Source: Planctomycetota bacterium (GTDB lineage: Bacteria > Planctomycetota > UBA8108 > JACQVS01). Taken from it: DNA of 64,000 bases. Numbering within the stretch: position 1 is the stretch's first letter; the number at the start of each line of letters is the position of its first letter. The position numbers were made by a program, and so were the translations under genes. The stretch is taken from the NCBI GenBank assembly GCA_016209605.1, contig JACQVS010000160.1, positions 1 to 64,000 on the forward strand, given 5' to 3'. The notes beneath the pieces are model-generated. The model ran no database searches and was not told the origin of the DNA. It saw nothing but the letters and a program-made list of their open reading frames with translations. Below, one piece after another: positions 1 through 64,000 of the stretch.

Positions 1-1
1 C

Positions 2-256
2 TCGTCCTGGCTGAAATCCGGGATGATGACCCGGCTCGACGGCCTGCGCACGCCCTTCGGGCCGCTGGCGGTGACGCTGCGAGTCTCTGAGGACGGCATG
101 ACAGCGGCTCTGCATATCGCTTCCTTGAGCGATCCGTCTTGTCGGAAGATCGTAGTGCACCTGGAGGGATGGGCGGCGAGCGGAAGCGCGGCCGTTCAGG
201 AACTCGCGCCGGACCAAGCCCATGAAGTCACCTTGACCTTGCAGCGCCACCAATGA
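2..256 (+). CDS. C-terminal end of an unrecognised (possibly glycosidase) protein, cut by window edge
   Basis: The reading frame is open from base 2 to a TGA at 254-256, so this is the last ~84 residues of a longer protein starting outside the window. The visible part alternates hydrophobic and charged residues like a beta-sandwich, and the phrase TPFGPLAVTLRVSEDG resembles the C-terminal beta domain of several secreted glycoside hydrolases. That resemblance is an inference from one short stretch. A sugar-active role would fit the GH36-like gene immediately downstream, which converges on it with 36 bases between the stops. An internal ATG at 23 is unlikely to be a true start, because the coding pattern continues upstream of it. 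Confidence 0.5.
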   Translation, partial: SSWLKSGMMTRLDGLRTPFGPLAVTLRVSEDGMTAALHIASLSDPSCRKIVVHLEGWAASGSAAVQELAPDQAHEVTLTLQRHQ

Positions 257-292
257 AGCGGGATCTCGACAGCTCATGGGCAAAGCTGGGAA

Positions 293-3118
293 TCATGGTC
301 CGCTTTTGAACAAGAGCAGCTCGGAAGCCGAGAGCGTCTCCAGGTGAACGGGAATCCCCTCGCGCATGAGGCTCGAGCCCTCGCTTCGAAACTTTTCGCC
401 CGTGGAATCCAGACGGACGGAGTAGGATTTGCCGCGGTCCAAGCCTTTGGGTTTGAAGAGGTAAACGTCCGTGTCAGCCGGGCCGATCCGGACCAGCGTG
501 GCCCAGCCGATGGATTTGTCGGGGCTGGCAAATTCGGCGACGAAATACCCACTGGAATCGACCCCTCCACGGGCGTTGACCGGCTGGTGGTGATACATCC
601 GGCATGTGGGCAGGGCCGGACGGATGAATTCCTTGTAGAGGGAGGCGTAATGGCGGTATTTTTCCAGGCGTAGGGGGCTGAGGTGCTCCAAGCTCGGCGC
701 TACGGTTCCAGCGAAGATCCATGGGGTACTGAGAGTGTAAGCGACGCGGAGATTGGTTTCAAAATTCTCGGCGTTCCCCGTGCCGCCGCCGCCATCGGCG
801 CCGTGAGCGATGATGAAGATCTCCGGAGGAAGGGCCAAAGTCTGCCCCGCGTAGTTCTGAAGCTCGTAAGGCAGGCGGAGGCCATCGGTGAGGTACTGTT
901 CGTGAAAGCGGCCCACCGTGGCCAGGTCGTTGCGCCCTCCACCGCAGGCGGCTTGCTGGAGGATCAGGTCCGGGTATTTCCGGTGGATTTGTTCAAAGGT
1001 CCGGTAGAAGCCTTCGTAATAGCGCCAGAAGTTGTTTTCCATGATGCCGTGTCTCGTGAACGGCGCTCCCTCTTTCGGCTCGGCGGAAGGCACGTTATAG
1101 TCCAGACGGAAGAGGTCCAGCGGGCAACGCTCGATCAACCTTTCCAATTCAGAGAGCATGTACGCGGCGACCAGCGGATCTGCCAGGTTGAGAACAGGAT
1201 ACGGTTCATACCAGCCGGTCCAGTCGGGGTGCATCTTGGCAATTCGACTGGCTGGACTGGCCTTTTCGATTTCGGCGTAAAGCCCGAAGAGCAGGCCCTT
1301 CTGGCCGGCGTAAGTGACCAGCGGTTCCAACCCGTTCGGAAAGCGCGAGGTCGACGGGAACCAGTCCCCTTGGTTGTCCCACCAGCCGGCGTCCATGATG
1401 AACAGCTCGGCGCCAATGGCTGCGGCGAGATCGATGTTCTTCCTGACCGCGTCCTCCGTGTATCCACCGGCATCGCCGAAATTTCGGGACAGGTAACCTT
1501 GATCCCCCGGCAGGGCATATTGAATCAAGTAGGATCTCTCGGGCCGGCGGTCCGGCAATACGGAGCGCCGAATGTGCTCGTGCATGGCATGGACGGCCTG
1601 GTCCAGATCCCCGGCCATCAGACCGAGATGCACCGCGGGGGTTTCGATGTTCTCTCCGGGCGCTATGATCCGCAACGGCTTGGAGGCCAAAGGCCCGATC
1701 CGAAAGCGAAGCGCGTCAGCGCCAGCATGACCGTAATCCAGTTGCATCTGCCAGTTGGCCGGCCAGGCCAGGTGCCCGATGAGGTACTGTCCTGTGCCTT
1801 CGTTGCGGACGATGAAAAAGGGATCATCGAAGCACTGGCCCTTGCGGCAGCCGATCTCGATGACTTCCGGTTTGCTGATGGACCGCCATCGGAACCAGCC
1901 TTCCCAACAATGATCGGACTCGCTGAAATGGCCCAAGGTAAAAGGATGGGAAGAGCGACCGGGCGGGTCAGGCTTTCCCCAGAATACGCGGTTCGCCACC
2001 AGCGAGCTGGTCCACGGATAGACGGCGGTCAAGGCGACCGGACGATCGGAGGTGTTGGCGATCTGGAGCCAGCGGCGCAGGACGGCGGTGCCGTCCAGGG
2101 CGGTGTGGACCTGGACCCGGATCGGTTTGCTGCGGTGGGCCAGCTCGACGAGACAACGGCGGGTATCCGAGTCGGACGGCGGCGATTCCGGGGCCGCGAT
2201 CAGCCGCCATTCTGGAGCAAGGGGCGCGCCGTCCAACTCGATCTGGAAGGCGTCCTCGGCGAAGCCTTCATAAGCGATCTTGAGCGTGCCGTCGGCGGCC
2301 CAATACCGCCCGAGCCAGCGCCCGCCAATCAAGGCCTCGGTGTAAACTGTCTTCTCGGAGACATAGTGAACTTCCTGGGAATACGGGGCTGTCCCGTTGC
2401 TCTTGCACAGGCTGATGTGGGGCGCCAGCTTGGCGCTGACCCAGGCGGGCTGGTTTGGCCCGAATTGGCCCCGACCGTCGGGGTTGAACTCCGGGACCGC
2501 TTTATCAAGGAGAATCAACTCGGGTTGCCCCTGGTTGTTCAGGCTGACCTGGCCATAGGACCAGGGACCGCTGGGATTCTCCCTATTGGAGAAATCGGCG
2601 GCTAGGTCCCACGTGTGGCCTCGGCTTTTGATGGCGAGATCGAGGCCGGTGTAATCGTTGCCGCCGAGCTCTACGATGATCCGATCCCCTTTTTGAAGTT
2701 TAAGTTCTTGCAGGCGTAGAACGGTGGAACCGCTGTTTTTCGCCATCTCGGCGAAAGGATGGGGGATCTGCGAATTGCAGGTGCTCCCGTTAGGGGGCAC
2801 CGGTACGGTGTCAACGAGTTTTTCCGCGTTGAGCCAGAGCGTGACCGAGGCGTCGGCGCTGTTTCTCAGTTTCCAGACGGCGCCGGTAACCGCCACGGTG
2901 ATTTCATCCGGGGCGGTCCAGCTGACTCCGGTGGGAGCGTGTCCGCCGCAGCGGCCCCTGGGGAAATCCAGTTCGAAATGAGGCTGGCCGACGAAAAATT
3001 TGGTGTGAGCGGCCGCTGGCTGAGGACTTCCCGAGAGGAAGCCGAAAGTTATCCCTAGCGCTGACAGGATCCGATAAAAGTTTGACCTCATGAGAAAATT
3101 ATACTGCCCCCCGGCCAT
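293..3118 (-). CDS. Secreted GH36-like alpha-galactosidase with N-terminal NPCBM-like domain
   Basis: The product is ~941 residues. The chosen start is the ATG at 3118, preceded by GGGAGGG at good spacing; a TTG at 3133 and an ATG at 3091 are alternatives. All give a signal peptide ending near PQPAAA. Residues ~60-260 look like an NPCBM/beta-sandwich domain and contain DLAADFSNRENPSGPWSYG, a motif shared with the gene at 28547. A supersandwich domain follows, then a GH36-type barrel with DAGWW near residue 575, FRLDYN near 673 (its Asp in the nucleophile position) and CGGGRNDL near 730 followed by the presumed acid/base region. The family releases alpha-galactose from oligo- and polysaccharides; this copy would act in the periplasm or outside. 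Substrate cannot be read from sequence. It lies downstream of a GH123-like gene on the same strand, so it probably belongs to a glycan-use group. Confidence 0.82.
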   Translation of the reverse strand: MAGGQYNFLMRSNFYRILSALGITFGFLSGSPQPAAAHTKFFVGQPHFELDFPRGRCGGHAPTGVSWTAPDEITVAVTGAVWKLRNSADASVTLWLNAEKLVDTVPVPPNGSTCNSQIPHPFAEMAKNSGSTVLRLQELKLQKGDRIIVELGGNDYTGLDLAIKSRGHTWDLAADFSNRENPSGPWSYGQVSLNNQGQPELILLDKAVPEFNPDGRGQFGPNQPAWVSAKLAPHISLCKSNGTAPYSQEVHYVSEKTVYTEALIGGRWLGRYWAADGTLKIAYEGFAEDAFQIELDGAPLAPEWRLIAAPESPPSDSDTRRCLVELAHRSKPIRVQVHTALDGTAVLRRWLQIANTSDRPVALTAVYPWTSSLVANRVFWGKPDPPGRSSHPFTLGHFSESDHCWEGWFRWRSISKPEVIEIGCRKGQCFDDPFFIVRNEGTGQYLIGHLAWPANWQMQLDYGHAGADALRFRIGPLASKPLRIIAPGENIETPAVHLGLMAGDLDQAVHAMHEHIRRSVLPDRRPERSYLIQYALPGDQGYLSRNFGDAGGYTEDAVRKNIDLAAAIGAELFIMDAGWWDNQGDWFPSTSRFPNGLEPLVTYAGQKGLLFGLYAEIEKASPASRIAKMHPDWTGWYEPYPVLNLADPLVAAYMLSELERLIERCPLDLFRLDYNVPSAEPKEGAPFTRHGIMENNFWRYYEGFYRTFEQIHRKYPDLILQQAACGGGRNDLATVGRFHEQYLTDGLRLPYELQNYAGQTLALPPEIFIIAHGADGGGGTGNAENFETNLRVAYTLSTPWIFAGTVAPSLEHLSPLRLEKYRHYASLYKEFIRPALPTCRMYHHQPVNARGGVDSSGYFVAEFASPDKSIGWATLVRIGPADTDVYLFKPKGLDRGKSYSVRLDSTGEKFRSEGSSLMREGIPVHLETLSASELLLFKSGP

Positions 3119-3196
3119 CGTGTCCCTCCCCAACTTTTTCCCTCCGGCGGCGATCCCCGGGAACGCGTCGAGATAAATTTTTAGGTTCTTTCAGGA

Positions 3197-4849
3197 TCAC
3201 CGCCGGCTCAGGCGCTTCCCCAGCTCCTCCCGGACCTCGTAGATCCGGGCGGGATTCTCCTCCCAGTCGGTCCAGCTCCGGGCCAGGCGCGCCGCCGCCT
3301 GGCCCGCGAAGGCTTTCTCGCCGCGAGCGGCGAGGAGGGCCAGATACTCGTAGTCCTCAAGGCCCTCCCGGATCTGCTTGAGCCGCATCGAGGCGACGGG
3401 GCCGGCGAGGCCGGCGGGCGCGCCGGGGTAGAAGAGGGAGCCTTCGCCGTTGAATTCCCCGTAAGTGCGCGGCCGGGTCCAGGCGTCTCCCACCTTCTCC
3501 CTGTAGACGGTCGACCAGTAGAGCAGGCCGGTCATGCCGCAGCGCCAGCTCATCCAGGCGGGGATGCGGTAGTTGAGAAGCGGGAAGTCGATCTCCCAGA
3601 ACGGCGTATCCCTCCCTTTCTCCCCCTGGCAGAGCGCCGTGTAGGACCAGAGTTCCTCGCCCGCGGCCAGCCGTTCCCTTCCGGCCTTCTCATCGAAGAG
3701 CGGCCAGAGGGGGACCCAGATGTCCACGCTCCCCGCCAGGGTGCCCCAGTCGGGATCCTGGGGAACCGGCTGCTCCGTGCACAGCACCTTGATGCCGGGC
3801 TGGGCCTCGTGGATGAGGCGGGCCCGTCGCCGCACCTCTTCATAAGCATTCGCGTCGTTCGGCTCATCCAGCACGTAGATATAGGCGAGCTTCTCCCACC
3901 CGTTCGCTTTCAAGTAGGCGTGGATCGACCGCAGGTAGGTCCGGTTGCGCTCCCGGTCCTTGCCGAGCGGATCGCTCCCCAGGAGATCGATCGGGAAACC
4001 GGTGACCTGGAGGCTTTCCATCCATTCCTTGAGCGCGGGATGCGTCCCGGCGGGATCGATGCTCCCATCGGCACGAACCTTGGGAAGCAGGTAGGCGGGG
4101 ATCGGCGGCGAGAGGCGGTGCGCCGCCAGCGCCTCGGCGTAGCGCCGCTCGAGGGGGCGGAACTCCGGGGCGCTCGGCTCGATGCCGTGCTCCCGCGCCA
4201 CGCGCCCGCCGAAGCCTCCGAAGTTGGAGCGCAGGGAAGGCCGGTCCGGCAGGATGAAATTCCAAACGGTGAGCTGGACCGGAACCGTTATCGCCGCCTG
4301 GCCCCGCGCCGCGACCGTCACCGCGCCCGTATAATCTCCCGGCGCGGCATCCTTCTCGACGCGGACGTCCACCCACACCGCCTGGTTCCCGCCCGGCGCC
4401 ACATCGAACGGCACCGCGTTGAATCGAGCGCCCGCTGGCGGCTGGACGCTCTTGGAATCCAGGAACGGGATCAGCGCATCGGGATACCAGCCCTTGCCTT
4501 CCTTCGACTTGGGGCTGGGCTCCGCCACCTCCACAAAATGCTCCCGGAAGAGCGCCAGGCAACGCCGAGGGATGAGGCGGCCCCCATCGCCGCGGAAGTC
4601 GCTGAGTTCGACGCTCACCTCCTTCAGCCCCTTGGATCCGGCGCGCACCACGATCTGAAAAGGCTCGTACTCGTTGCACGCGGCCTTGATGCCGCCGAAC
4701 GGGGGCAAGGTCGGCCCGCCCTCGGGGCGTACCCGTATCAAACCGCTGGCGAGCTGGACCGACATCGCCGGAGGCGCGGCGGCGGCCCGCGAAACGCAGG
4801 CGGCTGCGCCTGCCAGAGTCCCAAGCACAAGCAATCCGTTCATCCGCAT
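3197..4849 (-). CDS. Secreted GH123-like / DUF4091 glycosidase
   Basis: 550 residues. The start at 4849 is fixed by GAGGAGG a few bases upstream and by the signal peptide MNGLLVLGTLAGAAACVSRA just after it; the frame is open much further upstream, but there it only overlaps the next gene and has low-complexity content. An N-terminal beta-sandwich (~30-200) has the NQAVWVDVRVEKDAAPGDYTG phrase typical of this group. A barrel follows with YVLDEPND near residue 330, an Asp-Glu pair in the position used by GH123 enzymes. The C-terminus has the DUF4091 signature REGLEDYEYLALL. GH123 enzymes are beta-N-acetylgalactosaminidases working by substrate-assisted catalysis, but DUF4091 members are mostly uncharacterised, so specificity is open. 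It lies 41 bases after the preceding gene and 78 bases before the GH36-like gene. Confidence 0.78.
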   Translation of the reverse strand: MRMNGLLVLGTLAGAAACVSRAAAAPPAMSVQLASGLIRVRPEGGPTLPPFGGIKAACNEYEPFQIVVRAGSKGLKEVSVELSDFRGDGGRLIPRRCLALFREHFVEVAEPSPKSKEGKGWYPDALIPFLDSKSVQPPAGARFNAVPFDVAPGGNQAVWVDVRVEKDAAPGDYTGAVTVAARGQAAITVPVQLTVWNFILPDRPSLRSNFGGFGGRVAREHGIEPSAPEFRPLERRYAEALAAHRLSPPIPAYLLPKVRADGSIDPAGTHPALKEWMESLQVTGFPIDLLGSDPLGKDRERNRTYLRSIHAYLKANGWEKLAYIYVLDEPNDANAYEEVRRRARLIHEAQPGIKVLCTEQPVPQDPDWGTLAGSVDIWVPLWPLFDEKAGRERLAAGEELWSYTALCQGEKGRDTPFWEIDFPLLNYRIPAWMSWRCGMTGLLYWSTVYREKVGDAWTRPRTYGEFNGEGSLFYPGAPAGLAGPVASMRLKQIREGLEDYEYLALLAARGEKAFAGQAAARLARSWTDWEENPARIYEVREELGKRLSRR

Positions 4850-4890
4850 GAATCCTCCTCCGGCCGATGGCCTGGGCTGAATAGACCAGC

Positions 4891-6897
4891 TCAACGGCCC
4901 GCCGGGGCCGGATCGAGCCGGCCTATGAGGACGGACGCGACCCCCTCGCGATCGATCTCGGCGCTGAGGATGGCGTCGCGGCCGGCCTGGAGGAACCTCT
5001 CCAGCCGCCAGGACCGCACCTGCTGATGGGGGGCCTGGAGGTTCAGGTCCTGGACGGTCTCGGCCAGGCGGGCGCTTCCTGCATGGGCATGAGACTGCCC
5101 GCGCTGTAGCCGGGTCCCCCCTTCTTCGAGGACCTGCTGCGTCGGCACGGTCGCTTTCAGGTCGCGCATCTCCTTGAGGGCCGCATCGGCCCCCAGAAGC
5201 CTCCAGCGGACCAGGTCCTGGCCGCCGCTCCGATCCCAGGCCTGGCGGAAGTCCAGGCCCTCCCCGCAAGTAGTGGCCACGGCGTCGGGGATCTCCACCA
5301 CCGCGAAGCCGGTGCCGCCCGCGACCAGCTCGAAATGCGCGATGAAGCCCTGCAGCTTGACCTGCCGGAGGCCGAGAAACTCCCCCGGCACCCCGGCGAC
5401 CGAGCAGCGCCAGAGCATTTGATCTCCAGCCGGTTTGATCCCCTCGCTCCAGCCCGGCTTCAGCCAGCCGCCCGCCTCCTCGAGGGCGCGGAGCTTCAGG
5501 TACTGGTCGCGCGGCAGCTTCAACCCGGTGAGCGCGGCCATGGCCATGGGGAAGGAACGGCTCATTTCATCCTGCAGGAACTTCTTGACGGTTCGATGCG
5601 CCTCTTCCGATCCGTAGACCGCCAGGCACCGCCCGCGCGCCCACAGGCGGTTCTCCTTCTTCCCCCACACCTCCGGAGCCCGGGCGCGGAACCTCTCCTC
5701 GAAATCATCGGCGTTCCAGGGGAAGGCGCGCTCATCGGAAAACAGCTTCCGGCTTCCGGGGCCCGGCCAGATCTTGCCCCCCGGCCTCGAAAAGAGGAGC
5801 GACAGATCATAAAAGCGCAGCCCCGCTGGTTTTTTCTCCTCGGAACGGCTTTCTCCGGCTGGAGAAGCCTTCACCTGAAGCAAAATCGCCGCCGGTTCAC
5901 CGTTCGAAGCCCGGGAGATCTCCCCCAGAAGGATGGCCTGGCCCGCCGGGGCCGAAACGACCGTGGAAAGGAGCAGTTCATCGACCACGGGCAGCTCCAC
6001 GGTCCCCAGATCGCACCCCAGGTACCAGGACTCCGCCTTGACCCGGTAGCTCCCCAGGGCGATATCGAGCCAGACCGGTCCATCGCGGTCCGGCCAGACC
6101 GGCAGCGCTTCCAGCCGCTCTCCCGCGGGGAACGAGCTGAGCACGGGGTTGATGACCGGGATCACGCCGGCCTGGCTGACCTCGTAATCGTTCAGGAAGG
6201 AAAACACCTCCTCCGAGCCGGCTTCCAGGCGCTGGCCGCTCCGGCCGCTGGCCCGCAGGAGGCGCGAGCGCGGGTCGGAGAGCAGCTTTTCGAAGACCTC
6301 CGCTTCGAAGTATATTCCTTGATCCCGCCAGCCAGGCCTCGCGGCCTCCAGGGCCTCCGGGGAAGCGAGCAGGCACTCGACCTGCAGGGAGGTCTCGGCC
6401 TCCTCCACCGCCGGCTGGAGGACGGACCTCACCCACCGGACCTCCTCCGCCGTTCCCTCGGCCCGGATCCGCCCTCCTTGCACGGACAGCTCCGGCCCCG
6501 CCGGTTTTTCAGCCTGCGAATCGGCCCTGCGGCCATTCCGGAGGTCCGTCAGGATCTGGAAGAGGTTTTCGAGCCCGACGAGCGCTCCGGGATCGGATCT
6601 TTCACAGGTCTCGGCGCCCCCACTATCTCGGTCGGGGCCGAATGCGAAACCACGAGGTTTCCCGATGTCGTCACCGCTCCAGAAGATCAGCGGGCCGTAA
6701 GGCTCGAGGACAAAGGACGCTTGCGGCGGGGGGCTGACCAGCCCGCTCACGTCGATGAGCAGGCTCTCCTTCTTCTCGGGCTCTTCCCCGAGCACCGGGG
6801 GCGGCCGGAGCGGGGAAGTCGGCAGCAGAAAAAACCACGGGACCGCGATGGCAATGGCGATGCGGATAGTCTGGGGAATTTTTCGGGCGAGCGGCAT
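4891..6897 (-). CDS. Unknown secreted protein, possibly with secretin-N-like modules
   Basis: 668 residues. The ATG at 6897 has a strong AAAGGAGG six bases upstream. The N-terminus (RKIPQTIRIAIAIAVPWFFL) is a signal peptide or anchor. I do not recognise a named family. Two stretches, LSVQGGRIRAEGTAEEVRWV (~residues 130-155) and RCLAVYGSEEAHRTVKKFLQ (~415-440), share the pattern 'short strand, charged helix' found in N-domains of secretins and in many planctomycete proteins that compare results before and after a test. That is a weak structural guess. The protein is rich in Glu, Trp and Pro and has few Cys. It is the first gene of a minus-strand group leading into two glycosidases, and a double-hairpin element (6935-6998) lies in its presumed 5' leader. 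Confidence 0.6.
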   Translation of the reverse strand: MPLARKIPQTIRIAIAIAVPWFFLLPTSPLRPPPVLGEEPEKKESLLIDVSGLVSPPPQASFVLEPYGPLIFWSGDDIGKPRGFAFGPDRDSGGAETCERSDPGALVGLENLFQILTDLRNGRRADSQAEKPAGPELSVQGGRIRAEGTAEEVRWVRSVLQPAVEEAETSLQVECLLASPEALEAARPGWRDQGIYFEAEVFEKLLSDPRSRLLRASGRSGQRLEAGSEEVFSFLNDYEVSQAGVIPVINPVLSSFPAGERLEALPVWPDRDGPVWLDIALGSYRVKAESWYLGCDLGTVELPVVDELLLSTVVSAPAGQAILLGEISRASNGEPAAILLQVKASPAGESRSEEKKPAGLRFYDLSLLFSRPGGKIWPGPGSRKLFSDERAFPWNADDFEERFRARAPEVWGKKENRLWARGRCLAVYGSEEAHRTVKKFLQDEMSRSFPMAMAALTGLKLPRDQYLKLRALEEAGGWLKPGWSEGIKPAGDQMLWRCSVAGVPGEFLGLRQVKLQGFIAHFELVAGGTGFAVVEIPDAVATTCGEGLDFRQAWDRSGGQDLVRWRLLGADAALKEMRDLKATVPTQQVLEEGGTRLQRGQSHAHAGSARLAETVQDLNLQAPHQQVRSWRLERFLQAGRDAILSAEIDREGVASVLIGRLDPAPAGR

Positions 6898-6934
6898 GAG
6901 GCCTCCTTTTTCTCTGCGGGGCGCTTCTCTATAT

Positions 6935-6998
6935 TGCGGGCTCCGCCCGCAACCGAGCTATCCGCAACTTCTCCGCATTTTGCGGAGAAGTTGCGGAG
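6935..6998. repeat. Double-hairpin dispersed element, copy 1
   Basis: Two adjacent inverted repeats. The first is GCGGGC-TCC-GCCCGC (6936-6950). The second is a perfect 16-bp stem, CCGCAACTTCTCCGCA (6962-6977), a three-base loop and its complement (6981-6996). The linker AACCGAGCTAT is also kept in a second copy at 63948-64000. Here it lies between divergent genes, 37 bases upstream of the minus-strand ATG at 6897 and about 130 bases before the plus-strand ATG at 7128. The orientation relative to the minus-strand gene matches copy 2. It could be a REP-like mobile palindrome or a shared RNA leader structure. Confidence 0.85.
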
Positions 6999-7127
6999 GA
7001 AGAATCTATTGAAGGTCAATTTCCAAATCCATGTTCCTTATAAAACTCTATTGGAGTCGGCCCCCAAATCCACTAAAATCTGGGGTACGCTTGGAGTCAA
7101 AGTTTCACCTTTTCGGAGTGCGCCTCT

Positions 7128-10082
7128 ATGCATGGGTTCTTGCGATCTTCGGGCCGCTGGTGGGCCGCGATGACGCTTTTCACCGTATCCGCCGCCGCTG
7201 CGGAGCCCGCCAAGGCCATCCGCTTCAATCGCGACATCCGCCCCATCTTTTCCGAGAACTGCTACGCCTGCCACGGGCCGGACAAGGCGAAGCGCAAGTC
7301 GAAGCTCCGCCTCGACACCCGGGACGGCATCTTCGGCGACCTCGGGGGGCATTTTGCCGTGTCGCCGGGGAAGCTGGAAGAGAGCGAGCTCTGGAAGCGC
7401 ACCACTTCGAAAACCGATGACGAGCGCATGCCGCCGCCGGAGAGCAAGAGGAGCCTCGATCCCCGGCAAATCGAGCGCCTCCGGCGCTGGATCGAGGAGG
7501 GGGCCAACTGGGAGGGCCACTGGGCCTACAGCCGGCTTGAAAAACCGCCCGTTCCGGAGGTCGCCGGCCCGGAACCCGCCGGCAATCCCATCGACCGCTT
7601 CATCCGGTCGAAGCTGGGCGAGCTGGGCCTCACGCCCGCCCCCGAGGCCGACCGCATCGCCTTGATCCGCCGCCTCTCCTTCGACCTCCTCGGCCTGCCG
7701 CCCGAGCCGGAAGCGGTCGAGGCCTTCCTCGCCGACCGGCGGCCGGAGGCCTACGAGTGGCTGGTCGACGCTCTCCTCGCCTCGCCGCACTACGGCGAGC
7801 GCATGGCCATGTACTGGCTCGACCTGGTGCGCTACGCCGACACCACCGGCATCCACGGCGACAACCACCGCGACGTGGCCCCCTACCGCGACTACGTCAT
7901 CAAGGCTTTCAACGAGGACAAGCCCTTCGACCGGTTCACCATCGAGCAATTGGCCGGCGACCTCCTCCCCAACCCCACCCTCGAAGAGAAGGTGGCCTCC
8001 GGCTACAACCGCATGAACATGACCACCGCCGAGGGCGGCGCCCAGGCGAAGGAGTACATCGCCAAGTACGCCGCCGACCGGGTGCGCAACGCTTCGGCCG
8101 TGTGGCTGGGCTCGACCCTGGGCTGCTGCGAGTGCCACAACCATAAGTACGACCCCTTCACCATGAAGGACTTCTACTCGCTGGCCGCATTCTTCGCCGA
8201 CATCCAGGAGCAGGCGGTGGCGCTGCCCGGCCCGCCGTTCCCGGTCCCCACCCCCGAGCAAGAGGCGCGGCTCCAGAAGCTCGAGGGGGAGCTGGCGGCG
8301 CAGCGGAAAGTTCTCGACGCCTCGACGCCGGAGCTCGAGGCCGCCCAGGCCGAGTGGGAGGCGTCGCTCGCCGGCAAGGTGGCCGGCGCTCCCAAGCTCG
8401 AGCCCTGGCAGGCCATCGGCCCCTTCGCCGCCTCGAGCTTCGATGAAGCCTTCGATGCCGCATTCGAGCCCGAGAAGGAAATCGATCTCTCGAAGACTTA
8501 TCGCGACGGCAAGCTCGCCTGGCGGGCGCGGCCCGATCTCGCCGACGGCCAGGTCCAGCGCCTCGAGGGAGCGAACTCCGCCACCTACCTTTTCCGTGCT
8601 CTCCGCGCCGAGAAGGACGAGGCCGCGATCCTTTCCCTGGGGAGCGACGACGCCCTCAAGGTCTGGCTGAACGGCAAGGAGCTCCTCTCGAAAAAAGTGC
8701 AGCGCGCCGCGGCGCCGGACCAGGAGCAAGCGAAGCTCGAGCTCAAGGCCGGCGAGAACCGCCTCCTCCTCAAGATCGTCAACGCCGGCGGCGACGGCGC
8801 CTTTTACTTCAAGATGAGCGGCTCGGACTTCCCTCCCAAGATCGCCGCCATCTTGGAAAAGCCGGCCGGCCAGCGCGGCGAGGCCGAGAAGAAGGAGCTT
8901 TCCGCCCACTACCGCGGCCTCGCCCCGAGCTTGCGCCCGGCGCGCGAGCGCCTGGCGGCGCTCTTGAAAGAGAAGGAGCAGCTTGAAAACCAGGTCCCCA
9001 GGACGCTCATCTCCATGGCCGGCGAGCCGAGGCCGGTGCGCCTCCTGCCGCGCGGCAACTGGCTCGAAGAATCGGGCGAGGTCGTCTTGCCGGCGGTGCC
9101 GTCGTCCTTGAATCCCCTCGTGGTCAAGGACCGCCGCGCCAACCGCCTCGACCTGGCCCGCTGGCTGGTCTCGCGCGACAACCCGCTCGCGGCGCGCGTC
9201 TTCATCAACCGGCTATGGAAGATGTTCTTCGGAAGAGGCCTCGCGATGCCGCTCAACGACTTCGGCTCGCAAGGCTCCTGGCCGACCCATCCGGAGCTGC
9301 TCGACTGGCTCGCGGCCGAGTTCATGGATCGCAGCTGGGACGTGAAGGCGATGGTCAAGTGGATCTTGATGTCGGAAACCTACCGGCAGTCTTCTCATGC
9401 CGATCCGGAGCTGCGCCAGCGCGATCCCTACAACCTATACCTCGCGCGCCAGGGGCGCTTCCGCCTCGAGGCGGAGATGGTGCGCGACGGCGCTCTCTCC
9501 GTGAGCGGCCTCCTGGTGAAGGAGATCGGCGGCCCCAGCGTCAAGCCGTACCAGCCGGCGGGCTACTGGGATCACTTGAACTTCCCGACGCGCACCTACC
9601 AGCACGATCACGGCGAGAGCCTTTACCGCCGCGGCCTCTACTCCTACTGGTGCCGAACCTTCCTGAATCCCAGCCTCGCCGCCTTCGATGCGCCGAGCCG
9701 CGAGGAGTGCACCGCCGAGCGGAGCAAATCGAACACGCCCCTCCAGGCGCTGGTGCTCCTCAACGATCCGACTTACGTCGAGGCGGCGCGCGTCTTCGCC
9801 GAGCGCGTTCTCAAAGAGGGGGGCGGCGAGGTCGAGAGCCGCCTGCGGTGGGCCCTGCGGCGGGCCGTGTCGCGCCCGGCCGAGGCGGCGGAGATCGAAA
9901 CGCTCGCGGAGCTTTACCGCCGGCACCTCGAGGAGTACAAGCAAGACCCCGAGGCGGCGAAGCAGGCGGCCAGCGCCGGCGAGCGGCCGGCGGCGAAGGA
10001 TCTGGAAGCGGCGGAGCTGGCCGCCTGGACCTCCGTCTGCCGGACCCTCTTGAACCTTCATGAAGTCGTGACCCGATATTGA
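7128..10082 (+). CDS. PSCyt1-DUF1549-DUF1553 secreted cytochrome-type protein (pair 1)
   Basis: 984 residues with a signal peptide ending near SAAAAEPA. The PSCyt1 domain has CYACHG near residue 45, a c-type heme attachment motif. DUF1549 (PSCyt2) spans ~160-370 and contains LLGLPPEPEAV and GCCECHNHKYDP, a second CxxCH. Between ~425 and 570 is an insert with the KVWLNGKELL pattern of a PA14/galactose-binding-like sandwich. DUF1553 (PSD1) spans ~660-970 and includes PLAARVFINRLW and SNTPLQALVLLNDPTYVEAA. These proteins are hallmark planctomycete exported proteins of unestablished reaction, often beside carbohydrate-active genes. Seven bases separate its stop from the first in-frame ATG of the DUF1501 gene, so the two are probably one transcript. 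Confidence 0.9.
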   Translation: MHGFLRSSGRWWAAMTLFTVSAAAAEPAKAIRFNRDIRPIFSENCYACHGPDKAKRKSKLRLDTRDGIFGDLGGHFAVSPGKLEESELWKRTTSKTDDERMPPPESKRSLDPRQIERLRRWIEEGANWEGHWAYSRLEKPPVPEVAGPEPAGNPIDRFIRSKLGELGLTPAPEADRIALIRRLSFDLLGLPPEPEAVEAFLADRRPEAYEWLVDALLASPHYGERMAMYWLDLVRYADTTGIHGDNHRDVAPYRDYVIKAFNEDKPFDRFTIEQLAGDLLPNPTLEEKVASGYNRMNMTTAEGGAQAKEYIAKYAADRVRNASAVWLGSTLGCCECHNHKYDPFTMKDFYSLAAFFADIQEQAVALPGPPFPVPTPEQEARLQKLEGELAAQRKVLDASTPELEAAQAEWEASLAGKVAGAPKLEPWQAIGPFAASSFDEAFDAAFEPEKEIDLSKTYRDGKLAWRARPDLADGQVQRLEGANSATYLFRALRAEKDEAAILSLGSDDALKVWLNGKELLSKKVQRAAAPDQEQAKLELKAGENRLLLKIVNAGGDGAFYFKMSGSDFPPKIAAILEKPAGQRGEAEKKELSAHYRGLAPSLRPARERLAALLKEKEQLENQVPRTLISMAGEPRPVRLLPRGNWLEESGEVVLPAVPSSLNPLVVKDRRANRLDLARWLVSRDNPLAARVFINRLWKMFFGRGLAMPLNDFGSQGSWPTHPELLDWLAAEFMDRSWDVKAMVKWILMSETYRQSSHADPELRQRDPYNLYLARQGRFRLEAEMVRDGALSVSGLLVKEIGGPSVKPYQPAGYWDHLNFPTRTYQHDHGESLYRRGLYSYWCRTFLNPSLAAFDAPSREECTAERSKSNTPLQALVLLNDPTYVEAARVFAERVLKEGGGEVESRLRWALRRAVSRPAEAAEIETLAELYRRHLEEYKQDPEAAKQAASAGERPAAKDLEAAELAAWTSVCRTLLNLHEVVTRY

Positions 10083-10101
10083 AGAACGGATGAGGTGGAG
10101 C

Positions 10102-11553
10102 ATGACCATCGACGATTCCCTCAAACTGCAACTTTCCCGCCGCGCCTTCCTGGGGCGCTCGGCGGGCGGACTGGGAGCCATCGCGCTCGCATCTCTGGCG
10201 AATCCGGCGCTCTTGCGCCCTGATCAAAAAACGGCCGCCGGCTCCGGCGCGGCGGAGAAGTGGCGCGGCGCGATGAGCCCGCTTCACCTGGCCCCGCGCG
10301 CTAGGCGCATCATCTACCTCTACATGGCGGGCGGCATGTCGCACCTCGAGACCTTCGATTACAAGCCGCGGCTCGCCGCCCTGCACGGAAAGCCCATGCC
10401 CGAGTCCATCACCAAGGGGCAGCCCATCGCCCAATTGCAGGGAGCCAAGCTGAACTGCTTCGCTCCGCAGCATCCCTTCATCGCCTGCGGCCAGTCCGGG
10501 CAGCAGATCTCCTCGATCTTCCCGCACCTCGCGAAGATGGCCGATGACCTCTGCATCATCCGCTCGATGCACACCGAAGCCATCAACCACGACCCGGCCC
10601 ACACCTTCATGAACACGGGGACGACCATCCCCGGCCGACCGGCCATGGGCTCCTGGGTGCTTTACGGCCTGGGGAGCGACAGCGACGACCTGCCGGGCTT
10701 CGTGGTGCTGACCTCCCTCGGCCGCTTCGGCCAGGCTCAGCCCATCGCCGCGCGCATGTGGCACAGCGGTTTCCTGCCCGGGCAGTTCCAGGGGGTCGAG
10801 TTCCGCTCCCATGGCGATCCGGTGCTTTACCTCGGCAACCCTGGCGGCGTCACCCGCAAGCGACAGGGGGACGTGGTCGAGAGCGCCGCCCGGCTCAACC
10901 GCTTGCGCAACGGGGCTCTCGACGATCCGGAGATCGCCGTGCGCATCAGCCAGTACGAGATGGCCTTCCGCATGCAGGCGAGCGTCCCCGGGCTCATGGA
11001 CCTCTCCGGCGAGCCGGCCAGCGTCTTCGAACTCTACGGCACCAAGGGGGGGGACGGCTCCTTCGCCGCCAACTGCCTGCTGGCGCGGCGCATGGCCGAG
11101 CGCGGCGTGCGCTTCATCCAGCTTTACCATCGCGACTGGGACCACCACGGCGCCATCAAGGAACACGCCCGCGGCACCGCCGCCGAGGTCGACCGCGGCG
11201 CAGCGGCCCTCATCACCGACTTGAAGCGGCGCGGCATGCTCCAGGACACGCTGGTCATCTTCGGGAGCGAGTTCGGCCGAACGCCCATGGCGCAGGGAGA
11301 CGGCCGCGACCATCACATGAAGGGCTTCTCCATCTGGATGGCGGGCGGCGGTATCAAGGGAGGGATCAGCCACGGCAACACCGACGAGTTCGGCTACTTC
11401 GCCTGCGAGGATCCGGTGCACGTCAACGACCTCCACGCCACCATCCTCCACCTCCTGGGCATCGACCACCTCCGGCTGACCTACCGCTTCCAGGGCCGGG
11501 ACTTCCGGCTGACCGATGTCGGCGGGAAGGTGGTCGAGAGGATCCTGGCGTGA
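10102..11553 (+). CDS. DUF1501 sulfatase-like Tat-exported protein (pair 1)
   Basis: The start is placed at the ATG at 10102 because AGGTGGAG lies just before it and the product then begins MTIDDSLKLQLSRRAFLG, the usual layout of this family; an in-frame ATG at 10090 is possible. SRRAFLG is a twin-arginine signal. The body has YMAGGMSHLETFDYKP near residue 75, DDLPGFVVL, RRMAERGVRFIQLYH and FGSEFGRTPMAQGDGRDHH near the end, all standard DUF1501 landmarks. The fold is related to alkaline phosphatases and sulfatases, with metal-ligand Asp and His residues in the DGRDHH region. No activity is established. It always travels with DUF1549/DUF1553 genes, as here, so the two products probably act together outside the cytoplasm. 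Confidence 0.9.
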   Translation: MTIDDSLKLQLSRRAFLGRSAGGLGAIALASLANPALLRPDQKTAAGSGAAEKWRGAMSPLHLAPRARRIIYLYMAGGMSHLETFDYKPRLAALHGKPMPESITKGQPIAQLQGAKLNCFAPQHPFIACGQSGQQISSIFPHLAKMADDLCIIRSMHTEAINHDPAHTFMNTGTTIPGRPAMGSWVLYGLGSDSDDLPGFVVLTSLGRFGQAQPIAARMWHSGFLPGQFQGVEFRSHGDPVLYLGNPGGVTRKRQGDVVESAARLNRLRNGALDDPEIAVRISQYEMAFRMQASVPGLMDLSGEPASVFELYGTKGGDGSFAANCLLARRMAERGVRFIQLYHRDWDHHGAIKEHARGTAAEVDRGAAALITDLKRRGMLQDTLVIFGSEFGRTPMAQGDGRDHHMKGFSIWMAGGGIKGGISHGNTDEFGYFACEDPVHVNDLHATILHLLGIDHLRLTYRFQGRDFRLTDVGGKVVERILA

Positions 11554-11772
11554 GAGGAACCGGCTCGACGCTCCGATCTGTTGATCACCCACCTTGACCA
11601 CGGTAAAAACCCCAGCGCCCTCTCGGGTGTCAACTGGCGTCAAACCCGGTTCGCGTAGCCGAATTTCCTCTTTGAACTTGTAGGGGAGGACGAAGGGATC
11701 TGCAACGGGGCAGGAGGAGAGTGCACTCGGTCAAGACCCGGATCCCGCCCGCGAGGCGAGACAGGCTCTCGG

Positions 11773-12747
11773 CTAGAGCGGCACGGTCCGCAGCAGGTCC
11801 AGCATCGCCAGGGCTCCGGCACGCACTGAGGCCTTCTCGAGCTTGACGGCCTTCACGCTGAAGTGCTTGCAGAGACAGTCTAGAATGACAATGCCCCCAA
11901 TGTAGATCCTCCTCCTGTGTCCTGGCAAGTCCAGAGGCGCCGCCTCGACCAGGCCCTTGAAGTCATCCAGCGTCGCCTCCGGCTTGAGGCTCCCATCTCT
12001 CGTGAACAGCAAGGAGGCCAGGCGGCGGACCTCCGCGTCGATCTCGAAATCCCTGATCGGTTCGTGGGTCTCCTTCTTCAGCCCGCTGAAGCTTCGCACC
12101 GCCCCTCCAGTCCCGAGCCAAACCCCTGGAGAGAGCGCCTTCAAGGTTTGGCACTTCCCGCGGAACTCGCCGAGGATCCACTCCTTTACCTCCTCGAGCG
12201 GATGTCCGTCCATGATCCAGGCCGTGACGCGCCCCGCACCGAGCTGGAGTGATGTGAAGTGGGTGGAGGCCTTCTCCAGGCAGACGATCTCGAGTGAGCC
12301 GCCGCCGAGGTCGAAGAGCATCCTCGTCCGGCCATCGTCACGAGGTCTCCTATAGCCGTTAATGAGCATTTGTGCCTCGATGAAGCCGTCGAGCACATGC
12401 ATCCTTGCACCGAACGCCGTCTGGACTGCCTTCTCGAGTTCCGGGAAGATCTCCATGTCCCGGAACGCGGCCGTCGCCACCACGAGCACCTCATCGGCAG
12501 GGTGGGCGTCCTTGGAGAGGGCCCAATAGCGGACCTCCTCGAACCAGCCGCGCGCCCTCGCGACGATCTCCACGCTCAGGGTTCTCTGCCGGTAGACCTC
12601 TAGGCCCAGCAGGTTCTTGAGCTTCTTCTCCTCGAGCTCGCTCTCCCGGAGGATCCGGTTCCCCGGGTCCTTCAGGACGAGGCTCGCCTTGAAGGAGACG
12701 GAGCCGAGCTCGAGGTACAGGAGAGACCTATCCGCCGCCATCGTCAT
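11773..12747 (-). CDS. Ppx/GppA-like ASKHA-family protein
   Basis: 324 residues from the ATG at 12747, which lies inside the end of the preceding gene (20-base overlap), so the two are translationally coupled. GGGAAAG lies upstream. The Ppx/GppA landmarks are in order: ELGSVSFKASL near residue 12 (phosphate-1 loop), VVATAAFRDMEIF near 100, GFIEAQML near 125 with the Glu corresponding to the catalytic Glu of exopolyphosphatases, FDLGGGSLEIV near 145 (phosphate-2 loop) and GTGGAVRSFSGL near 213. Unusually, the first loop has Glu where the family normally has Asp, and the protein stops after the second ASKHA half with no C-terminal HD-like domain. Known members hydrolyse polyphosphate or pppGpp; whether this one does is open. 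It is the last gene of a three-gene cassette. Confidence 0.78.
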   Translation of the reverse strand: MTMAADRSLLYLELGSVSFKASLVLKDPGNRILRESELEEKKLKNLLGLEVYRQRTLSVEIVARARGWFEEVRYWALSKDAHPADEVLVVATAAFRDMEIFPELEKAVQTAFGARMHVLDGFIEAQMLINGYRRPRDDGRTRMLFDLGGGSLEIVCLEKASTHFTSLQLGAGRVTAWIMDGHPLEEVKEWILGEFRGKCQTLKALSPGVWLGTGGAVRSFSGLKKETHEPIRDFEIDAEVRRLASLLFTRDGSLKPEATLDDFKGLVEAAPLDLPGHRRRIYIGGIVILDCLCKHFSVKAVKLEKASVRAGALAMLDLLRTVPL

Positions 12748-13219
12748 AGCTTTCCCGATGCAGTTGAGCCATCGCTGCCTCGATGAAGTTAGGGTAATCG
12801 CTCGCACGGCACCCCGCCAGTCCGAGCGCGCTCACCGCCGCCCGCACCGTGCCGGCGTCTCCCCCTGTGACCGCCACCGGCGAGGACCTCGTCCCGGCAA
12901 GGACCAGGTCCGCCGTCTCGACCTCGCATCCCGCCCGCCCCATGCGTAGGAGGTAGCTTCTCCGCTCATTCGCGAGCCTCACGAGGTTCGCCCGCTCGCC
13001 GGAGGCGGCCTGCATTAATTCCAGGAGCTCACCCCCGTGCACGCAGGCTCCGCGAGCCAGGGCCGGCGCAGCCGCGAGATCTAGGAGCGCGGTATCCTTG
13101 AAGAGGGGCCGCTTGATGACCACGCGCGAGCTCAGGTGCGAGTGTTCGCCCAGGTACTTCCTGCCGAAACCGCCCCGGCCGAGCTGCCCCAGGATCCTGT
13201 AGTGTTCGACGGGCTGCAT
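12728..13219 (-). CDS. Small protein with kinase N-lobe start but no kinase core
   Basis: 163 residues. The first ~40 are the beginning of a Hanks-type Ser/Thr kinase: HYRILGQLGRGGFG (glycine-rich loop, residues 11-19) and VVIK with Lys36 in the ATP-binding position. No HRD or DFG motif follows, and the remaining ~120 residues (ending in a segment with PVAVTGGDAGTVRAAVSALG) do not resemble a kinase. The protein is therefore either a kinase remnant fused to another domain by deletion or a small protein that reuses the nucleotide-binding start. Good coding character and the overlapping stop/start with the Ppx-like gene argue that it is expressed. 227 bases separate it from the regulator gene upstream. 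The C-terminal part was not recognised. Confidence 0.62.
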   Translation of the reverse strand: MQPVEHYRILGQLGRGGFGRKYLGEHSHLSSRVVIKRPLFKDTALLDLAAAPALARGACVHGGELLELMQAASGERANLVRLANERRSYLLRMGRAGCEVETADLVLAGTRSSPVAVTGGDAGTVRAAVSALGLAGCRASDYPNFIEAAMAQLHRESYDDGGG

Positions 13220-13446
13220 GGTTCTCTCTGTCCTTGTAAAGTCCCTCTACCCTGAGGGGCGCGCGAATCGCACGTGCGAACCGGCCAAGGAGGCCTCGCT
13301 TGCCAACTGCCTCTCCGGCAAAGAGTTGCGCCGGCGGGGTCTGAGCCGGAACGACCGAGCGGCGACTCGCCGCTGACCTCTTTCCCACCGGGAGCCGACT
13401 TTCCTCCGACCTGGGAAGCGGTCGCTGCTCCGTTCGCGGCCCGAGG

Positions 13447-15009
13447 CTAGGTGTCCAGATTGCCTTGGGTCCTGAGCCCCGGCTGCCCGGCGTTGATCAC
13501 CCGGACCCAGGGCTGGAACCTGTAGCCGATGCCGTGGACCGTCTCGATGACCCGCCGCGCGGTCTCGCGGCCGATGGCCGTCCCGAGATCCACGCGGCAC
13601 CGGCGCGCTGGCTTGCCGTCGATCTCCTGCTCCATGGGGAGGAAGGCGCCTCGCTCCGAGGCAAGGGCCAGGAGGAAGAACAGCGTGGAGCGCATGAGCT
13701 TCTGGGGCTCGCCGTCGATGGTGAGGAGGAACCTCTGGGCGTCGAAGACGATCGCCGATCGACGCAAGTCTTCGGGCTCCGCCGGGCGTTTCGGCGCGGC
13801 CACGACCTCAACGAGGTCCACGATCCCCCGCGGATTCCCGCCCGCCTCCTCCCAGGAGTCCTCGAAGCGCTCGCGGAAGAAAGGGACCAGAGCCTCCTGG
13901 CCGCGCTCTCGCAGCAGGACCCAGGGCGAAGGTTTCGGCCCTGCGTTGATGAACGATGCGAAGCACACGCTCCGGTCGAACGCGTATAGGCGGATCGTCC
14001 CGAGCTCCCGGCGGAGCCTGACCTCCAGGTCGAGCGCCTGCTCGCGGCGCAGCTCACCCAGGACGCGCAAGGTCGCGAAGATCGCGTCGCGCGTCTCCGC
14101 CGCGGAGCGGCCGCTCGTGCTCGCCCGGACCTTCTCCTCCACCGCCATCTCGGACCAAGGCGCAATTAGTAGGATGCGGATCCGTCTCGATTTTTTTCCT
14201 CGCGCCCCGATGGCCGCCGCGAAGTCGGCGTTCTTCTTGCCGAAGCGTGTCTCGCCCGTGGCGCCGCAGTAGAACACCATGGATGAGTTCTCGAGCTCGT
14301 TCCGCAGGAACGGCAAGAGGTCGATCACGTGAGGGTGCGTCTCGCAAGAGATGTTCCAGGGCGATGGGAGGGCGGAAGGGGTCCAGGGTACGCGATGGAC
14401 GTCGGCTCCCGCCCTCATGCGCCCGAGGGCCGCATCGACCTCCTCTCTCAGGGAGCGCGTGTCCGAGTCGAAGCCGTCGAAGTCCACGGCGCGGTTCTCT
14501 GGCTCGGACCAAGCGTTCTCGAAGAGCCCGGTGAAGAGCGCGCGCAGCTCACCCCGCGGCTCGCGAAGCTCGACGCGCGGCGAGCGGCGTCCGACGCCAA
14601 GGGCGTGCGAGTAGAGGACGACCGAGTCCTTGAAGATCCAGAAGTACCATAGCGGATCGCGCGCATACAGACGCGCCTCGACCTGGATGGCCCCCGCCTC
14701 TCGGAGCCACCTCAGGTGCTCCAGCGTCTGGAAGATCCGTTTGATGTACTGTTCCGGCGTGTGCCGGCTCATCCTCTGCCGCTCGGCCATGTCGTGGAGT
14801 GACAGGGGAGAAAGCATGAGGATCTTGAGCCGCCGCGGGCTCTTCCGGTCCGCGAGCAGTGAATGGAAAGCCGCATCGTGGCTGCCGATGGTAGCGCTCC
14901 CCGTGAACTGGAAGATGCGGACCTCGTCGGACTCCTCCAGCCCCCGGGCTATGGCCGGCACCGCCTCCCAGAAGTTCCGGTAGGCGTGGCATTGGAGCTG
15001 CTCCAGCAT
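13447..15009 (-). CDS. Regulator with two tandem PLD-like sensor domains and C-terminal winged helix
   Basis: 520 residues from an ATG preceded by AAGGGGAT. The protein contains an internal duplication. Domain 1 (~10-185) and domain 2 (~222-395) share, in order, a strand plus G-T-rich turn (FQFTGSATIG / YCGATGETRFG), RRLKILMLSPLS / RRIRILLIAPWS, a helix starting IFQTLEHLR / IFATLRVLG, a strand carrying a basic residue, and an ending like FENAWSE / FEDSWEEA. This resembles the PLD-like domains found behind HTH regulators, but no HxK(x)4D catalytic motif is present, so a ligand-sensing role is inferred. Residues ~425-505 resemble an OmpR/PhoB-type winged helix and end in VIETVHGIGYRFQPWV. No receiver domain is present. 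It is the first gene of the cassette running to 11773 and is probably its regulator or sensor. Confidence 0.68.
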   Translation of the reverse strand: MLEQLQCHAYRNFWEAVPAIARGLEESDEVRIFQFTGSATIGSHDAAFHSLLADRKSPRRLKILMLSPLSLHDMAERQRMSRHTPEQYIKRIFQTLEHLRWLREAGAIQVEARLYARDPLWYFWIFKDSVVLYSHALGVGRRSPRVELREPRGELRALFTGLFENAWSEPENRAVDFDGFDSDTRSLREEVDAALGRMRAGADVHRVPWTPSALPSPWNISCETHPHVIDLLPFLRNELENSSMVFYCGATGETRFGKKNADFAAAIGARGKKSRRIRILLIAPWSEMAVEEKVRASTSGRSAAETRDAIFATLRVLGELRREQALDLEVRLRRELGTIRLYAFDRSVCFASFINAGPKPSPWVLLRERGQEALVPFFRERFEDSWEEAGGNPRGIVDLVEVVAAPKRPAEPEDLRRSAIVFDAQRFLLTIDGEPQKLMRSTLFFLLALASERGAFLPMEQEIDGKPARRCRVDLGTAIGRETARRVIETVHGIGYRFQPWVRVINAGQPGLRTQGNLDT

Positions 15010-15728
15010 GCTGTGACATCCCCTTCAAGTGTGCAGGACAGCATACCGGCGTTATCAACCATAGTCAATGGGCACTCCCGACGTAATTCTTCCTAAGCCT
15101 GGGGATTGCGTCTACGGTTTTCTACGGTTTCCATGGCCTGCCGGCGCTTTGAACCACTGCGTGGGGCTGGAAACGACGGACTGGCCGAAGAAATGGTTCT
15201 GTGGGAGGCCGAGGTGTCAAGATCTCAACCTGAAAGCAGAAAAACTCAGGCCAGGGAGTCCCTGGGACGGCACACCACAGAAACGGGGAAGAAGCTTTTG
15301 CCTTTGCGCTTCCCTCAGGGTGGCCAGTCGTCATCCGCGGGCCGGTCGACCCAGTAATGATCGACCTCAAGGGGCGGGTTGATCAATTCCGCGCCGGAAA
15401 CCGTCTGGGATGGCGGCGGTCCTGGCGCCTTTCGCTGGCGCTTCCAGGGTGGATCCCGCTCCCGGCGAGCCTTGAGGATTTTCTCCATCACGTCGTCCTG
15501 CCCCTGGCGAAGTGATGGCGATGACCTGCGCCGCTCGCCAGCTCGGGTCTCAGTCACGTTGCTGCAGGAGACACCCCACCAGGCGTCTTCGAGGTACACC
15601 TTAGCCAGTCAGGCCTCAAACATTTGCACAACATGTCTCAAAGGTGCGACTCGCTGTCTTAGAGCCTGTCTGCCAATGTTAGCGGATCCAGACTCCCGGC
15701 AGAATGTTGAGGCGGTTTTGAGCGTTGG
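15010..15728. other. 719-bp region without a convincing gene
   Basis: The region separates the cassette regulator (reading left) from the 3' end of the DUF1080-SGNH gene. Open frames on both strands (for example minus 15315-15599 and plus 15379-15732) overlap one another, lack clear ribosome sites and show no family motif. The minus-strand frame ends with PPLEVDHYWVDRPADDDWPP, which has some coding look but was not recognised. A short near-tandem CTACGGTTT(T) occurs near 15112-15131. It may hold the cassette promoter near 15020-15060 and decayed sequence; nothing firmer can be said. Confidence 0.45.
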
Positions 15729-17606
15729 CTAGAACTCTGGCGTGACCACGATCGTGTGCCGCACCGGCGCCACCGCCAGGCGAGCCTCGTCCTCGAGTCT
15801 TTGATGCCGGGCGAAGAGGCGGCGGCGCAGCGTCTCCAGCGCTTTCTGGCCTTCCTCGTCGCCGCCCAGGAGCTCGCCGGCGTTGCGGAACCGGGTGATG
15901 ACCTCCTTGATCAGGTTGGTCTCGAAGGCCTGCTTCTTCGCCACCAGCGCGTCGAGCTTCGAGAGCGGCTCGCTGAAGGGGTTGTCGAGGAACTCCGCCG
16001 CCAGGTTGATGCCCTTTTCGAGCTCCGCCTTCGAGAAGGACTTGCCGCTTGAGCCCCAGGTCACCTTGGCGCGCTCGGCGCCGAGGTTCTTCACCACCAG
16101 CGTCAAGCGGTTGAGGTCATCGTTGAAGGGGACGAAGGGGACGATGCTCTTCGTCGAGCCCGGCGACCTGCCGTCACCGTAGAAGCAGAAGGGCCAGCGC
16201 CGGCTCTCGACCTCCACCTTGCCCGCCGAGGATGACAGCACTTGATGGCCCTCGCTGGCCGCCGCCCCGCCCTTCATGTCGACGGTGATGGTGCCGATCT
16301 CTCCATCGAGCCCCAACGCCTTCAGGAAGGCGTACGCCATGACGATGTGTCCGTTGGGCTGGGGATGGAAGCCATCGGAGCCGCAGACGTCGTAGGCCTC
16401 GCCCAGGGCCGGCTTGGCCTTGGCCATGGCAGCGATCATGGCGTCGTGCACATTGGCGAAGGGCATGCCCGCCTCCCCGGCAATCTCGCGGGCGAGGTCC
16501 CGCAAGTGGGCCAGGTTTTCGTTGTAGTCCTTGGGAGCGAGGTTGCCCCGCTTGAAACTGTAGGTGTCGACGGCGCCGGGCGAACCGACCACCACCGCCG
16601 CTCCCTTGGCCTGGAGCCTGCTGACGATGTCGCGCATCGACTGGGCGTAGGCCTCGCCGATCGGCGGCTCGTAAATCCGGTACTGGCCATCGTTCATGCC
16701 GTAGCAGGTGGTCACCACGTCCGGCCGGTATGGGAAAAGATCGTTTTCCATGCGCGCAGCGAAGCCCGGCGCCCGCTCGCCGCTCCAGCCGAGCTGGATC
16801 ATCCGCAGCTCGAGCTGCGGGACGCAGGCAAGCAGGTAATCCTCCATGAACTTGCTGTAAAGCCTCTGCTCGGTGATGGAGTCGCCGGCGATGGCGACGC
16901 GCGCTCCCTTCTTGAGGACGGCTTTGCCGGCCTCCGTTCCTCCGCTGACGGCCAGCTCGCGGATGTAAAGATTGCGGAAATAAAGGGTGTTGCCGTGGTT
17001 CTGCAGCTCGATGGAGCCGGTCGGGTAGATCGGTTTGTCGCGTTCCCAGTAGTTCTCCATCACCACGTTGTCGACTGCCAGCACGCCGTTCAAATGCACG
17101 GTGACGCGGTCCCCCGCCATCTTGATGCGGAAGGCGTTCCACTCGCCCACCGGCTTGTCCGCCATGACCAACGGCTTGGAGGGATTTTTCTGATTATTGT
17201 AGAGCCCGCCGGAGCCCTCCGCCCGGTCCCAGATCTGCACCTGCGGGCTGCCGCGGAGATAAATGCCGCTGTCGCCGTCCTTGAGGATCTTCCAGTCGAC
17301 CAGCAGCTCGAAGTCGCCGTAATCCCTGGCGGTGCAGAGGTTGTCCCCCTTGCCGTCGAAGACCAAGACGCCATCCGCCGCCTTCCAGTGATCGCGCATG
17401 CGCTGGTCGGCGGCCTCCTGCGCCTTGGCGAGCTCCTCCGGGCTCATCTTGGCCCGCCTGGGCGGATCGGCGACCAGCCCCTTCCAGCCGGTCAAGTCCT
17501 TGCCGTTGAAGAGCGGCGTGAAGCCTTCCAGCGCCTGGGCGGCGGAGATGCTTCCAAAGGCCAGGAAAAGGAATGCCGATGCTAAGGAAATTTTCCAGTT
17601 GCTCAT
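15729..17606 (-). CDS. DUF1080 sugar-binding/lyase domain fused to SGNH esterase
   Basis: ~625 residues. The ATG at 17606 is chosen because AAAGG lies nine bases upstream and a clean signal peptide follows (SLASAFLFLAFGSISAAQA). Residues ~25-215 are a DUF1080 (3-keto-disaccharide hydrolase) jelly roll: FTPLFNGKDLTGWKG at the start, DGDSGIYLRG, GSIELQNHGNTLYFRNLYIR at the end. Residues ~235-430 are an SGNH hydrolase: GDSITE near 240 (nucleophile Ser), GMNDG near 303 and DGFHP near 412 (Asp-His pair). The last ~180 residues form an all-helical tail with sandwich parts typical of planctomycete SGNH proteins. A secreted enzyme that binds a glycan and removes acyl groups is a reasonable inference. 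Its upstream region contains the 40-bp palindromic repeat at 17679. Confidence 0.82.
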   Translation of the reverse strand: MSNWKISLASAFLFLAFGSISAAQALEGFTPLFNGKDLTGWKGLVADPPRRAKMSPEELAKAQEAADQRMRDHWKAADGVLVFDGKGDNLCTARDYGDFELLVDWKILKDGDSGIYLRGSPQVQIWDRAEGSGGLYNNQKNPSKPLVMADKPVGEWNAFRIKMAGDRVTVHLNGVLAVDNVVMENYWERDKPIYPTGSIELQNHGNTLYFRNLYIRELAVSGGTEAGKAVLKKGARVAIAGDSITEQRLYSKFMEDYLLACVPQLELRMIQLGWSGERAPGFAARMENDLFPYRPDVVTTCYGMNDGQYRIYEPPIGEAYAQSMRDIVSRLQAKGAAVVVGSPGAVDTYSFKRGNLAPKDYNENLAHLRDLAREIAGEAGMPFANVHDAMIAAMAKAKPALGEAYDVCGSDGFHPQPNGHIVMAYAFLKALGLDGEIGTITVDMKGGAAASEGHQVLSSSAGKVEVESRRWPFCFYGDGRSPGSTKSIVPFVPFNDDLNRLTLVVKNLGAERAKVTWGSSGKSFSKAELEKGINLAAEFLDNPFSEPLSKLDALVAKKQAFETNLIKEVITRFRNAGELLGGDEEGQKALETLRRRLFARHQRLEDEARLAVAPVRHTIVVTPEF

Positions 17607-17678
17607 GAAACGACCTTTCAATTTGTCAGGTTTTCTTGACGACTCCAGATCATTGGCCCACATTTTATTAAAAATTCG

Positions 17679-17729
17679 TCGCGGCGACAATTTTTATGCG
17701 TAAAATCTGCCGCTGCGACGGATTTTATA
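17679..17729. repeat. Palindromic dispersed repeat, copy 1
   Basis: Bases 17681-17720 match 34791-34830 at 37 of 40 positions; the differences are at 17696, 17710 and 17718. The core is a dyad around TTTTTATGCGTAAAA with GCGACA/(T/C)GCCGC arms, and a partial third arm follows on the right (CGACGGATTTTATA). It lies in the leader of the DUF1080-SGNH gene and directly before the remnant of a serine recombinase. It does not look like a rho-independent terminator because no T-run follows the stem. Confidence 0.75.
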
Positions 17730-17867
17730 TGTGACAATAGATCCATGAGAACGGATTTGATAGAGGAAGCTGTTTGGGCTGATGTCTGCTCGCTGCTTTC
17801 TGAACCGGAGCGCATTGAGGAGGAGTTTCGGCGAAGGTTGAAAGCTGAGGAAAAGGGGACCACCTAG
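17730..17867 (+). pseudogene. C-terminal remnant of a large serine recombinase
   Basis: The frame reads ..CDNRSMRTDLIEEAVWADVC followed by LLSEPERIEEEFRRRL and stops at 17865-17867. This is the tail of the recombinase zinc-ribbon region of large serine recombinases: last Cys, a short link, then the conserved LEEAVWxDVCxLLxDPERxxEExRRRL helix. Only ~45 residues survive. The catalytic resolvase domain, the recombinase domain and the start of the zinc ribbon are missing, and the sequence to the left is the palindromic repeat. The internal ATG at 17745 would give only a 40-residue product with no partner domain. The remnant records a past integrase or transposon in this intergenic region. Confidence 0.75.
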
Positions 17868-17956
17868 GCCCTATATCCAAAACATCTTCGCAGCCTGCGG
17901 AGAATTTTTGTGACCTTCCAACGCTCTCTATTTCGCTTCGGGTCTTAACTTGACGT

Positions 17957-17976
17957 CCTTGGCGTCTTTGCGGTTA
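17957..17976. repeat. TTGGCGTC-type short dispersed repeat
   Basis: CCTTGGCGTCTTTGCGGTTA here is nearly the reverse complement of the CGCCAAGA tandem block at 63119-63150. It is followed at 17982-18020 by a GCGGGC...GCCCGC inverted repeat (GTTGCGGGCGG / CAGCCCGCC). Both lie in the leader of the second DUF1549 gene. Short CCAAGACGCCAAG-type repeats are common in intergenic DNA of environmental bacteria. Confidence 0.5.
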
Positions 17977-18042
17977 TTATTGGGTTGCGGGCGGAACGCG
18001 AAGCGCGCAGCCCGCCTTAGAAGGAGAGTTATCGAGGGAAAA

Positions 18043-20751
18043 ATGACGATGGCGTTGGTCTTACAAGCAATTCTTTGGGCGCCTTTAGCTCTGGGAGCGG
18101 AAAAGGCCGCTCACTGGGCCTTTCAGTCCATCGACTCTCCAGCTATTCCGAAAATCAATTCGCCGTGGGCGCGCAATCCGATCGACGCGTTCATCGCCGC
18201 CCAGCATGAAAAAAAAGGCCTCGTTCCTGCGCTGGAAGCGAGCCGCCGCGCGCTGATTCGCCGCCTGTCGCTGGATTTGCTCGGCCTGCCGCCGGCCCCT
18301 GAAGAAATCAAGGCCTTCGAAGAGGATCCCTCCGAAAGCGCCTACGAAAACCTGGTGGATCGCCTGCTGGCCTCGTCGCGCTACGGCGAGCGCTGGGGGC
18401 GCCACTGGCTGGATGTGGCGCGATGGGCGGAATCGGAGGGTTACGCCGAAAACAACTTGCGCCCGTTCGCCTGGCGGTACCGCGATTATGTCATCCAGAG
18501 CTTTAACGATGACAAGCCGTTCGATCTTTTCATCCGGCAGCAAATCGCCGGCGATGAAATGGAGCCTCCGAGCGATGAAAACGTCATCGCGACCGGCTTT
18601 CTCGCCGCTGCCCGAATCAGCGCCGATGAGGGAGACAAATGGCGGCAGCGCAACGACATGTTGATCGATATCACCAACGCCACCGCCAACGCTTTGCTCG
18701 GCTTGACGATGCAATGCGCCCAGTGCCACGACCACAAGATGGATCCTATCACGCAGCGCGATTACTACCGCTTTCAGGGGTTTTTTGTTAAAGGGTTGCC
18801 CGGCAATCTGGTCCTGAACGAACCGGATCCGCGGGAAGGAACGGCCCCCACCCGCCCGCCGGAGTACGCGAAAGCGATGCGCGAGTACAATGAGATCCTC
18901 CAGCGAGCGCGGGAGCGAGCCCTGGAGCTTGGGAAAAAGGAGCTACCGGAAGAAACCCAACGCCTACTGGAGATTCCGTCCGAAAAGCGCGCGCCGCAGG
19001 AAGAGAGGATTGCCCGCGCCACCGAATCTCACTTGAACTTCCGGGTCGCCATGAACGCCCTCGAGCCCAAGATGACCGAAGCGGACCGCAAGCGCTTTGG
19101 CGAGCTGAAAAAGCAGGTCGCCGAGCTGGAAGCCCGCTTCCCCCCTCCGCCAAACACCTGGGGTTTTTATTCTCCGGTGACCAGCGCCAGAGAGATGGAA
19201 ACGCTGCTGATGCGGGGAAATTTTCCATTGCTCCACAATCGCGGCGAGCTGGAAAAGGCCAGGCCGTATCTTCTCGTGCGCGGCGACGTTTTTCAACCGG
19301 CCATGCCTGTGGAGCAGGGTTGGCCGGCGATTTTTGGCGCTGCCGAGGAAAAATCTAAAATCGCTCTGCAAAAAAAGCCGCGCCTGGCGCTGGCCGATTG
19401 GCTGGCAAATCCTCGCCACCCCTTGACGGCGCGCGTCTGGGCCAATCGTCTCTGGCACTTCCATTTTGGCCGCGGCCTGGTCGAAACTCCCGGCGATTTT
19501 GGATTCCAAGGCGCCGCCCCGACCCATCCAGAGTTGCTCGATTGGCTGGCGGCGGAACTCATTAACGATCGCTGGAGCACGAAATATCTCCAGCGCTTGA
19601 TCGTCTGCTCAAGCACGTACCGCCAGGCTTCTTCGCATCATCCCGCTAACGCCCAGATCGATCCCGATAACCGCTTCTGGTGGCGGTGGCCGCCGCGACG
19701 CCTGGAAGCTGAAACGTTAAGAGACGTTCTCTTGTCAGCCTGCGGCGAGCTAGACTCTCATCTCGGCGGTCCCAGCATCCCAGTCCAGGAAACCTCCGCC
19801 AGCCTCCGGCGCAGCATTTACTTGACGCAAAAACGCGATAGCCCGCCGGAAATGCAAGCCCTCTTCGATGGCCCCACCGGCATGGCGGAAAGCTGCTCCC
19901 GCCGGCACATCTCGATCAGCCCCCTCCAACCGCTGTATCTCTTGAACAACGCTTTCTCTTTGAAACGCGCGCAAGCTCTGGCGCGCCGGATCGAACGGCT
20001 GAGCGAGAGCGATAGTTGCCGTATTGAAGCTGCCTACCAGGCGGTTTTAGGCAGGGATCCAGAAGCAGGAGAAATCGCCGCCGTAAAAACGTTTTTTAAA
20101 AATTATCCTGGCCAGTCCACCCAGCCCGAAGTTCCTGGAATCGTCCGGATCTTTGTGCCCGCGAACAGTCAAATTCCGCCGGCGCGAGCCGCCGTCGATG
20201 GTCTTTGGGACGTCGGCGGCGCCGGCATTCCATTTGCCGATGACAAGGGCATTGGCTGGATCGTCCACCCGGAAGCTGGCGGCGCTTTCAGCCTGCACAA
20301 TTCTTCGCCTGGGCCCACTGCTTATAGCAATCATACGCCAGATCCAGCCAAGGCCGTGGTCACTTACGAGTTTGACCGGATCGCGGCAATTGCAGAGGTC
20401 GAAATGATCGTCCACAAAAACGGCATCTCCCGGATTGAAGGCTTCGCGGGCGACGACTTGGAGCATCTGGCTTCGATCGGCGAAGCGATTGTTGCCGGCG
20501 CGGCGAGGGGAAGACCGTTTGCAGAGGAAAAATCCGCGCACGTCTTCTCGTTTGATCCGGCCACGTTGCGATCTGGAAAGTTCTTCCGGTTCGTTGTCCG
20601 CGAAACCGCCTTGAGCAACGGCTACGCCATTTACCAGGCGTTTCCTCGCCTTGCGGACAAATCGCGCGTCACCGGTTTAAAACAACTATCGTCTTGGATT
20701 GGTTTCTGCCAGAGCCTTTTCAACTTGAACGAGTTCGCTTATATTTATTGA
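18043..20751 (+). CDS. DUF1549-DUF1553 secreted protein with extra C-terminal discoidin-like insert (pair 2)
   Basis: 902 residues. The ATG at 18043 has GAGGG four bases before it and opens a signal peptide ending at LALGAEK; the frame is open further upstream but there it holds only repeat-like sequence. The PSCyt1 cytochrome domain of pair 1 is absent. DUF1549 spans ~30-250 with LLGLPPAPEEI and MQCAQCHDHKMDP (a CxxCH heme-type motif). DUF1553 starts near 440 with PLTARVWANRLWHFHFGRG. After the usual LQPLYLLNNAFSLKRAQALA, about 170 residues (~715-870) form an added beta-rich domain, YEFDRIAAIAEVEMIVHKNG and similar, before the standard terminal helix SSWIGFCQSLFNLNEFAYIY. The insert splits DUF1553 from its own last helix. 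The DUF1501 partner starts 13 bases after the stop. Confidence 0.88.
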   Translation: MTMALVLQAILWAPLALGAEKAAHWAFQSIDSPAIPKINSPWARNPIDAFIAAQHEKKGLVPALEASRRALIRRLSLDLLGLPPAPEEIKAFEEDPSESAYENLVDRLLASSRYGERWGRHWLDVARWAESEGYAENNLRPFAWRYRDYVIQSFNDDKPFDLFIRQQIAGDEMEPPSDENVIATGFLAAARISADEGDKWRQRNDMLIDITNATANALLGLTMQCAQCHDHKMDPITQRDYYRFQGFFVKGLPGNLVLNEPDPREGTAPTRPPEYAKAMREYNEILQRARERALELGKKELPEETQRLLEIPSEKRAPQEERIARATESHLNFRVAMNALEPKMTEADRKRFGELKKQVAELEARFPPPPNTWGFYSPVTSAREMETLLMRGNFPLLHNRGELEKARPYLLVRGDVFQPAMPVEQGWPAIFGAAEEKSKIALQKKPRLALADWLANPRHPLTARVWANRLWHFHFGRGLVETPGDFGFQGAAPTHPELLDWLAAELINDRWSTKYLQRLIVCSSTYRQASSHHPANAQIDPDNRFWWRWPPRRLEAETLRDVLLSACGELDSHLGGPSIPVQETSASLRRSIYLTQKRDSPPEMQALFDGPTGMAESCSRRHISISPLQPLYLLNNAFSLKRAQALARRIERLSESDSCRIEAAYQAVLGRDPEAGEIAAVKTFFKNYPGQSTQPEVPGIVRIFVPANSQIPPARAAVDGLWDVGGAGIPFADDKGIGWIVHPEAGGAFSLHNSSPGPTAYSNHTPDPAKAVVTYEFDRIAAIAEVEMIVHKNGISRIEGFAGDDLEHLASIGEAIVAGAARGRPFAEEKSAHVFSFDPATLRSGKFFRFVVRETALSNGYAIYQAFPRLADKSRVTGLKQLSSWIGFCQSLFNLNEFAYIY

Positions 20752-20764
20752 AAGAGAAATATCG

Positions 20765-22201
20765 ATGAGTCGACCACTAAAGATTTGCATACGCTGCGCT
20801 CCCCCATACTGGAGCCGCCGGGAAATGCTCCGGCGAGCCGGCTTGGGGATCGGATCGCTGGCGTTGACCAGCTTGATGCTGGAGGATGGAGTCCTCAGAG
20901 CCGGCGAGGAGACCAGCCCAATTTTTAATACTAAGAGGCGCGGGCGGGCGAAAAGCGTCATATTTTTATTCATGGGGGGCGGCCCCAGCCAGGTGGACAC
21001 GTTCGATCCCAAGCCAGATCTCTCCAAGCTGCACGATCAAGAAGTGCCGGCGAGCATCGCCAGGAATTTGCCGCTTTCGGCGATGATGGGAAACGCCGTG
21101 AAGCGCCTGTTGGGCTGCCCTTTTCAATTTTCGCGTTACGGCGAATGCGGTTTGCCGGTTTCAGAGCTGTTCGCGGAAACGGGGAAGCTTGCCGATGAGC
21201 TGTGCGTTTTGCGCAGCGTCTGGCACGATACCGTCATTCATGTTCCCGGCGAGTACATGCTCACCACCGGCAGCATTTTGGGAGACCGGCCGAGCCTGGG
21301 GGCATGGCTTTGCTATGGGCTCGGCAGCGACAATCAAGACTTGCCGGGTTTTTTGGTCCTCGGCGGCAAATTTCCCAACACCTGGTCGGCTGGCTTTTTG
21401 CCGGCGCGCTTTCAGGGGGTAGCGCTCGGAAGCGGCGACCAGAAAATTCCCAATTTAAATATGCCGGCCGGCTTGAGCGCTAGCAGTCGCCGAGCTCAAC
21501 TGGATCTCATCGCCGAGCTCAATCACCAGCACCTCGAGCGCCAGGGGGGCGGGGTGGAGATGGAATTGGAAGCTCGCATCCGATCTTACGAGCTGGCCTT
21601 CCGCATGCAGTCTGCCGCTCCGGAGGCGTTTGATCTCCGGCGCGAAAGCGAGGCTGTCCGGCGGCTATATGGCCTGGATCAAAACGACACCGCCGAGTAT
21701 GGCTCCTACTGCTTGCTGGCGCGGCGTCTGGTCGAGCGCGGCGTCCGTTTCGTGCAAGTGCGCGCCGAAGGCTGGGACTCGCACGGCGATTTAAAAGGCG
21801 GCCATCTCAGCGCCGCAAAAAAAACGGACCGGCCGATCGCCGGCCTATTGCGCGATCTCAAGCAGCGCGGCCTTCTCGATGAAACCGTGGTGATTTGGGG
21901 AGGCGAGTTCGGCCGCACCCCCACCATGGAAAATCCCGGCAACGCGCCGGGGCGCGATCACTCTCCCGGCGGTTTCTCGATGTGGCTCGCCGGCGGCGGC
22001 GTCAAGGGCGGCCAGGCGATCGGCTCCACCGACCCGGTCGGATATCGCGCCGTCGAGCGGCCCATTCACGTCAACGACTTGCACGCTACCATCTTGCACG
22101 CGCTGGGAATCGACCAGCACCAGCTCTATTTCCTGCATCACAATCGCAAGGAAATCGTCACCGTCAACGGCGGCGAGGTCATTCAGGAAGCGTTCAGTTG
22201 A
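20765..22201 (+). CDS. DUF1501 sulfatase-like Tat-exported protein (pair 2)
   Basis: 478 residues. The N-terminus has SRREMLRRAGLGIGSLAL, a twin-arginine signal. Family landmarks follow: FLFMGGGPSQVDTFDPKP near residue 62, DDLPGFLVL-type NQDLPGFLVLGG, RRLVERGVRFVQVRAEGWDSHG near 330, WGGEFGRTPTMENPGNAPGRDH near 380 and HVNDLHATILHALGIDQHQL near the end. The GRDH segment supplies the probable metal ligands. It is ~40 % similar by eye to the pair-1 protein but follows the subgroup with EGWDSHG. Only 12 bases separate it from the SMP-30 gene, so the second pair and the lactonase-like gene probably share a transcript. Confidence 0.9.
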   Translation: MSRPLKICIRCAPPYWSRREMLRRAGLGIGSLALTSLMLEDGVLRAGEETSPIFNTKRRGRAKSVIFLFMGGGPSQVDTFDPKPDLSKLHDQEVPASIARNLPLSAMMGNAVKRLLGCPFQFSRYGECGLPVSELFAETGKLADELCVLRSVWHDTVIHVPGEYMLTTGSILGDRPSLGAWLCYGLGSDNQDLPGFLVLGGKFPNTWSAGFLPARFQGVALGSGDQKIPNLNMPAGLSASSRRAQLDLIAELNHQHLERQGGGVEMELEARIRSYELAFRMQSAAPEAFDLRRESEAVRRLYGLDQNDTAEYGSYCLLARRLVERGVRFVQVRAEGWDSHGDLKGGHLSAAKKTDRPIAGLLRDLKQRGLLDETVVIWGGEFGRTPTMENPGNAPGRDHSPGGFSMWLAGGGVKGGQAIGSTDPVGYRAVERPIHVNDLHATILHALGIDQHQLYFLHHNRKEIVTVNGGEVIQEAFS

Positions 22202-22213
22202 TGCGCGTAAAAT

Positions 22214-23170
22214 ATGACAACTAAAAATTCTCTCCATGATGCCTCCCTCCCGGTTGGGATAGTCGCGCCTCAATCGCAAGTCACGCCGGCTGCCGTCATC
22301 GCCTTCACCGAAGGTCCAGCCATTGACCGGAACGGCGACGTCTATTTCAGCGACCTCCAGAACAACCGGATCTTGAAACTCTCCGCCACGGGAGATCTCT
22401 CGGTCTTTCGGGAAGATGCCGGCCGCGCCAACGGCAATTACTTTGATCGCGAAGGGCGCCTGATCACTTGCGAAGGTGCCGAGTTTGGCCCTGGCGGCCG
22501 CCGGCGGCTCGTGCGGACCGACCTGCAAAACGGGGAGATTACCCTGCTCACGGAACGGTTTGAGGGCAAAAGATATAACAGCCCCAATGACGTCTGCGTC
22601 GACAGCCGCGGGAACATCTACTTCACCGATCCGCGCTACGGCGACCAGTCCGGCCGCGAAATGGAAGTGGAAGCGGTCTATCGCCTTGAAACTTCGGGCC
22701 AGGTGCGGCGCCTCCTCAACCAGCCCGCCATCCAGAAGCCCAACGGTGTCGCCATCACCCCGGATGACCGGATGCTCTACCTGGTCGATTCGAATCCGCT
22801 CCCTGGCGGCAACCGCAAGATCTGGGCCTTCGCGCTGGATGCAAACGGCAATCCGTCCGGACAGCGCCTGGTTTACGACTTCGGCGCGGGGAGAGGCGGC
22901 GATGGCATGCGCCTCGATGCGCAGGGGAACCTCTGGATTGCCGCCGGCATCAACGTCCACCGCGGCCGGCCCGGCGAGACCATGGATGTTCCCGCCGGCA
23001 TCTACGTGGTCAGTTCGCAAGGGAAACTCCTCGGCCGCATCCCCATTCCCGAGGACACCGTCACCAACTTGACTTTCGGCCCACCGGACAAAATGACCCT
23101 CTACGTCACCGCCGGGCGAAATCTCTATCGCCTGCCGATCCAGGTCTCTGGGTATACTCTCTACCCATAA
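22214..23170 (+). CDS. SMP-30/gluconolactonase/LRE-like beta-propeller
   Basis: 318 residues. The six-bladed propeller landmarks are present: AFTEGPAIDRNGDVYFSD near the start (Glu metal ligand), GRLITCEGAE, RYNSPNDVCVDSRGNIYFTD (Asn-Asp ligands), KPNGVAITPDDRMLYLVD (Asn) and GGDGMRLDAQGNLWIA (Asp ligand and general base). Family members hydrolyse sugar lactones using one divalent metal. There is no clear signal peptide, and the first ~25 residues are not hydrophobic, which is unusual beside exported partners. Translation is probably coupled to the DUF1501 gene 12 bases upstream. A role in oxidising and opening a sugar released by the neighbouring enzymes is inferred from context only. Confidence 0.85.
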   Translation: MTTKNSLHDASLPVGIVAPQSQVTPAAVIAFTEGPAIDRNGDVYFSDLQNNRILKLSATGDLSVFREDAGRANGNYFDREGRLITCEGAEFGPGGRRRLVRTDLQNGEITLLTERFEGKRYNSPNDVCVDSRGNIYFTDPRYGDQSGREMEVEAVYRLETSGQVRRLLNQPAIQKPNGVAITPDDRMLYLVDSNPLPGGNRKIWAFALDANGNPSGQRLVYDFGAGRGGDGMRLDAQGNLWIAAGINVHRGRPGETMDVPAGIYVVSSQGKLLGRIPIPEDTVTNLTFGPPDKMTLYVTAGRNLYRLPIQVSGYTLYP

Positions 23171-24412
23171 ATGAGCTTCTTGCCCCCGACGCTGCGACGC
23201 TGCCGTTCCGTTTCGGGTATGGCGGCCGGTCGTCGGATGAGCTTTTGCCAGCGTGGAAGAAGACCAGCAGCGTGAACGAGTCCTCGCAAGGCCGGTGGCG
23301 AATCACCACTTGGCATGATCCCGGCGGGCTGCGGGTGGAATGGAAGATCTTGGCATATCGGGACTATCCCGCGGCGGAAATGCGGTTGGCATTCGAATAC
23401 CGGGGCGAGCAAAAGAGCGACCTCCTGTGCGAGGTTCGACCGCTGCGACAAAGGACCTCCTTACCCGCCGAGATGATTTACGCCACCGGCGGGCTGGGGG
23501 GATGGTGGCTTGAACCGGTCACGGGCCCTATCCCGGCCAACTTCCAGCCCGCGGTCCGGCGGCTGGAGGACCGGTCTGGAGCGGTGCGCCTGGAGGCCCG
23601 AGACGGCTGGAGCTCAAACCATCATCTACCCTTCTGGCTGGTGATGGCGCCTGACGGGCAGGGTCTGTACTATGGCCTGGGCTGGACGGGACAATGGGCC
23701 GCTACCTTCACGCCCGGACCCGACCGGACGCTGACCGTCCAGGTGGGGATGGAGCACCTGAACCTGCGTTTGCTGCCGGGGGAGCGGATCAGCCAGCCGA
23801 GCGTGCTGGTGGGTTACTTTGCCGGCGGACGGTGGGCGGATCGACCTGGAGACGCTCCGCCGCAGCCATACTCAGTGGAAGAGCGACATCACCGGGGATG
23901 GAGACGCCACCCGTACGCATCTGACGGGGGGCAATCTTTTCCTGCCGGGTAACAGTATGAATTCCAACCTGATTCGGCTGGAGGGGGTATACGACTACTA
24001 TTGTCAGTTCGGTGGCCCGCTGGGTTTCGGACATGACTTCCGCCCAGAGCCGCCCGCCCGCCTCGCCGAGGCCGTCAAACTGATTCAGCAGTTCAAGGAG
24101 TTGCGGCGCCTTCTGGTGGAGGATTACTACCCGTTATTTGGGGACTACGTCACCGACAACGAGAAGTGGGACGGCTGGCAATTTCACGATCCCAAGACGA
24201 ACGAGGGATTCTTCCTGGTTTTTCGGCTGCCGCAGTCGCCTTACAGTGAAGCGCTGGTCAAGCTCCACGGCCTTGATCCGGGCAAGGAGTACACCCTCTC
24301 GGCCGACCAAGGAACCGGGCTGCAGCCGACGGCCATGGGGCAGGCTCTGCTGACCGGCATCACCGTTCGCTTGACCAAGCCCCGGAGCGCTCTCCTGGTG
24401 CGTTATCGCTGA
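23170..24412 (+). pseudogene. Decayed GH36 alpha-galactosidase lacking its catalytic core
   Basis: Two frames together give both ends of a GH36 enzyme. From ~23200 the first frame reads LPFRFGYGGRSSDELLPAW and continues through the N-terminal supersandwich to VGYFAGG near 23827. The second frame takes over at the same place with GGRIDLETLRRSHTQWKSD, which is the end of the GH36 barrel (CxGGGRIDLETLRRS), and continues to the C-terminal sandwich ending ALLVRYR. The middle of the barrel, including the nucleophile motif, is deleted, the junction is out of frame, and no start codon fits the 5' end. The upstream frame overlaps the SMP-30 stop. The intact GH36-like gene at 293 is a different subtype. 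This is a dead gene unless it makes the two fragments separately. Confidence 0.82.
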
Positions 24413-24629
24413 GGTGATGCAGAGCTGGGAATCACCCGGCGAATCGGTGACGCCGGATTATTCCGGGGACACGCCCGCCTGGAGTTGGTGGGCGGTGCAA
24501 TTAGAGCCCGTTCAGTGGCGTACTTGCTGCCAAAGAACCTTTAAGCACTTACCCGTATTGTGGTAGTATCTCCGAAGGTCCCGGCCTAGCCAACCATTGA
24601 AAACAAGAAGCCGGAAAGGAGATACGATA

Positions 24630-26513
24630 GTGAGAGCGCTGAGTGAAGACAGAAGGCGGTATGGAATTCAAAGTTTGCTGGCTTTTTTCTTTTTCTTTAT
24701 CAAATTGGCGTTAGCCGGCGGCGAGGAGCCGGCGGGGAAGTGGAGCTGGCCGGTGCCGGCTGAGGTGCCCGGGACATGGTATGAAGCGACCGTACCGGAC
24801 ACGTTGGATCTGGCCGAGCGGGCTGAGATAGCGCTGAACGTTTTAACGGGGGCGTTGGATCCGAATTATAATTATGAGATATTCTTCCATACCACCTTCA
24901 AGGCTCAACCGCCGTTCATGGGTCACGAGTGTACGGGCTTGCCGACGAACAATCCCAAGTTTGCCGAATCGCTGGTAATGATGCGGGAAATGAGCGGGAG
25001 CAATTTCAACCGCGACATCGAAACGCACATGATGGAATACATGGTAACCAAAGCCACCGGTGCCGATGGTCTTTATTATTCCCTTAAGGAAGGTAGACCA
25101 TGGCACGGGGCGGGCGAGGATTTTGCCAATGTGTACGGCAATACGCGTTACCTGCTGGCGATGATAGCCTGGCATCATTTTACGCAAGAGCCGGCTTGGA
25201 AGAGTCGGGTTGATGCGGTGATTAACCGTTTGTCAGCGATCGCTCTTCAAAAAGATGATTATGTGTATTATCCGGTCTCTAACATCGGCGAATGGTTCAG
25301 CTGGGGTCGTCAGACAGGCTGGCTGTCAAAAGATGAGCCGATGACCGGAGCGCCCGGTGAGCATCCGACGGTCCTATACCTGGGACCAGTGTTGCGGGGT
25401 TTGGCCAAGGCGGCGGAAATTACCGACAACCCGAATATTCGCCAGTTGGGTGACCGGCTGGTAAATTTTATCAAAAAGCCCCGACACTGGAACGCGGAGG
25501 TGGAGGCGAAGCATGTGCACGGTCCCAGCCGGGCCCATTGGTGCTACCATTTTCACGGGTGGGTGGCGGCGCTGCGTGGCTTGCTGGATTACGCCATGCT
25601 TACCGGAGATGCTGACTTGAAGGAGTTTGTGCGCGATGGCTACGACTGCGCGCGGAATTATGGTATTCCGCGGATTGGCTGGTTTCCCGAGGTGACCAAC
25701 GAGCAGACCCAATGTGAGTCCTGCTGCATCGCGGATATGGTGGCGTTGCCCATCAAGCTAAATGACGCGGGCGTGGGCGACTATTGGGATGATGTTGAGC
25801 GCTATGTACGTAATCAATTGGTGGAACAGCAGTATATCGATGCGGATTTGTTAAGGAAAGTTTCGCAGGCTGGAGCGGTTCGCAAAGTCAACCGCCCCAG
25901 GGAGACGGACGAGCGGGTGATCGAGCGTAATCTGGGCGGTTTTGCGGGCCGGGCGATGGTCGATCATGATTCCAATCCCTGGAACATGCACTGCTGCACC
26001 GGCAACGGTACGGAGGCGATCTATTATGCCTGGGAGGCGATCACGCGTTTCCACGATGGGGTGGCGCAGGTGAATTTATTGTTGAACCGGGCATCGCCCT
26101 GGATGGATATAGACAGTTATCTCCCCTACGAGGGCCAGGTGGTCTTGAAGAACAAGCAGGCCAGGGCCGTTTCGGTGCGGATTCCCCGTTGGGTGGATAA
26201 GAGCGAGGTGAAGGTCAAGCGCAGCGGCGGCAAGTCAGAGCCGATCTGGTCAGGACCTAACTTGGTGTGTACGGGATTGGGGGCCGATGAGGTGATTACG
26301 ATTACTTTTCCAGTAGAGGAGCGTATCGAAAAGGCGGTGCTTTACGGAACGGAATATACCTTTACATTTCGGGGCAACACGGTGGTGGACGTGAAACCTC
26401 GGTCCCAGCCGGCGGGCAGTTATCCGTTTTATCAGCGAAGCCATATGAGAACCGGCAAGGCGCCAATGAAGACGAAGAAGCGGTTTGTTTCAAAGGTGAT
26501 GTTACCGTGGTAA
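24630..26513 (+). CDS. Secreted GH127-like glycosidase
   Basis: ~627 residues. The chosen start is a GTG at 24630, with AGGAGAT (24615-24621) at ideal spacing; a TTG at 24597 is less likely. The signal peptide follows (LLAFFFFFIKLALAGG). The main part is an alpha/alpha barrel. QCESCCIADM near residue 360 and NMHCCTGNGTEAIYYAWEAI near 451 correspond to the Glu and paired-Cys regions of GH127 (DUF1680) beta-L-arabinofuranosidases, where a zinc-bound Cys is the nucleophile. A C-terminal beta-sandwich follows (VSVRIPRWVD). Spacing around the Cys pairs differs from classical GH127, so it may belong to a sister family. It probably trims arabinose-like sugars from imported or extracellular glycans. 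184 bases of upstream DNA probably hold a promoter. Base composition is lower in GC than its neighbours. Confidence 0.68.
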   Translation: MRALSEDRRRYGIQSLLAFFFFFIKLALAGGEEPAGKWSWPVPAEVPGTWYEATVPDTLDLAERAEIALNVLTGALDPNYNYEIFFHTTFKAQPPFMGHECTGLPTNNPKFAESLVMMREMSGSNFNRDIETHMMEYMVTKATGADGLYYSLKEGRPWHGAGEDFANVYGNTRYLLAMIAWHHFTQEPAWKSRVDAVINRLSAIALQKDDYVYYPVSNIGEWFSWGRQTGWLSKDEPMTGAPGEHPTVLYLGPVLRGLAKAAEITDNPNIRQLGDRLVNFIKKPRHWNAEVEAKHVHGPSRAHWCYHFHGWVAALRGLLDYAMLTGDADLKEFVRDGYDCARNYGIPRIGWFPEVTNEQTQCESCCIADMVALPIKLNDAGVGDYWDDVERYVRNQLVEQQYIDADLLRKVSQAGAVRKVNRPRETDERVIERNLGGFAGRAMVDHDSNPWNMHCCTGNGTEAIYYAWEAITRFHDGVAQVNLLLNRASPWMDIDSYLPYEGQVVLKNKQARAVSVRIPRWVDKSEVKVKRSGGKSEPIWSGPNLVCTGLGADEVITITFPVEERIEKAVLYGTEYTFTFRGNTVVDVKPRSQPAGSYPFYQRSHMRTGKAPMKTKKRFVSKVMLPW

Positions 26514-26556
26514 CAGACTTGACAACCCAACTAATCCCGGTTGAAAATGTCTTGTT

Positions 26557-28566
26557 GTGAAAGGGACTTTGTTAATTAGCTGGATCATCGCGGGGGCGCT
26601 TTTCGGCGCTTCCGCCAGTGGGCAAGCGCCTTCCTTGAGCCACGCCGTCCCCGCCGGGGTCGCGCCGGGCCAGGCCGCCGATGTGACCTTTTTCGGCGGC
26701 AACCTCTCCGGCGCAACCGGGCTCTGGTCCAGCTTCCCGGCGGGAGCTTCGCTTGCTCCGGGGATCGAGAAGAACGGATCCGAGGCTGGAAAGGTCACTT
26801 ACCGGGTGGACGTTCCCGCCTGCGTTCCGGTTGGCTTGGGTGGGGTGCGGGTCGCAACCAGCCAAGGCCTATCGAACCTGCGGCTTTTCATGATCGACGA
26901 CCTGCCCGCAGTCGCCGAAGACGGCCGCAATAAGACCATCGATTCAGCCCAGCGGCTGGTCCTCCCGGTCGCCGTCGACGGGGGCTGCGAGGCCGAAAGC
27001 CGCGACTTCTACAAGTTCACGGCCCGCGCCGGCCAGCGGGTTTCGGTGGAGGCGGTCGCCCGGCGCTTGGGCTCGCCCCTCGATCCCGTGATCCGGCTCC
27101 TGGACTCGGACAGCCGTGAATTGATGTACAGCGATGACGAGGGAGGCCTCAGCGGCGACTGCCGCTACGCCTACAAGTTTTACTCCGATGGCGAATATGT
27201 GATTGAGATCCGAGATGCTTGTTACCAGGGCGGCGGCGATTACCGTTACCGATTGCGCCTGGGAGACTTTCCACTGCCAACTACCGCCTTCCCGCTGGGC
27301 GGGCAGAAGGGAACCACTTGCGAAATTGCCTTTGCCGGCCCCGCAGTGGAAGGGGTGCCGGCCCAAAGGGTGACCCTGCCCGCGGCTGTTGCCGGCGATT
27401 GGATGTCAATCGGTGTGAAGTATCCGAAAGGACAGGGATCGGCGATGGCTGGCCTGGTCGTGAGCGGGCTGCGGGAAGAGATGGAGTCCGAGCCCAATGA
27501 CTCGCCGGAGGCCGGATCACGGGTCAATTTGCCGTGCGCCATCAACGGTCGCTTCGCCGCCCCGAAGGACCGCGACTATTACAGCTTCGAGGCCCAGCGA
27601 GGGCTCCGAGTCCTCATCGCTGGAAAGGCCCGAAGCCTGGGCTCGCCGAGCGATCTCTTCCTGCGACTCTATCGACCCGGCGGCGCGCCAGTCGCCGAGA
27701 CCGAGGACTCGGATACGCAAGAGGGGGCCATCGATTACACCATCCCCGAAGACGGTACCTATCGCTTGATGATCGAGGAGCTCTACAGGCGCGGCGGTCC
27801 AGAGCACGCTTACCGCGTCGAGATCGAACCGTACCGGCAGGGCTTTTTGCTTGCCGTCGATGCGGACAAGTTCGACGCGCCCAGGGGGGGCATCTTCGTG
27901 GCCAAGGTGACCTGCGTCCGGCGGGACTACAATGGCCCTATCGTCCTGTCCGTCGAGGGGGCTGGTGAAGGGCTCGTCCTGGCGAACCACACCATTCTCG
28001 AGGGAAAGAACGAGACCCTCCTCAGCGCGACCTTGCCTTCCGGACTCGAAACGGGTCGAGCCTTCGCCATCGGCATCCTGGGAAGGGCCAAAATTGGCGA
28101 GGGAGAGTTCACGGCCAAGGCCAGCACGCTGGGGGCCCTTCGCAAGGTGCTCCATGGCTTACCATATCCACCGGCCGCGCTTGACGGGGCTATCGGTCTT
28201 GGAATTGGCCCGGTGTTCCCGAGCTTCTTCGAGTTGAGCGTGGCTTCCCAGATAGTCCTCTTGCCGCAGCCGAACGGCAAGACCACGTTCAAGATCATGG
28301 TCAAACGTCTGAACGCCTTCGAGGAGCAAATAACGGTCGCCCTGGACCTGTTGCCGGCCGGAGTGATGGCCGAGTTCAAGCCGATCGAGAAGGGAAAGAG
28401 CGAAACGGACGTTACCTTGAGCGGCTCTGCCGCTCTTGAAGAAGGCGACTACGCGTTCCGGATTACCGGCCGAGGCACTTTCCAAAACCAGCCCCAGCAG
28501 GTGATCCTGGAGAACGTGGTCCTGCGGATTGGAAACGGTAACGACCATGCCCAGAAACGCACGTAA
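26557..28566 (+). CDS. Secreted protein with two pre-peptidase C-terminal (PPC) domains
   Basis: 669 residues from a GTG start, with signal peptide WIIAGALFGASASGQ. An Ig-like N-terminal part (SHAVPAGVAPGQAADVTFFG) precedes two PPC domains (~140-235 and ~310-425); each has a DxYxF phrase (SRDFYKFTARAGQRV and DRDYYSFEAQRGLRV) and a LxVEIEP-type last strand. The rest is beta-rich. Planctomycete genes with this layout usually precede DUF1549 and DUF1501 genes, as here, and are taken to be cell-surface binding proteins. No enzyme motif is seen. The stop overlaps the next gene's ATG by 20 bases, so translation is coupled. Confidence 0.78.
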   Translation: MKGTLLISWIIAGALFGASASGQAPSLSHAVPAGVAPGQAADVTFFGGNLSGATGLWSSFPAGASLAPGIEKNGSEAGKVTYRVDVPACVPVGLGGVRVATSQGLSNLRLFMIDDLPAVAEDGRNKTIDSAQRLVLPVAVDGGCEAESRDFYKFTARAGQRVSVEAVARRLGSPLDPVIRLLDSDSRELMYSDDEGGLSGDCRYAYKFYSDGEYVIEIRDACYQGGGDYRYRLRLGDFPLPTTAFPLGGQKGTTCEIAFAGPAVEGVPAQRVTLPAAVAGDWMSIGVKYPKGQGSAMAGLVVSGLREEMESEPNDSPEAGSRVNLPCAINGRFAAPKDRDYYSFEAQRGLRVLIAGKARSLGSPSDLFLRLYRPGGAPVAETEDSDTQEGAIDYTIPEDGTYRLMIEELYRRGGPEHAYRVEIEPYRQGFLLAVDADKFDAPRGGIFVAKVTCVRRDYNGPIVLSVEGAGEGLVLANHTILEGKNETLLSATLPSGLETGRAFAIGILGRAKIGEGEFTAKASTLGALRKVLHGLPYPPAALDGAIGLGIGPVFPSFFELSVASQIVLLPQPNGKTTFKIMVKRLNAFEEQITVALDLLPAGVMAEFKPIEKGKSETDVTLSGSAALEEGDYAFRITGRGTFQNQPQQVILENVVLRIGNGNDHAQKRT

Positions 28567-31500
28567 GTGGATAGGAAAGCCGGCTCGCTGGCGCCTTCAG
28601 TGGATGCGCGGGCTCGCAGCTTTGGTGCTCGTGGCGAGCTGGATGGCTCTTGGCGGCGCGGAAAGCAAGGAGTCGAAGGGAGAAGGCTCTGCGAAGCCCG
28701 ACTCCAGCCTCACAGAGACACCCGTGAAGATCGAGGTGTATCCCGCTCGAATCGATTTCGACTCTGTTCGGCAGCGAATGCGTCTCGTGGTCACGGGTTT
28801 TTATTCCGATGGAAGCGTGAGGGACCTAAGCCGCGAGGCGTCGTTCGTCTCGAGCGACGAAGACGTGGTGAAATTGGAGCAAGGAGTGGCCCAGCCGGCC
28901 GGAACGAGACGCGTGGGCGAGGTCTTCGATCTTGCGGCCGATTTCAGCGATGGCAACAATCCCAACGGCGTCTGGAGCTATGAGCGCGCCGATGCCGCCG
29001 GGCTGTTGTCAACGCATATGGGCAATTTCGTCCTTGGCGAAAAGGACTTTCCCAACCGAAATCAACCCGGCTGGCAAGCCAGCAACACGGCATTCGTGCC
29101 TGGCCTCGCCAAGGCGCTCGACCCCCTGGCGAACGGCACCTCACACGACCTGCCGAAGGGCTGCATCTTCGGGCACGGGCCGCTCCTGATCCGCTGGCAG
29201 GCGCCGAAGGATGGGGTCATCGACATCCTTGGCAGCGCGTGGATGCCAAGGGACATCAATCGGCCCATGACGCTCAACCTGGTTCAACTGGCAGGCGCCG
29301 GCCACAAACCGACGGTGTTCTTTGACAACGTGGCGCTGCCGGAGCGGGATGCCGACGGCAATGGGATCGAGGAGGGTCCCAATTCGAGCCGTCCCTATTC
29401 TTTCGCCCAGGCTATGGCCGCAGACGGGCGAAGCGCTGGAGACCTGCTGGGATTCTCCGTCAAGGTTGGTGACGAATTGTGCCTATCGGCCCCCAACGGC
29501 GACTTCGTGGGGTTGAACTTCACCGTCGCTTATGTCGAGCGAGAAGCTTCGGACCAGAGCCGCGCCTCGAAGAGCGCGACTGCAACCATAACGGTCAAAG
29601 TCGGGGGGAACGTCCAGGCGGTACCCGTCGAAGTGAGGAAAGAGTATCTGCCCGAACGAGTCTCCTTCAAGTATGGGGCGCTGGCAGCGCTGTCCAAACA
29701 AGGTTGCAACCAAGGCTCGTGTCACGGTTCGCTCAACGGCAAGGGTGGATTCCGATTGTCGCTGAGGGCCTACGATCCTTCCTTCGACCTCGAGAGCTTG
29801 GTCCGCGAGGATCACGGGCGCCGAATAAACCTTTACGAGCCGGAAAACAGCCTGATCCTGCACAAACCGCTGATGGACTTGGCCCACGGCGGAGGCCAGC
29901 AGCTGCGGAAGACCGATCCAGCTTACGAGCTGTTACGGGACTGGATTGCTCAAGGGAGTCAGCCGGATCCTCCTGGCTCTCCCTCGTGCGTGAAGATCGA
30001 GGTGTTCCCCCGCAACCGCATTCTTAGGCTTCACGCGTTCACGCAGCAGCTTCTTGTACTCGCGCATTTCTCCGACGGTTCCGTTCGTGACGTCACGCCG
30101 CTGGCCATCTACACGAGCTCCGACGAAGCGGTGGCCAAGGCGGATCAAGCCGGCCTGGTTGAGGGTTCCGACCGCGGGGAGGTGGCCATTGTGGTCCGGT
30201 TCCTCGATAAGCTGGAGGCGTCACACCTCCTTTTCCTCAAGGATGCCGAAGGTTTCCAATGGAACGCCCCGCCGGAGAACAACTACGTGGACCGGTTGGT
30301 GTACGAGAAGCTCAAGCAATTTCAGATCCTGCCGTCCGACCTTTGTACGGATGGCCAGTTCATCCGGAGGATTTATCTCGACGTTCTGGGCATCCTGCCG
30401 ACGGTCTCCGAAGTGGAGGTGTTCCTCGCGGATCAAGACCCCCGGAAGCGCGATAAGGTGATCGACGCCGTACTCGATCGTCCCGAGTACGCCGCGTATT
30501 GGGCGCTCAAGTGGTGCGACGTGCTGCGGGTGCAAAAGAGGAAGCTAACCGCTCCGGGGGCGTACAAGTTTCACCGTTGGATTGTCGCGGCGCTGCGAGA
30601 CAATCTGCCTTATGGGCAATTCGCCCGAGCGTTGTTGACGGCTCAAGGGAGCACTTTCGAGAATCCGCCCGCCAACTATTATCGCGCTGCAGCGGACACC
30701 AACGATTGCATGGAAACGACTTCTCAACTGTTCTTGGGCATCCGCATGCAGTGCGCGAAATGTCACAATCATCCGTTCGAACGCTGGACGCAGGATAATT
30801 ACTACGGGCTCGCGGCATTCTTCAACCGTGTCCAGAGGAAGCCAGGCAACCTCAACGATGACATGGTCGTCTGGCTTTCGCGGGGAGGAGAAATGACGCA
30901 GCCGAGGACCGGAAAGCAAGTGAAGCCCTGGCTGCCCCTTGCCGGTGAAGTCACCCTTCTGGGCGAGGAGGACCGCCGTGAAGCGCTCGTTCAATGGCTG
31001 GTTCAGCCCGACAACCCATTCTTCGCCAGGATGGAAGTCAACCGCATCTGGGGCCATCTCTTGGGCCGCGGCATCGTTGAGCCGGTAGATGACTTCCGCG
31101 ATTCGAACCCACCCTCAATCGCGGCCTTGCTGGACGCTTTGGCTCAAGACTTCGTCCAGCACGGCTTCGACCGCAAGCACCTCCTTCGAACGATCCTCAA
31201 GAGTCGCACGTACCAGCTGAGCTCGCGGGAAAACAGGTTCAACAAGATGGACGAGAAGTATTTTTCCCACGCCCGTGCGCGCCTCCTGAGCGCTGAGCAG
31301 CTCCTGGACGCGATCTGCCAGGTGACCGGAGTGGAGGAAAAATTCTCGGGATTGCCGCCCGGTTTCCGGACCACGGAGCTGCCGAGCCCGGAGGTCGACC
31401 AGGAGTTTCTCAAGGTCTTCGGCCAGCCGGAGAGGGAGTCGGCTTGCCAGTGCGAACGCTCCAACGAATCCAGCCTTTCCCAGGCTCTGCAGTTGATCAA

Positions 31501-31744
31501 CGGACCTCTCGTACAGGGAAAGTTGCGCCACGAAAAAAATAGGGTGCGGAAACTTGTAGCCGCGGGAAAAGATGATGCTCAGATCATTCAAGACCTTTAC
31601 CTGGTCTCGCTTTGCCGAAAGCCGAGCGAGGCTGAGCTCAAAGACGCTAGGGACCATGTAGTCACGCAAGCGGACCGCATGCGCGGCCTGGAAGACGTCG
31701 AATGGACGCTTTTAAACACGAAGGAATTTCTTTTCCAGCACTAA
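28547..31744 (+). CDS. DUF1549-DUF1553 protein with module inserted into its Big2 domain (pair 3)
   Basis: 1,065 residues from the ATG at 28547 (a TTG at 28529 is an alternative). After the signal segment, a bacterial Ig-like (Big2) domain starts at ~60 (EVYPARIDFDSVRQRMRLVV, VSSDEDVVKLEQG). It is interrupted near residue 125 by ~200 residues beginning VFDLAADFSDGNNPNGVWSY, and what looks like the last Big2 strand (ATATITVKVGG) appears only after them. A CxxxxC heme-like region (GCNQGSCHG, residue ~390) and a second Big2-like domain follow, then DUF1549 with MQCAKCHNHPFERW and DUF1553 with PDNPFFARMEVNRIWGHLLG. The C-terminus is the shorter SL..RKPSEAEL form. The same DLAADFS module is found at the start of the GH36-like gene at 293. 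Confidence 0.85.
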   Translation: MPRNARKWIGKPARWRLQWMRGLAALVLVASWMALGGAESKESKGEGSAKPDSSLTETPVKIEVYPARIDFDSVRQRMRLVVTGFYSDGSVRDLSREASFVSSDEDVVKLEQGVAQPAGTRRVGEVFDLAADFSDGNNPNGVWSYERADAAGLLSTHMGNFVLGEKDFPNRNQPGWQASNTAFVPGLAKALDPLANGTSHDLPKGCIFGHGPLLIRWQAPKDGVIDILGSAWMPRDINRPMTLNLVQLAGAGHKPTVFFDNVALPERDADGNGIEEGPNSSRPYSFAQAMAADGRSAGDLLGFSVKVGDELCLSAPNGDFVGLNFTVAYVEREASDQSRASKSATATITVKVGGNVQAVPVEVRKEYLPERVSFKYGALAALSKQGCNQGSCHGSLNGKGGFRLSLRAYDPSFDLESLVREDHGRRINLYEPENSLILHKPLMDLAHGGGQQLRKTDPAYELLRDWIAQGSQPDPPGSPSCVKIEVFPRNRILRLHAFTQQLLVLAHFSDGSVRDVTPLAIYTSSDEAVAKADQAGLVEGSDRGEVAIVVRFLDKLEASHLLFLKDAEGFQWNAPPENNYVDRLVYEKLKQFQILPSDLCTDGQFIRRIYLDVLGILPTVSEVEVFLADQDPRKRDKVIDAVLDRPEYAAYWALKWCDVLRVQKRKLTAPGAYKFHRWIVAALRDNLPYGQFARALLTAQGSTFENPPANYYRAAADTNDCMETTSQLFLGIRMQCAKCHNHPFERWTQDNYYGLAAFFNRVQRKPGNLNDDMVVWLSRGGEMTQPRTGKQVKPWLPLAGEVTLLGEEDRREALVQWLVQPDNPFFARMEVNRIWGHLLGRGIVEPVDDFRDSNPPSIAALLDALAQDFVQHGFDRKHLLRTILKSRTYQLSSRENRFNKMDEKYFSHARARLLSAEQLLDAICQVTGVEEKFSGLPPGFRTTELPSPEVDQEFLKVFGQPERESACQCERSNESSLSQALQLINGPLVQGKLRHEKNRVRKLVAAGKDDAQIIQDLYLVSLCRKPSEAELKDARDHVVTQADRMRGLEDVEWTLLNTKEFLFQH

Positions 31745-31767
31745 CCAGCTGAGCAAGGGGAACGATC

Positions 31768-33276
31768 ATGAACTCGAGCATCGGAAATCAGGAACGGAGT
31801 GGCTACGGGATCACCCGCCGCAGTTTTCTCCAAAGCGGCAGTCTGGGGCTTGTGGGGCTGAGCGCGGCGAACGCGCTGGCATTGCCCCGGACGCAGGCAG
31901 CGCAGACTTCCGCAGAAGGCTTGCCTGGCTTCGGCCGCGCCAAGTCGGTGGTGGTGCTCTATCTCTACGGAGCCCCGAGCCAGATGGATACCCTCGATCC
32001 GAAACCGGACGCGCCGAGCGAGACCCGCGGCGAGTTCAAGACCATTCCCTCGAGCTTACCCGGCATTCCAGTTTGCGAACACTTGCCGCGCATCGCGAAG
32101 AACCTGCATCGGGTGGCCTTGATCCGCTCGATGACCCACTCATCGAACAACCACTCGGTGTCTGTCGCGCTGTCGGGCTTGCCCAGGTCTGAACCGGTGA
32201 TTGAGGCCAATGGGAAGGATGATCGGCACTGGCCTTATTTCGGCTCGGTCCTCGAGTTTCTATGGAAACGCCAGGGGCTGGACGCGGCGAGCACGGGCAT
32301 TCCGGTCAACCTGATCCTCCCTTGGACGCTGAACGCCAAGTCGGATCCCCGACGCTGGTCTCCCCACGCGGCCTGGCTGGGTCGGGCCTACAACCCGGTG
32401 ATTCCCCAATTCGTCGGGCGGGGCTCGCGAGAGGTGGGCAACCCAGCCAACGTTGGGGGGCAGGCAGGTTTCAGCCGCTTCGACCCCTACGATGGGTTGA
32501 CGCCCGAGAGCACCTTCCGCTTCGAAGGAACCGACTTGCCCGAAGATATCTCCACCTCGCGGCTCATGGCCAGGCGCCAGCTCTTGAAGAAGCTCGACGC
32601 CGAGGGTGGCGAGCTGGTGGGCAGCTCTTCGGAGGCTTTCGACCGCTATCGGGAAGTGGCCTTCAACATGATCACGGACCCCAAGGTGGCCGAGGCTGTG
32701 GATGTGACTCGAGAGCCGCCTCGGGTCCGCGAGCAATACGGGCTCACGCTGTTCGCCCAGGAAGCGCTGGCGGCGCGACGGCTGGTCGAGGCGGGTGTGA
32801 AGGTCGTGACTGCCTTCTGGGATGACTATTCCAACGGCAACCAGGCGTGGGACACCCACAACAACCACTTTCCAAGACTGAAGGGCGGCTTGTGCCCGAT
32901 CTTCGATCGGGTCCTCCCGGCGTTTCTCGACGATATGGAGCAGCGGGGGCTTCTGGAAAAGACGCTGGTGATGGTGATCAGCGAGCACGGCCGGACGCCG
33001 ACCATCAACAAATCTCCTGGCGGTGGCCGCGACCATTGGTCGGGCGCCTACTGGGGGATGTTCTTCGGCGCCGGGATCAAAACCGGCCAGGTGATCGGCG
33101 CCACGGACAAGCAGGGCGGCTATCCTATCAGCGACCCGATCGATCCCAAGGACATCTTGGCCACGATGTACCATCTCCTGGGTTTCGATGCGCTCCAAAC
33201 CGCCATCCCCGACCGCCTGGAGCGGCCGATTCACCTCCTCCCGTATGGAAAGGTGGTCCGTGAATTGCTCGCGTGA
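31768..33276 (+). CDS. DUF1501 sulfatase-like Tat-exported protein (pair 3)
   Basis: 502 residues, 23 bases after the DUF1549 gene, with GAGCAAGGGGAACGATC before the ATG. The N-terminus has GITRRSFLQSGSLGLVGLSA, a twin-arginine signal. LYLYGAPSQMDTLDPKPDAP near residue 70, SNNHSVSVALSG near 130, ARRLVEAGVKVVTAFWDDY near 335 and VISEHGRTPTINKSPGGGRD with H next are the landmarks of the larger DUF1501 subgroup, with the HGRTP and GRDHW metal-ligand segments. The C-terminus is the DPKDILATMYHLLGFD form. Its last 17 bases overlap the next gene. It is the third DUF1501 protein in the window and clearly of a different subgroup from the first two. Confidence 0.9.
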   Translation: MNSSIGNQERSGYGITRRSFLQSGSLGLVGLSAANALALPRTQAAQTSAEGLPGFGRAKSVVVLYLYGAPSQMDTLDPKPDAPSETRGEFKTIPSSLPGIPVCEHLPRIAKNLHRVALIRSMTHSSNNHSVSVALSGLPRSEPVIEANGKDDRHWPYFGSVLEFLWKRQGLDAASTGIPVNLILPWTLNAKSDPRRWSPHAAWLGRAYNPVIPQFVGRGSREVGNPANVGGQAGFSRFDPYDGLTPESTFRFEGTDLPEDISTSRLMARRQLLKKLDAEGGELVGSSSEAFDRYREVAFNMITDPKVAEAVDVTREPPRVREQYGLTLFAQEALAARRLVEAGVKVVTAFWDDYSNGNQAWDTHNNHFPRLKGGLCPIFDRVLPAFLDDMEQRGLLEKTLVMVISEHGRTPTINKSPGGGRDHWSGAYWGMFFGAGIKTGQVIGATDKQGGYPISDPIDPKDILATMYHLLGFDALQTAIPDRLERPIHLLPYGKVVRELLA

Positions 33277-34693
33277 TGGCGCCCTCCTTCTCTTTGCCTT
33301 GATCGGTCTTCACTCGGTCCGGAATGGTGAGGCTGAGGAGATTCCGCAGCCGCCCGCTGGCGGGTTCGGCCTGGTCAGCTTCACGAAGGACATCGCTCCG
33401 ATTCTCCTCAAGCGCTGCCAGCCCTGTCATGGGCTTATGAAGCCCAAGGGCGGGTACCTGGTCAGTTGCTACGAGCCGGCGATGGAGGAGGTCACGCCAG
33501 GCAGCCCGGATGAAAGCAAGCTGTTTCGGCTGGTCATCGAAGAAAATCCCCGGCGGCGGATGCCGAAAGACAAAGAGCCGTTGTCCGTGACCCAAGTCGC
33601 GCTCTTAAAGCGGTGGATCGAGGAGGGAGCGAAGTTCGACGGCCCGGATCCGAAGGCTCCACTAGCCACCTTGGTCCCCAAGACGAAGCCGCCGGACCCG
33701 CCCGAAGTTTACCGCTTGCCCATTTCGGTCACCGCCTTGGCCTACAGTCCGAGTGGCGAATGCCTTGCCGCAAGCGGCTACCACGAAGTCAACATCTGGA
33801 ACGCGGACGACGGCAAGCTGATTCGCCGGATCAAGAGCCTGGCGGAGCGGACCTACACTTTGGCATTCCGTCACGACGGCTCGCTGCTTGCGGCCGCCAG
33901 CGGCACGCCGGGAGAGGTGGGCGAAGTAAAACTCATCGATCCGGCTGCTGGTGCCGTGGTCAAGGATCTCGGCTCGATGTCCGATGTGGCTCTGGGCGCG
34001 GCCTTCAACCCTGCCGGCACCAAGCTCGCGGCTTGCGGCGCCGATCGCTCGATCCGGATCTATGATGTCGCCACCGGCAAGGAGGAGCTCGTCATCGAGC
34101 AGCACGTCGACTGGGTGATGGCCGTGGCGTGGAACCAAGATGGCACCCGAATCGCTTCGGCCAGCCGGGACAAGACGGCGAAGATCTTCGCCGCCAAGTC
34201 GGGGGAGCTCGAGAGCACCTATGTCGGGCACGGCCAGCCCGTCCTCGGGGTGGCCTTCAGTGCCGATGGCAAGCAGGTGTTTACGAGCGGACGCGACCAT
34301 AAGATTCATGTCTGGAATTCGGCGCCTACGCATGCCACGGCCATGTCCGAGAAGCCCCACGACGACAAACAAATCGCCGTCATCGGAGGCTTCAGCCATG
34401 CTGTGCTCGCGCTGGCAGTCGGCGACGGCATGATCTTCAGCTGCGCGGCTGACCGAGTCGTCCGCCAGCACCGGGCCGATGACCGCCAACTCGTGCGCGC
34501 CTTTACAGGACACGCCGACTGGGTCTACGCCATGACTTACTGCGCCGGCACCCACCGGCTGGCCACGGGGAGCTACGATGGCGAGGTCCGCGTGTGGAAC
34601 ATCACGGATGGATCCCTGGTCACGGCCTTCAAGGCCGCCCCGGGCTACCCGACGGCCTCCTTGCCCCCTTTGTCACAGTCCGCAAAGAAATAG
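33260..34693 (+). CDS. Secreted cytochrome-c-type (PSCyt1) and WD40 repeat protein
   Basis: 477 residues from a GTG at 33260, chosen because AAAGGTGG lies just upstream and the product begins with a signal segment (GALLLFALIGLHSVRNG); an ATG at 33245 is an alternative. The start lies inside the end of the DUF1501 gene, so translation is coupled. LLKRCQPCHGLMKPKGG near residue 50 is a CxxCH heme site in a PSCyt1 domain with GSPDESKLF and RRRMPKD. From ~145 there are about six WD40 repeats (LAYSPSGECLAASGYHEVNIW, AWNQDGTRIASASRDKTAKIF, AFSADGKQVFTSGRDHKIHVW as examples in part). Such proteins commonly close planctomycete DUF1549/DUF1501 gene groups and may hold the complex together. Confidence 0.83.
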   Translation: MNCSRDGALLLFALIGLHSVRNGEAEEIPQPPAGGFGLVSFTKDIAPILLKRCQPCHGLMKPKGGYLVSCYEPAMEEVTPGSPDESKLFRLVIEENPRRRMPKDKEPLSVTQVALLKRWIEEGAKFDGPDPKAPLATLVPKTKPPDPPEVYRLPISVTALAYSPSGECLAASGYHEVNIWNADDGKLIRRIKSLAERTYTLAFRHDGSLLAAASGTPGEVGEVKLIDPAAGAVVKDLGSMSDVALGAAFNPAGTKLAACGADRSIRIYDVATGKEELVIEQHVDWVMAVAWNQDGTRIASASRDKTAKIFAAKSGELESTYVGHGQPVLGVAFSADGKQVFTSGRDHKIHVWNSAPTHATAMSEKPHDDKQIAVIGGFSHAVLALAVGDGMIFSCAADRVVRQHRADDRQLVRAFTGHADWVYAMTYCAGTHRLATGSYDGEVRVWNITDGSLVTAFKAAPGYPTASLPPLSQSAKK

Positions 34694-34788
34694 CCTCCGG
34701 GCCTCGGCGGCATTTCGACAAACCACCAGGTAAGCGCCAGGCCCGATTTTGGTTCCCTGAGGAAAGGCCATGGGCGCGAAAAAAATCA

Positions 34789-34840
34789 TCGCGGCGACAA
34801 TTTTTACGCGTAAAATCTGTCGCTGCGGCGATTTTTACGC
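34789..34840. repeat. Palindromic dispersed repeat, copy 2
   Basis: Bases 34791-34830 match 17681-17720 at 37 of 40 positions. The central dyad is GCGACAATTTTTACGC facing GCGTAAAATCTGTCGC, 14 of 16 bases paired. To the right is a third, shorter copy of one arm (GCGGCGATTTTTACGC), so the unit is a palindrome plus an arm repeat. It ends 12 bases before the ATG of the DUF4011 helicase gene and replaces any normal ribosome site there. Confidence 0.78.
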
Positions 34841-34851
34841 CGTTTTGCGCC

Positions 34852-37800
34852 ATGACCAAACCGATCCTCCAGAAGCTCGAAGAAACCCGCCGGTACCTTC
34901 TCGACCTGACCCGGCGCAACCGCCTGCTCAACCATCGCCCCCGGGGCCGGTCGTCCCTTCAAATCGCCGACGAGCTGCCGGAAGAGATCTTCCGCCTCGT
35001 GGCCGGCGAAGGGAAAATGATGCAGTTCCTCTCCATCGAGGAGGCTCCCGCCGCGGTGCGCGAGCGCTTCCAGAAGATCCCGCCCGCCCCGGCTGAAAAC
35101 GCCGCCGAACCTCCGGACACCGCCCCGAGCCTCGAGCTTCCGCTCGCTCCCATGGCCCCTGCCGAGGGCCAGCCGGCCCGGTACTCCGACTCCTACTTGC
35201 AGACCCTGCTCCCCGGAGAAAAGCTGCAAGCCGCCCTCCTTCACCTGGCGAGGCAGGCGAGAAGCGCCATCGAAGAGCAAGGCTCCAACATCCTCTACCT
35301 GACGCTCGGCCTGGTGGAATGGCGCGAATCGAAGGGCGGCGATGAATGCAACCGGGCTCCCCTGGTGTTTCTTCCCGTGGAGCTGCGCCGCAAGAGCGCC
35401 CGGAGCCGCCATGCCCTGCAGCTTCTCGATGATGACATCCTCGCCAATCCCTGCCTTTCCGAGCTGTGCAAGCGTTTCTTCAATTTCGACCTTCCCCCCC
35501 TTGAGCTGAGCGAGGATTTCGATCTGAAGATGTACCTGAAGACGGTGGAAGTGAGCTTGATAGGGATTCCTGGCTGGCGCCTGCTCCCGGAGATCCATCT
35601 CGGCCTCTTCAGCTTCGCCAAGTTCCTCATGTACCGCGACCTCGATCCCGACACCTGGCCGGCGGGGCGCAAGCTTTCCGAGCATCCGCTGGTCCGCCAC
35701 CTCTGCGGCTTCGACGCGGGGCTGGGGGAAAGCGCCGGGGAGATTCCCGACCCCCGGACCCTGGACGACCTCTTGCCCCTGGAGAAGAGCTTTCAGGTCG
35801 TCGACGCCGACTCGAGCCAGCTTGCCGCCATCCTGGCCGCCAAGCGCGGCTTGAGCCTGGTGATCGACGGCCCGCCTGGAACCGGCAAGTCCCAGACCAT
35901 CACCAACATCATCGCCGAGTGCCTCGCCGATGGCAAAACCGTCCTCTTCGTCGCTGAAAAAGCGGCGGCGCTAGAGGTGGTGAAAAGCCGCCTGGCCAAG
36001 GTCGGGCTGGAAGACTTCATTCTCGACCTGCACAGCCGCTGGGCCAGCAAGCGGCTGGTGCTGGAAAACCTCCAGAAAGCGCTGGCCGCGGAGAAGGCGG
36101 TGGCGAGCGGCGGCGCTTCCGTGAAAGCCCTGGAGGCGGCGCGCCAGAAGCTGAACGCCTACGCTCGCGAGCTGCACCAGCCTTTCGGCCAGCTGGGCCT
36201 TTCCCCGTTCGATGGCATCTCGCGGGCGACGGAGCTCTTTGCGGAGCCTCAGGCGGTCTGCGAGCTGCCCGACTTGCCCTCCTGGACCCTGGAAGAACTC
36301 GCCGCCGCGGTCGCCGCCCTGGAAGCCCTGGACCGCCGCCTCGAGCGCGCCGGCGATCCGGCCGCCCACCCCTGGCGCGGCGCCGGGGTGGAGGCGGCGG
36401 GCCTGGCGCTCGAGCAGGCCATCTCCCTCCACTGCCGGGAGCTGCTCAAGTCCATCGCCTTCCTCAAGGAAGCGGCGGGCTCGCTGGCCGGTCTCCTCGG
36501 CGCGCCGGCGCCGGGAACCGCGAATCAGCTCGAGGCCCAGGTCGGGCACGCCGGGACGATCTTGAACGCCCCCAGGTTGCCGGCAGCGAGCTTGAGCGAG
36601 CCGCGCTGGAACTCCATGAGCCCGGAGCTGGGGGCGTGGCTCGACATGGGACGGCAGAGGGAGGAGCTGAAGGAGAAGTGGCTGAGATGCTTCGTACCGC
36701 AGGCCGAAGAGGAGGACTGGAGCGAAACGCTCGGGCGGCGCGAAACGCAGGGGCCGTCGCTGCTGCGGCTTTTCCGGCCGTCCTGGCACCGCGACTCGAG
36801 GAGGATCAAGAGCTTCCTCGCCCCCGGGGCAAAGCCCGCGCTGGCCGAGGAGCTGGAGATGCTCAAGCGGCTCGCCGCCAGCCGAGGGCTGCGCCGGAAG
36901 CTCATCGAAGCGTCGGCGCCATTCAGCGATCTCTTCGGCCCCCTCTGGCAGGGGGTCAACGGCGACTGGAAGGCGCTCCGCCGCTTCGCCGAGTCGGCCG
37001 CCGCCATCCGCAAGCTGGTCCTGGCCGGAGCGGTCGACGGCGCGCGGGCGGGAGAACTGCTCGAGCGCGACGACCGCGGCGAGCTGGCCGGCGCGGCGGC
37101 GCGGGCCGAGCAGGCCCTCCAGAAGCTGTCGGTCGAGCTGAAGGAGTGGTTCGGGCTGCTCACGACCGAGGCCGCGAAGTGGTTCGGCCGGGAGTGGGCC
37201 GAGCTGAGCCTGGAGGCGCTGGAAGGCCGGTTCCTCCCGCTCCCCCCGGAGCTGGAGCGCCTCCAGGACTGGGCCGACCTGGTCAGCGCCATTCGCTCCG
37301 GCGAGAAGCTCAAGCTCAAGCCCTTCATCGACTGGGCCCTGGGACCGGAAGGCGCGGCGGCGCGGGGCCGGCTGCCCCGGACCTTCGAGCGCCTCTTCTT
37401 CCGCTTCTGGACCGACCGCGCCCTCGCGGATCGGCCCGCGCTGGCAGGCTTCCGCGGCGAGGACCATCGGGCGCTGATCGACCGCTTCCAGAAGGCCGAC
37501 CGCGCCTGGTTGGAGGCCAACCGCCGGCGCCTCATCGCGCTTCTCCTCGAGCGGCGCCCCGATCTCAGCCACGACGCCCACCGCCAGTCGAAGCTCGGCA
37601 TCTTGAAGGCCGAAATGCGGAAGAAGCGCCATCACATGCCGCTGCGGCGGCTCTTTGCCGTGGCCGGCGACCTCATCCAGTCCATCAAGCCGTGCCTCAT
37701 GATGAGCCCGATTTCCGTGGCCCAGTACCTGGAGCCGGGCGGCATGCAGTTCGATGTGGTGATCTTCGATGAGGCCAGCCAGGTGGAGCCGGCGGATGCT

Positions 37801-39714
37801 TACGGCGCCATCGCACGCGGCCGCCAGCTCCTCCTCATCGGAGATGAAAAACAGCTCCCTCCCACCAGCTTCTTCAACAAGATCGAAGGGGAAGAGACTG
37901 GCAACAGCGCTGCCGAGGGCGCGGCGGACATCGCGGCGGGAGACCTGGAAAGCATCCTGTCCCTGGGCATCGCCCGCTTTCCCGAGCGCCTGCACTGCTC
38001 GCTGCGCTGGCACTACCGCAGCCTTCATGAAAGCCTCATCCATTTCTCCAACGAGCGGTTCTACGACAGCCGCTTGAGGATCTTTCCGAGCTGCCATACC
38101 GGGCGGGAGGAGCTGGGCCTGGCCTTCCGCAGCCTCGGCGGCGTCTACCGGCGGGGCGCCGGGCAGTTCAATCCCGCGGAGGCGCAGTTGGTGGCCGAGG
38201 AGGTCCTGCGGCACGCCCGGGAAAGGCCTCACCTTTCCCTCGGCGTCGGCGCCTTCAGCATCTCCCAGCAGCGGGCCATTGAAGATGAAATCGAGCGGCG
38301 GCGGCGCGACAACCTGGATGAAGCCGTTGAAAAATTCTTCGATTCCGGCCGCGACGAGGCTTTTTTCGTGAAGAACCTGGAAACCATTCAAGGCGACGAG
38401 CGCGACGTCATCTTCCTAAGCGTCGGCTACGGGAAGGACTCCGAGGGCAAGCTGTCCATGAACTTCGGCCCGCTCAACCGCGACGGCGGGTGGCGCCGCT
38501 TGAACGTCCTGGTGACCCGGGCGCGCCGGCGCTGCGTGGTCTTCAGCTCCATTCGGGCCGAGGACCTCGACCTCAGCCGCACCTCCGCTCGCGGGGTGGC
38601 GGCCTTGAAAGAGTACCTCTATGCCGCCGAGCACGGCCGGCTCTCCGGCGAGCCGCCGCCGCCGGCAGAGCACCCGTCGCCTTTCGAAGCGGCCATCGGC
38701 CGCGCCCTCCGCGGCCGGGGCTGGGGAGTCCAGCCGCAAAAAGGGGCCAAGGGATTCGGCATCGACCTGGCCGTGGTCGATCCCGACGATCCCGGCCGCT
38801 ACCTCCTGGGCATCGAGTGCGATGGCGGCGTCTACGCCAGCTCGCCCACGGCGCGCGACCGGGACCGCCTGCGCCCGGAGGTGCTCGAGAAAAACGGCTG
38901 GCGGATCGAGCGCCTCTGGTCGGCCGACTGCTTCCGGCGCCCGGAGCGCGCCCTGGCCGGCCTGATCGAGCGGCTCGAGGCGGTCCGAGAAAAAGTTCGC
39001 GGCGAGAGGGGGAAGGAGCCGGCTCCGGCCGCGGCGCCCGCTAAAAGCCCCGCTGCCGCGCCTCCCGCAGATCCCCCTCTGGACCAGGAGCCGGAGCCGC
39101 CAGCCGAGCCGGCGGAGTCCGCCGGCGCGGCGGTGGAGATCCCCGCCGGGCTGGTGGAGTACAAGCCGGCTCCCCGGCTGAAAGAGATCGCCGGCCTCAA
39201 GGCCGTTTCCAGCGGGGGGAAGCCCGCCATTCAAATCCTGGCCGCGATCCTCGCCCACGTGGTCGCCGCCGAGCAGCCCATCCACGAAGAGGAGGCGTTG
39301 CGGCGGGCCGCCGCCTTCGCCGCGGCGCGGGTCACGAGGAGCTTCAAGGAGCTTTTTTCGCAGGCCCTGCTCGAGGCCGTCTCGCAAGGGAAGGTCCGGC
39401 GGGCGGGAAGCTTCCTTTGGCAGCCGGGCGCGCCGCGCGTCCCCATCCGCTGGCGCGGCGGCGGCTGCCCGGCCACCCAGCCCGACTTGATCGCGATGGA
39501 GGAGCTGGAGGCTGCCGTGAAGCTCACCTTGCTGAAAGAGTTCGGGTTGAGCCGCGAGGCGCTTTGCGCCAGCACCGGCCGGCTGTTAGGGTATCGCCGC
39601 TCGAGCCCCGGCTTGACCGCGGCGCTCGAGCGGGCAGTGGACAAGCTCCTGGCGCTGGGGGAGATCGAGAAGGACAGCCACGGCTTCCTGGTGCTGGCGG
39701 AAAAATCGGCTTGA
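34852..39714 (+). CDS. DUF4011-helicase-nuclease-DUF3320 protein, probable Hhe-type phage defence
   Basis: 1,620 residues. The start is the ATG at 34852 (MTKPILQKLEETRRYLLDLT), because DUF4011 begins exactly there; the open frame upstream only translates the palindromic repeat. DUF4011 spans ~1-230. A UvrD/Dna2-like SF1 helicase has Walker A GPPGTGKSQ at ~340, Walker B VIFDEASQVEP at ~970 with LLLIGDEKQLPPTSFF, and motifs V-VI NVLVTRARRRCVVF near 1225. Residues ~1278-1365 are an MTES/Vsr-like endonuclease fold (GFGIDLAVVD, YLLGIECDGGVY). The DUF3320 region (~1430-1540) and an HTH-like tail close the protein. This order is the one reported for the single-gene Hhe defence system. The long ~600-residue insert between Walker A and B is normal for the group. 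No second gene is needed, and none is adjacent. Confidence 0.85.
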   Translation: MTKPILQKLEETRRYLLDLTRRNRLLNHRPRGRSSLQIADELPEEIFRLVAGEGKMMQFLSIEEAPAAVRERFQKIPPAPAENAAEPPDTAPSLELPLAPMAPAEGQPARYSDSYLQTLLPGEKLQAALLHLARQARSAIEEQGSNILYLTLGLVEWRESKGGDECNRAPLVFLPVELRRKSARSRHALQLLDDDILANPCLSELCKRFFNFDLPPLELSEDFDLKMYLKTVEVSLIGIPGWRLLPEIHLGLFSFAKFLMYRDLDPDTWPAGRKLSEHPLVRHLCGFDAGLGESAGEIPDPRTLDDLLPLEKSFQVVDADSSQLAAILAAKRGLSLVIDGPPGTGKSQTITNIIAECLADGKTVLFVAEKAAALEVVKSRLAKVGLEDFILDLHSRWASKRLVLENLQKALAAEKAVASGGASVKALEAARQKLNAYARELHQPFGQLGLSPFDGISRATELFAEPQAVCELPDLPSWTLEELAAAVAALEALDRRLERAGDPAAHPWRGAGVEAAGLALEQAISLHCRELLKSIAFLKEAAGSLAGLLGAPAPGTANQLEAQVGHAGTILNAPRLPAASLSEPRWNSMSPELGAWLDMGRQREELKEKWLRCFVPQAEEEDWSETLGRRETQGPSLLRLFRPSWHRDSRRIKSFLAPGAKPALAEELEMLKRLAASRGLRRKLIEASAPFSDLFGPLWQGVNGDWKALRRFAESAAAIRKLVLAGAVDGARAGELLERDDRGELAGAAARAEQALQKLSVELKEWFGLLTTEAAKWFGREWAELSLEALEGRFLPLPPELERLQDWADLVSAIRSGEKLKLKPFIDWALGPEGAAARGRLPRTFERLFFRFWTDRALADRPALAGFRGEDHRALIDRFQKADRAWLEANRRRLIALLLERRPDLSHDAHRQSKLGILKAEMRKKRHHMPLRRLFAVAGDLIQSIKPCLMMSPISVAQYLEPGGMQFDVVIFDEASQVEPADAYGAIARGRQLLLIGDEKQLPPTSFFNKIEGEETGNSAAEGAADIAAGDLESILSLGIARFPERLHCSLRWHYRSLHESLIHFSNERFYDSRLRIFPSCHTGREELGLAFRSLGGVYRRGAGQFNPAEAQLVAEEVLRHARERPHLSLGVGAFSISQQRAIEDEIERRRRDNLDEAVEKFFDSGRDEAFFVKNLETIQGDERDVIFLSVGYGKDSEGKLSMNFGPLNRDGGWRRLNVLVTRARRRCVVFSSIRAEDLDLSRTSARGVAALKEYLYAAEHGRLSGEPPPPAEHPSPFEAAIGRALRGRGWGVQPQKGAKGFGIDLAVVDPDDPGRYLLGIECDGGVYASSPTARDRDRLRPEVLEKNGWRIERLWSADCFRRPERALAGLIERLEAVREKVRGERGKEPAPAAAPAKSPAAAPPADPPLDQEPEPPAEPAESAGAAVEIPAGLVEYKPAPRLKEIAGLKAVSSGGKPAIQILAAILAHVVAAEQPIHEEEALRRAAAFAAARVTRSFKELFSQALLEAVSQGKVRRAGSFLWQPGAPRVPIRWRGGGCPATQPDLIAMEELEAAVKLTLLKEFGLSREALCASTGRLLGYRRSSPGLTAALERAVDKLLALGEIEKDSHGFLVLAEKSA
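39692..39710. repeat. Left copy of 19-bp direct repeat bracketing the CotH gene
   Basis: TGCTGGCGGAAAAATCGGC here is identical to 45416-45434, 5,724 bases to the right. It encodes the last residues (LAEKSA) of the DUF4011 helicase, ending just before its TGA. The match stops at both sides except for a shared TGA. It could be an insertion target duplication, a recombination scar or a copied gene end. Confidence 0.85.
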
Positions 39715-39837
39715 GGCGAGGCGGCTACGAAATTATCTTTTCTCCGGAGAGGGTGTTGATAAAATTGCAGGAGGCGTTGGGTGAACAGTCGAACGGCTTT
39801 TTGAGGGAGATTTTTGTTCTTTTGAAACAGGTCTGAG

Positions 39838-42800
39838 ATGAAATTATTGCAAATTTTTAAAAATCCTTCGCTCTTGTCTATCTGTCTGGCTGGTTTTTTT
39901 CTCTTTCAGCCAGCAGCGCTTGAGGCGCTGGTCATCTCCGAGATCATGTACCATACGCCGGATGGGGATGACCGCCCCTATGAATTCATCGAGCTTTACA
40001 ATGAAAACGCCGACCCCCTGGACTTGACCGGTCACCGGATCTGCAACGGCGTCGACTTCGAATTCCCTCCGGGCACCTGGCTGGAAGGGAAGTCCTATCT
40101 GGTCGTCTGCGCCGTCGAGGCCAATATCCAGGCCCGTTATAGTATCACCAACACCATCGGCGACTGGTTTGTCGATCCGAACGCCTCCCCCTCTCTCGGC
40201 AACGGCGGCGAGCGCATCGAAATTTGCAATCCCGGCGGCCGCGCGGTGGTCAGCGTCCGCTACAACGACCGCGGCAAGTGGCCTTCGGGGGCGGATGGCA
40301 CCGGCCACTCGCTGTCGCTTCTCAGCCCGTACCGCGAAATCGATGATCCCGACAGCTGGACGCTGAGTTATGATCTGTGGGGCACCCCGGGCCTTCCCAA
40401 CGGCTTCGATGAGAACGAGGGGACCGGCCCGCCGCCCGCCAAAGGGCTGGATGGCGCGGGTTTTGTCCTCAATTGGCTGGTGCTCGGCCCCTATACCGGT
40501 TCCGCCTGCTTCCTGGGGGCCCGTTTGTCGAGAGACTGGCTGCGCGAGAACACCGGCGGCGTCAAGGAGACCGATTTGTTGTGGACGAACGGCCAGGTGG
40601 TCAACACCAACTACGCGCTCGCGGAGTCCGACGGCTTGCATGCCAACGCCGGCACGGCGCAGCCGACCATAAAAACTTATACCGGCTTCAGCGACACCAT
40701 CAACCTGAACGACGTCATCTATCCCCCCGATCCCGACTACGTCATGGCGTATTCTTTCGTTTACATCGACAACGTCACCGGCGCGCCGCTGCCGGTCGAC
40801 ATCGCCTGCCACAGCGATGATGGCATCTCGATCCTCCTCAACGGCGCCTACGTCCACATCAACGACGCCTGCAGAGGGGGGGGAGGGCCTGGTGAAATCC
40901 AGGACCGCGCTCCGGCGACCCTGGCGGTTGGAAAAAACCTCATCGCCGTGAAGGTTTTTGAAAACGGCGGCGGCTGGAATTTCCGCTTGCGCTTTGAAAA
41001 GAGAGGCACCTTCATCCCCATCACCTCGCGTTCTGAAATCCAGGTGACCACCGACCGCACCAAAGGACTCAACTTCGGCGGCGGCGGGACCCCCATCGAG
41101 CCCACCGATCCTCCAGGGCCGGGTCCCGGACCGAGCGGGACCGCATCGCCTCTTGTAATCAGCGAGGCGCACATCCGCACCGCCGGCGAGCGCTGGGTGG
41201 AAATTCACAATCAAGGCGCGGCCCCCATCGACCTCGGCGGCTATCATTTCACCGACGATCCGGCGAATCTGACCAAGTCGCGCCTGCCGGCCGGCACGAC
41301 GATCGCCGCGGGCGGCTGGCGCTCCTTCAGCGAAGCGCAGCTGGGATTGAATTTCAGCCTCGTCCCTCCGGAAAACCGGGTCTTCATCGCCCTGGTGGAT
41401 CCAGAGGGAAAGCGGGTGATCGACGCCTTCAATTTCGAGCCCAAGTTCGATGAGTACAGCGAAGCGCGCGTTCCCAACGACGATGCCAAGTTCTCGCCGG
41501 CGGCGGATCCCACCCGCGATGCCGCCAATGCGGTTTCGGTGAACACGGACGTGGTCATCGACGAGATCATGTACCACCCGATCGACAACGACAACCGCAA
41601 GGAGTATGTCGAACTGTATAACCGAGGCGCTCAAGCGGTGGATCTCAGCGGCTGGAGCCTTTCCGATGGCCTCAACTTCACGTTCCAGCCGGGAACGATC
41701 CTGCCCGCCGGCGGCTATCTGGTGATCGCCCGCGATCCCGGTTTGTTCACCGGCCCGGCCAGCATTTACCGGCTGCCATCCAGCGTCGTGATGGGCCCCT
41801 CGACGCCCGAAGCGCTGGCGAAATTCGGCGCCTTGCGCAATAGCGGCGAACGCTTGACGCTCAGCGACTCGCTGGGCCGCACCGTCGACACCGTGCGTTT
41901 CCACGAGGGGGGCGAGTGGCCGCGCTGGCCGGATGGGCTGGGATCCTCACTCGAGCTCATCGATCCGAACCAGGACAATCGCTTCGGCCAGGCCTGGGAT
42001 GCGAGCGACGACTCCTCCAAGGCCACCTTCAAGGAATTTTCCTACGTCGCCCGGCACCAAGGGGGCGAGTCGGAGCTGGCCCTGGTGCTCCTCGACCGCG
42101 GCATCGCGCTGGTTGACGACGTCTCCATTATCGGCGGCGGCGTCATCAAGAACGACCAGCCGCTGATCGCAAACAACGAAACCTGGAAGTACATCAAGGG
42201 CACCCAGGAGCCTCCCGCCGCCTGGAAGGACCTCGGCTTCGATGACGCGAGCTGGCTGAGCGGCGCGACCGGCATCGGCTACGGCGACAACGACGATGCG
42301 ACCGTTCTCAGCGACATGCGAAATACTTACATGACCATCTTCTGCCGCAGGACTTTTACGGTGGCCGATCGCGCCGCCATCGATGAGCTGGTGTTGAGCC
42401 TGGTGGTCGAGGACGGCTTTTACGCTTACCTGAACGGCACCCAGGTGGCTTCCGACAACGTCACCAGTCCGGCCTATGACGCCGCCGCGCCCGCGGCCAT
42501 CGAGCCTCGGCTCCTGGAGCTTGACCTCTCGCCGTTCAAGAACCTCTTGCGCGACGGCACGAACGTTCTGGCGGTGCAGGTGCACAACGCCGGCTTGGGT
42601 TCAAGCGACCTGAGCTTCATTCCCAGCTTGATCGACCGCATCACGACCATCTCCGGCGGAACGGAGCAAGTTACCAACGGAACATTCGAGTCCAACACGC
42701 AGGGCTGGATGATCGAGGGCACTCACATCCGCAGCGGCCGCACCAATCAAAGTCCCATCAGCGGCAGCGGTTCTCTCAAGATCATCGCCTCCGCCCGCGG

Positions 42801-45402
42801 CGACAACAAGGTGAACCGCATCGAAACGCCGGATGCCCTCGGCAACGGCCTCAACAACTTGAACCTCAACGAAGACCTGCTCATTTCCTTCAAAGCTCGC
42901 TGGGTGGCCGGTTCCCAGACGCTCCTCACGCACGGCTACGACCACGAAATGGCCAGGGCGCACGCGCTGGACGTGCCGCTCGACCTCGGCACTCCCGGAG
43001 CGCGCAACCAGGTGACGGGCCGCTTGATTTCCCAGACCGGCGCCGCCAATCTGGGGCCGGTCATTTCCGATGCCATCAATGAGCCGGCGGTTCCTGGGCC
43101 GGGCGAGCAAGTGACCGTGCGGGCGCGGGTCGTCGATCCGGATGGGATCGCGTCCGTCACCTTGCGCTACGCGCTCAATACTCCCTCGTCGACCCCTTTA
43201 TCGGTGGCGATGGCGCGGATCGGCGCATCGGATGTGTTTGAAGCGAAAATTCCTGGGCAAGCGCAAGCCACCCGGGTCGTTTTTTTCATCACGGCTTCCG
43301 ACGGCGGCGGTCGAACGGGCCGCTATCCGGTGGATATCGTCGCGAGGACCCATCCGCTGCTGGTCAATCCGCCGTCCGCAGGGCTCAACGATTTACGCTA
43401 CTGCGTGTACCGCCACGATATCAAGAATCCCGCCACCAGCTTCCACAGTTATCGCTTTTACATGACGGGAGCCAGCGAAAATGAACTGTCCAACCGCCAG
43501 TTGCATTCGAACGATCCGGTCGATGGGTCTTTCGTTTTCGGCGGCAGTCGCATTTACTACGAAGCCACGACGCGTTTTTCGGGAAGCCCTTTCGCCCGCG
43601 CCGGCTGGGGAGGCAGCTATCGCGTGCGCATGCCGCGCGACAACATCCTGCACGACCGCATCCGCAAATTCGGACTCGAAGACCATCACGGCAACGGCGG
43701 CGACGCGCGCGAGCGCCTGTCGCACTATCTCATCCGCCAGAGCCAGGGCGCCCTGGGCGTCCCGTACTCCGACGTCTTCATCATGGTGCGCTGGCAGGTG
43801 AACGACCGCGTCACCATCACCCGCGAGCATTACTGGGTGCCGGATGGGGATTTCGTGTCGCTCTGGTTCCCTGACGATGACGAGGGGGATTTCCTGGAAA
43901 TGGATGACCGCTTTCTCTTTAACGACACCGGCGGCATGGCCCGCAATACGGATGCGCGGGTCCTTTACCCGCCGCCCAGCTCCAGGAGCGATGGGAACGG
44001 CGCCAACAAGGAAAATTATCGCTGGTTTTTCGGCATGCGCGCCAAAGAGGGCGCCGACGAGTACGCCAACTTCATCGCCTTCGCCAAGGTGCTGGATCCC
44101 GGCGCCACCTCCAATACGGCGCAGGATGAAGGGATCTGGAGCGTCATGAACGTCGAGGAGATGCTGCGCATCTGGGCGGTGGAAATGAACATCGACGACT
44201 GGGACAGCTGGGGGATGAGCCGCGGCAAGAACTGCTATTTCTACCGTCCCGACCTCGATGGCCGCTTTCATCTGATGGCGTGGGATCTCGAGCTGACTTA
44301 TGCCAACGCCAACTCCTTCGCGATCCCCGCCAATCCTCAGGACCCCTTCAATCCCGGAGGCTTCTCCGAGGTGAACCGGTTGATGAACCGGCCGGTGATC
44401 CGGCGCATGTACTATTCCATCCTCGACGAGATGGTCAACGGCCCCGGCCGCTGGTTCCATTCCAGCTACCTGTCCCCCTACATGAATCGCCTGGCGGCGC
44501 TGGGAATGACCAATACCGCCATCGGACAGCCGGGGCAATTCATCGACCAGAGGGCCAGCTTGTTGCAGAGCCGCATCCAGACGGTGGTTTATCCGCAGGT
44601 TCGCCTGGCCATCACCACCAACAACGGCAACAACCTGACCACTAACCAGCCCATCATCACCCTTTCGGGAACCGCGCCGGTGGAGATTGGCGAAATGATG
44701 GTGTCCCGGAACGGCAATCTGGAGACGACCACCACGCCCGCTTATTCTTCGCTGACCAACTGGACCATCGCCAATATCCCGCTCCTTCCGGGGGCCAATG
44801 TCCTGGAAATTTTCGGCCTCGATTTGCAAGCCAATGTCATCGATTCGGACAGCATCACCGTCACCACGACTTCGAGCTGGACGCCGCCGGTCCTCAACAG
44901 CTTGAATCCGCCGGCGGCGATTCCGGGAATCGACATCGACATCCTGGGGAGCAGTCTCCACAACGGGTTGCGGGTTTTCTTCGGCGCTCAGGAATCGCCG
45001 CGCGTCGTTTACGATGAGGCTGGAGCGACGCCGGGGAAAATCATCGCGCGCGTTCCCGCGGGCGCGGGAACCGTCAACGTCACCGTGCGCAATCTCGATG
45101 GCCAGGCCTCGAACACGCTAGCGTTCACGTTCCAGGCGCCGCCTTCGACCTTCATCCGCGGCGACGCGAATGGCGATGGAGCGTATGATCTTCCGGATGC
45201 GGTGAAGATCCTGCTCTATCTTTTCAAAGGCAGCGCCGTCAACTGTCAGGATGCGCTCGATGTCGATGACAACGAAACCATCGACTCCACCGATGCGATC
45301 ATCCTCCTCATGTATCTTTTCCAGGATGGTCCGGCGCCGCGGGCCCCCTTTCCCCTTCCGGGCGCCGACCCCGCCGGCGCCGCCCTGGGCTGCCAGCGAT
45401 AA
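39838..45402 (+). CDS. Giant secreted lamin-tail/CotH/dockerin protein
   Basis: 1,854 residues with signal peptide ICLAGFFLFQPAALEA. Domains in order: lamin-tail domain 1 (~32-190, VISEIMYHTPDGDD, FIELYNENADPLDLTG); a PA14-like sandwich (~200-400, CHSDDGISILLNG); lamin-tail domains 2 and 3 (~440-545 and ~577-720, IDEIMYHPIDNDN, YVELYNRGAQAVDLSGW); a second PA14-like sandwich (~760-920); a carbohydrate-binding-like domain (~940-1060); a CotH-kinase-like domain (~1180-1560, RFSGSPFARAGWGGSYRVRM, FHLMAWDLELTY); an IPT/TIG domain (~1680-1765); and a dockerin-like end (~1770-1840, GDANGDGAYDLPDAVKILLY and DVDDNETIDSTDAIILLMYL) with a final Cys. CotH-type enzymes phosphorylate proteins. The dockerin-like calcium repeat suggests attachment to an unknown cohesin partner or the cell surface. 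The ATG has no strong ribosome site. The gene is bracketed by the 19-bp direct repeat. Confidence 0.83.
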   Translation: MKLLQIFKNPSLLSICLAGFFLFQPAALEALVISEIMYHTPDGDDRPYEFIELYNENADPLDLTGHRICNGVDFEFPPGTWLEGKSYLVVCAVEANIQARYSITNTIGDWFVDPNASPSLGNGGERIEICNPGGRAVVSVRYNDRGKWPSGADGTGHSLSLLSPYREIDDPDSWTLSYDLWGTPGLPNGFDENEGTGPPPAKGLDGAGFVLNWLVLGPYTGSACFLGARLSRDWLRENTGGVKETDLLWTNGQVVNTNYALAESDGLHANAGTAQPTIKTYTGFSDTINLNDVIYPPDPDYVMAYSFVYIDNVTGAPLPVDIACHSDDGISILLNGAYVHINDACRGGGGPGEIQDRAPATLAVGKNLIAVKVFENGGGWNFRLRFEKRGTFIPITSRSEIQVTTDRTKGLNFGGGGTPIEPTDPPGPGPGPSGTASPLVISEAHIRTAGERWVEIHNQGAAPIDLGGYHFTDDPANLTKSRLPAGTTIAAGGWRSFSEAQLGLNFSLVPPENRVFIALVDPEGKRVIDAFNFEPKFDEYSEARVPNDDAKFSPAADPTRDAANAVSVNTDVVIDEIMYHPIDNDNRKEYVELYNRGAQAVDLSGWSLSDGLNFTFQPGTILPAGGYLVIARDPGLFTGPASIYRLPSSVVMGPSTPEALAKFGALRNSGERLTLSDSLGRTVDTVRFHEGGEWPRWPDGLGSSLELIDPNQDNRFGQAWDASDDSSKATFKEFSYVARHQGGESELALVLLDRGIALVDDVSIIGGGVIKNDQPLIANNETWKYIKGTQEPPAAWKDLGFDDASWLSGATGIGYGDNDDATVLSDMRNTYMTIFCRRTFTVADRAAIDELVLSLVVEDGFYAYLNGTQVASDNVTSPAYDAAAPAAIEPRLLELDLSPFKNLLRDGTNVLAVQVHNAGLGSSDLSFIPSLIDRITTISGGTEQVTNGTFESNTQGWMIEGTHIRSGRTNQSPISGSGSLKIIASARGDNKVNRIETPDALGNGLNNLNLNEDLLISFKARWVAGSQTLLTHGYDHEMARAHALDVPLDLGTPGARNQVTGRLISQTGAANLGPVISDAINEPAVPGPGEQVTVRARVVDPDGIASVTLRYALNTPSSTPLSVAMARIGASDVFEAKIPGQAQATRVVFFITASDGGGRTGRYPVDIVARTHPLLVNPPSAGLNDLRYCVYRHDIKNPATSFHSYRFYMTGASENELSNRQLHSNDPVDGSFVFGGSRIYYEATTRFSGSPFARAGWGGSYRVRMPRDNILHDRIRKFGLEDHHGNGGDARERLSHYLIRQSQGALGVPYSDVFIMVRWQVNDRVTITREHYWVPDGDFVSLWFPDDDEGDFLEMDDRFLFNDTGGMARNTDARVLYPPPSSRSDGNGANKENYRWFFGMRAKEGADEYANFIAFAKVLDPGATSNTAQDEGIWSVMNVEEMLRIWAVEMNIDDWDSWGMSRGKNCYFYRPDLDGRFHLMAWDLELTYANANSFAIPANPQDPFNPGGFSEVNRLMNRPVIRRMYYSILDEMVNGPGRWFHSSYLSPYMNRLAALGMTNTAIGQPGQFIDQRASLLQSRIQTVVYPQVRLAITTNNGNNLTTNQPIITLSGTAPVEIGEMMVSRNGNLETTTTPAYSSLTNWTIANIPLLPGANVLEIFGLDLQANVIDSDSITVTTTSSWTPPVLNSLNPPAAIPGIDIDILGSSLHNGLRVFFGAQESPRVVYDEAGATPGKIIARVPAGAGTVNVTVRNLDGQASNTLAFTFQAPPSTFIRGDANGDGAYDLPDAVKILLYLFKGSAVNCQDALDVDDNETIDSTDAIILLMYLFQDGPAPRAPFPLPGADPAGAALGCQR

Positions 45403-45415
45403 AATGCTTCCCGAT

Positions 45416-45434
45416 GCTGGCGGAAAAATCGGCC
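45416..45434. repeat. Right copy of 19-bp direct repeat bracketing the CotH gene
   Basis: Exact copy of 39692-39710, starting 14 bases after the CotH stop and ending 5 bases before the stop codon of the convergent ParB-like gene. Nothing codes through this copy, while the left copy is inside the DUF4011 coding end, so the left one is probably the original. Confidence 0.85.
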
Positions 45435-45438
45435 TGAT

Positions 45439-46458
45439 TCAGGCCTCCTCCGGCGGGCCGCCGGCGCGGGCCAGGTCCTCCTCGCGCACCTTGCTGGGAT
45501 CGAACTTGCGGAGCGCCGCCTCCATCTTCTCCAGGGTGGCGTCAAAGGGAGGCGGCTCCCCCTTGTGGAAGCGGATGGGATTCACGCGGGCGACCACGAA
45601 GGCCTTGAGGTAGGGGCTCTGCAGGCCGCGCTGCTTGAGCCGGTCGACGAGGCCGATCACCAGGTCATCCACTCCCAGCAGCCGGCCGGCGCGGCGCTCA
45701 CGCGCTTCCAGGGCTTTCTTGAGCGGCTCTTCCAGGAAAGCATCGACCCGCCGCAAGATCGACTGGTAGGCGCCGCCGCTGAAGCGCGGGCGCTTCTCGT
45801 AAGCGATTCCCAACGTCAACAGCGCCGCTTCCTCGAACTCGAACGACAAGGAGGCTTCGGTTCGCTCCGGCCACTCCGTTCCCTGAGGATCCTTGCCGGC
45901 GGTCTCCGAGAGGTTGCGGAGCAGCCGCATCACCCCCAGCGCCTTTTCCCGCAGGTTGTAGCCTTTCTCGGTGTTGAGGGCCAGGATTTGATGAGCGATC
46001 TCGGCTTCCGGCACCATGAGGCCGATGACCGTCTTCGCGGCCATGGCTTTCAGCGCCTCGAGGCGGTGGTTGCCGTTCGGCGTCCAGAAGCGGCCGCCGC
46101 CGGCTCGGCAGAGGATGACGGGATCGAGGAAGCGCCCGACTTTTTCAATGACCCGGGCGATTTTCTCGACATGGGCCTTGGAAGCCTCGCGCTGGAAGGG
46201 GGTCGGATCGATGCGGTCGACGGGAACGGCCAGGAGGAGCAGCCAGCGCCCCCCGACCGGATCGCGGTAGGTGGCGAGGACCGCCGCCCCTTCCTGGGCG
46301 ACTTGCGCCTGCAGCTCTCGAATCGTCTCCGGAGGAGGGCCCAGCACTTCCTCCGGGCCCAAGCCGATCGGCCCTGCCGGCCTGGCGCGCGCTTTTTTCC
46401 GGCCCCTTGGCCTCGCGGCGGCGTTCTTGACGTCTTCCTTCTTCTTGGTCAATCCCAT
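45439..46458 (-). CDS. ParB-N/sulfiredoxin-fold protein, orphan
   Basis: 339 residues; a perfect TAGGAGG lies upstream of the ATG. After a very basic N-terminus (KKARARP) comes a ParB N-terminal-type domain: VPVDRIDPTPFQREA near residue 80, PVILCRAGGGRFWTPNGNHR near 115-135 (the NHR corresponds to the GxxR/NxR nucleotide-binding motif) and LEALKAMAAKTVIGLMV. The remaining ~150 residues are helical and unlike the ParB centre-binding helix-turn-helix or CTP-switch region. There is no parA partner and no parS-like palindrome nearby, so a chromosome-segregation role is not supported. Such orphan ParB-fold proteins may act as nucleases, kinases or regulators; this one is unassigned. It converges on the CotH gene and diverges from the HIT gene. 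Confidence 0.68.
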   Translation of the reverse strand: MGLTKKKEDVKNAAARPRGRKKARARPAGPIGLGPEEVLGPPPETIRELQAQVAQEGAAVLATYRDPVGGRWLLLLAVPVDRIDPTPFQREASKAHVEKIARVIEKVGRFLDPVILCRAGGGRFWTPNGNHRLEALKAMAAKTVIGLMVPEAEIAHQILALNTEKGYNLREKALGVMRLLRNLSETAGKDPQGTEWPERTEASLSFEFEEAALLTLGIAYEKRPRFSGGAYQSILRRVDAFLEEPLKKALEARERRAGRLLGVDDLVIGLVDRLKQRGLQSPYLKAFVVARVNPIRFHKGEPPPFDATLEKMEAALRKFDPSKVREEDLARAGGPPEEA

Positions 46459-46587
46459 GGTTTCCTCCTAGGGTTGTCAAAGGACCGTTGGTCTTCCGGC
46501 CTGCTGAAGAATATAATAGATGTTTTTGCCCAAGAATAAAAAATTCGCTAGAGGTTTTGCCGGCCAACGGCTAAAAACTTTTTCATC

Positions 46588-47139
46588 ATGAAACATCTAT
46601 TTGCCCCCTGGCGCCTGGAGTACATCACCGGCAAGAAGCCGGGGGGGTGCATTTTTTGCAAGCTGCCCAGCGAGCGCGGCAAGGAGCGCGACAACCTGAT
46701 CCTCCATGCCGGCGAGCTGGCTTTCGTGATCATGAACCGCTTCCCCTACAATTCAGGGCACCTCATGGTGGCCCCGCGGCGTCATACGGCTGACCTGACG
46801 GACTTGAGCCCCGAGGAAAACCGCGAGATCGCCGCGCTCCTCCAGCGCTGCGTGGAAGTCCTCCGAAAAGTCTCCCATCCCGAGGGCTTCAACCTCGGGC
46901 TGAACCTTGGACAGGCGGCTGGCGCCGGCATCCGCGATCATCTCCACTGGCATATTGTTCCCCGCTGGCACGGCGACACCAACTTCACCACCGTCCTTGC
47001 CGATGTCCGCTCCATTCCGCAGCACCTTCTGGAGACCTGGGATGCGCTGCGACCGCTGTTCCAGGAGTTTGATCGCGTTTCTGAGCCAAACGCGCCATCA
47101 AAAGTTCCGCCTGAGGGATCGAGGAGGAAGGCTCCTTGA
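46588..47139 (+). CDS. HIT-family nucleotide hydrolase/phosphorylase (AP4A-type)
   Basis: 183 residues. CIFCKLP near residue 13 (metal-binding CxxC, typical of bacterial Ap4A phosphorylase-like HITs), NRFPYNSGHLMVAPRRH near 50, and DHLHWHIVPRW near 113 (the HxHxH triad, whose middle His is the nucleophile). Family enzymes split diadenosine polyphosphates or nucleoside phosphoramidates in the cytoplasm. No strong ribosome site is visible before the ATG, but the first codon context (MKHLFAPWRLEYI) is the standard start of this family. Its stop overlaps the TTG start of the next gene by four bases, and a third gene overlaps after that, so this is the first gene of a coupled operon. Confidence 0.9.
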   Translation: MKHLFAPWRLEYITGKKPGGCIFCKLPSERGKERDNLILHAGELAFVIMNRFPYNSGHLMVAPRRHTADLTDLSPEENREIAALLQRCVEVLRKVSHPEGFNLGLNLGQAAGAGIRDHLHWHIVPRWHGDTNFTTVLADVRSIPQHLLETWDALRPLFQEFDRVSEPNAPSKVPPEGSRRKAP

Positions 47140-47657
47140 GCATCAACATCCGGAAGATTTTAGGCCAAGGATCTATCCGCCTGGAGCTGAACACGCTCCT
47201 CTTCCCTCAGGAAGTGCTGCCGGAGGGCTTCGATCCTCTCGGCGCCAGAAATCTCGACCGCATTCGCGATGAGGTGATCGGCGAGATGTGCGACCTTCTC
47301 GATGCCAGCGGGCAGATCGGCAACCGCAACCGGCTGTGCAAGGACCTCCTCAACCGCGAGAAGAAGGCGGTCACCGCCGTGGGGGAGGGCATCGCCATTC
47401 CCCACGTGCGCACGCTCCAGGCCAAGGAGTTCATCATGGCCTTCGCACGCTCCCGGAAGGGGCTTCCCTTCCGCGCCCCCGATGACCAGCCGGTGCACCT
47501 TTTCTTCGCCATGGTTTCGCCGCCGTACGAAGACCGCATGTACCTGAAGATCTACCACTCGCTGGCGACGCTGCTCCTGCGGCCGGAAACCTTCCAAGCC
47601 TTCATGGACGCGAGACACTCCAACGACATCTGGCAGATCCTGGAGAGCTGCCGATGA
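47136..47657 (+). CDS. ptsN: PTS system EIIA component (PtsN-like)
   Basis: 173 residues, starting with a TTG at 47136 that overlaps the HIT stop (TTGA); GAGGAGGAAGG precedes it at good spacing, which makes the non-ATG start credible. The PTS EIIA domain of the mannitol/fructose/nitrogen type fills the protein: LLNREKKAVTAVGEGIAIPH near residues 72-91 with the active-site His in AIPHVR, and LFFAMVSPP followed by the LKIYHSLATLL helix. In the nitrogen-PTS branch the protein is phosphorylated on this His and regulates metabolism rather than transporting sugar; no EIIB or EIIC is adjacent, which supports that branch. The first ~45 residues have no counterpart in short PtsN proteins. Confidence 0.87.
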   Translation: MSINIRKILGQGSIRLELNTLLFPQEVLPEGFDPLGARNLDRIRDEVIGEMCDLLDASGQIGNRNRLCKDLLNREKKAVTAVGEGIAIPHVRTLQAKEFIMAFARSRKGLPFRAPDDQPVHLFFAMVSPPYEDRMYLKIYHSLATLLLRPETFQAFMDARHSNDIWQILESCR

Positions 47658-48745
47658 AGGAGAAGCCGGGGGGGATTTCCTTCCAGGAGCTGTTTCAGCG
47701 GAAGAGCTGGCGGCCGCTTCCGGCCGTCGCCGCGCTTGTCGGAGAAGCCGAGTTCCTCCGCCGCGAGGTGGAGCGGCGCTTCATCCAGGAGCTGTTCGGG
47801 AACGAGCCGCTCCCCTCCATCCAGCGTTTCGATGCGTCGCGAGACGTGGAAGGCCTGCTTGCCCACGTCCTGGATGAGCTGCGGACCTTGTCGATCCTCT
47901 CGGCGGCGCGCCTGGCGATCGTCCAGTCCGCCGATGCCTTCCTGGCGTCTTACCGCGAGGCCCTGGAGCCGTTCGTGAGCGCCGGATTCGAGGGGGGGCA
48001 TCTCCTCCTCCATCTGGACAAGGCTCCCGACGAGAGGACCCGCTTCGCCAAAACGCTGCTCCAGCACGGCTGGCTCATCCACTGCCGCCAGCCCTATGAC
48101 CGCCCTCCCCCCTGGAAGACCGGCGATCCGCCCTGGCGCAACGAGCTTTCCGAGTGGATCGCCGCGCGAGCGGCCTACCGGGGGCTGTCCATGAATCTCG
48201 AAACCGCTTACTTTCTCCAGGAAAGGGCGGGAACGGAGCTGGGAACGCTCGATGAGTGCCTGGAGAAGATCGGCATCCTCCTGGGGCCGGAAAGGAAGAC
48301 GGTCACCGGCGACACGGTTGCCGCCGTGACCGGCGAGATCCGCGAAGACTCCATCTTCGACCTGGCCGAAGCCTTCATAGGGCGGGACCGGGTGAAGGCG
48401 CTTTCCATGGCCGAGCGTTTGAACCGGCAGGGCTACCATCCGCCCCGGGGCAACCCGATCTTCGATCCAGCGACCATCGCCAGCCTTTTCATCGGGTCGC
48501 TGATCGCCAGACTGCGACCCCTCCGCCGCGCCCACGCCTTGCAGGCGGCCGGAGGCGGGCCCGACCGCTGGCTGGAGCTGCGGCTGACAACTCGCCCCTT
48601 CATCGAGAGATTCCGCCGGGATCTGGCCGCCATGCCGCCGGGGCGCATTGACCGGATCTTCAAAGCGCTGCTGGAAATGGACCGCAGCATGAAAAGCGGA
48701 GGAGACCCCCAAACGGCGCTGGCGGTGTTTATTGCGCGAAATTAG
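47654..48745 (+). CDS. holA: DNA polymerase III delta subunit
   Basis: 363 residues, starting with an ATG that overlaps the ptsN stop by four bases (ATGA). The N-terminal AAA-type fold has AEFLRREVERRFIQELFGNE near residue 35, RTLSILSAARLAIVQSADAF near 80-100 and HLLLHLDKAPDERTRFAK near 120. The C-terminal helical collar is seen in PTRPFIERFRR-like TTRPFIERFRRDLAAMPPGR and the final LLEMDRSMKSGGD followed by the short LA(V)F tail, a common end of HolA proteins. The protein loads the sliding clamp in the replisome. There is no nucleotide-binding motif, as expected for this subunit. Position in a HIT-ptsN-holA operon is unusual but tightly coupled. Confidence 0.83.
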   Translation: MKEKPGGISFQELFQRKSWRPLPAVAALVGEAEFLRREVERRFIQELFGNEPLPSIQRFDASRDVEGLLAHVLDELRTLSILSAARLAIVQSADAFLASYREALEPFVSAGFEGGHLLLHLDKAPDERTRFAKTLLQHGWLIHCRQPYDRPPPWKTGDPPWRNELSEWIAARAAYRGLSMNLETAYFLQERAGTELGTLDECLEKIGILLGPERKTVTGDTVAAVTGEIREDSIFDLAEAFIGRDRVKALSMAERLNRQGYHPPRGNPIFDPATIASLFIGSLIARLRPLRRAHALQAAGGGPDRWLELRLTTRPFIERFRRDLAAMPPGRIDRIFKALLEMDRSMKSGGDPQTALAVFIARN

Positions 48746-48793
48746 CGGGGATGACAGGGAGGGTGTTCCCATAGATTATCCTGGCGACGCTCA

Positions 48794-49468
48794 ATGGTCG
48801 CCTGGATTGCCGGCCTTGCCGTTTTGGCGGTGATAGCCATCGGCATCGCCTCGTGGCCCCATATCCTGACCAACTACTACATTCATGTCCTCCGGACGGA
48901 CCGCTCATTTTTCCCCACGCTCCTCAGGTTGGACCAGACTCCGAGTCGGGAGCGGGCGCTGTGGCTCTTCCTGAAGACGACGGCGGGCCGACAGCGGCTC
49001 TTCGAGTGTTGCCTTGAGGGCATGACGCCGTCGCCGCAAGGCGAACTCCTCACCGAGGCCCTAGAGGAGTACTTCGCGACGGAGGCCGGGCAGCAGGCCC
49101 TGCGCGAAGCGTTCCTGACTGGGGCCTTCCGGAGCGCTGATAAGCATGCTGGCTGGTCCACGGTGCCGGCTGACGTCAGGAAGAAGAACTGGGACAAGGT
49201 GGTCTTCGGCCTCAACCTCATCAACGGAACGGCCGAGGGCGTATCTTACGAGGTTGGTCGTTACGACTGGCACGTCACCGCCAACCACGGTGGAGGTGGC
49301 GGGGGAGGGACCCTACAGGAAGACGAGAACACCACGCTTCTCAATATCATCGACTTCCTGAAGCACCTCCGGCCGGGAACGTTCCCCGTGTCAAAGTACC
49401 CTGACCTCGAGTGCAAGATCGACAGGAAAAGCGATCGTTACGTCTGGTGCCAGGTACTTCCAAAGTGA
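48794..49468 (+). CDS. Unknown membrane-anchored protein
   Basis: 224 residues. The first 20 are one hydrophobic segment (WIAGLAVLAVIAIGIASW), leaving the rest outside. The body is helical (LLTEALEEYFATEAGQQALR) and has a short run of seven Gly near residue 170, then a C-terminal beta part with two Cys (LECKIDRKSDRYVWCQVLPK). No family was recognised. It stands 48 bases after holA, without an overlap or strong ribosome site, and may belong to the accessory segment that follows rather than to the holA operon. Confidence 0.58.
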   Translation: MVAWIAGLAVLAVIAIGIASWPHILTNYYIHVLRTDRSFFPTLLRLDQTPSRERALWLFLKTTAGRQRLFECCLEGMTPSPQGELLTEALEEYFATEAGQQALREAFLTGAFRSADKHAGWSTVPADVRKKNWDKVVFGLNLINGTAEGVSYEVGRYDWHVTANHGGGGGGGTLQEDENTTLLNIIDFLKHLRPGTFPVSKYPDLECKIDRKSDRYVWCQVLPK

Positions 49469-49599
49469 TGCATAAACTAAAAGTCCTCGAAGATAAGCTG
49501 CCCCCCTGTCGCCTTCCGCTAAAAAAGGCGACATTTTGTCGCAACCCATCATAATCTGCACTTCCCGGCCACGGTCCCCCACCCTATCATCCTGTTCCG

Positions 49600-52500
49600 T
49601 TGCTACGGGAACCCCTAGCTGGCGCAACGACCACCGCGCGGAGCGCGGTGCTGGATGAATTCAAGTCCGCTGCCCTCAACCTGGTCGAGATTCCAAAGAA
49701 CGATTTTGTCGTTGCTCGGAAAAGTACGCTCTCAGCCATCAGCGCAAAGGCCCCCGTTATCTATCAGGCGGCTCTGGAAGATGGGCAGTTCGCCGGATTC
49801 GCCGACTTCCTCACGCTCGACGCATCCAGGAGGTATCAGGTGTGGGACACGAAGCTCGCTCGCTCGCCCAAGCCGTATTACGCTATTCAGCTTTGCTGCT
49901 ACTCGGAAATGCTAGCCGCCGTTACCGGCGGGCAGATGCCTGAAAAATTCGGCATCATCCTCGGCAGCAAGGACAGGGTTGAATTCCGCGTTGAGGACTT
50001 CATCCACTACTACCACTGTATCAAGGCGAGCTTTCTCGCCATGCAGGACGGCTTCACCGGGAAAATGACGGATCGTCCGGAGCCGCTTCCACGGGCCGAC
50101 CAGGGCCGCTGGACTTCCTACGCGGAGAAATTCTTCAACGACACAGATCACCTCGTGCGGGTCGCGGGAATCAGCGTCGGACAGATCAAGAAGCTGAAGA
50201 GTAACGGAATCGCAACTATGGCCAGCCTCGCCGCAGCGTCAGGCAAATCCATTCACAAACTCGCCAACGACTCGCTAGAAAAACTCGTCGCACAGGCTCG
50301 TCTTCAGTACCAAACGCACGTCGACCGGATCGAGAATCCCGACGTACCCCCTCGATTCGAGGTTCTGCCCCACACTGGGGCGAACGGTGAACTCATCGGC
50401 CTCGCTGCCCTGCCTCCTCATCATCCGGCCGATGTCTTTTTCGACATGGAGGGTTACCCTTTGGTTTCTGGCGGACTGGAATACCTGTTTGGGGTATGCT
50501 CGCGGACCGAGCAGTCAGATTTATTCGACTTCAAGGACTGGTGGGCCCACGACCGTAACGAGGAAAAGCTCGCATTCGAGGGCTTCGTGGACTGGGTATT
50601 CAGCCGGTGGAAGCAGGACCCAGGCATGCACATCTACCACTACGCCGACTACGAAGTCAGCGCGGTTCGGCGGTTGAGCACGCGCCACGACACTCGTCAG
50701 GATGAGGTGGACGAGCTTCTCCGAAACGAAGTGTTCGTTGATCTCTACCAGATCGTCCGTCACGGACTGCGCATCGGCGAGGACAGTTACTCCATCAAAA
50801 CGATCGAGCGCCTCTACCGACCGAAGCGCGCCACCGAGGTCACCACGGCTGTTGACTCAATCGTCCAATACGCCCGCTGGATCGAAAGCAAGCAGGTGCG
50901 TGATTGGAACAACAGCACCATCCTCAAAGGCATCCGCGACTACAACGTGGACGACTGTAAATCCACGGCGGAGTTGTTGCAGTGGTTGAGGAAGGTCGCT
51001 ACTGAACACAAGATCACCGTTGCACGCCCGGCTTCCGCATCCTCCCCATCGACGCCACCGGTATTGCCGCCCGAGGTCGTCGCGCGACTGGACACGGCGG
51101 CCAAGCTTCGCAAGCAGGGCGACGCGGTTTCAGTCGTTCTCTCTGATTTGATCGACTTTCACCGCCGGGAGGAAAAGCCCATGTGGTGGCGCATGTTCGA
51201 CCGTGCTAAGGCGACGCCCGAAGAACTCCGCGATGACCCCGGCTGCATCGAAGGCATCCACGCCATTGGATCTTCGGTGTCCGAAAAACAATCATTCGTG
51301 CAAACATTCCGCTTCGATCCATCGCAGGAATGCAAACTTGCCGCCGGCGACAAGTCCAAGTTGATGTTCACCCACAATCTGGAAGCGAAGTTCACACTGT
51401 TGGCGCTCGATATGTCCAAGGGCGAACTACAACTCAAGATCAGCAAAAAGACGTTGACCGAAAAATTCGGAGGTGCGTTCCCCAAGCATGGTTCGCTGCT
51501 CCCTGATGAGTATGTGCCGGCGGCGGCAATTCAGGCTGCGCTGACCGAAGTTGCCGCCGGACACCAGTCAGACAAACTCCACGCGCCGGTTGCCGCGCTC
51601 TTGAATCGTGTGCCGCCCACGACGCCGCTGCAGAGCGCCGGTGAAACCGCAACCGATGCCGCCATCCGCATTACCCACTCGATGTCGGGCGGCTGCCTCG
51701 TGGTTCAAGGCCCTCCAGGCACCGGAAAGACCTACACCGCCTCGCGGGTCATCACTGCGCTTCTCGCCACGGACAAGAAGGTCGGAATCGCGTCGAACAG
51801 CCACAAGGCCGTGGTGAACCTTCTTATCGCCTGCGGCGAGGCGGCCAAGGAGAGCGGCAGTAGTCTCCACGGGATTAAAGTCGGCGGTGAAGCGGAAGGG
51901 CCCTTGTTTTCTTCCAATCTTGGCTTGGCTCACGTCAAAGACAACGGTGATGCGTATGCTGCCTACACGGCTGGCGTTGTCGGAGGAACGGCTTGGCTCT
52001 TCACCCGGCCCGAGTGGGAAGGCATTCTCGAGTTCCTCTTCATCGATGAAGCCGGTCAGGTGCCTCTCTCCAACGCCGTGGCGATGGCTCGGTCCGCGAA
52101 CAACCTTGTCCTCCTCGGAGACCAGATGCAGCTCGAACAACCCGTGCAAGGCTCGCATCCCGGAGACGCCGGGCTTTCGGCCCTGCAATACGCCCTCAAA
52201 GACACCGCCGCCAGTAAGCCGGACGCGCCAGTCTTTCACGCTGTGGTGCCCCCGGACCGTGGCCTCTTCCTTGGCGAGTCCCGCCGTATGCATCCCGACG
52301 TCTGCCGCTTCATTTCCGAGAGCATCTACGAGGGACGGCTCGGCTCGGACGCCAACTGCGTCAGGCAGAAAATCACCCTCCCTCCTGGCGGCGGCCATGC
52401 ACTCATCACCAAAGAATCAAGCATCGTCTTCAGCGGGGTCCAGCACTACGGCAACGTTCAGCAGAGCGACGAAGAACTGGAACGCGTCAAAGCGATCTAC

Positions 52501-52896
52501 GATGAGCTGCTTAGACGTGCATACACCGCCAAGGATGGCAGCACGAGGCCGCTGGCATTGGAGGACTTCCTCTTCATCGCCCCCTACAACGCCCAGGTGC
52601 GAGCTCTTCAGGCGGCCCTGCCGAATGGCGCTCGCGTCGGCAGCGTGGACAAGTTTCAAGGACAGCAGGCCCCTGTCTGCATTCTTTCCCTTTGTTCCAG
52701 CTACGGCGAATACGGCTCGCGCGGGCTTGCCTTCTTCCTCGACCGCAACCGGATCAACGTCGCCGTCTCTCGCGCTCAATGCCTGGCGGTGGTCGTCGCT
52801 GACCCGCGCATCGCCTGCGCGGCTGCCGGTTCCATCGACGAAATGATGCTCATCAACCTGTTTTGCAAGCTCGCCAACTCATGCGCCTCCGCTTGA
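49600..52896 (+). CDS. TM0106-type RecB-like nuclease/helicase, N-terminus missing
   Basis: ~1,098 residues from a TTG at 49600, but the true start is unclear and no ribosome site is seen. Homology as judged by eye begins at once with the middle of the family's nuclease domain (EFKSAALNLVEIP, then FADFLTLDASRRYQVWDTKL with the Asp...Asp-x-Lys nuclease motif and QLCCYSEML). The usual ~70-residue opening with the Cys-rich CPhR-type motif is absent. Next are a helix-hairpin-like region, an RNase H-like fold (DVFFDMEGYPLVSGG, DYNVDDCKST, residues ~285-480), and an SF1 helicase with GPPGTGKTYTA at ~710, FIDEAGQVPLSNA at ~812 and RINVAVSRAQCLAVV at the end. Such proteins are linked to DNA repair or phage defence. 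The codon use is less GC-rich than around it. It may be a 5'-truncated gene. Confidence 0.72.
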   Translation: MLREPLAGATTTARSAVLDEFKSAALNLVEIPKNDFVVARKSTLSAISAKAPVIYQAALEDGQFAGFADFLTLDASRRYQVWDTKLARSPKPYYAIQLCCYSEMLAAVTGGQMPEKFGIILGSKDRVEFRVEDFIHYYHCIKASFLAMQDGFTGKMTDRPEPLPRADQGRWTSYAEKFFNDTDHLVRVAGISVGQIKKLKSNGIATMASLAAASGKSIHKLANDSLEKLVAQARLQYQTHVDRIENPDVPPRFEVLPHTGANGELIGLAALPPHHPADVFFDMEGYPLVSGGLEYLFGVCSRTEQSDLFDFKDWWAHDRNEEKLAFEGFVDWVFSRWKQDPGMHIYHYADYEVSAVRRLSTRHDTRQDEVDELLRNEVFVDLYQIVRHGLRIGEDSYSIKTIERLYRPKRATEVTTAVDSIVQYARWIESKQVRDWNNSTILKGIRDYNVDDCKSTAELLQWLRKVATEHKITVARPASASSPSTPPVLPPEVVARLDTAAKLRKQGDAVSVVLSDLIDFHRREEKPMWWRMFDRAKATPEELRDDPGCIEGIHAIGSSVSEKQSFVQTFRFDPSQECKLAAGDKSKLMFTHNLEAKFTLLALDMSKGELQLKISKKTLTEKFGGAFPKHGSLLPDEYVPAAAIQAALTEVAAGHQSDKLHAPVAALLNRVPPTTPLQSAGETATDAAIRITHSMSGGCLVVQGPPGTGKTYTASRVITALLATDKKVGIASNSHKAVVNLLIACGEAAKESGSSLHGIKVGGEAEGPLFSSNLGLAHVKDNGDAYAAYTAGVVGGTAWLFTRPEWEGILEFLFIDEAGQVPLSNAVAMARSANNLVLLGDQMQLEQPVQGSHPGDAGLSALQYALKDTAASKPDAPVFHAVVPPDRGLFLGESRRMHPDVCRFISESIYEGRLGSDANCVRQKITLPPGGGHALITKESSIVFSGVQHYGNVQQSDEELERVKAIYDELLRRAYTAKDGSTRPLALEDFLFIAPYNAQVRALQAALPNGARVGSVDKFQGQQAPVCILSLCSSYGEYGSRGLAFFLDRNRINVAVSRAQCLAVVVADPRIACAAAGSIDEMMLINLFCKLANSCASA

Positions 52897-53172
52897 CAGA
52901 AAGCTGCAGGGCAAGGCACGCAACTCCCACTCCGGGTCGGACAAATGGGCTCCGTCAGAATTTGGGCACTGTGCATACCCGGACAGAATAACCGACGCCG
53001 TCGTCATCGCCGCTCTCTCCGGACGGCCGGATTTCAGCGGTTGCCGGTGTGTTGTAGGTAAGCCGCGAAATCCTTACGTTTTTTATCGGCTTGATCTCCA
53101 CCCATATCCACGGATTAAAAAGAAGCGCATACGGGCAGCGCTTGTCATCCGGATTCCAGAGAATTTTATCTA

Positions 53173-53682
53173 TTAAGATGAAGTGACCCTGCCATAACCT
53201 CCTGGCCGAAACTTTGTCCGTGGATTGTTGAGTAGCTGCCGAATCCCCTCCGGGGTACTTGGATCAATCTCGAGCACCTCCGGCTCCCCCACCCATCGAA
53301 GAAGGTTGCTCAGTTTAAGTTTAAACCGCCACTCCTTGCCTACCTTTTTTCCCGGCAACTTTCCTTCCCTTGCGAGCCGAAGGACCAGCCACCGGCTTAC
53401 TCCCATCACCTTTGCCGCACTTTCCACATCCAGGATCTCGGGTTGCGTGGACTCCATGCGTTCTTCTTTTGAGCGCCGGCGAGGTTTGATACTTGGGATT
53501 ATGGGCTTTGAGGACTGGGCCTCGTTTAGCTCCGGCTTCGATTCGAGTTGAATTCTTATCGGTGGTTCCCCGGCGCCAGCGATCGCCGATCCGTTGGCGG
53601 GTTCGGAATCGGTTTTTGGGGTCGGTTTTTGGCCAAAATCAACTAGTTCTGCGGTGGTTCTGAGAGGTTCTTCGATAGTCAT
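53173..53682 (-). CDS. Excisionase-type helix-turn-helix protein
   Basis: 169 residues. Residues ~80-130 form an excisionase-family (MerR-like) DNA-binding unit: EILDVESAAKVMGVSRWLVL, REGKLPGKKVGKEWRFKLKL. The first ~75 residues are polar and low in order, with PKPTPK and PRRRSKEER motifs. A short tail follows (IRQLLNNPRTKFRPGGYGRV). The ATG at 53682 has no ribosome site; the ATG at residue 76 (MESTQPEIL) would give a standard-size excisionase of ~94 residues and may be the real start. Excisionases direct integrase action or regulate a mobile element; no integrase is present here. Two genes to the left is the truncated TM0106-like gene, which fits an accessory insert. Confidence 0.65.
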   Translation of the reverse strand: MTIEEPLRTTAELVDFGQKPTPKTDSEPANGSAIAGAGEPPIRIQLESKPELNEAQSSKPIIPSIKPRRRSKEERMESTQPEILDVESAAKVMGVSRWLVLRLAREGKLPGKKVGKEWRFKLKLSNLLRWVGEPEVLEIDPSTPEGIRQLLNNPRTKFRPGGYGRVTSS

Positions 53683-53767
53683 GCGTGAATGATACGGTAG
53701 TGATAGCTAGATTTAAATGGCAAAAAGGGGCTTGATCTAGCGATACATAAACAGCTAGCCCACTAAA

Positions 53768-54229
53768 TCAATCTTGCCTGTTTCTGGGTAGGAGGATGGT
53801 GAGGTATTCCTCCTCGCGCGATTCGGCGGCTCGGGACCAGCGGATGACGGCGCGGACGAGGAGCTCGTGCTCTCCCCATTCCCGCTCGCCAGTCTTCATC
53901 TTGCCGGCTGCCGGCTGGTGGAGGGTGATCTGCCAGAAGTAGCCGTCGATCTGCTCCGGCAGCGACTCCTTCATGCTTTTCAAGAGTTCTTTCAAGTCTA
54001 CCTCCACGCGGTAGCGCGACTGCACCTCTGAAAACAGCTCCTCGGCCACCAGCGCCGCGTGGGTGCGGTCGACGGCGCGCTTGTGGGCTGAGCTGGCGGC
54101 GGCGAAGAGCGCGATCAAGCTGGTGGCGCCGATCGAGAGGATCACCATGGCGATGAGCACCTCGATGAGGCTGAAGCCGGCCCGAGAGAGCGCCGCGGGA
54201 TTGAAAAAATGGGGGCGCCGCCGGCTCAT
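53768..54229 (-). CDS. GspI/PilV-like minor pseudopilin
   Basis: ~153 residues from the ATG at 54229, which overlaps the stop of the preceding gene (ATGA), with GGGGGGAAG upstream. An open frame runs much further upstream but there it only covers the end of the J-like gene. The leader MSRRRPHFFNPAALSRAG is cut before FSLIEVLIAMVILSIG, with Glu at position 5 after the cut, the prepilin-peptidase signature. Residues ~40-110 form the globular part (RTHAALVAEELFSEVQSRY is like the VEAxQLA(R)xxAE of GspI-type proteins). It ends YLTILLPRNRQD. It is the last gene of the five-gene operon. Confidence 0.82.
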   Translation of the reverse strand: MSRRRPHFFNPAALSRAGFSLIEVLIAMVILSIGATSLIALFAAASSAHKRAVDRTHAALVAEELFSEVQSRYRVEVDLKELLKSMKESLPEQIDGYFWQITLHQPAAGKMKTGEREWGEHELLVRAVIRWSRAAESREEEYLTILLPRNRQD

Positions 54230-55500
54230 CGAAACTTCCCCCCCCTGCCGCCGCGCTGCTTCCCCGCCTCCGCCGCCGGCTCGCGGCAGCCCGGAATCTC
54301 CACCACCCGCCGGAATGCCGTGCCCACCTCCACCTTGGCGCCGGCAGGGTGCTTGGCCGCCGCCGTGCCGCGGGCGCCGCGGCCTTCCTTCGGAACCGTG
54401 AGAGAGCTGCCGCCGATCTTCTCGTAGCGGATCCACTCCTCATCGATCTTGATGAAGCAAGCGCTCCCCGCCTCCGGCAGCCCGATGGTGGAGCTGATCC
54501 AGATGGTCTCCTCCCTGGGCCCGAGGTCGCGGGTCAAGTTGATGGGCGGAATCTCCGGGTTCCCCTGAATGACCACCACCACCTCCACCTTCTCCGGAAA
54601 GAGGTCATCGTAGGGATCCGCCAGGCTCCCCTCGAGGCGCTTCCAGGCGAAATGGCCGGCCGCCGGCTTATCCTCCTCCAGGATCGCCCGCGTCGAGTCC
54701 CAGATCTCGGTCGCCCCGCTCCGCTGCCCCTCCTTCGGCGCGGCGAGCGGCGGATAGGCGGGATCCCAGGTGTTGGTGGCCGGCGTCCAGAACCGGAAGC
54801 CCAGATAAAGGATCTCGCCGGCGAGCGGCTGCGCCGCCTGCAGCAGGGGATGGGGCGCCCCTTTCTCCTCCCGGGCCGCGCCCTCCGCCGCCTCGGTCCC
54901 GGCCTTCCCCTTGGCGGCCTCATCCTTTGGATCGACCTCGATATTGCCGTCGATGAAGATCGAGCCCGCCTCGCCGATCGGCGAGCGCACCCCGCGCAGG
55001 ACCTCGCGGGCCTTGGGGTCCGGACCCATGGCGTAAATCACTTCTTGATAACCCCCCGGCGCGAGCAGAAGGCCCGCTTGAATATCGGCAAAATCCTGAT
55101 GATGGTCATAGGTGGCGGAATTCGAGCGCGCCAGGTACTCGCCGCCGCGGCGGGCGATGGGATCCGAGGACTCGCCCGCCAGCGCCCGCACGAAGCGGAG
55201 GCGCTGCCGCCCCGAGGCATCCTCATCGCAGAGGAAGCGGATCCAGAAGCCGGCCCCCTCGGCCTGGACGTTGGTGGCGGCGTGGCGGAGGTCCTCGGCC
55301 ACGGTGTCGAGGAGGGCGCGGCCGCGCTCGTAAATCCGCCCTCGGGCCTCCGCGAGATGCCATATCGACACCCCCTGGTTGAGGAGGGCGATCAGCGCGC
55401 TGCCGAGGAGGATGAAGATGCCCAGGGAGACCAGCAGCTCGATGAGGGTGTGGCCTTGCAGCCCCGGGCTCCTTTCGCCGCGCCGGTGAAAAACCGCCAT
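54226..55500 (-). CDS. GspJ/PilW-like minor pseudopilin, enlarged
   Basis: ~424 residues. The start at 55500 is chosen because AAGG lies at good spacing and the frame then begins MAVFHRRGERSPGLQG; an ATG at 55533 is possible. The prepilin cut precedes HTLIELLVSLGIFILLGSAL, with Glu at +5; the His at +1 is unusual. The globular part has RALLDTVAEDLRHAA near residue 65 (typical of GspJ/PilW) and continues far beyond the usual ~200 residues, with EVIYAMGPD near 165 and YLGFRFWTPATNTW near 250. A low-complexity stretch (EAAEGAAREEKGAP) separates the parts. Near the end, IDEEWIRYEKIGGSSLTVPK resembles a beta-rich repeat also present many times in the K-like protein. It overlaps the next gene by four bases. 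Confidence 0.78.
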   Translation of the reverse strand: MAVFHRRGERSPGLQGHTLIELLVSLGIFILLGSALIALLNQGVSIWHLAEARGRIYERGRALLDTVAEDLRHAATNVQAEGAGFWIRFLCDEDASGRQRLRFVRALAGESSDPIARRGGEYLARSNSATYDHHQDFADIQAGLLLAPGGYQEVIYAMGPDPKAREVLRGVRSPIGEAGSIFIDGNIEVDPKDEAAKGKAGTEAAEGAAREEKGAPHPLLQAAQPLAGEILYLGFRFWTPATNTWDPAYPPLAAPKEGQRSGATEIWDSTRAILEEDKPAAGHFAWKRLEGSLADPYDDLFPEKVEVVVVIQGNPEIPPINLTRDLGPREETIWISSTIGLPEAGSACFIKIDEEWIRYEKIGGSSLTVPKEGRGARGTAAAKHPAGAKVEVGTAFRRVVEIPGCREPAAEAGKQRGGRGGKFR

Positions 55501-55513
55501 CCGCCGCCTTGGC

Positions 55514-58500
55514 TTAAAAATTGGTCTCTTCATGGCGCAGGATCCGCCCCGCCTTTTCATACTCCACCGAGAGAAGCTCCAGCACCGGCGTCTCCTTCCA
55601 GTCATCGCGATAATGGTCCGGGCGCACGCGCATGAAGCTGCCGCGCTTGTAGCGGAAGTAGACGCGCACGTCGAGCTGGTCGGCGGTGACGTCGAGGTCG
55701 AAGACCGGATCCTCCCGGCGCGCCGACTGCTCCGGCGCTTCGAAGAAGAAGATCCCCCCCTTCTGGTTGGCCGGTTTCTCTGACCAGTCCGGGGCGCCGT
55801 CAAAGCGAGCAGCGACGACGAGATCGCAGAGGCGCTCCATGTTGTTCAAGGGCTTGCGCTCGCGCCAGGAGATGCTCCTCCACGTCGCCCCGGGCATGCG
55901 GAAGCTCTTCTGGAAGTAGGCCAGGCTCTCGCTCTCGGTCTCCGGCTGGTAGCGGTCGAAGTGGCGGAACGGCATGGCGTAGGCGAACATCCCCGGCTCG
56001 ATGGGCTGCAGCACGGTGCCGAAAGAGCTACGCAGGATCCCCTTGCCGTCCTCATCGCGCGGCCGCAGGAAGAGATTCTCCCCTTGAATGCCGGTGTAGG
56101 CGATCATCTCGAAAGGCCGGTTGGGCAGGGTCGAGTCGAGAAGCAGGTAGCCGACCGGCGGAAAGCCCTTGGTGTCCGACGCCGCCAGGTTGACGTCGGT
56201 CATCGGCCCGGTGATCTCGGTGACGTCGACGCAGGTCACCAGGCTGATGGGGTCGCCGAAGCCGTGGGTCTTCCGCTCGGTCCCCAGGAGCCCCCGGCCG
56301 ATGAGGCGCAGCCGCACGGTGACGTTTTGAATGGGGTTGGTGTACCGGTACACCGGCTGGTTGCCTTGCTGGCCGGCCTGGACGACCATGGGCTCGGCGA
56401 CGGCGGTATGAAACTGGCCGCGCAGGCAGTTCGAGAAGTTTCCGCCGCCGAAGCCCTGGTAGTAGAAGATTTCAAAGCCGTTGTTCAGGTTCAAGCTCTC
56501 GATGCGGGCGAAGCCTTCCCTTTCGAAATCGCCGCTGACGTTGTCCACCGTCAGGTCGCGCACGATCATGCGGGCGTACGGGCTGCGCATGCCGACAAAG
56601 CGCGGGTCGATGCGCTCGAACTGGCTGTCGAGGCCGTTCCTTCCATCGTCAGGGGGCTGGATGTCGGTGAGCCTGGCGCGGCCGGCGGCCTGGCTGCCCC
56701 GCGGCTGCGGCGCCGCGGTGCTCTCGAGCGCCTTGGGATTCTCAAAGAAGAAGTACTCATCGTTCACGGAGAGGACGCCGCGCTGGATCGAACGGGCGAA
56801 GAGGTAGTTCCCCCGGCCGGCGGAGACGACCAGGATGTCGAGGGGGTTCTGCCGGCTGATGGTCCGATCCCGCGGGATGGTGCCGGCAATCACCTCGCCC
56901 GGCCCGAGGGGCGTCTGCAACGGCTCCCGCTTGACCGTGCCTCCCTCGAGGGGGACGAGCACGTGCTTCCGGTTGAAGAGCGCGCTGGGGGCCCCCCACA
57001 GGCCCGGATCGTAAAGCTTCTCGACCTCGTCGATGACGAAGCCGGAGGTCTCCTCCTCCTCGACGTTCCGGGAGAGGGCCGAGAGCGCGGAAGCCGAGGG
57101 CGGGCTGCCGCGGACCGCATCGCCGAAGAAGACCATGCGGCCGCCGCCGACCTGCGGCAGCGAGCCGGTGGGGAACTTCACCAGGCGCGGATTCATGGGG
57201 GCAGTGTAGTTGTACTTGAACGCCTTATACTCCCCCGGGTTGACGTCCCAGAGGGAGACCCAGAAGCGGCCGTCGTTGCGCTCCGAGGCCCGGTAGACCC
57301 GGCGCGCCATCGGCTCGTAGACCTGCGGGTCATCGGTGGAGATGGAGACGTAATCGCCGTACCCGGCGCCGCCGCCGGCGACCTCCATCACCAGGCGCAG
57401 CGGCTCTCCCAGGCGGTCGCCGCCCGGGCTGAACTTGGCCCCAGACTGGGAGAGGCCGCCGCGGTGGAACATGTGGTTCTCCTGACGCGGGTAGTCGCGG
57501 TGCCGGGCCGCGCCGACGTTGGTTTTCCCTTGAACGGTCACATGGTGGAGCCCGATGAACATCCGGCCGCTCACATCGTGGTAGCGGATCCACTCCACCG
57601 TGTCATCGGGGTGATGCCCGAAGACCGAGCCGCCGGCCGCGTACAGCTCCGGCTCGCCGGCCAGGCGCCGCCACAGGGGCCGGGCGCCGCGGAGCTCGAG
57701 GATCCCCTCCACCGGGTAAAAGTTGGCGACCGGGCCGCTGGCCAGAACCGAGTAGAGCCGCAGGTAGGTGCGGTCGTCATAGATCGTCGGGTCGACCTGG
57801 CCCCCGGGAGGATAGGTCGCATAGACTTCCAGACCCTGGAGGGGCTCCTGGTTCACCGCCTTCGCCCCGCCGCCGGGGTTGTTGGGATCGCCCTGAGCGA
57901 TGAGGTTGTAGATGGGATGGCCGCTCGGTAGCGGCACCTTGCGATAAAAGACCGCCTGCCCGCCGGCCATCACCACCCCCTCGCTCTGGAAGAACTCGTG
58001 GGCGAAGTAAGCCTGCCCGCCCCACTCGAAGCTCGGCGATGCGGTCAAGCCCGCGGCGCTCACCCTCATGAAGACCGGCGCCAGGTACTGCTTCTGGCCG
58101 GCGGCAGCCGCCCCTCCCGCCGGCACCTGGCCTCCTTCTTTTCCCCGCCCGCCGCCCGGCGGGACAATCTTGGGGTTGTAGTTGTAGATCCCATCCCAGA
58201 CGTCCGGCGGGAACTTCCACGGCAGGAGGTCCCCCGCCAGGCGCAGGCCGCCGGTGCCGAAGAGGAAGTCCGACCGATGGTACCAGTAGTTCCGGTCGAC
58301 CATGAGCGAGTAGCCGTGCAGCGCCGCGGGGGAGCCGGCAGGGTGGTTCGCCGGCCGCACCGAGGCGCGGTGGTTGCCGGGATCATCGAGGCCGGCGCCG
58401 CGCTGGAGCGAGGCCTTGAGGCCCCCCTTGGGGAGCCTGGCGGTTCCCTGCCCCGGCTGGGAGAGCGTCCCGCCGGGCGGCTGCTGCGCTTGCGCCGCCG

Positions 58501-61500
58501 GCTGCGCCGCCAGCCAGCGCTCGAAGTATGAGGGGTCCTGGATGCGGATCTGGCCGTTCTCGTACTCGATCAGCTCATGGTTCACCCGCAGGACGCCGCT
58601 CTTCGGGAAATCGCGAAAGTCCTTGATGGGGAGGGCGTTCGATTGGGAGGAAAGCGACCCCGACAGCTCGGTCGTGAAGTTCGAGCGGCCAGCAGGCAGG
58701 CCGTCGATGAAGAGCTGGATGCCGCCCGAGTAGGCGCCGTCCCAGGCCAGGCGCAGGTGGTACCAGGTGTCTAGGTCGAGGGGGCGCTGGGCGCGGATCT
58801 CGAAGAACTGCTTTCCTTTCGGAATCGAGGGATCGGGAATGGAGCTGTCGTAGATGCGCGCCACCCACTCGGAGGTCTTTTGATCGAAGAGCAGCGAGAT
58901 GCGGTTGCGCTCCTCCTCGGCGCCGGCATCCATGAGGATGAGGAGCCCATCGCGGTTGGACTCTTGCGGGAAAGTGCGGAACTTCACCCAGGTCTCGACG
59001 GCGGCGGGGACATTGGTAAGGTCCATGATGCCGCCGCCCTTCCCGCCCGCTGCCACCCCTCGACCCGATCCGCCGCCGGCCTCGCCGCCGAGGTCGAAGT
59101 CCGGCACCTCCCACGGCTCGCCGCCGGGGAGCTCGAGGCCTTCCCGGGTCTCCCGGAAGTGCTCGATCTGGCCGAAGGTGGTCCGCCCCGCGAAGGTTTC
59201 CGCCAGCTCGAGCCGCAGCGTGCCGCGCTCCGCCCCCGGCACGGCGAAGCGGCTGATCCCGCCGGCGCCGGTTCGCGCATATGTCCAGTGCACCTTGTAC
59301 AAGACCGGCGTGGTCCGGACCAGGTGGCTCCGCGCTCCCGGGAGGCTCACCGAGTGGAAGGCGTGGTCCTCCGGCGCCCGGGGAGTCCAGGGGTTGCGCA
59401 GATAGATCTCGCTGGTGAAGTCGAACTGGGTGAAGAGCAGCCAGCGCTGCACTTCGGGCGGCGACACCTCGACGATCTCCCGCAGCCCCACCTGCGCCAG
59501 CTCGCCCCCCGCCTCGCCGCGCAGGATGCCCCGGCTCGAGATGGTGTACACATCGCCCGAGGCGAAACAGAAGCCGGTGGTCGAGACGCGCAGGAGGTGG
59601 TGGTTCGGCTGGATGGCGTTGAGGTAGAGCGGGTAGACGTCCTGGTCATCGATCGCCCCGGCGTCGGCCGCCTCCACGAAGAGGTCGTGGAGGTCGAGGT
59701 ATCCCTTGAGCGGCCGGCGAGAGCAGATCACGCCGGCGATATGGGCCGCCTCCGCCGGCGTCACCAGGCCGGGCGTCTTCAGGCTGCCGATCCCGCCCGA
59801 GCCCGGATCCTGCCCCTGTCCCCGTTTCTGGCCCGCCGCCTGCTCCTTCTTCCGCTTCTCCTCTTCCTCCTTGGGCCGGAAGCTCCCCGCCGCCGCCCCG
59901 GAGACGCCGGTGAGCACCGCCTGGATCACCCGGGGCGGCGCGGTGTTGACGTTGACCGGATGCCGCTCGAGGAAGTCGATCCAGGCCTCGCGCTCGCCGT
60001 AGCCATTGAGGAGTGGAAAGAGGGTGCTGAAGCCGTAGACGGCTGCACCCCCATGGCCGTGCGTCACCATGTTGTACTCGACGGCGCTCGGATCCCTGCG
60101 GTCGCGGATCCGCACCACCGCAAAGCCGCCGTTTTCATCCGGCCGGGCGATGCGGACCGATCCGCCCCCCGCTTCTCCGGCGAGGATGGCCTCCTCGTTA
60201 ACCTGCGGCTCGGACCACTTCGCGGGCACGGCGGAGCTGACGGTGATGCAGTCCCGGAGCAGCTCCAGGTCCTGCGGCAGGATGGTCTCGATCCCCGGCG
60301 TGCGGTATACGTCCGCCAGGTTCTCGAGGCACGCCTCCAGGTACCGCTTGTCGAACTTCGGCGGCTGGCGCTTCTCCTTCCTGAGCCGCTCCTCGAGGGC
60401 CTTGGCCTCTTTTTGCACTTCTTTGGGATGGAGATGCTCGATCCGCGCCGCGAAGGCGATCGCCGCTCGCATCCCGTAGGCCTTCTCGAGGCCCTCCGTC
60501 ACCGTCCTCGAGACGTTCAGCCGGCGGAAGGTCCGGCGCGCCAGCTCCAGCTCGCGCTTCAGCCCCTCGCCGCGGTCCGATCTGCCGCCCTCTCCCTCGA
60601 AGAGGGCCGGGTCGAGGCCCAGCTCCTCCAGCCTGCTCGCGCGGATGCCGTGCTGGCGGAGGAACTCGGCGGTCAAACCCTCGCCCCGCAGGCGCGTGAG
60701 GAAGAGCGAGGCCACTTGCCAGTTGGAGACCTCCCGCAGCGCCTCCACCGTGGCGAACTCCGCCAGCCTGCTGGCGGTGAAGCCGCCGATGGCCCCGGCG
60801 CGCAGCTTGTGGAAGCCCGCCTTCCAGCCGCGCAGGTCGTAGACCATGGTGCCGATGTCGATAGTGGACCTGGACGGGAGAGAGAAAAAGGCGCCGCGGA
60901 AGCAGCCCTGGAGGACGTTCCCCTTGCGCTCCCGGTAGGTGATGACTTCGCCTGACATGGGCCCGATGACCACCGCGCCGTCAACGGTCCGCGGGTCGCC
61001 GTCATCGCGGAAGGGGCCGGCATCCTCGAGGACCATCACCGCGTCGCCGGGATGGAGCGGCCGCTCGAGGACGCTCGAGCCGAAGAGGTTGGCGAGCAGG
61101 ATTGGCGTGGCGGTGTTGAGGTTGATTTTCCCCTGCTCATCGGCCACCTCCACCGAGGCCGTCAGGCCGCGGGGGTCGCGGAAGGAGATGGGGACCGGCC
61201 CGACCGGCACGGTCGTGGTGCTCTGGCCTCGCTTGCCGGCCGCCTGCAGATCCGTTCCGGAAAGCACGGTCGGCGCCTGGAAAGGGATCTCCGCCGATTC
61301 CGGCATGTGCACGTCCAACTCCCCGGGCTCATCGTAATCCTTCTCCGCCGGCCCTTTTTGCGACTCCATGAGGCCCGGCGCGGCCGGCTGCTCGAACGAT
61401 CCGAACCGTTCCCTCCTTTTCGGCTCGCGCTTTTCCCCCTGGTCCTCCCGGATGACCATGCCGCGGCGCTGCTGGCTGGAGCTGCTCCGGCGCGACGGCC

Positions 61501-61816
61501 GCCGCTTCTCGCTGCTCAGGGAGAACCGGCCGGTCTTGAGCCTGGGCTGATCATCGACCCCGGCCTTTTCCGCCTCCTCCTCCCCCTCGGCGTTGCGGGC
61601 GGTCTTCTCGAGCAGGGCGATGGCATGGTTGCGGGCCGCCTCGGCAGCTCGGCGGGCCTTGACCGAGGCATCGAAGTTCATGCTCGACTTCTCCTGAAGC
61701 ACCATGGCGATGACGAAGGGGGCGCCGATGATGGCCAGCGCCGTCAAGACGAGAAGGACCATCACCAGCGCGACGCCCGCCCGCGCCGCCGTTCTCGAAA
61801 CCTTGAACTCTTTCAT
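55514..61816 (-). CDS. Giant GspK-like pseudopilin with LamG-like domain
   Basis: 2,100 residues; GspK is normally ~330. The start at 61816 is fixed by AAAGGAGG seven bases upstream and by the N-terminus: ARAGVALVMVLLVLTALAIIG is the GspK-type transmembrane helix, without Glu at +5 as is normal for K. The GspK-like core follows: INLNTATPILLANLFG near residue 233 and HPVNVNTAPPRVIQAVL near 620 (the NxNTA helix start of GspK SAM-like domains), with TPAEAAHIAGVICSRRPLKGY and a DLHDLF segment near 700. From ~927 to ~1050 is a concanavalin/LamG-like sandwich (AVETWVKFRTFPQES, WYHLRLAWDGAYSGGIQLFI). The last ~1,000 residues are repeated beta-rich units with WIRYH or EFFY phrases and GxLR turns. It would be an exported tip or surface protein of a pseudopilus. 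It is the third gene of the operon. Confidence 0.75.
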   Translation of the reverse strand: MKEFKVSRTAARAGVALVMVLLVLTALAIIGAPFVIAMVLQEKSSMNFDASVKARRAAEAARNHAIALLEKTARNAEGEEEAEKAGVDDQPRLKTGRFSLSSEKRRPSRRSSSSQQRRGMVIREDQGEKREPKRRERFGSFEQPAAPGLMESQKGPAEKDYDEPGELDVHMPESAEIPFQAPTVLSGTDLQAAGKRGQSTTTVPVGPVPISFRDPRGLTASVEVADEQGKINLNTATPILLANLFGSSVLERPLHPGDAVMVLEDAGPFRDDGDPRTVDGAVVIGPMSGEVITYRERKGNVLQGCFRGAFFSLPSRSTIDIGTMVYDLRGWKAGFHKLRAGAIGGFTASRLAEFATVEALREVSNWQVASLFLTRLRGEGLTAEFLRQHGIRASRLEELGLDPALFEGEGGRSDRGEGLKRELELARRTFRRLNVSRTVTEGLEKAYGMRAAIAFAARIEHLHPKEVQKEAKALEERLRKEKRQPPKFDKRYLEACLENLADVYRTPGIETILPQDLELLRDCITVSSAVPAKWSEPQVNEEAILAGEAGGGSVRIARPDENGGFAVVRIRDRRDPSAVEYNMVTHGHGGAAVYGFSTLFPLLNGYGEREAWIDFLERHPVNVNTAPPRVIQAVLTGVSGAAAGSFRPKEEEEKRKKEQAAGQKRGQGQDPGSGGIGSLKTPGLVTPAEAAHIAGVICSRRPLKGYLDLHDLFVEAADAGAIDDQDVYPLYLNAIQPNHHLLRVSTTGFCFASGDVYTISSRGILRGEAGGELAQVGLREIVEVSPPEVQRWLLFTQFDFTSEIYLRNPWTPRAPEDHAFHSVSLPGARSHLVRTTPVLYKVHWTYARTGAGGISRFAVPGAERGTLRLELAETFAGRTTFGQIEHFRETREGLELPGGEPWEVPDFDLGGEAGGGSGRGVAAGGKGGGIMDLTNVPAAVETWVKFRTFPQESNRDGLLILMDAGAEEERNRISLLFDQKTSEWVARIYDSSIPDPSIPKGKQFFEIRAQRPLDLDTWYHLRLAWDGAYSGGIQLFIDGLPAGRSNFTTELSGSLSSQSNALPIKDFRDFPKSGVLRVNHELIEYENGQIRIQDPSYFERWLAAQPAAQAQQPPGGTLSQPGQGTARLPKGGLKASLQRGAGLDDPGNHRASVRPANHPAGSPAALHGYSLMVDRNYWYHRSDFLFGTGGLRLAGDLLPWKFPPDVWDGIYNYNPKIVPPGGGRGKEGGQVPAGGAAAAGQKQYLAPVFMRVSAAGLTASPSFEWGGQAYFAHEFFQSEGVVMAGGQAVFYRKVPLPSGHPIYNLIAQGDPNNPGGGAKAVNQEPLQGLEVYATYPPGGQVDPTIYDDRTYLRLYSVLASGPVANFYPVEGILELRGARPLWRRLAGEPELYAAGGSVFGHHPDDTVEWIRYHDVSGRMFIGLHHVTVQGKTNVGAARHRDYPRQENHMFHRGGLSQSGAKFSPGGDRLGEPLRLVMEVAGGGAGYGDYVSISTDDPQVYEPMARRVYRASERNDGRFWVSLWDVNPGEYKAFKYNYTAPMNPRLVKFPTGSLPQVGGGRMVFFGDAVRGSPPSASALSALSRNVEEEETSGFVIDEVEKLYDPGLWGAPSALFNRKHVLVPLEGGTVKREPLQTPLGPGEVIAGTIPRDRTISRQNPLDILVVSAGRGNYLFARSIQRGVLSVNDEYFFFENPKALESTAAPQPRGSQAAGRARLTDIQPPDDGRNGLDSQFERIDPRFVGMRSPYARMIVRDLTVDNVSGDFEREGFARIESLNLNNGFEIFYYQGFGGGNFSNCLRGQFHTAVAEPMVVQAGQQGNQPVYRYTNPIQNVTVRLRLIGRGLLGTERKTHGFGDPISLVTCVDVTEITGPMTDVNLAASDTKGFPPVGYLLLDSTLPNRPFEMIAYTGIQGENLFLRPRDEDGKGILRSSFGTVLQPIEPGMFAYAMPFRHFDRYQPETESESLAYFQKSFRMPGATWRSISWRERKPLNNMERLCDLVVAARFDGAPDWSEKPANQKGGIFFFEAPEQSARREDPVFDLDVTADQLDVRVYFRYKRGSFMRVRPDHYRDDWKETPVLELLSVEYEKAGRILRHEETNF

Positions 61817-61863
61817 GGCCAAACCTCCTTTGCCGCCGGCCGGAGCCGGCTGCCGATCTCCTG

Positions 61864-63279
61864 TCATCGCACGCTGCCGATCCGATCGAGGATGATCTCG
61901 ACCTTCCGCCGGCCGCCCAGCCTCTCCTCGATTTTCTTCTCCTCGTCCTCCTCCCGAAGGCCTTCTAGCTCCCGCCCGCTTTTTTCCACCCACTCCTGGA
62001 AGGTGAGGGAGAAGTCCACCACCGCCTGGGTCCTGGCCTCCTTGAGGAGCGGATTGGCGGTCTCCTCGTAAAAGACCAGGCGCACCGGGCGCTCGTGGAA
62101 GCGCGGGTCGAGATGGCCGCGGCGGTTGAAGCGGATGATCTTCCTCCAGCCGAGGATCTTGAAGGCCGGATCGAGGGCGAAGACCACCGGATCGACCAGG
62201 CCGCGCAGGCGCACCTCATCCACCCGAGCGGCGATGGAGCCGCGCGGCGAGCCGATGGTGAGCGGCTCGAGGTCCGCGGGAATGGAGGAGGGGGGCGGCG
62301 GGACCTCCTTCGGGTCGAGCCCCTCGTAGCCCACCGGCGCCGCCTCCCGCTCCAGCTCATCGGCGAACAAGGTGATGGACTTGCCGTCGTACTGGCAGGC
62401 CGCCAGAGTCCAGCGTCCCGGCTGCACCGTCGCCGGGGCGGTGCGGACGCGGTAGTCGCCGATCGCTGCCTCGAGGGCGCCATCGGCGGTCACGCCGAGG
62501 GCAAAGGCCTTCCCCTTGGCGACCACGGCGGCGGTGTGCTCCTCGGCGGCCTCGAGGGCATCCCTGCGCCGCCGCGTCCCCCGCGCCGAATCGGCCCTCA
62601 GGGGCGCGGCGAGAGGCTGCTCCAGCGAGATCCAGGCCCCGACGTGAAGGCCGGCGCGCAGCCCAAAGCGCGAGCTGCTGCCACAGTTGACGTAGCTCTT
62701 CTCCGCCAGGCGCACTCCCTTGCCGACGTGCCCGTCGACGATCTCCGCCCCCACCAGCTCGGCCGGCTCGCCCGAGACTCCGGAGGTGCTGCCGCCAGCA
62801 GACTCCTCGAAGTTCCACTCGCCCACCGACTCGAAGGCGTGGGCGGTGATGCTCCTCGAGACCGGATCGACCACCACGCTCACCGGAATGCCCCAGGAGA
62901 TGGCGGTGTGGCGCGCGGAGAGCAGCAGCCCCTCGGCGCGCGAGGCCGCGGCCGAAAGGCTGTAAATGCGCCGGGCGTACTGGTAGGCGCCGGCGCTGAA
63001 GCCGCCGATGATCGCCAGGATGGCGATGACGGTGAGAAGCTCCATGAGGGTGTAGCCCCTGAGGCGTCCATGGCCGCAACCAAATATCGAAGTGGAACGA
63101 GAAAAAGAGGAAGAGGGATTAACCGCCAAGACGCCAAGAACGCCAAGAAAAGACGCGAGGTGAATAATAGAGCGCTCCTTGGGCACCAAAACTTCACTGC
63201 GGCCCGAGTAGAATATTTGATGTAAGCGCCTAATGCTGAATTGGCCTTGTTGGTCGCGGCCGGTCATAGCCTGATCCAT
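61864..63279 (-). CDS. GspH-like pseudopilin with inserted LamG-like domain
   Basis: 471 residues if started at the ATG at 63279, which has GGAGAG upstream. The cut site (HGRLRG before YTLMELLTVIAILAIIGG, Glu at +5) is ~77 residues from that start, a very long leader, and part of it (HLASFLGVLGVLAVNPSSS) is a translation of the CGCCAAGA repeat block at 63119-63150. A GTG or TTG start inside this stretch would shorten it. The GspH part (AEGLLLSARHTAISWGIPVSVVVDPVSR) is split near residue 150 by ~200 residues of LamG-like sandwich (GKGVRLAEKSYVNCG, VGAWISLEQPL, GRWTLAACQYDGKSITLF). It returns to a pilin-like end (GWRKIIRFNRRGHLDPRF, PVRLVFYEETANPLL). Gap to the K-like gene is 47 bases. Confidence 0.72.
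   Translation of the reverse strand: MDQAMTGRDQQGQFSIRRLHQIFYSGRSEVLVPKERSIIHLASFLGVLGVLAVNPSSSFSRSTSIFGCGHGRLRGYTLMELLTVIAILAIIGGFSAGAYQYARRIYSLSAAASRAEGLLLSARHTAISWGIPVSVVVDPVSRSITAHAFESVGEWNFEESAGGSTSGVSGEPAELVGAEIVDGHVGKGVRLAEKSYVNCGSSSRFGLRAGLHVGAWISLEQPLAAPLRADSARGTRRRRDALEAAEEHTAAVVAKGKAFALGVTADGALEAAIGDYRVRTAPATVQPGRWTLAACQYDGKSITLFADELEREAAPVGYEGLDPKEVPPPPSSIPADLEPLTIGSPRGSIAARVDEVRLRGLVDPVVFALDPAFKILGWRKIIRFNRRGHLDPRFHERPVRLVFYEETANPLLKEARTQAVVDFSLTFQEWVEKSGRELEGLREEDEEKKIEERLGGRRKVEIILDRIGSVR
63119..63150. repeat. Tandem CGCCAAGA block inside the H-like pseudopilin gene
   Basis: AACCGCCAAGACGCCAAGAA followed by CGCCAAGAA: three tandem copies of a (A)CGCCAAGA unit. Its reverse complement (TTGGCGTTCTTGGCGTCTTG) is nearly the sequence at 17957-17976. 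Here it is in frame in the leader region of the gene that ends at 61864, and encodes LGVLGVLAVN. Confidence 0.7.
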
Positions 63280-63285
63280 CGTGTT

Positions 63286-63945
63286 TCAGTCTCTCCAGGA
63301 AGCGATGTCATCGCCGGCGCCGTTCTCGTTCTTGCCGTTGGGCCCGAAGGACCAGATCTGGAACGAGGTCGGCGCCTGGTACGTTCCGGTCTTGTCGCTT
63401 TTGACCGCTTGCACGTCGATCTTCTGGCCCTTGGAGTCGATGTAAGTCAGCTTTTTTCTCGAGCCGTAGTCGCGCTGATGGATGTAGACGAAGGGGTTGC
63501 CCCACATGTCGCAGTACTCGAGCAGCGCCGCGTTGCCGCGGCTCCAGTCGAGCGCCTGCTTGATCCGGGCCAGGTCCTTCGGGGAAAGGTTGTCGCCGTC
63601 GGAGTTGGCGAGGCGGTTGTCGCTGAAGTCGCCGTGGAACGGCCCGCCTTTCCGGCGCGTGCCGGCGTGGGCGATGAGCGACTCGTTCCCCTCGTCAATG
63701 CCGTTCGTGCTCAAGCCCAGGGGCGGATCGGAGAAGAAGGTCGGTGGAAAATCGCCGAAGTTGTTCTTATAGGAGTGGGCGGCCTGCGCCAGCTGCTGGA
63801 TCTCGGCCTGGGTCGCCTTGACATTGGCGAACTTGCGGCCGTACTGGACGCTGACGATGGTCAAGCTGGCGAGGATGGAGATGATGGTCACCACCAGCAG
63901 GACCTCGACGAGGGTGAAGCCCTCGGGACGATGACGGTCGCTCAT
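63286..63945 (-). CDS. GspG-like major pseudopilin
   Basis: 219 residues, first gene of the operon. The short leader MSDRHRPEG is cut before FTLVEVLLVVTIISILASL, with Glu at +5: a class III signal typical of GspG. The globular part has QAEIQQLAQAAHSYKNNFGD near residue 45, the region where GspG has its first globular helix and then YPT; here it is followed by FPPTFFSDPPLG. DMWGNPFVYIHQRDYGSRKK near 145 and FQIWSFGPNGKNENGAGDD near 200 match the GspG DPWGxPYxY and SxGxDGxxGGxGxxDDI landmarks, and the D residues near the end correspond to the calcium site. No ribosome site precedes the ATG: the double-hairpin element ends two bases upstream. The six-base gap to the H-like gene indicates one transcript. 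Confidence 0.88.
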   Translation of the reverse strand: MSDRHRPEGFTLVEVLLVVTIISILASLTIVSVQYGRKFANVKATQAEIQQLAQAAHSYKNNFGDFPPTFFSDPPLGLSTNGIDEGNESLIAHAGTRRKGGPFHGDFSDNRLANSDGDNLSPKDLARIKQALDWSRGNAALLEYCDMWGNPFVYIHQRDYGSRKKLTYIDSKGQKIDVQAVKSDKTGTYQAPTSFQIWSFGPNGKNENGAGDDIASWRD

Positions 63946-63947
63946 AA

Positions 63948-64000
63948 TGCGGGCTTCGCCCGCAACCGAGCTATCCGCAACTTCTCCGCATTCTGCGGAG
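63948..64000. repeat. Double-hairpin dispersed element, copy 2 (cut by window end)
   Basis: Matches 6935-6998 closely: GCGGGC-TTC-GCCCGC (63949-63963), the linker AACCGAGCTAT, then the left arm CCGCAACTTCTCCGCA (63975-63990), a TTC loop and the first seven bases of the right arm before the window ends. Only two bases in the shared part differ (loop bases). The element begins two bases upstream of the start codon of the GspG-like gene, so the mRNA leader would carry a 6-bp GC hairpin right at the ribosome binding position. Confidence 0.85.

Follow-up and report, generated by a model that had tools for sequence, protein, structure and literature searches.

The H, I, J, and K subunits are located at the tip of the filament, which is capped by PilY1 in the T4aP (PMC10191384). 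Adhesive or ligand-binding domains grafted onto the pilin helix, including the LamG/concanavalin-like domain PF13385, are known from modular type IV pilins (PMC8179133). Among PVC bacteria, MUL2 of Akkermansiaceae, a PilM-type pilus locus of four genes, has been linked to glycan attachment (PMC13174399), and Planctopirus and Gemmata bind dextran on pili-like fibres and take it up (PMC5394234). Here we describe a locus from Planctomycetota that belongs with the T2SS/type 4 filaments as a variant and encodes a GspK-like subunit of 2,100 residues. The organism is of the PVC type, as the original prediction had assumed, and our search of the open-licence PMC literature found no description of a giant-K pseudopilin locus, in line with its claim that such an assembly had not been described.

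The window, meaning the whole 64-kb stretch of DNA analysed, contains five pseudopilin genes on a single strand (minus, as are all the features below) in the order G-H-K-J-I, each of them at the place where the original prediction had put it. They encode the GspG-type major pseudopilin G of 219 residues (63286..63945), the GspH-type pseudopilin H of up to 471 residues with an inserted LamG domain (61864..63279), the giant GspK-like putative tip subunit K (55514..61816), the GspJ-type minor pseudopilin J with a C-terminal extension, which has 435 residues or 424 from the ATG at 55500 (54226..55533), and the GspI/PilV-type minor pseudopilin I of 153 residues (53768..54229). The start of J overlaps the end of K, and the start of I overlaps the end of J. 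Prepilin or GspK-type N-termini had been proposed for all five proteins, and we indeed found the prepilin motif G|[FYH]-T/S-L-x-E in G, H, J, and I; K lacks Glu5, as does the GspK of T2SS. No RNA families were found in the 64-kb window. The contig extends beyond the window, to 90,643 bp, and the window edge cuts the pseudopilin locus.

G matched the GspG model TIGR01710 with an E-value of 2.7e-11, below the equivalog cut-off, and N_methyl above the cut-off. The GspG-type C-terminal loop S-x-G-x-[DN]...DD[IV], with DDI in the G of the window, is kept in 46 of the 47 G orthologues. I was assigned by TIGR02523 (E 3.3e-11), gspI (E 1.3e-7), and N_methyl (E 1.4e-7), and J by its prepilin motif together with weak matches to TIGR01711 and TIGR02599; J has about twice the length of the 192-position GspJ model, the excess originally noticed. 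H combines an N-terminal methylation motif and a non-pilin LamG domain in one chain. N_methyl matched the H of the window (E 2.2e-4) and all 24 orthologues, four of which also matched GspH. The LamG (concanavalin-like) insertion, at approximately residues 155–365 (62185..62817), is placed by the alignment between the N-terminal pilin helix and the last pilin strands; Pfam found it in 21 of the 24 orthologues (best 8e-18), as anticipated for H, though the match is weak in the H of the window itself (E 0.0021). The reading frame of H can open at 63279, and its true start may be nearer 63123. The first ~50 residues may be untranslated, considering that in one relative (L080) a Met inside the frame precedes the cleavage site by ~20 residues.

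K starts at the ATG at 61816, preceded by the strong Shine-Dalgarno sequence AAAGGAGG, and has about 6.5 times the length of the 307-position GspK model, where a factor of about six had been estimated. A frameshift or an assembly artefact was ruled out because K is intact, as one unbroken frame of 1,275–2,226 residues, in 47 loci from independent MAGs. Judging from the sequence, K is a true relative of GspK. The K of the window matched T2SS_GspK (NF037980) over residues 13–78 (E 9.5e-9, below the model cut-off), and 48 of 51 K relatives matched the same model, the best with 4.5e-15, which is below the curated cut-off. The alignment of the K family with a profile of ordinary GspKs by hhalign gave a probability of 98.1%. 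T2SSK was found by Pfam in seven of nine family members, and the T2SSK/HHH_3 matches, the invariant residues, and the structural model support a GspK-like region at approximately residues 160–785 (59462..61339). This region holds the motifs DEQGKINLNTA and HPVNVNTA (DEQGKINxNTA and HPVNxNTA in the family), and D226, N622, and N624 are invariant in 51 sequences.

The AlphaFold models of K were of moderate confidence, with mean pLDDT of 71.7 and 62.7. Structure prediction, as originally proposed for K, recovered an N-terminal pilin helix at residues 10–70 (61607..61789), overlapping the NF037980 match, and a LamG sandwich, but Foldseek with the AlphaFold model returned no GspK structure for the GspK-like region. 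No solved structures matching K by sequence were found. The LamG/pentraxin-like beta-sandwich at residues 933–1086 (58559..59020), the second LamG domain of the original prediction, was detected by Pfam PF13385 at residues 933–1051 with an E-value of 8.7e-6, 1.2 bits under the cut-off, and modelled by AlphaFold as a beta-sandwich at residues 938–1086. Among structural matches, Foldseek ranked a pentraxin domain first and listed agrin LG domains further down, and Pfam found LamG in seven of nine members of the K family. The C-terminal 260 residues of K (residues 1840–2100, 55517..56299) form a putative beta domain, which is conserved across the family and predicted with good confidence, mostly at pLDDT 75–95. 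Foldseek gave no confident fold match for the C-terminal half of K. In its viral list for this half, phage virion proteins were frequent, with mostly low probabilities.

What goes beyond the original prediction is a module of ~55 residues that recurs in K and also occurs in J. It follows the pattern FP..G.l.Ig.E.i.Y...RG..GT....H..G..V, with copies in K near residues 270, 1070, 1200–1300, 1700, and 1900. Copy 1 lies at approximately residues 268–320 (60857..61015; internal-repeat search, bins 200–300), copy 2, the seed of the repeat profile, at approximately residues 1068–1170 (58307..58615), and the last copy found in the repeat search at approximately residues 1885–1940 (55997..56164). Profiles built from one copy retrieved the other copies, with 45 matches at i-E<=1e-4 in 28 proteins and none in reversed sequences. 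The K module profile also detected residues 361–402 of the J of the window (54328..54453; i-E 3e-13) and the module in 33 of 40 J proteins, with no match in reversed proteins, and gave nothing convincing in G, H, I, TPR, PilO, or PilM. The sole match in an I protein (L129) is an ORF identical with the J of that locus. The module is reminiscent of phage tail/baseplate proteins: phage tail/virion PHROGs matched the module region in three of nine relatives (best E 6.4e-9, 2.3e-5, and 8.1e-5), the tail/baseplate matches falling at the position of copy 2, and none matched the K of the window.

Five further genes adjoin G on its upstream side and share its strand (in extended window coordinates). 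They encode a periplasmic TPR protein (64019-66559), a small protein similar to GspC/PilP that has a single TM segment and the motif RNPF (66556-67008), a PilO/GspM-like protein (67011-67895), a PilM/GspL-like protein (67909-69573), and a double-FHA protein (69848-72841). A sigma-54 activator gene is found farther upstream, past the double-FHA gene. The PilM/GspL-like assignment is clear by Pfam (PilM_2, E 2.8e-25), and this protein shares with GspL the presence of a TM segment and of a periplasmic part. The PilO/GspM-like and GspC/PilP-like labels were given only by position, TM segment, and the RNPF motif, and a search of solved structures gave no match for the PilO-like protein. With these assignments, the locus would have inner-membrane C/L/M-like genes of its own. 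The original prediction had noted that no ATPase, platform protein, secretin, or prepilin peptidase was in view. The absence of E, F, D, and the peptidase from the locus stands, whereas inner-membrane platform genes are present just past the window edge, and no platform protein had been in view partly because this edge cuts the locus.

The complete order PilM-PilO-TPR-G-H-K-J-I was identified in 27 named Planctomycetota loci, extending the predicted operon to relatives, and truncated loci agree with it. Where the contig leaves room, 47 of 54 loci have H and G with K, 33 of 37 have J and I next to it, and 30 of 39 have PilM/PilO/TPR. K-like matches were present in 48 of 59 relative genomes. The relatives with names are MAGs of Planctomycetota. 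A few contig titles name other groups and may be mislabelled; three Spirochaete matches are ordinary T2SS. Across 394 Planctomycetota genomes, the K profile matched 177 at E<=1e-3, comprising 134 at E<=1e-10 and 43 weaker ones, many of which belong to near-complete families and perhaps reflect a match of the pilin-like N-terminus alone. The strong positives are mostly found in MAG families, and the near-complete, isolate-like families are mostly K-negative or marginal. The predicted system is carried by many mostly uncultured Planctomycetota beside an ordinary secretion system.

No E, F, or D/secretin gene was found next to the giant-K locus in any locus of the family. Searching for gspD/E/F elsewhere, as the original prediction had suggested, uncovered ATPases, F (platform) proteins, secretins, and prepilin peptidase in the genome of the window and in relatives. 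The genome of the window encodes an ordinary T2SS E-F-G-H-I-J on contig C178, PilB, PilT, and PilD on C14, PilC on C159, and PilM-N-O with a PilQ-like secretin on C27, with further secretins elsewhere. In a genome of the same family, a single contig holds a complete T2SS, E-F-G-H-I-J-K(489 aa)-L-M-x-D. The complete T2SS in the latter genome and the E-F-G-H-I-J genes on C178 indicate that the giant-K locus represents a further system, separate from the ordinary T2SS and T4P that these cells also have. We also considered a dedicated motor, because several of the ten K-positive genomes examined have an E-(T)-E-F cassette that includes neither pilins nor a secretin. Its link to K is unproven since F-gene counts are equal or higher in K-negative genomes, not separating them from K-positive ones, and the genome of the window (80% complete) yielded no cassette of this kind.

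We favour the explanation, with a probability of about one half, that the locus encodes a second, Planctomycetota-specific T2SS-type (type 4) filament, in which the K/J/H tip serves as an integrated binding head and the ATPase, the platform protein, and the secretin are encoded elsewhere. The shaft would be built of GspG-type subunits, and K, J, and I with H beneath would make up a tip from which the filament is primed; the position of K there is suggested by its homology to GspK and PilHIJK. The dedicated PilM/GspL-like, PilO/GspM-like, and GspC/PilP-like inner-membrane complex, together with the FHA and TPR helpers, might hold the assembly, and the extension ATPase, platform protein F, prepilin peptidase, and secretin would come from genes elsewhere, with E, F, and D presumably acting in trans. 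K, J, and H might carry the binding equipment that the T4aP has in the separate PilY1, namely LamG in H, and LamG, the phage-tail-like module (also in J), and the beta-rich C-terminal domain in K. An integrated binding head is favoured because the cap subunit itself is a large multi-domain protein, and the giant tip protein probably presents a putative binding surface. The tip could be pushed through a secretin and show this surface to polymers or cell surfaces, which would require its exposure outside the cell. More tentatively, the GspK cap might have been turned into a surface head of 140–240 kDa, composed of LamG, phage-tail-like modules, and the unique beta domain, that seizes polymers or cells using a motor and a secretin shared with or borrowed from other filament systems. 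Besides sugars, proteins and lipids are also ligands of LamG domains, and LamG alone does not mean sugar binding. A glycan would be the most likely ligand of the putative tip, and glycan capture by the filament is plausible by analogy with MUL2 (PMC13174399) and the dextran fibres (PMC5394234).

A very large tip might also work in the periplasm instead of at the cell surface. The main rival, which we consider rather unlikely, is a second, substrate-dedicated T2SS whose K/J/H tip would be a periplasmic recruiter of special exoproteins, e.g., large polysaccharide-degrading enzymes, exported through a shared secretin, with the LamG and tail-like modules binding the substrates instead of anything outside the cell. 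The T2SS-type parts (the GspG loop, GspK, and the L/M/C-like proteins), the direct contact of the T2SS HIJK tip with exoproteins (PMC10191384), and the lack of a major T4 pilin or retraction gene at the locus would fit such a recruiter. However, the sister genome already has a complete ordinary T2SS, and the window's own genome has E-F-G-H-I-J; there is no linked substrate gene at the locus, and adhesive modular pilins are the commoner precedent (PMC8179133). The lack of a retraction ATPase at the locus weighs instead against an uptake device, a retractable, competence-like pseudopilus whose tip would bind extracellular polysaccharide and pull it into the enlarged planctomycetal periplasm. This idea draws on the binding of dextran by pili-like fibres and its uptake in two cultured Planctomycetes (PMC5394234), on the link of MUL2 to glycan attachment (PMC13174399), and on the match of the PilM-like gene to the Amuc_1101 family. 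It is improbable in view of the distribution of K, with strong positives mostly in MAG families and the near-complete families, probably including the cultured models, negative or marginal. The dextran-binding fibres of Planctopirus and Gemmata are suggestive for the giant-K locus but, given the lack of a strong K match in those families, may be unrelated to it, and a link to the crateriform structures of these two genera is unsupported for the same reason.

The absence of E, F, and D from the locus and the ordinary T4P set (PilD, PilT, PilB, and PilC) in these genomes could also mean that the five proteins are extra minor pilins priming or decorating an ordinary type IV pilus without a filament of their own, and the T2SS and T4P HIJK sets are interchangeable for priming (PMC10191384). 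We regard this as highly improbable, given that the locus has its own major-type GspG and a C/L/M-like platform distinct from the PilMNO of C27. The least probable explanation, with a very slim chance, is that K mainly serves as a scaffold anchored in the membrane, in the periplasm or at the surface, which kept its pilin-like N-terminus and is no longer part of a filament. Other proteins of ~1,000–1,400 residues with GspK/PilX-like N-termini, alone or in tandem, do occur in the same phylum, but the conservation of the operon, in which four prepilins are intact and platform genes are included, argues for a filament.

The locus is a concrete, widely conserved candidate for the way in which many uncultured Planctomycetota take hold of large molecules or export them, and unusual uptake of macromolecules is a known trait of this phylum. 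If the T2SS-type filament with an integrated binding head is correct, the type 4 filament family would gain a GspK-type cap that has grown four- to seven-fold and become a binding head, and a phage-tail-like module common to K and J. Whether several pseudopili are run from shared motors in one cell also becomes testable.

Among the described systems, the Verru_Chthon cassette A-D (TIGR02600, 02598, 02599, and 02596) is similar in that Verrucomicrobia have a large protein with a GspK-like N-terminus together with the B, C, and D prepilins, according to the NCBIfam naming. Membership in this cassette was rejected: TIGR02600 reached its cut-off in none of 59 Planctomycetota genomes, and the resemblance is limited to the N-terminal ~70 residues, mostly in stand-alone proteins. 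For glycan capture linked to pili, the best parallel published from the PVC group is MUL2 of Akkermansiaceae (PMC13174399), and MUL2/Amuc_1099-1102 shares with our locus a pilus-like setting in PVC bacteria and a PilM-like protein of the Amuc_1101 family type. Unlike the Planctomycetota locus, MUL2 as described has no giant K (PMC13174399), and with 127.3 bits (E 8e-37) against a cut-off of 650 for the Amuc_1101 family model NF045709, our PilM-like protein was not accepted as a member of MUL2/Amuc_1101.

The likeness to the T2SS comprises the GspG-type shaft subunit with its C-terminal loop, the H, I, J, and K homologues, the PilM/GspL-like protein, in which an actin-like PilM domain is fused, as in GspL, to a TM segment and a periplasmic portion, and the putative GspM- and GspC-like partners. 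The locus differs in the order G-H-K-J-I, in the length of K (1,275–2,226 residues compared with ~300–490 in the T2SS), in LamG in H and K, the K-type modules in J, and the FHA and TPR genes, in having no E, F, D, or peptidase at the locus, and in the existence of a separate ordinary T2SS. As in PilY1/PilC1 on PilHIJK of the T4aP, a large modular protein would be located at the H/I/J/K tip; PilY1 is a protein of its own, not a pilin, and has a beta-propeller, whereas here the bulk is fused to K itself and no propeller was found. The modular type IV pilins, such as PilB and PilC of Streptococcus sanguinis (PMC8179133), likewise combine a pilin helix with a grafted domain, but in the Planctomycetota locus the domains occur within a conserved GspG-H-K-J-I set, and the largest load is carried by the GspK-type cap rather than by one minor pilin.

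An E-(T)-E-F cassette with two extension-type ATPases, lacking pilins and a secretin nearby, was observed in planctomycete genomes that carry a giant-K match (L227, L230, L237 and similar sites), and this cassette might be the motor of the giant-K locus. Small STAS-like proteins are paired with short GspE-type ATPases of about 400 residues at two separate sites, on contigs C101 (L011, 7345–8928) and C87 (L012, 7274–8897). Near position 488153 of contig C1 in another planctomycete genome (G101), an unbroken reading frame of 13,576 codons overlaps a T2SSF match. Ordinary T2SS clusters lie apart from the giant-K locus in its own genome (contig C178, L013) and in a genome of the same family (G001, contig C82, L165); the latter has the full set E-F-G-H-I-J-K-L-M-x-D with a K of 489 residues. 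Further proteins of 1,000–1,400 residues with GspK/PilX-like N-termini are sited outside pilin operons next to conserved hypothetical genes, singly (L157, 11724–15281; L160, 5042–8791) or as tandem arrays of three (L163) and two (L161).

In several relatives (L061, L064) the gene directly downstream of I is DNA polymerase III delta-like; the window has such a gene within a few kilobases of I (47654–48745), which hints at an old chromosomal position. The window also encodes Melibiase/GH36-like and GH123-like glycoside hydrolases (293–5269), a 1,854-residue protein that joins three Lamin Tail Domains to a CotH kinase domain (39838–45402), and large helicase/nuclease-type proteins (34594–39714 and 49600–52896) combining either DUF4011 with REase_MTES_1575 or RNase_H_2 with AAA_11/12. 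The PilM-like protein (L009, 5909–7603) matches the Amuc_1101 family of Akkermansia (8e-37) at a level far under the family cut-off, and this sequence similarity might reflect a deep PVC link.
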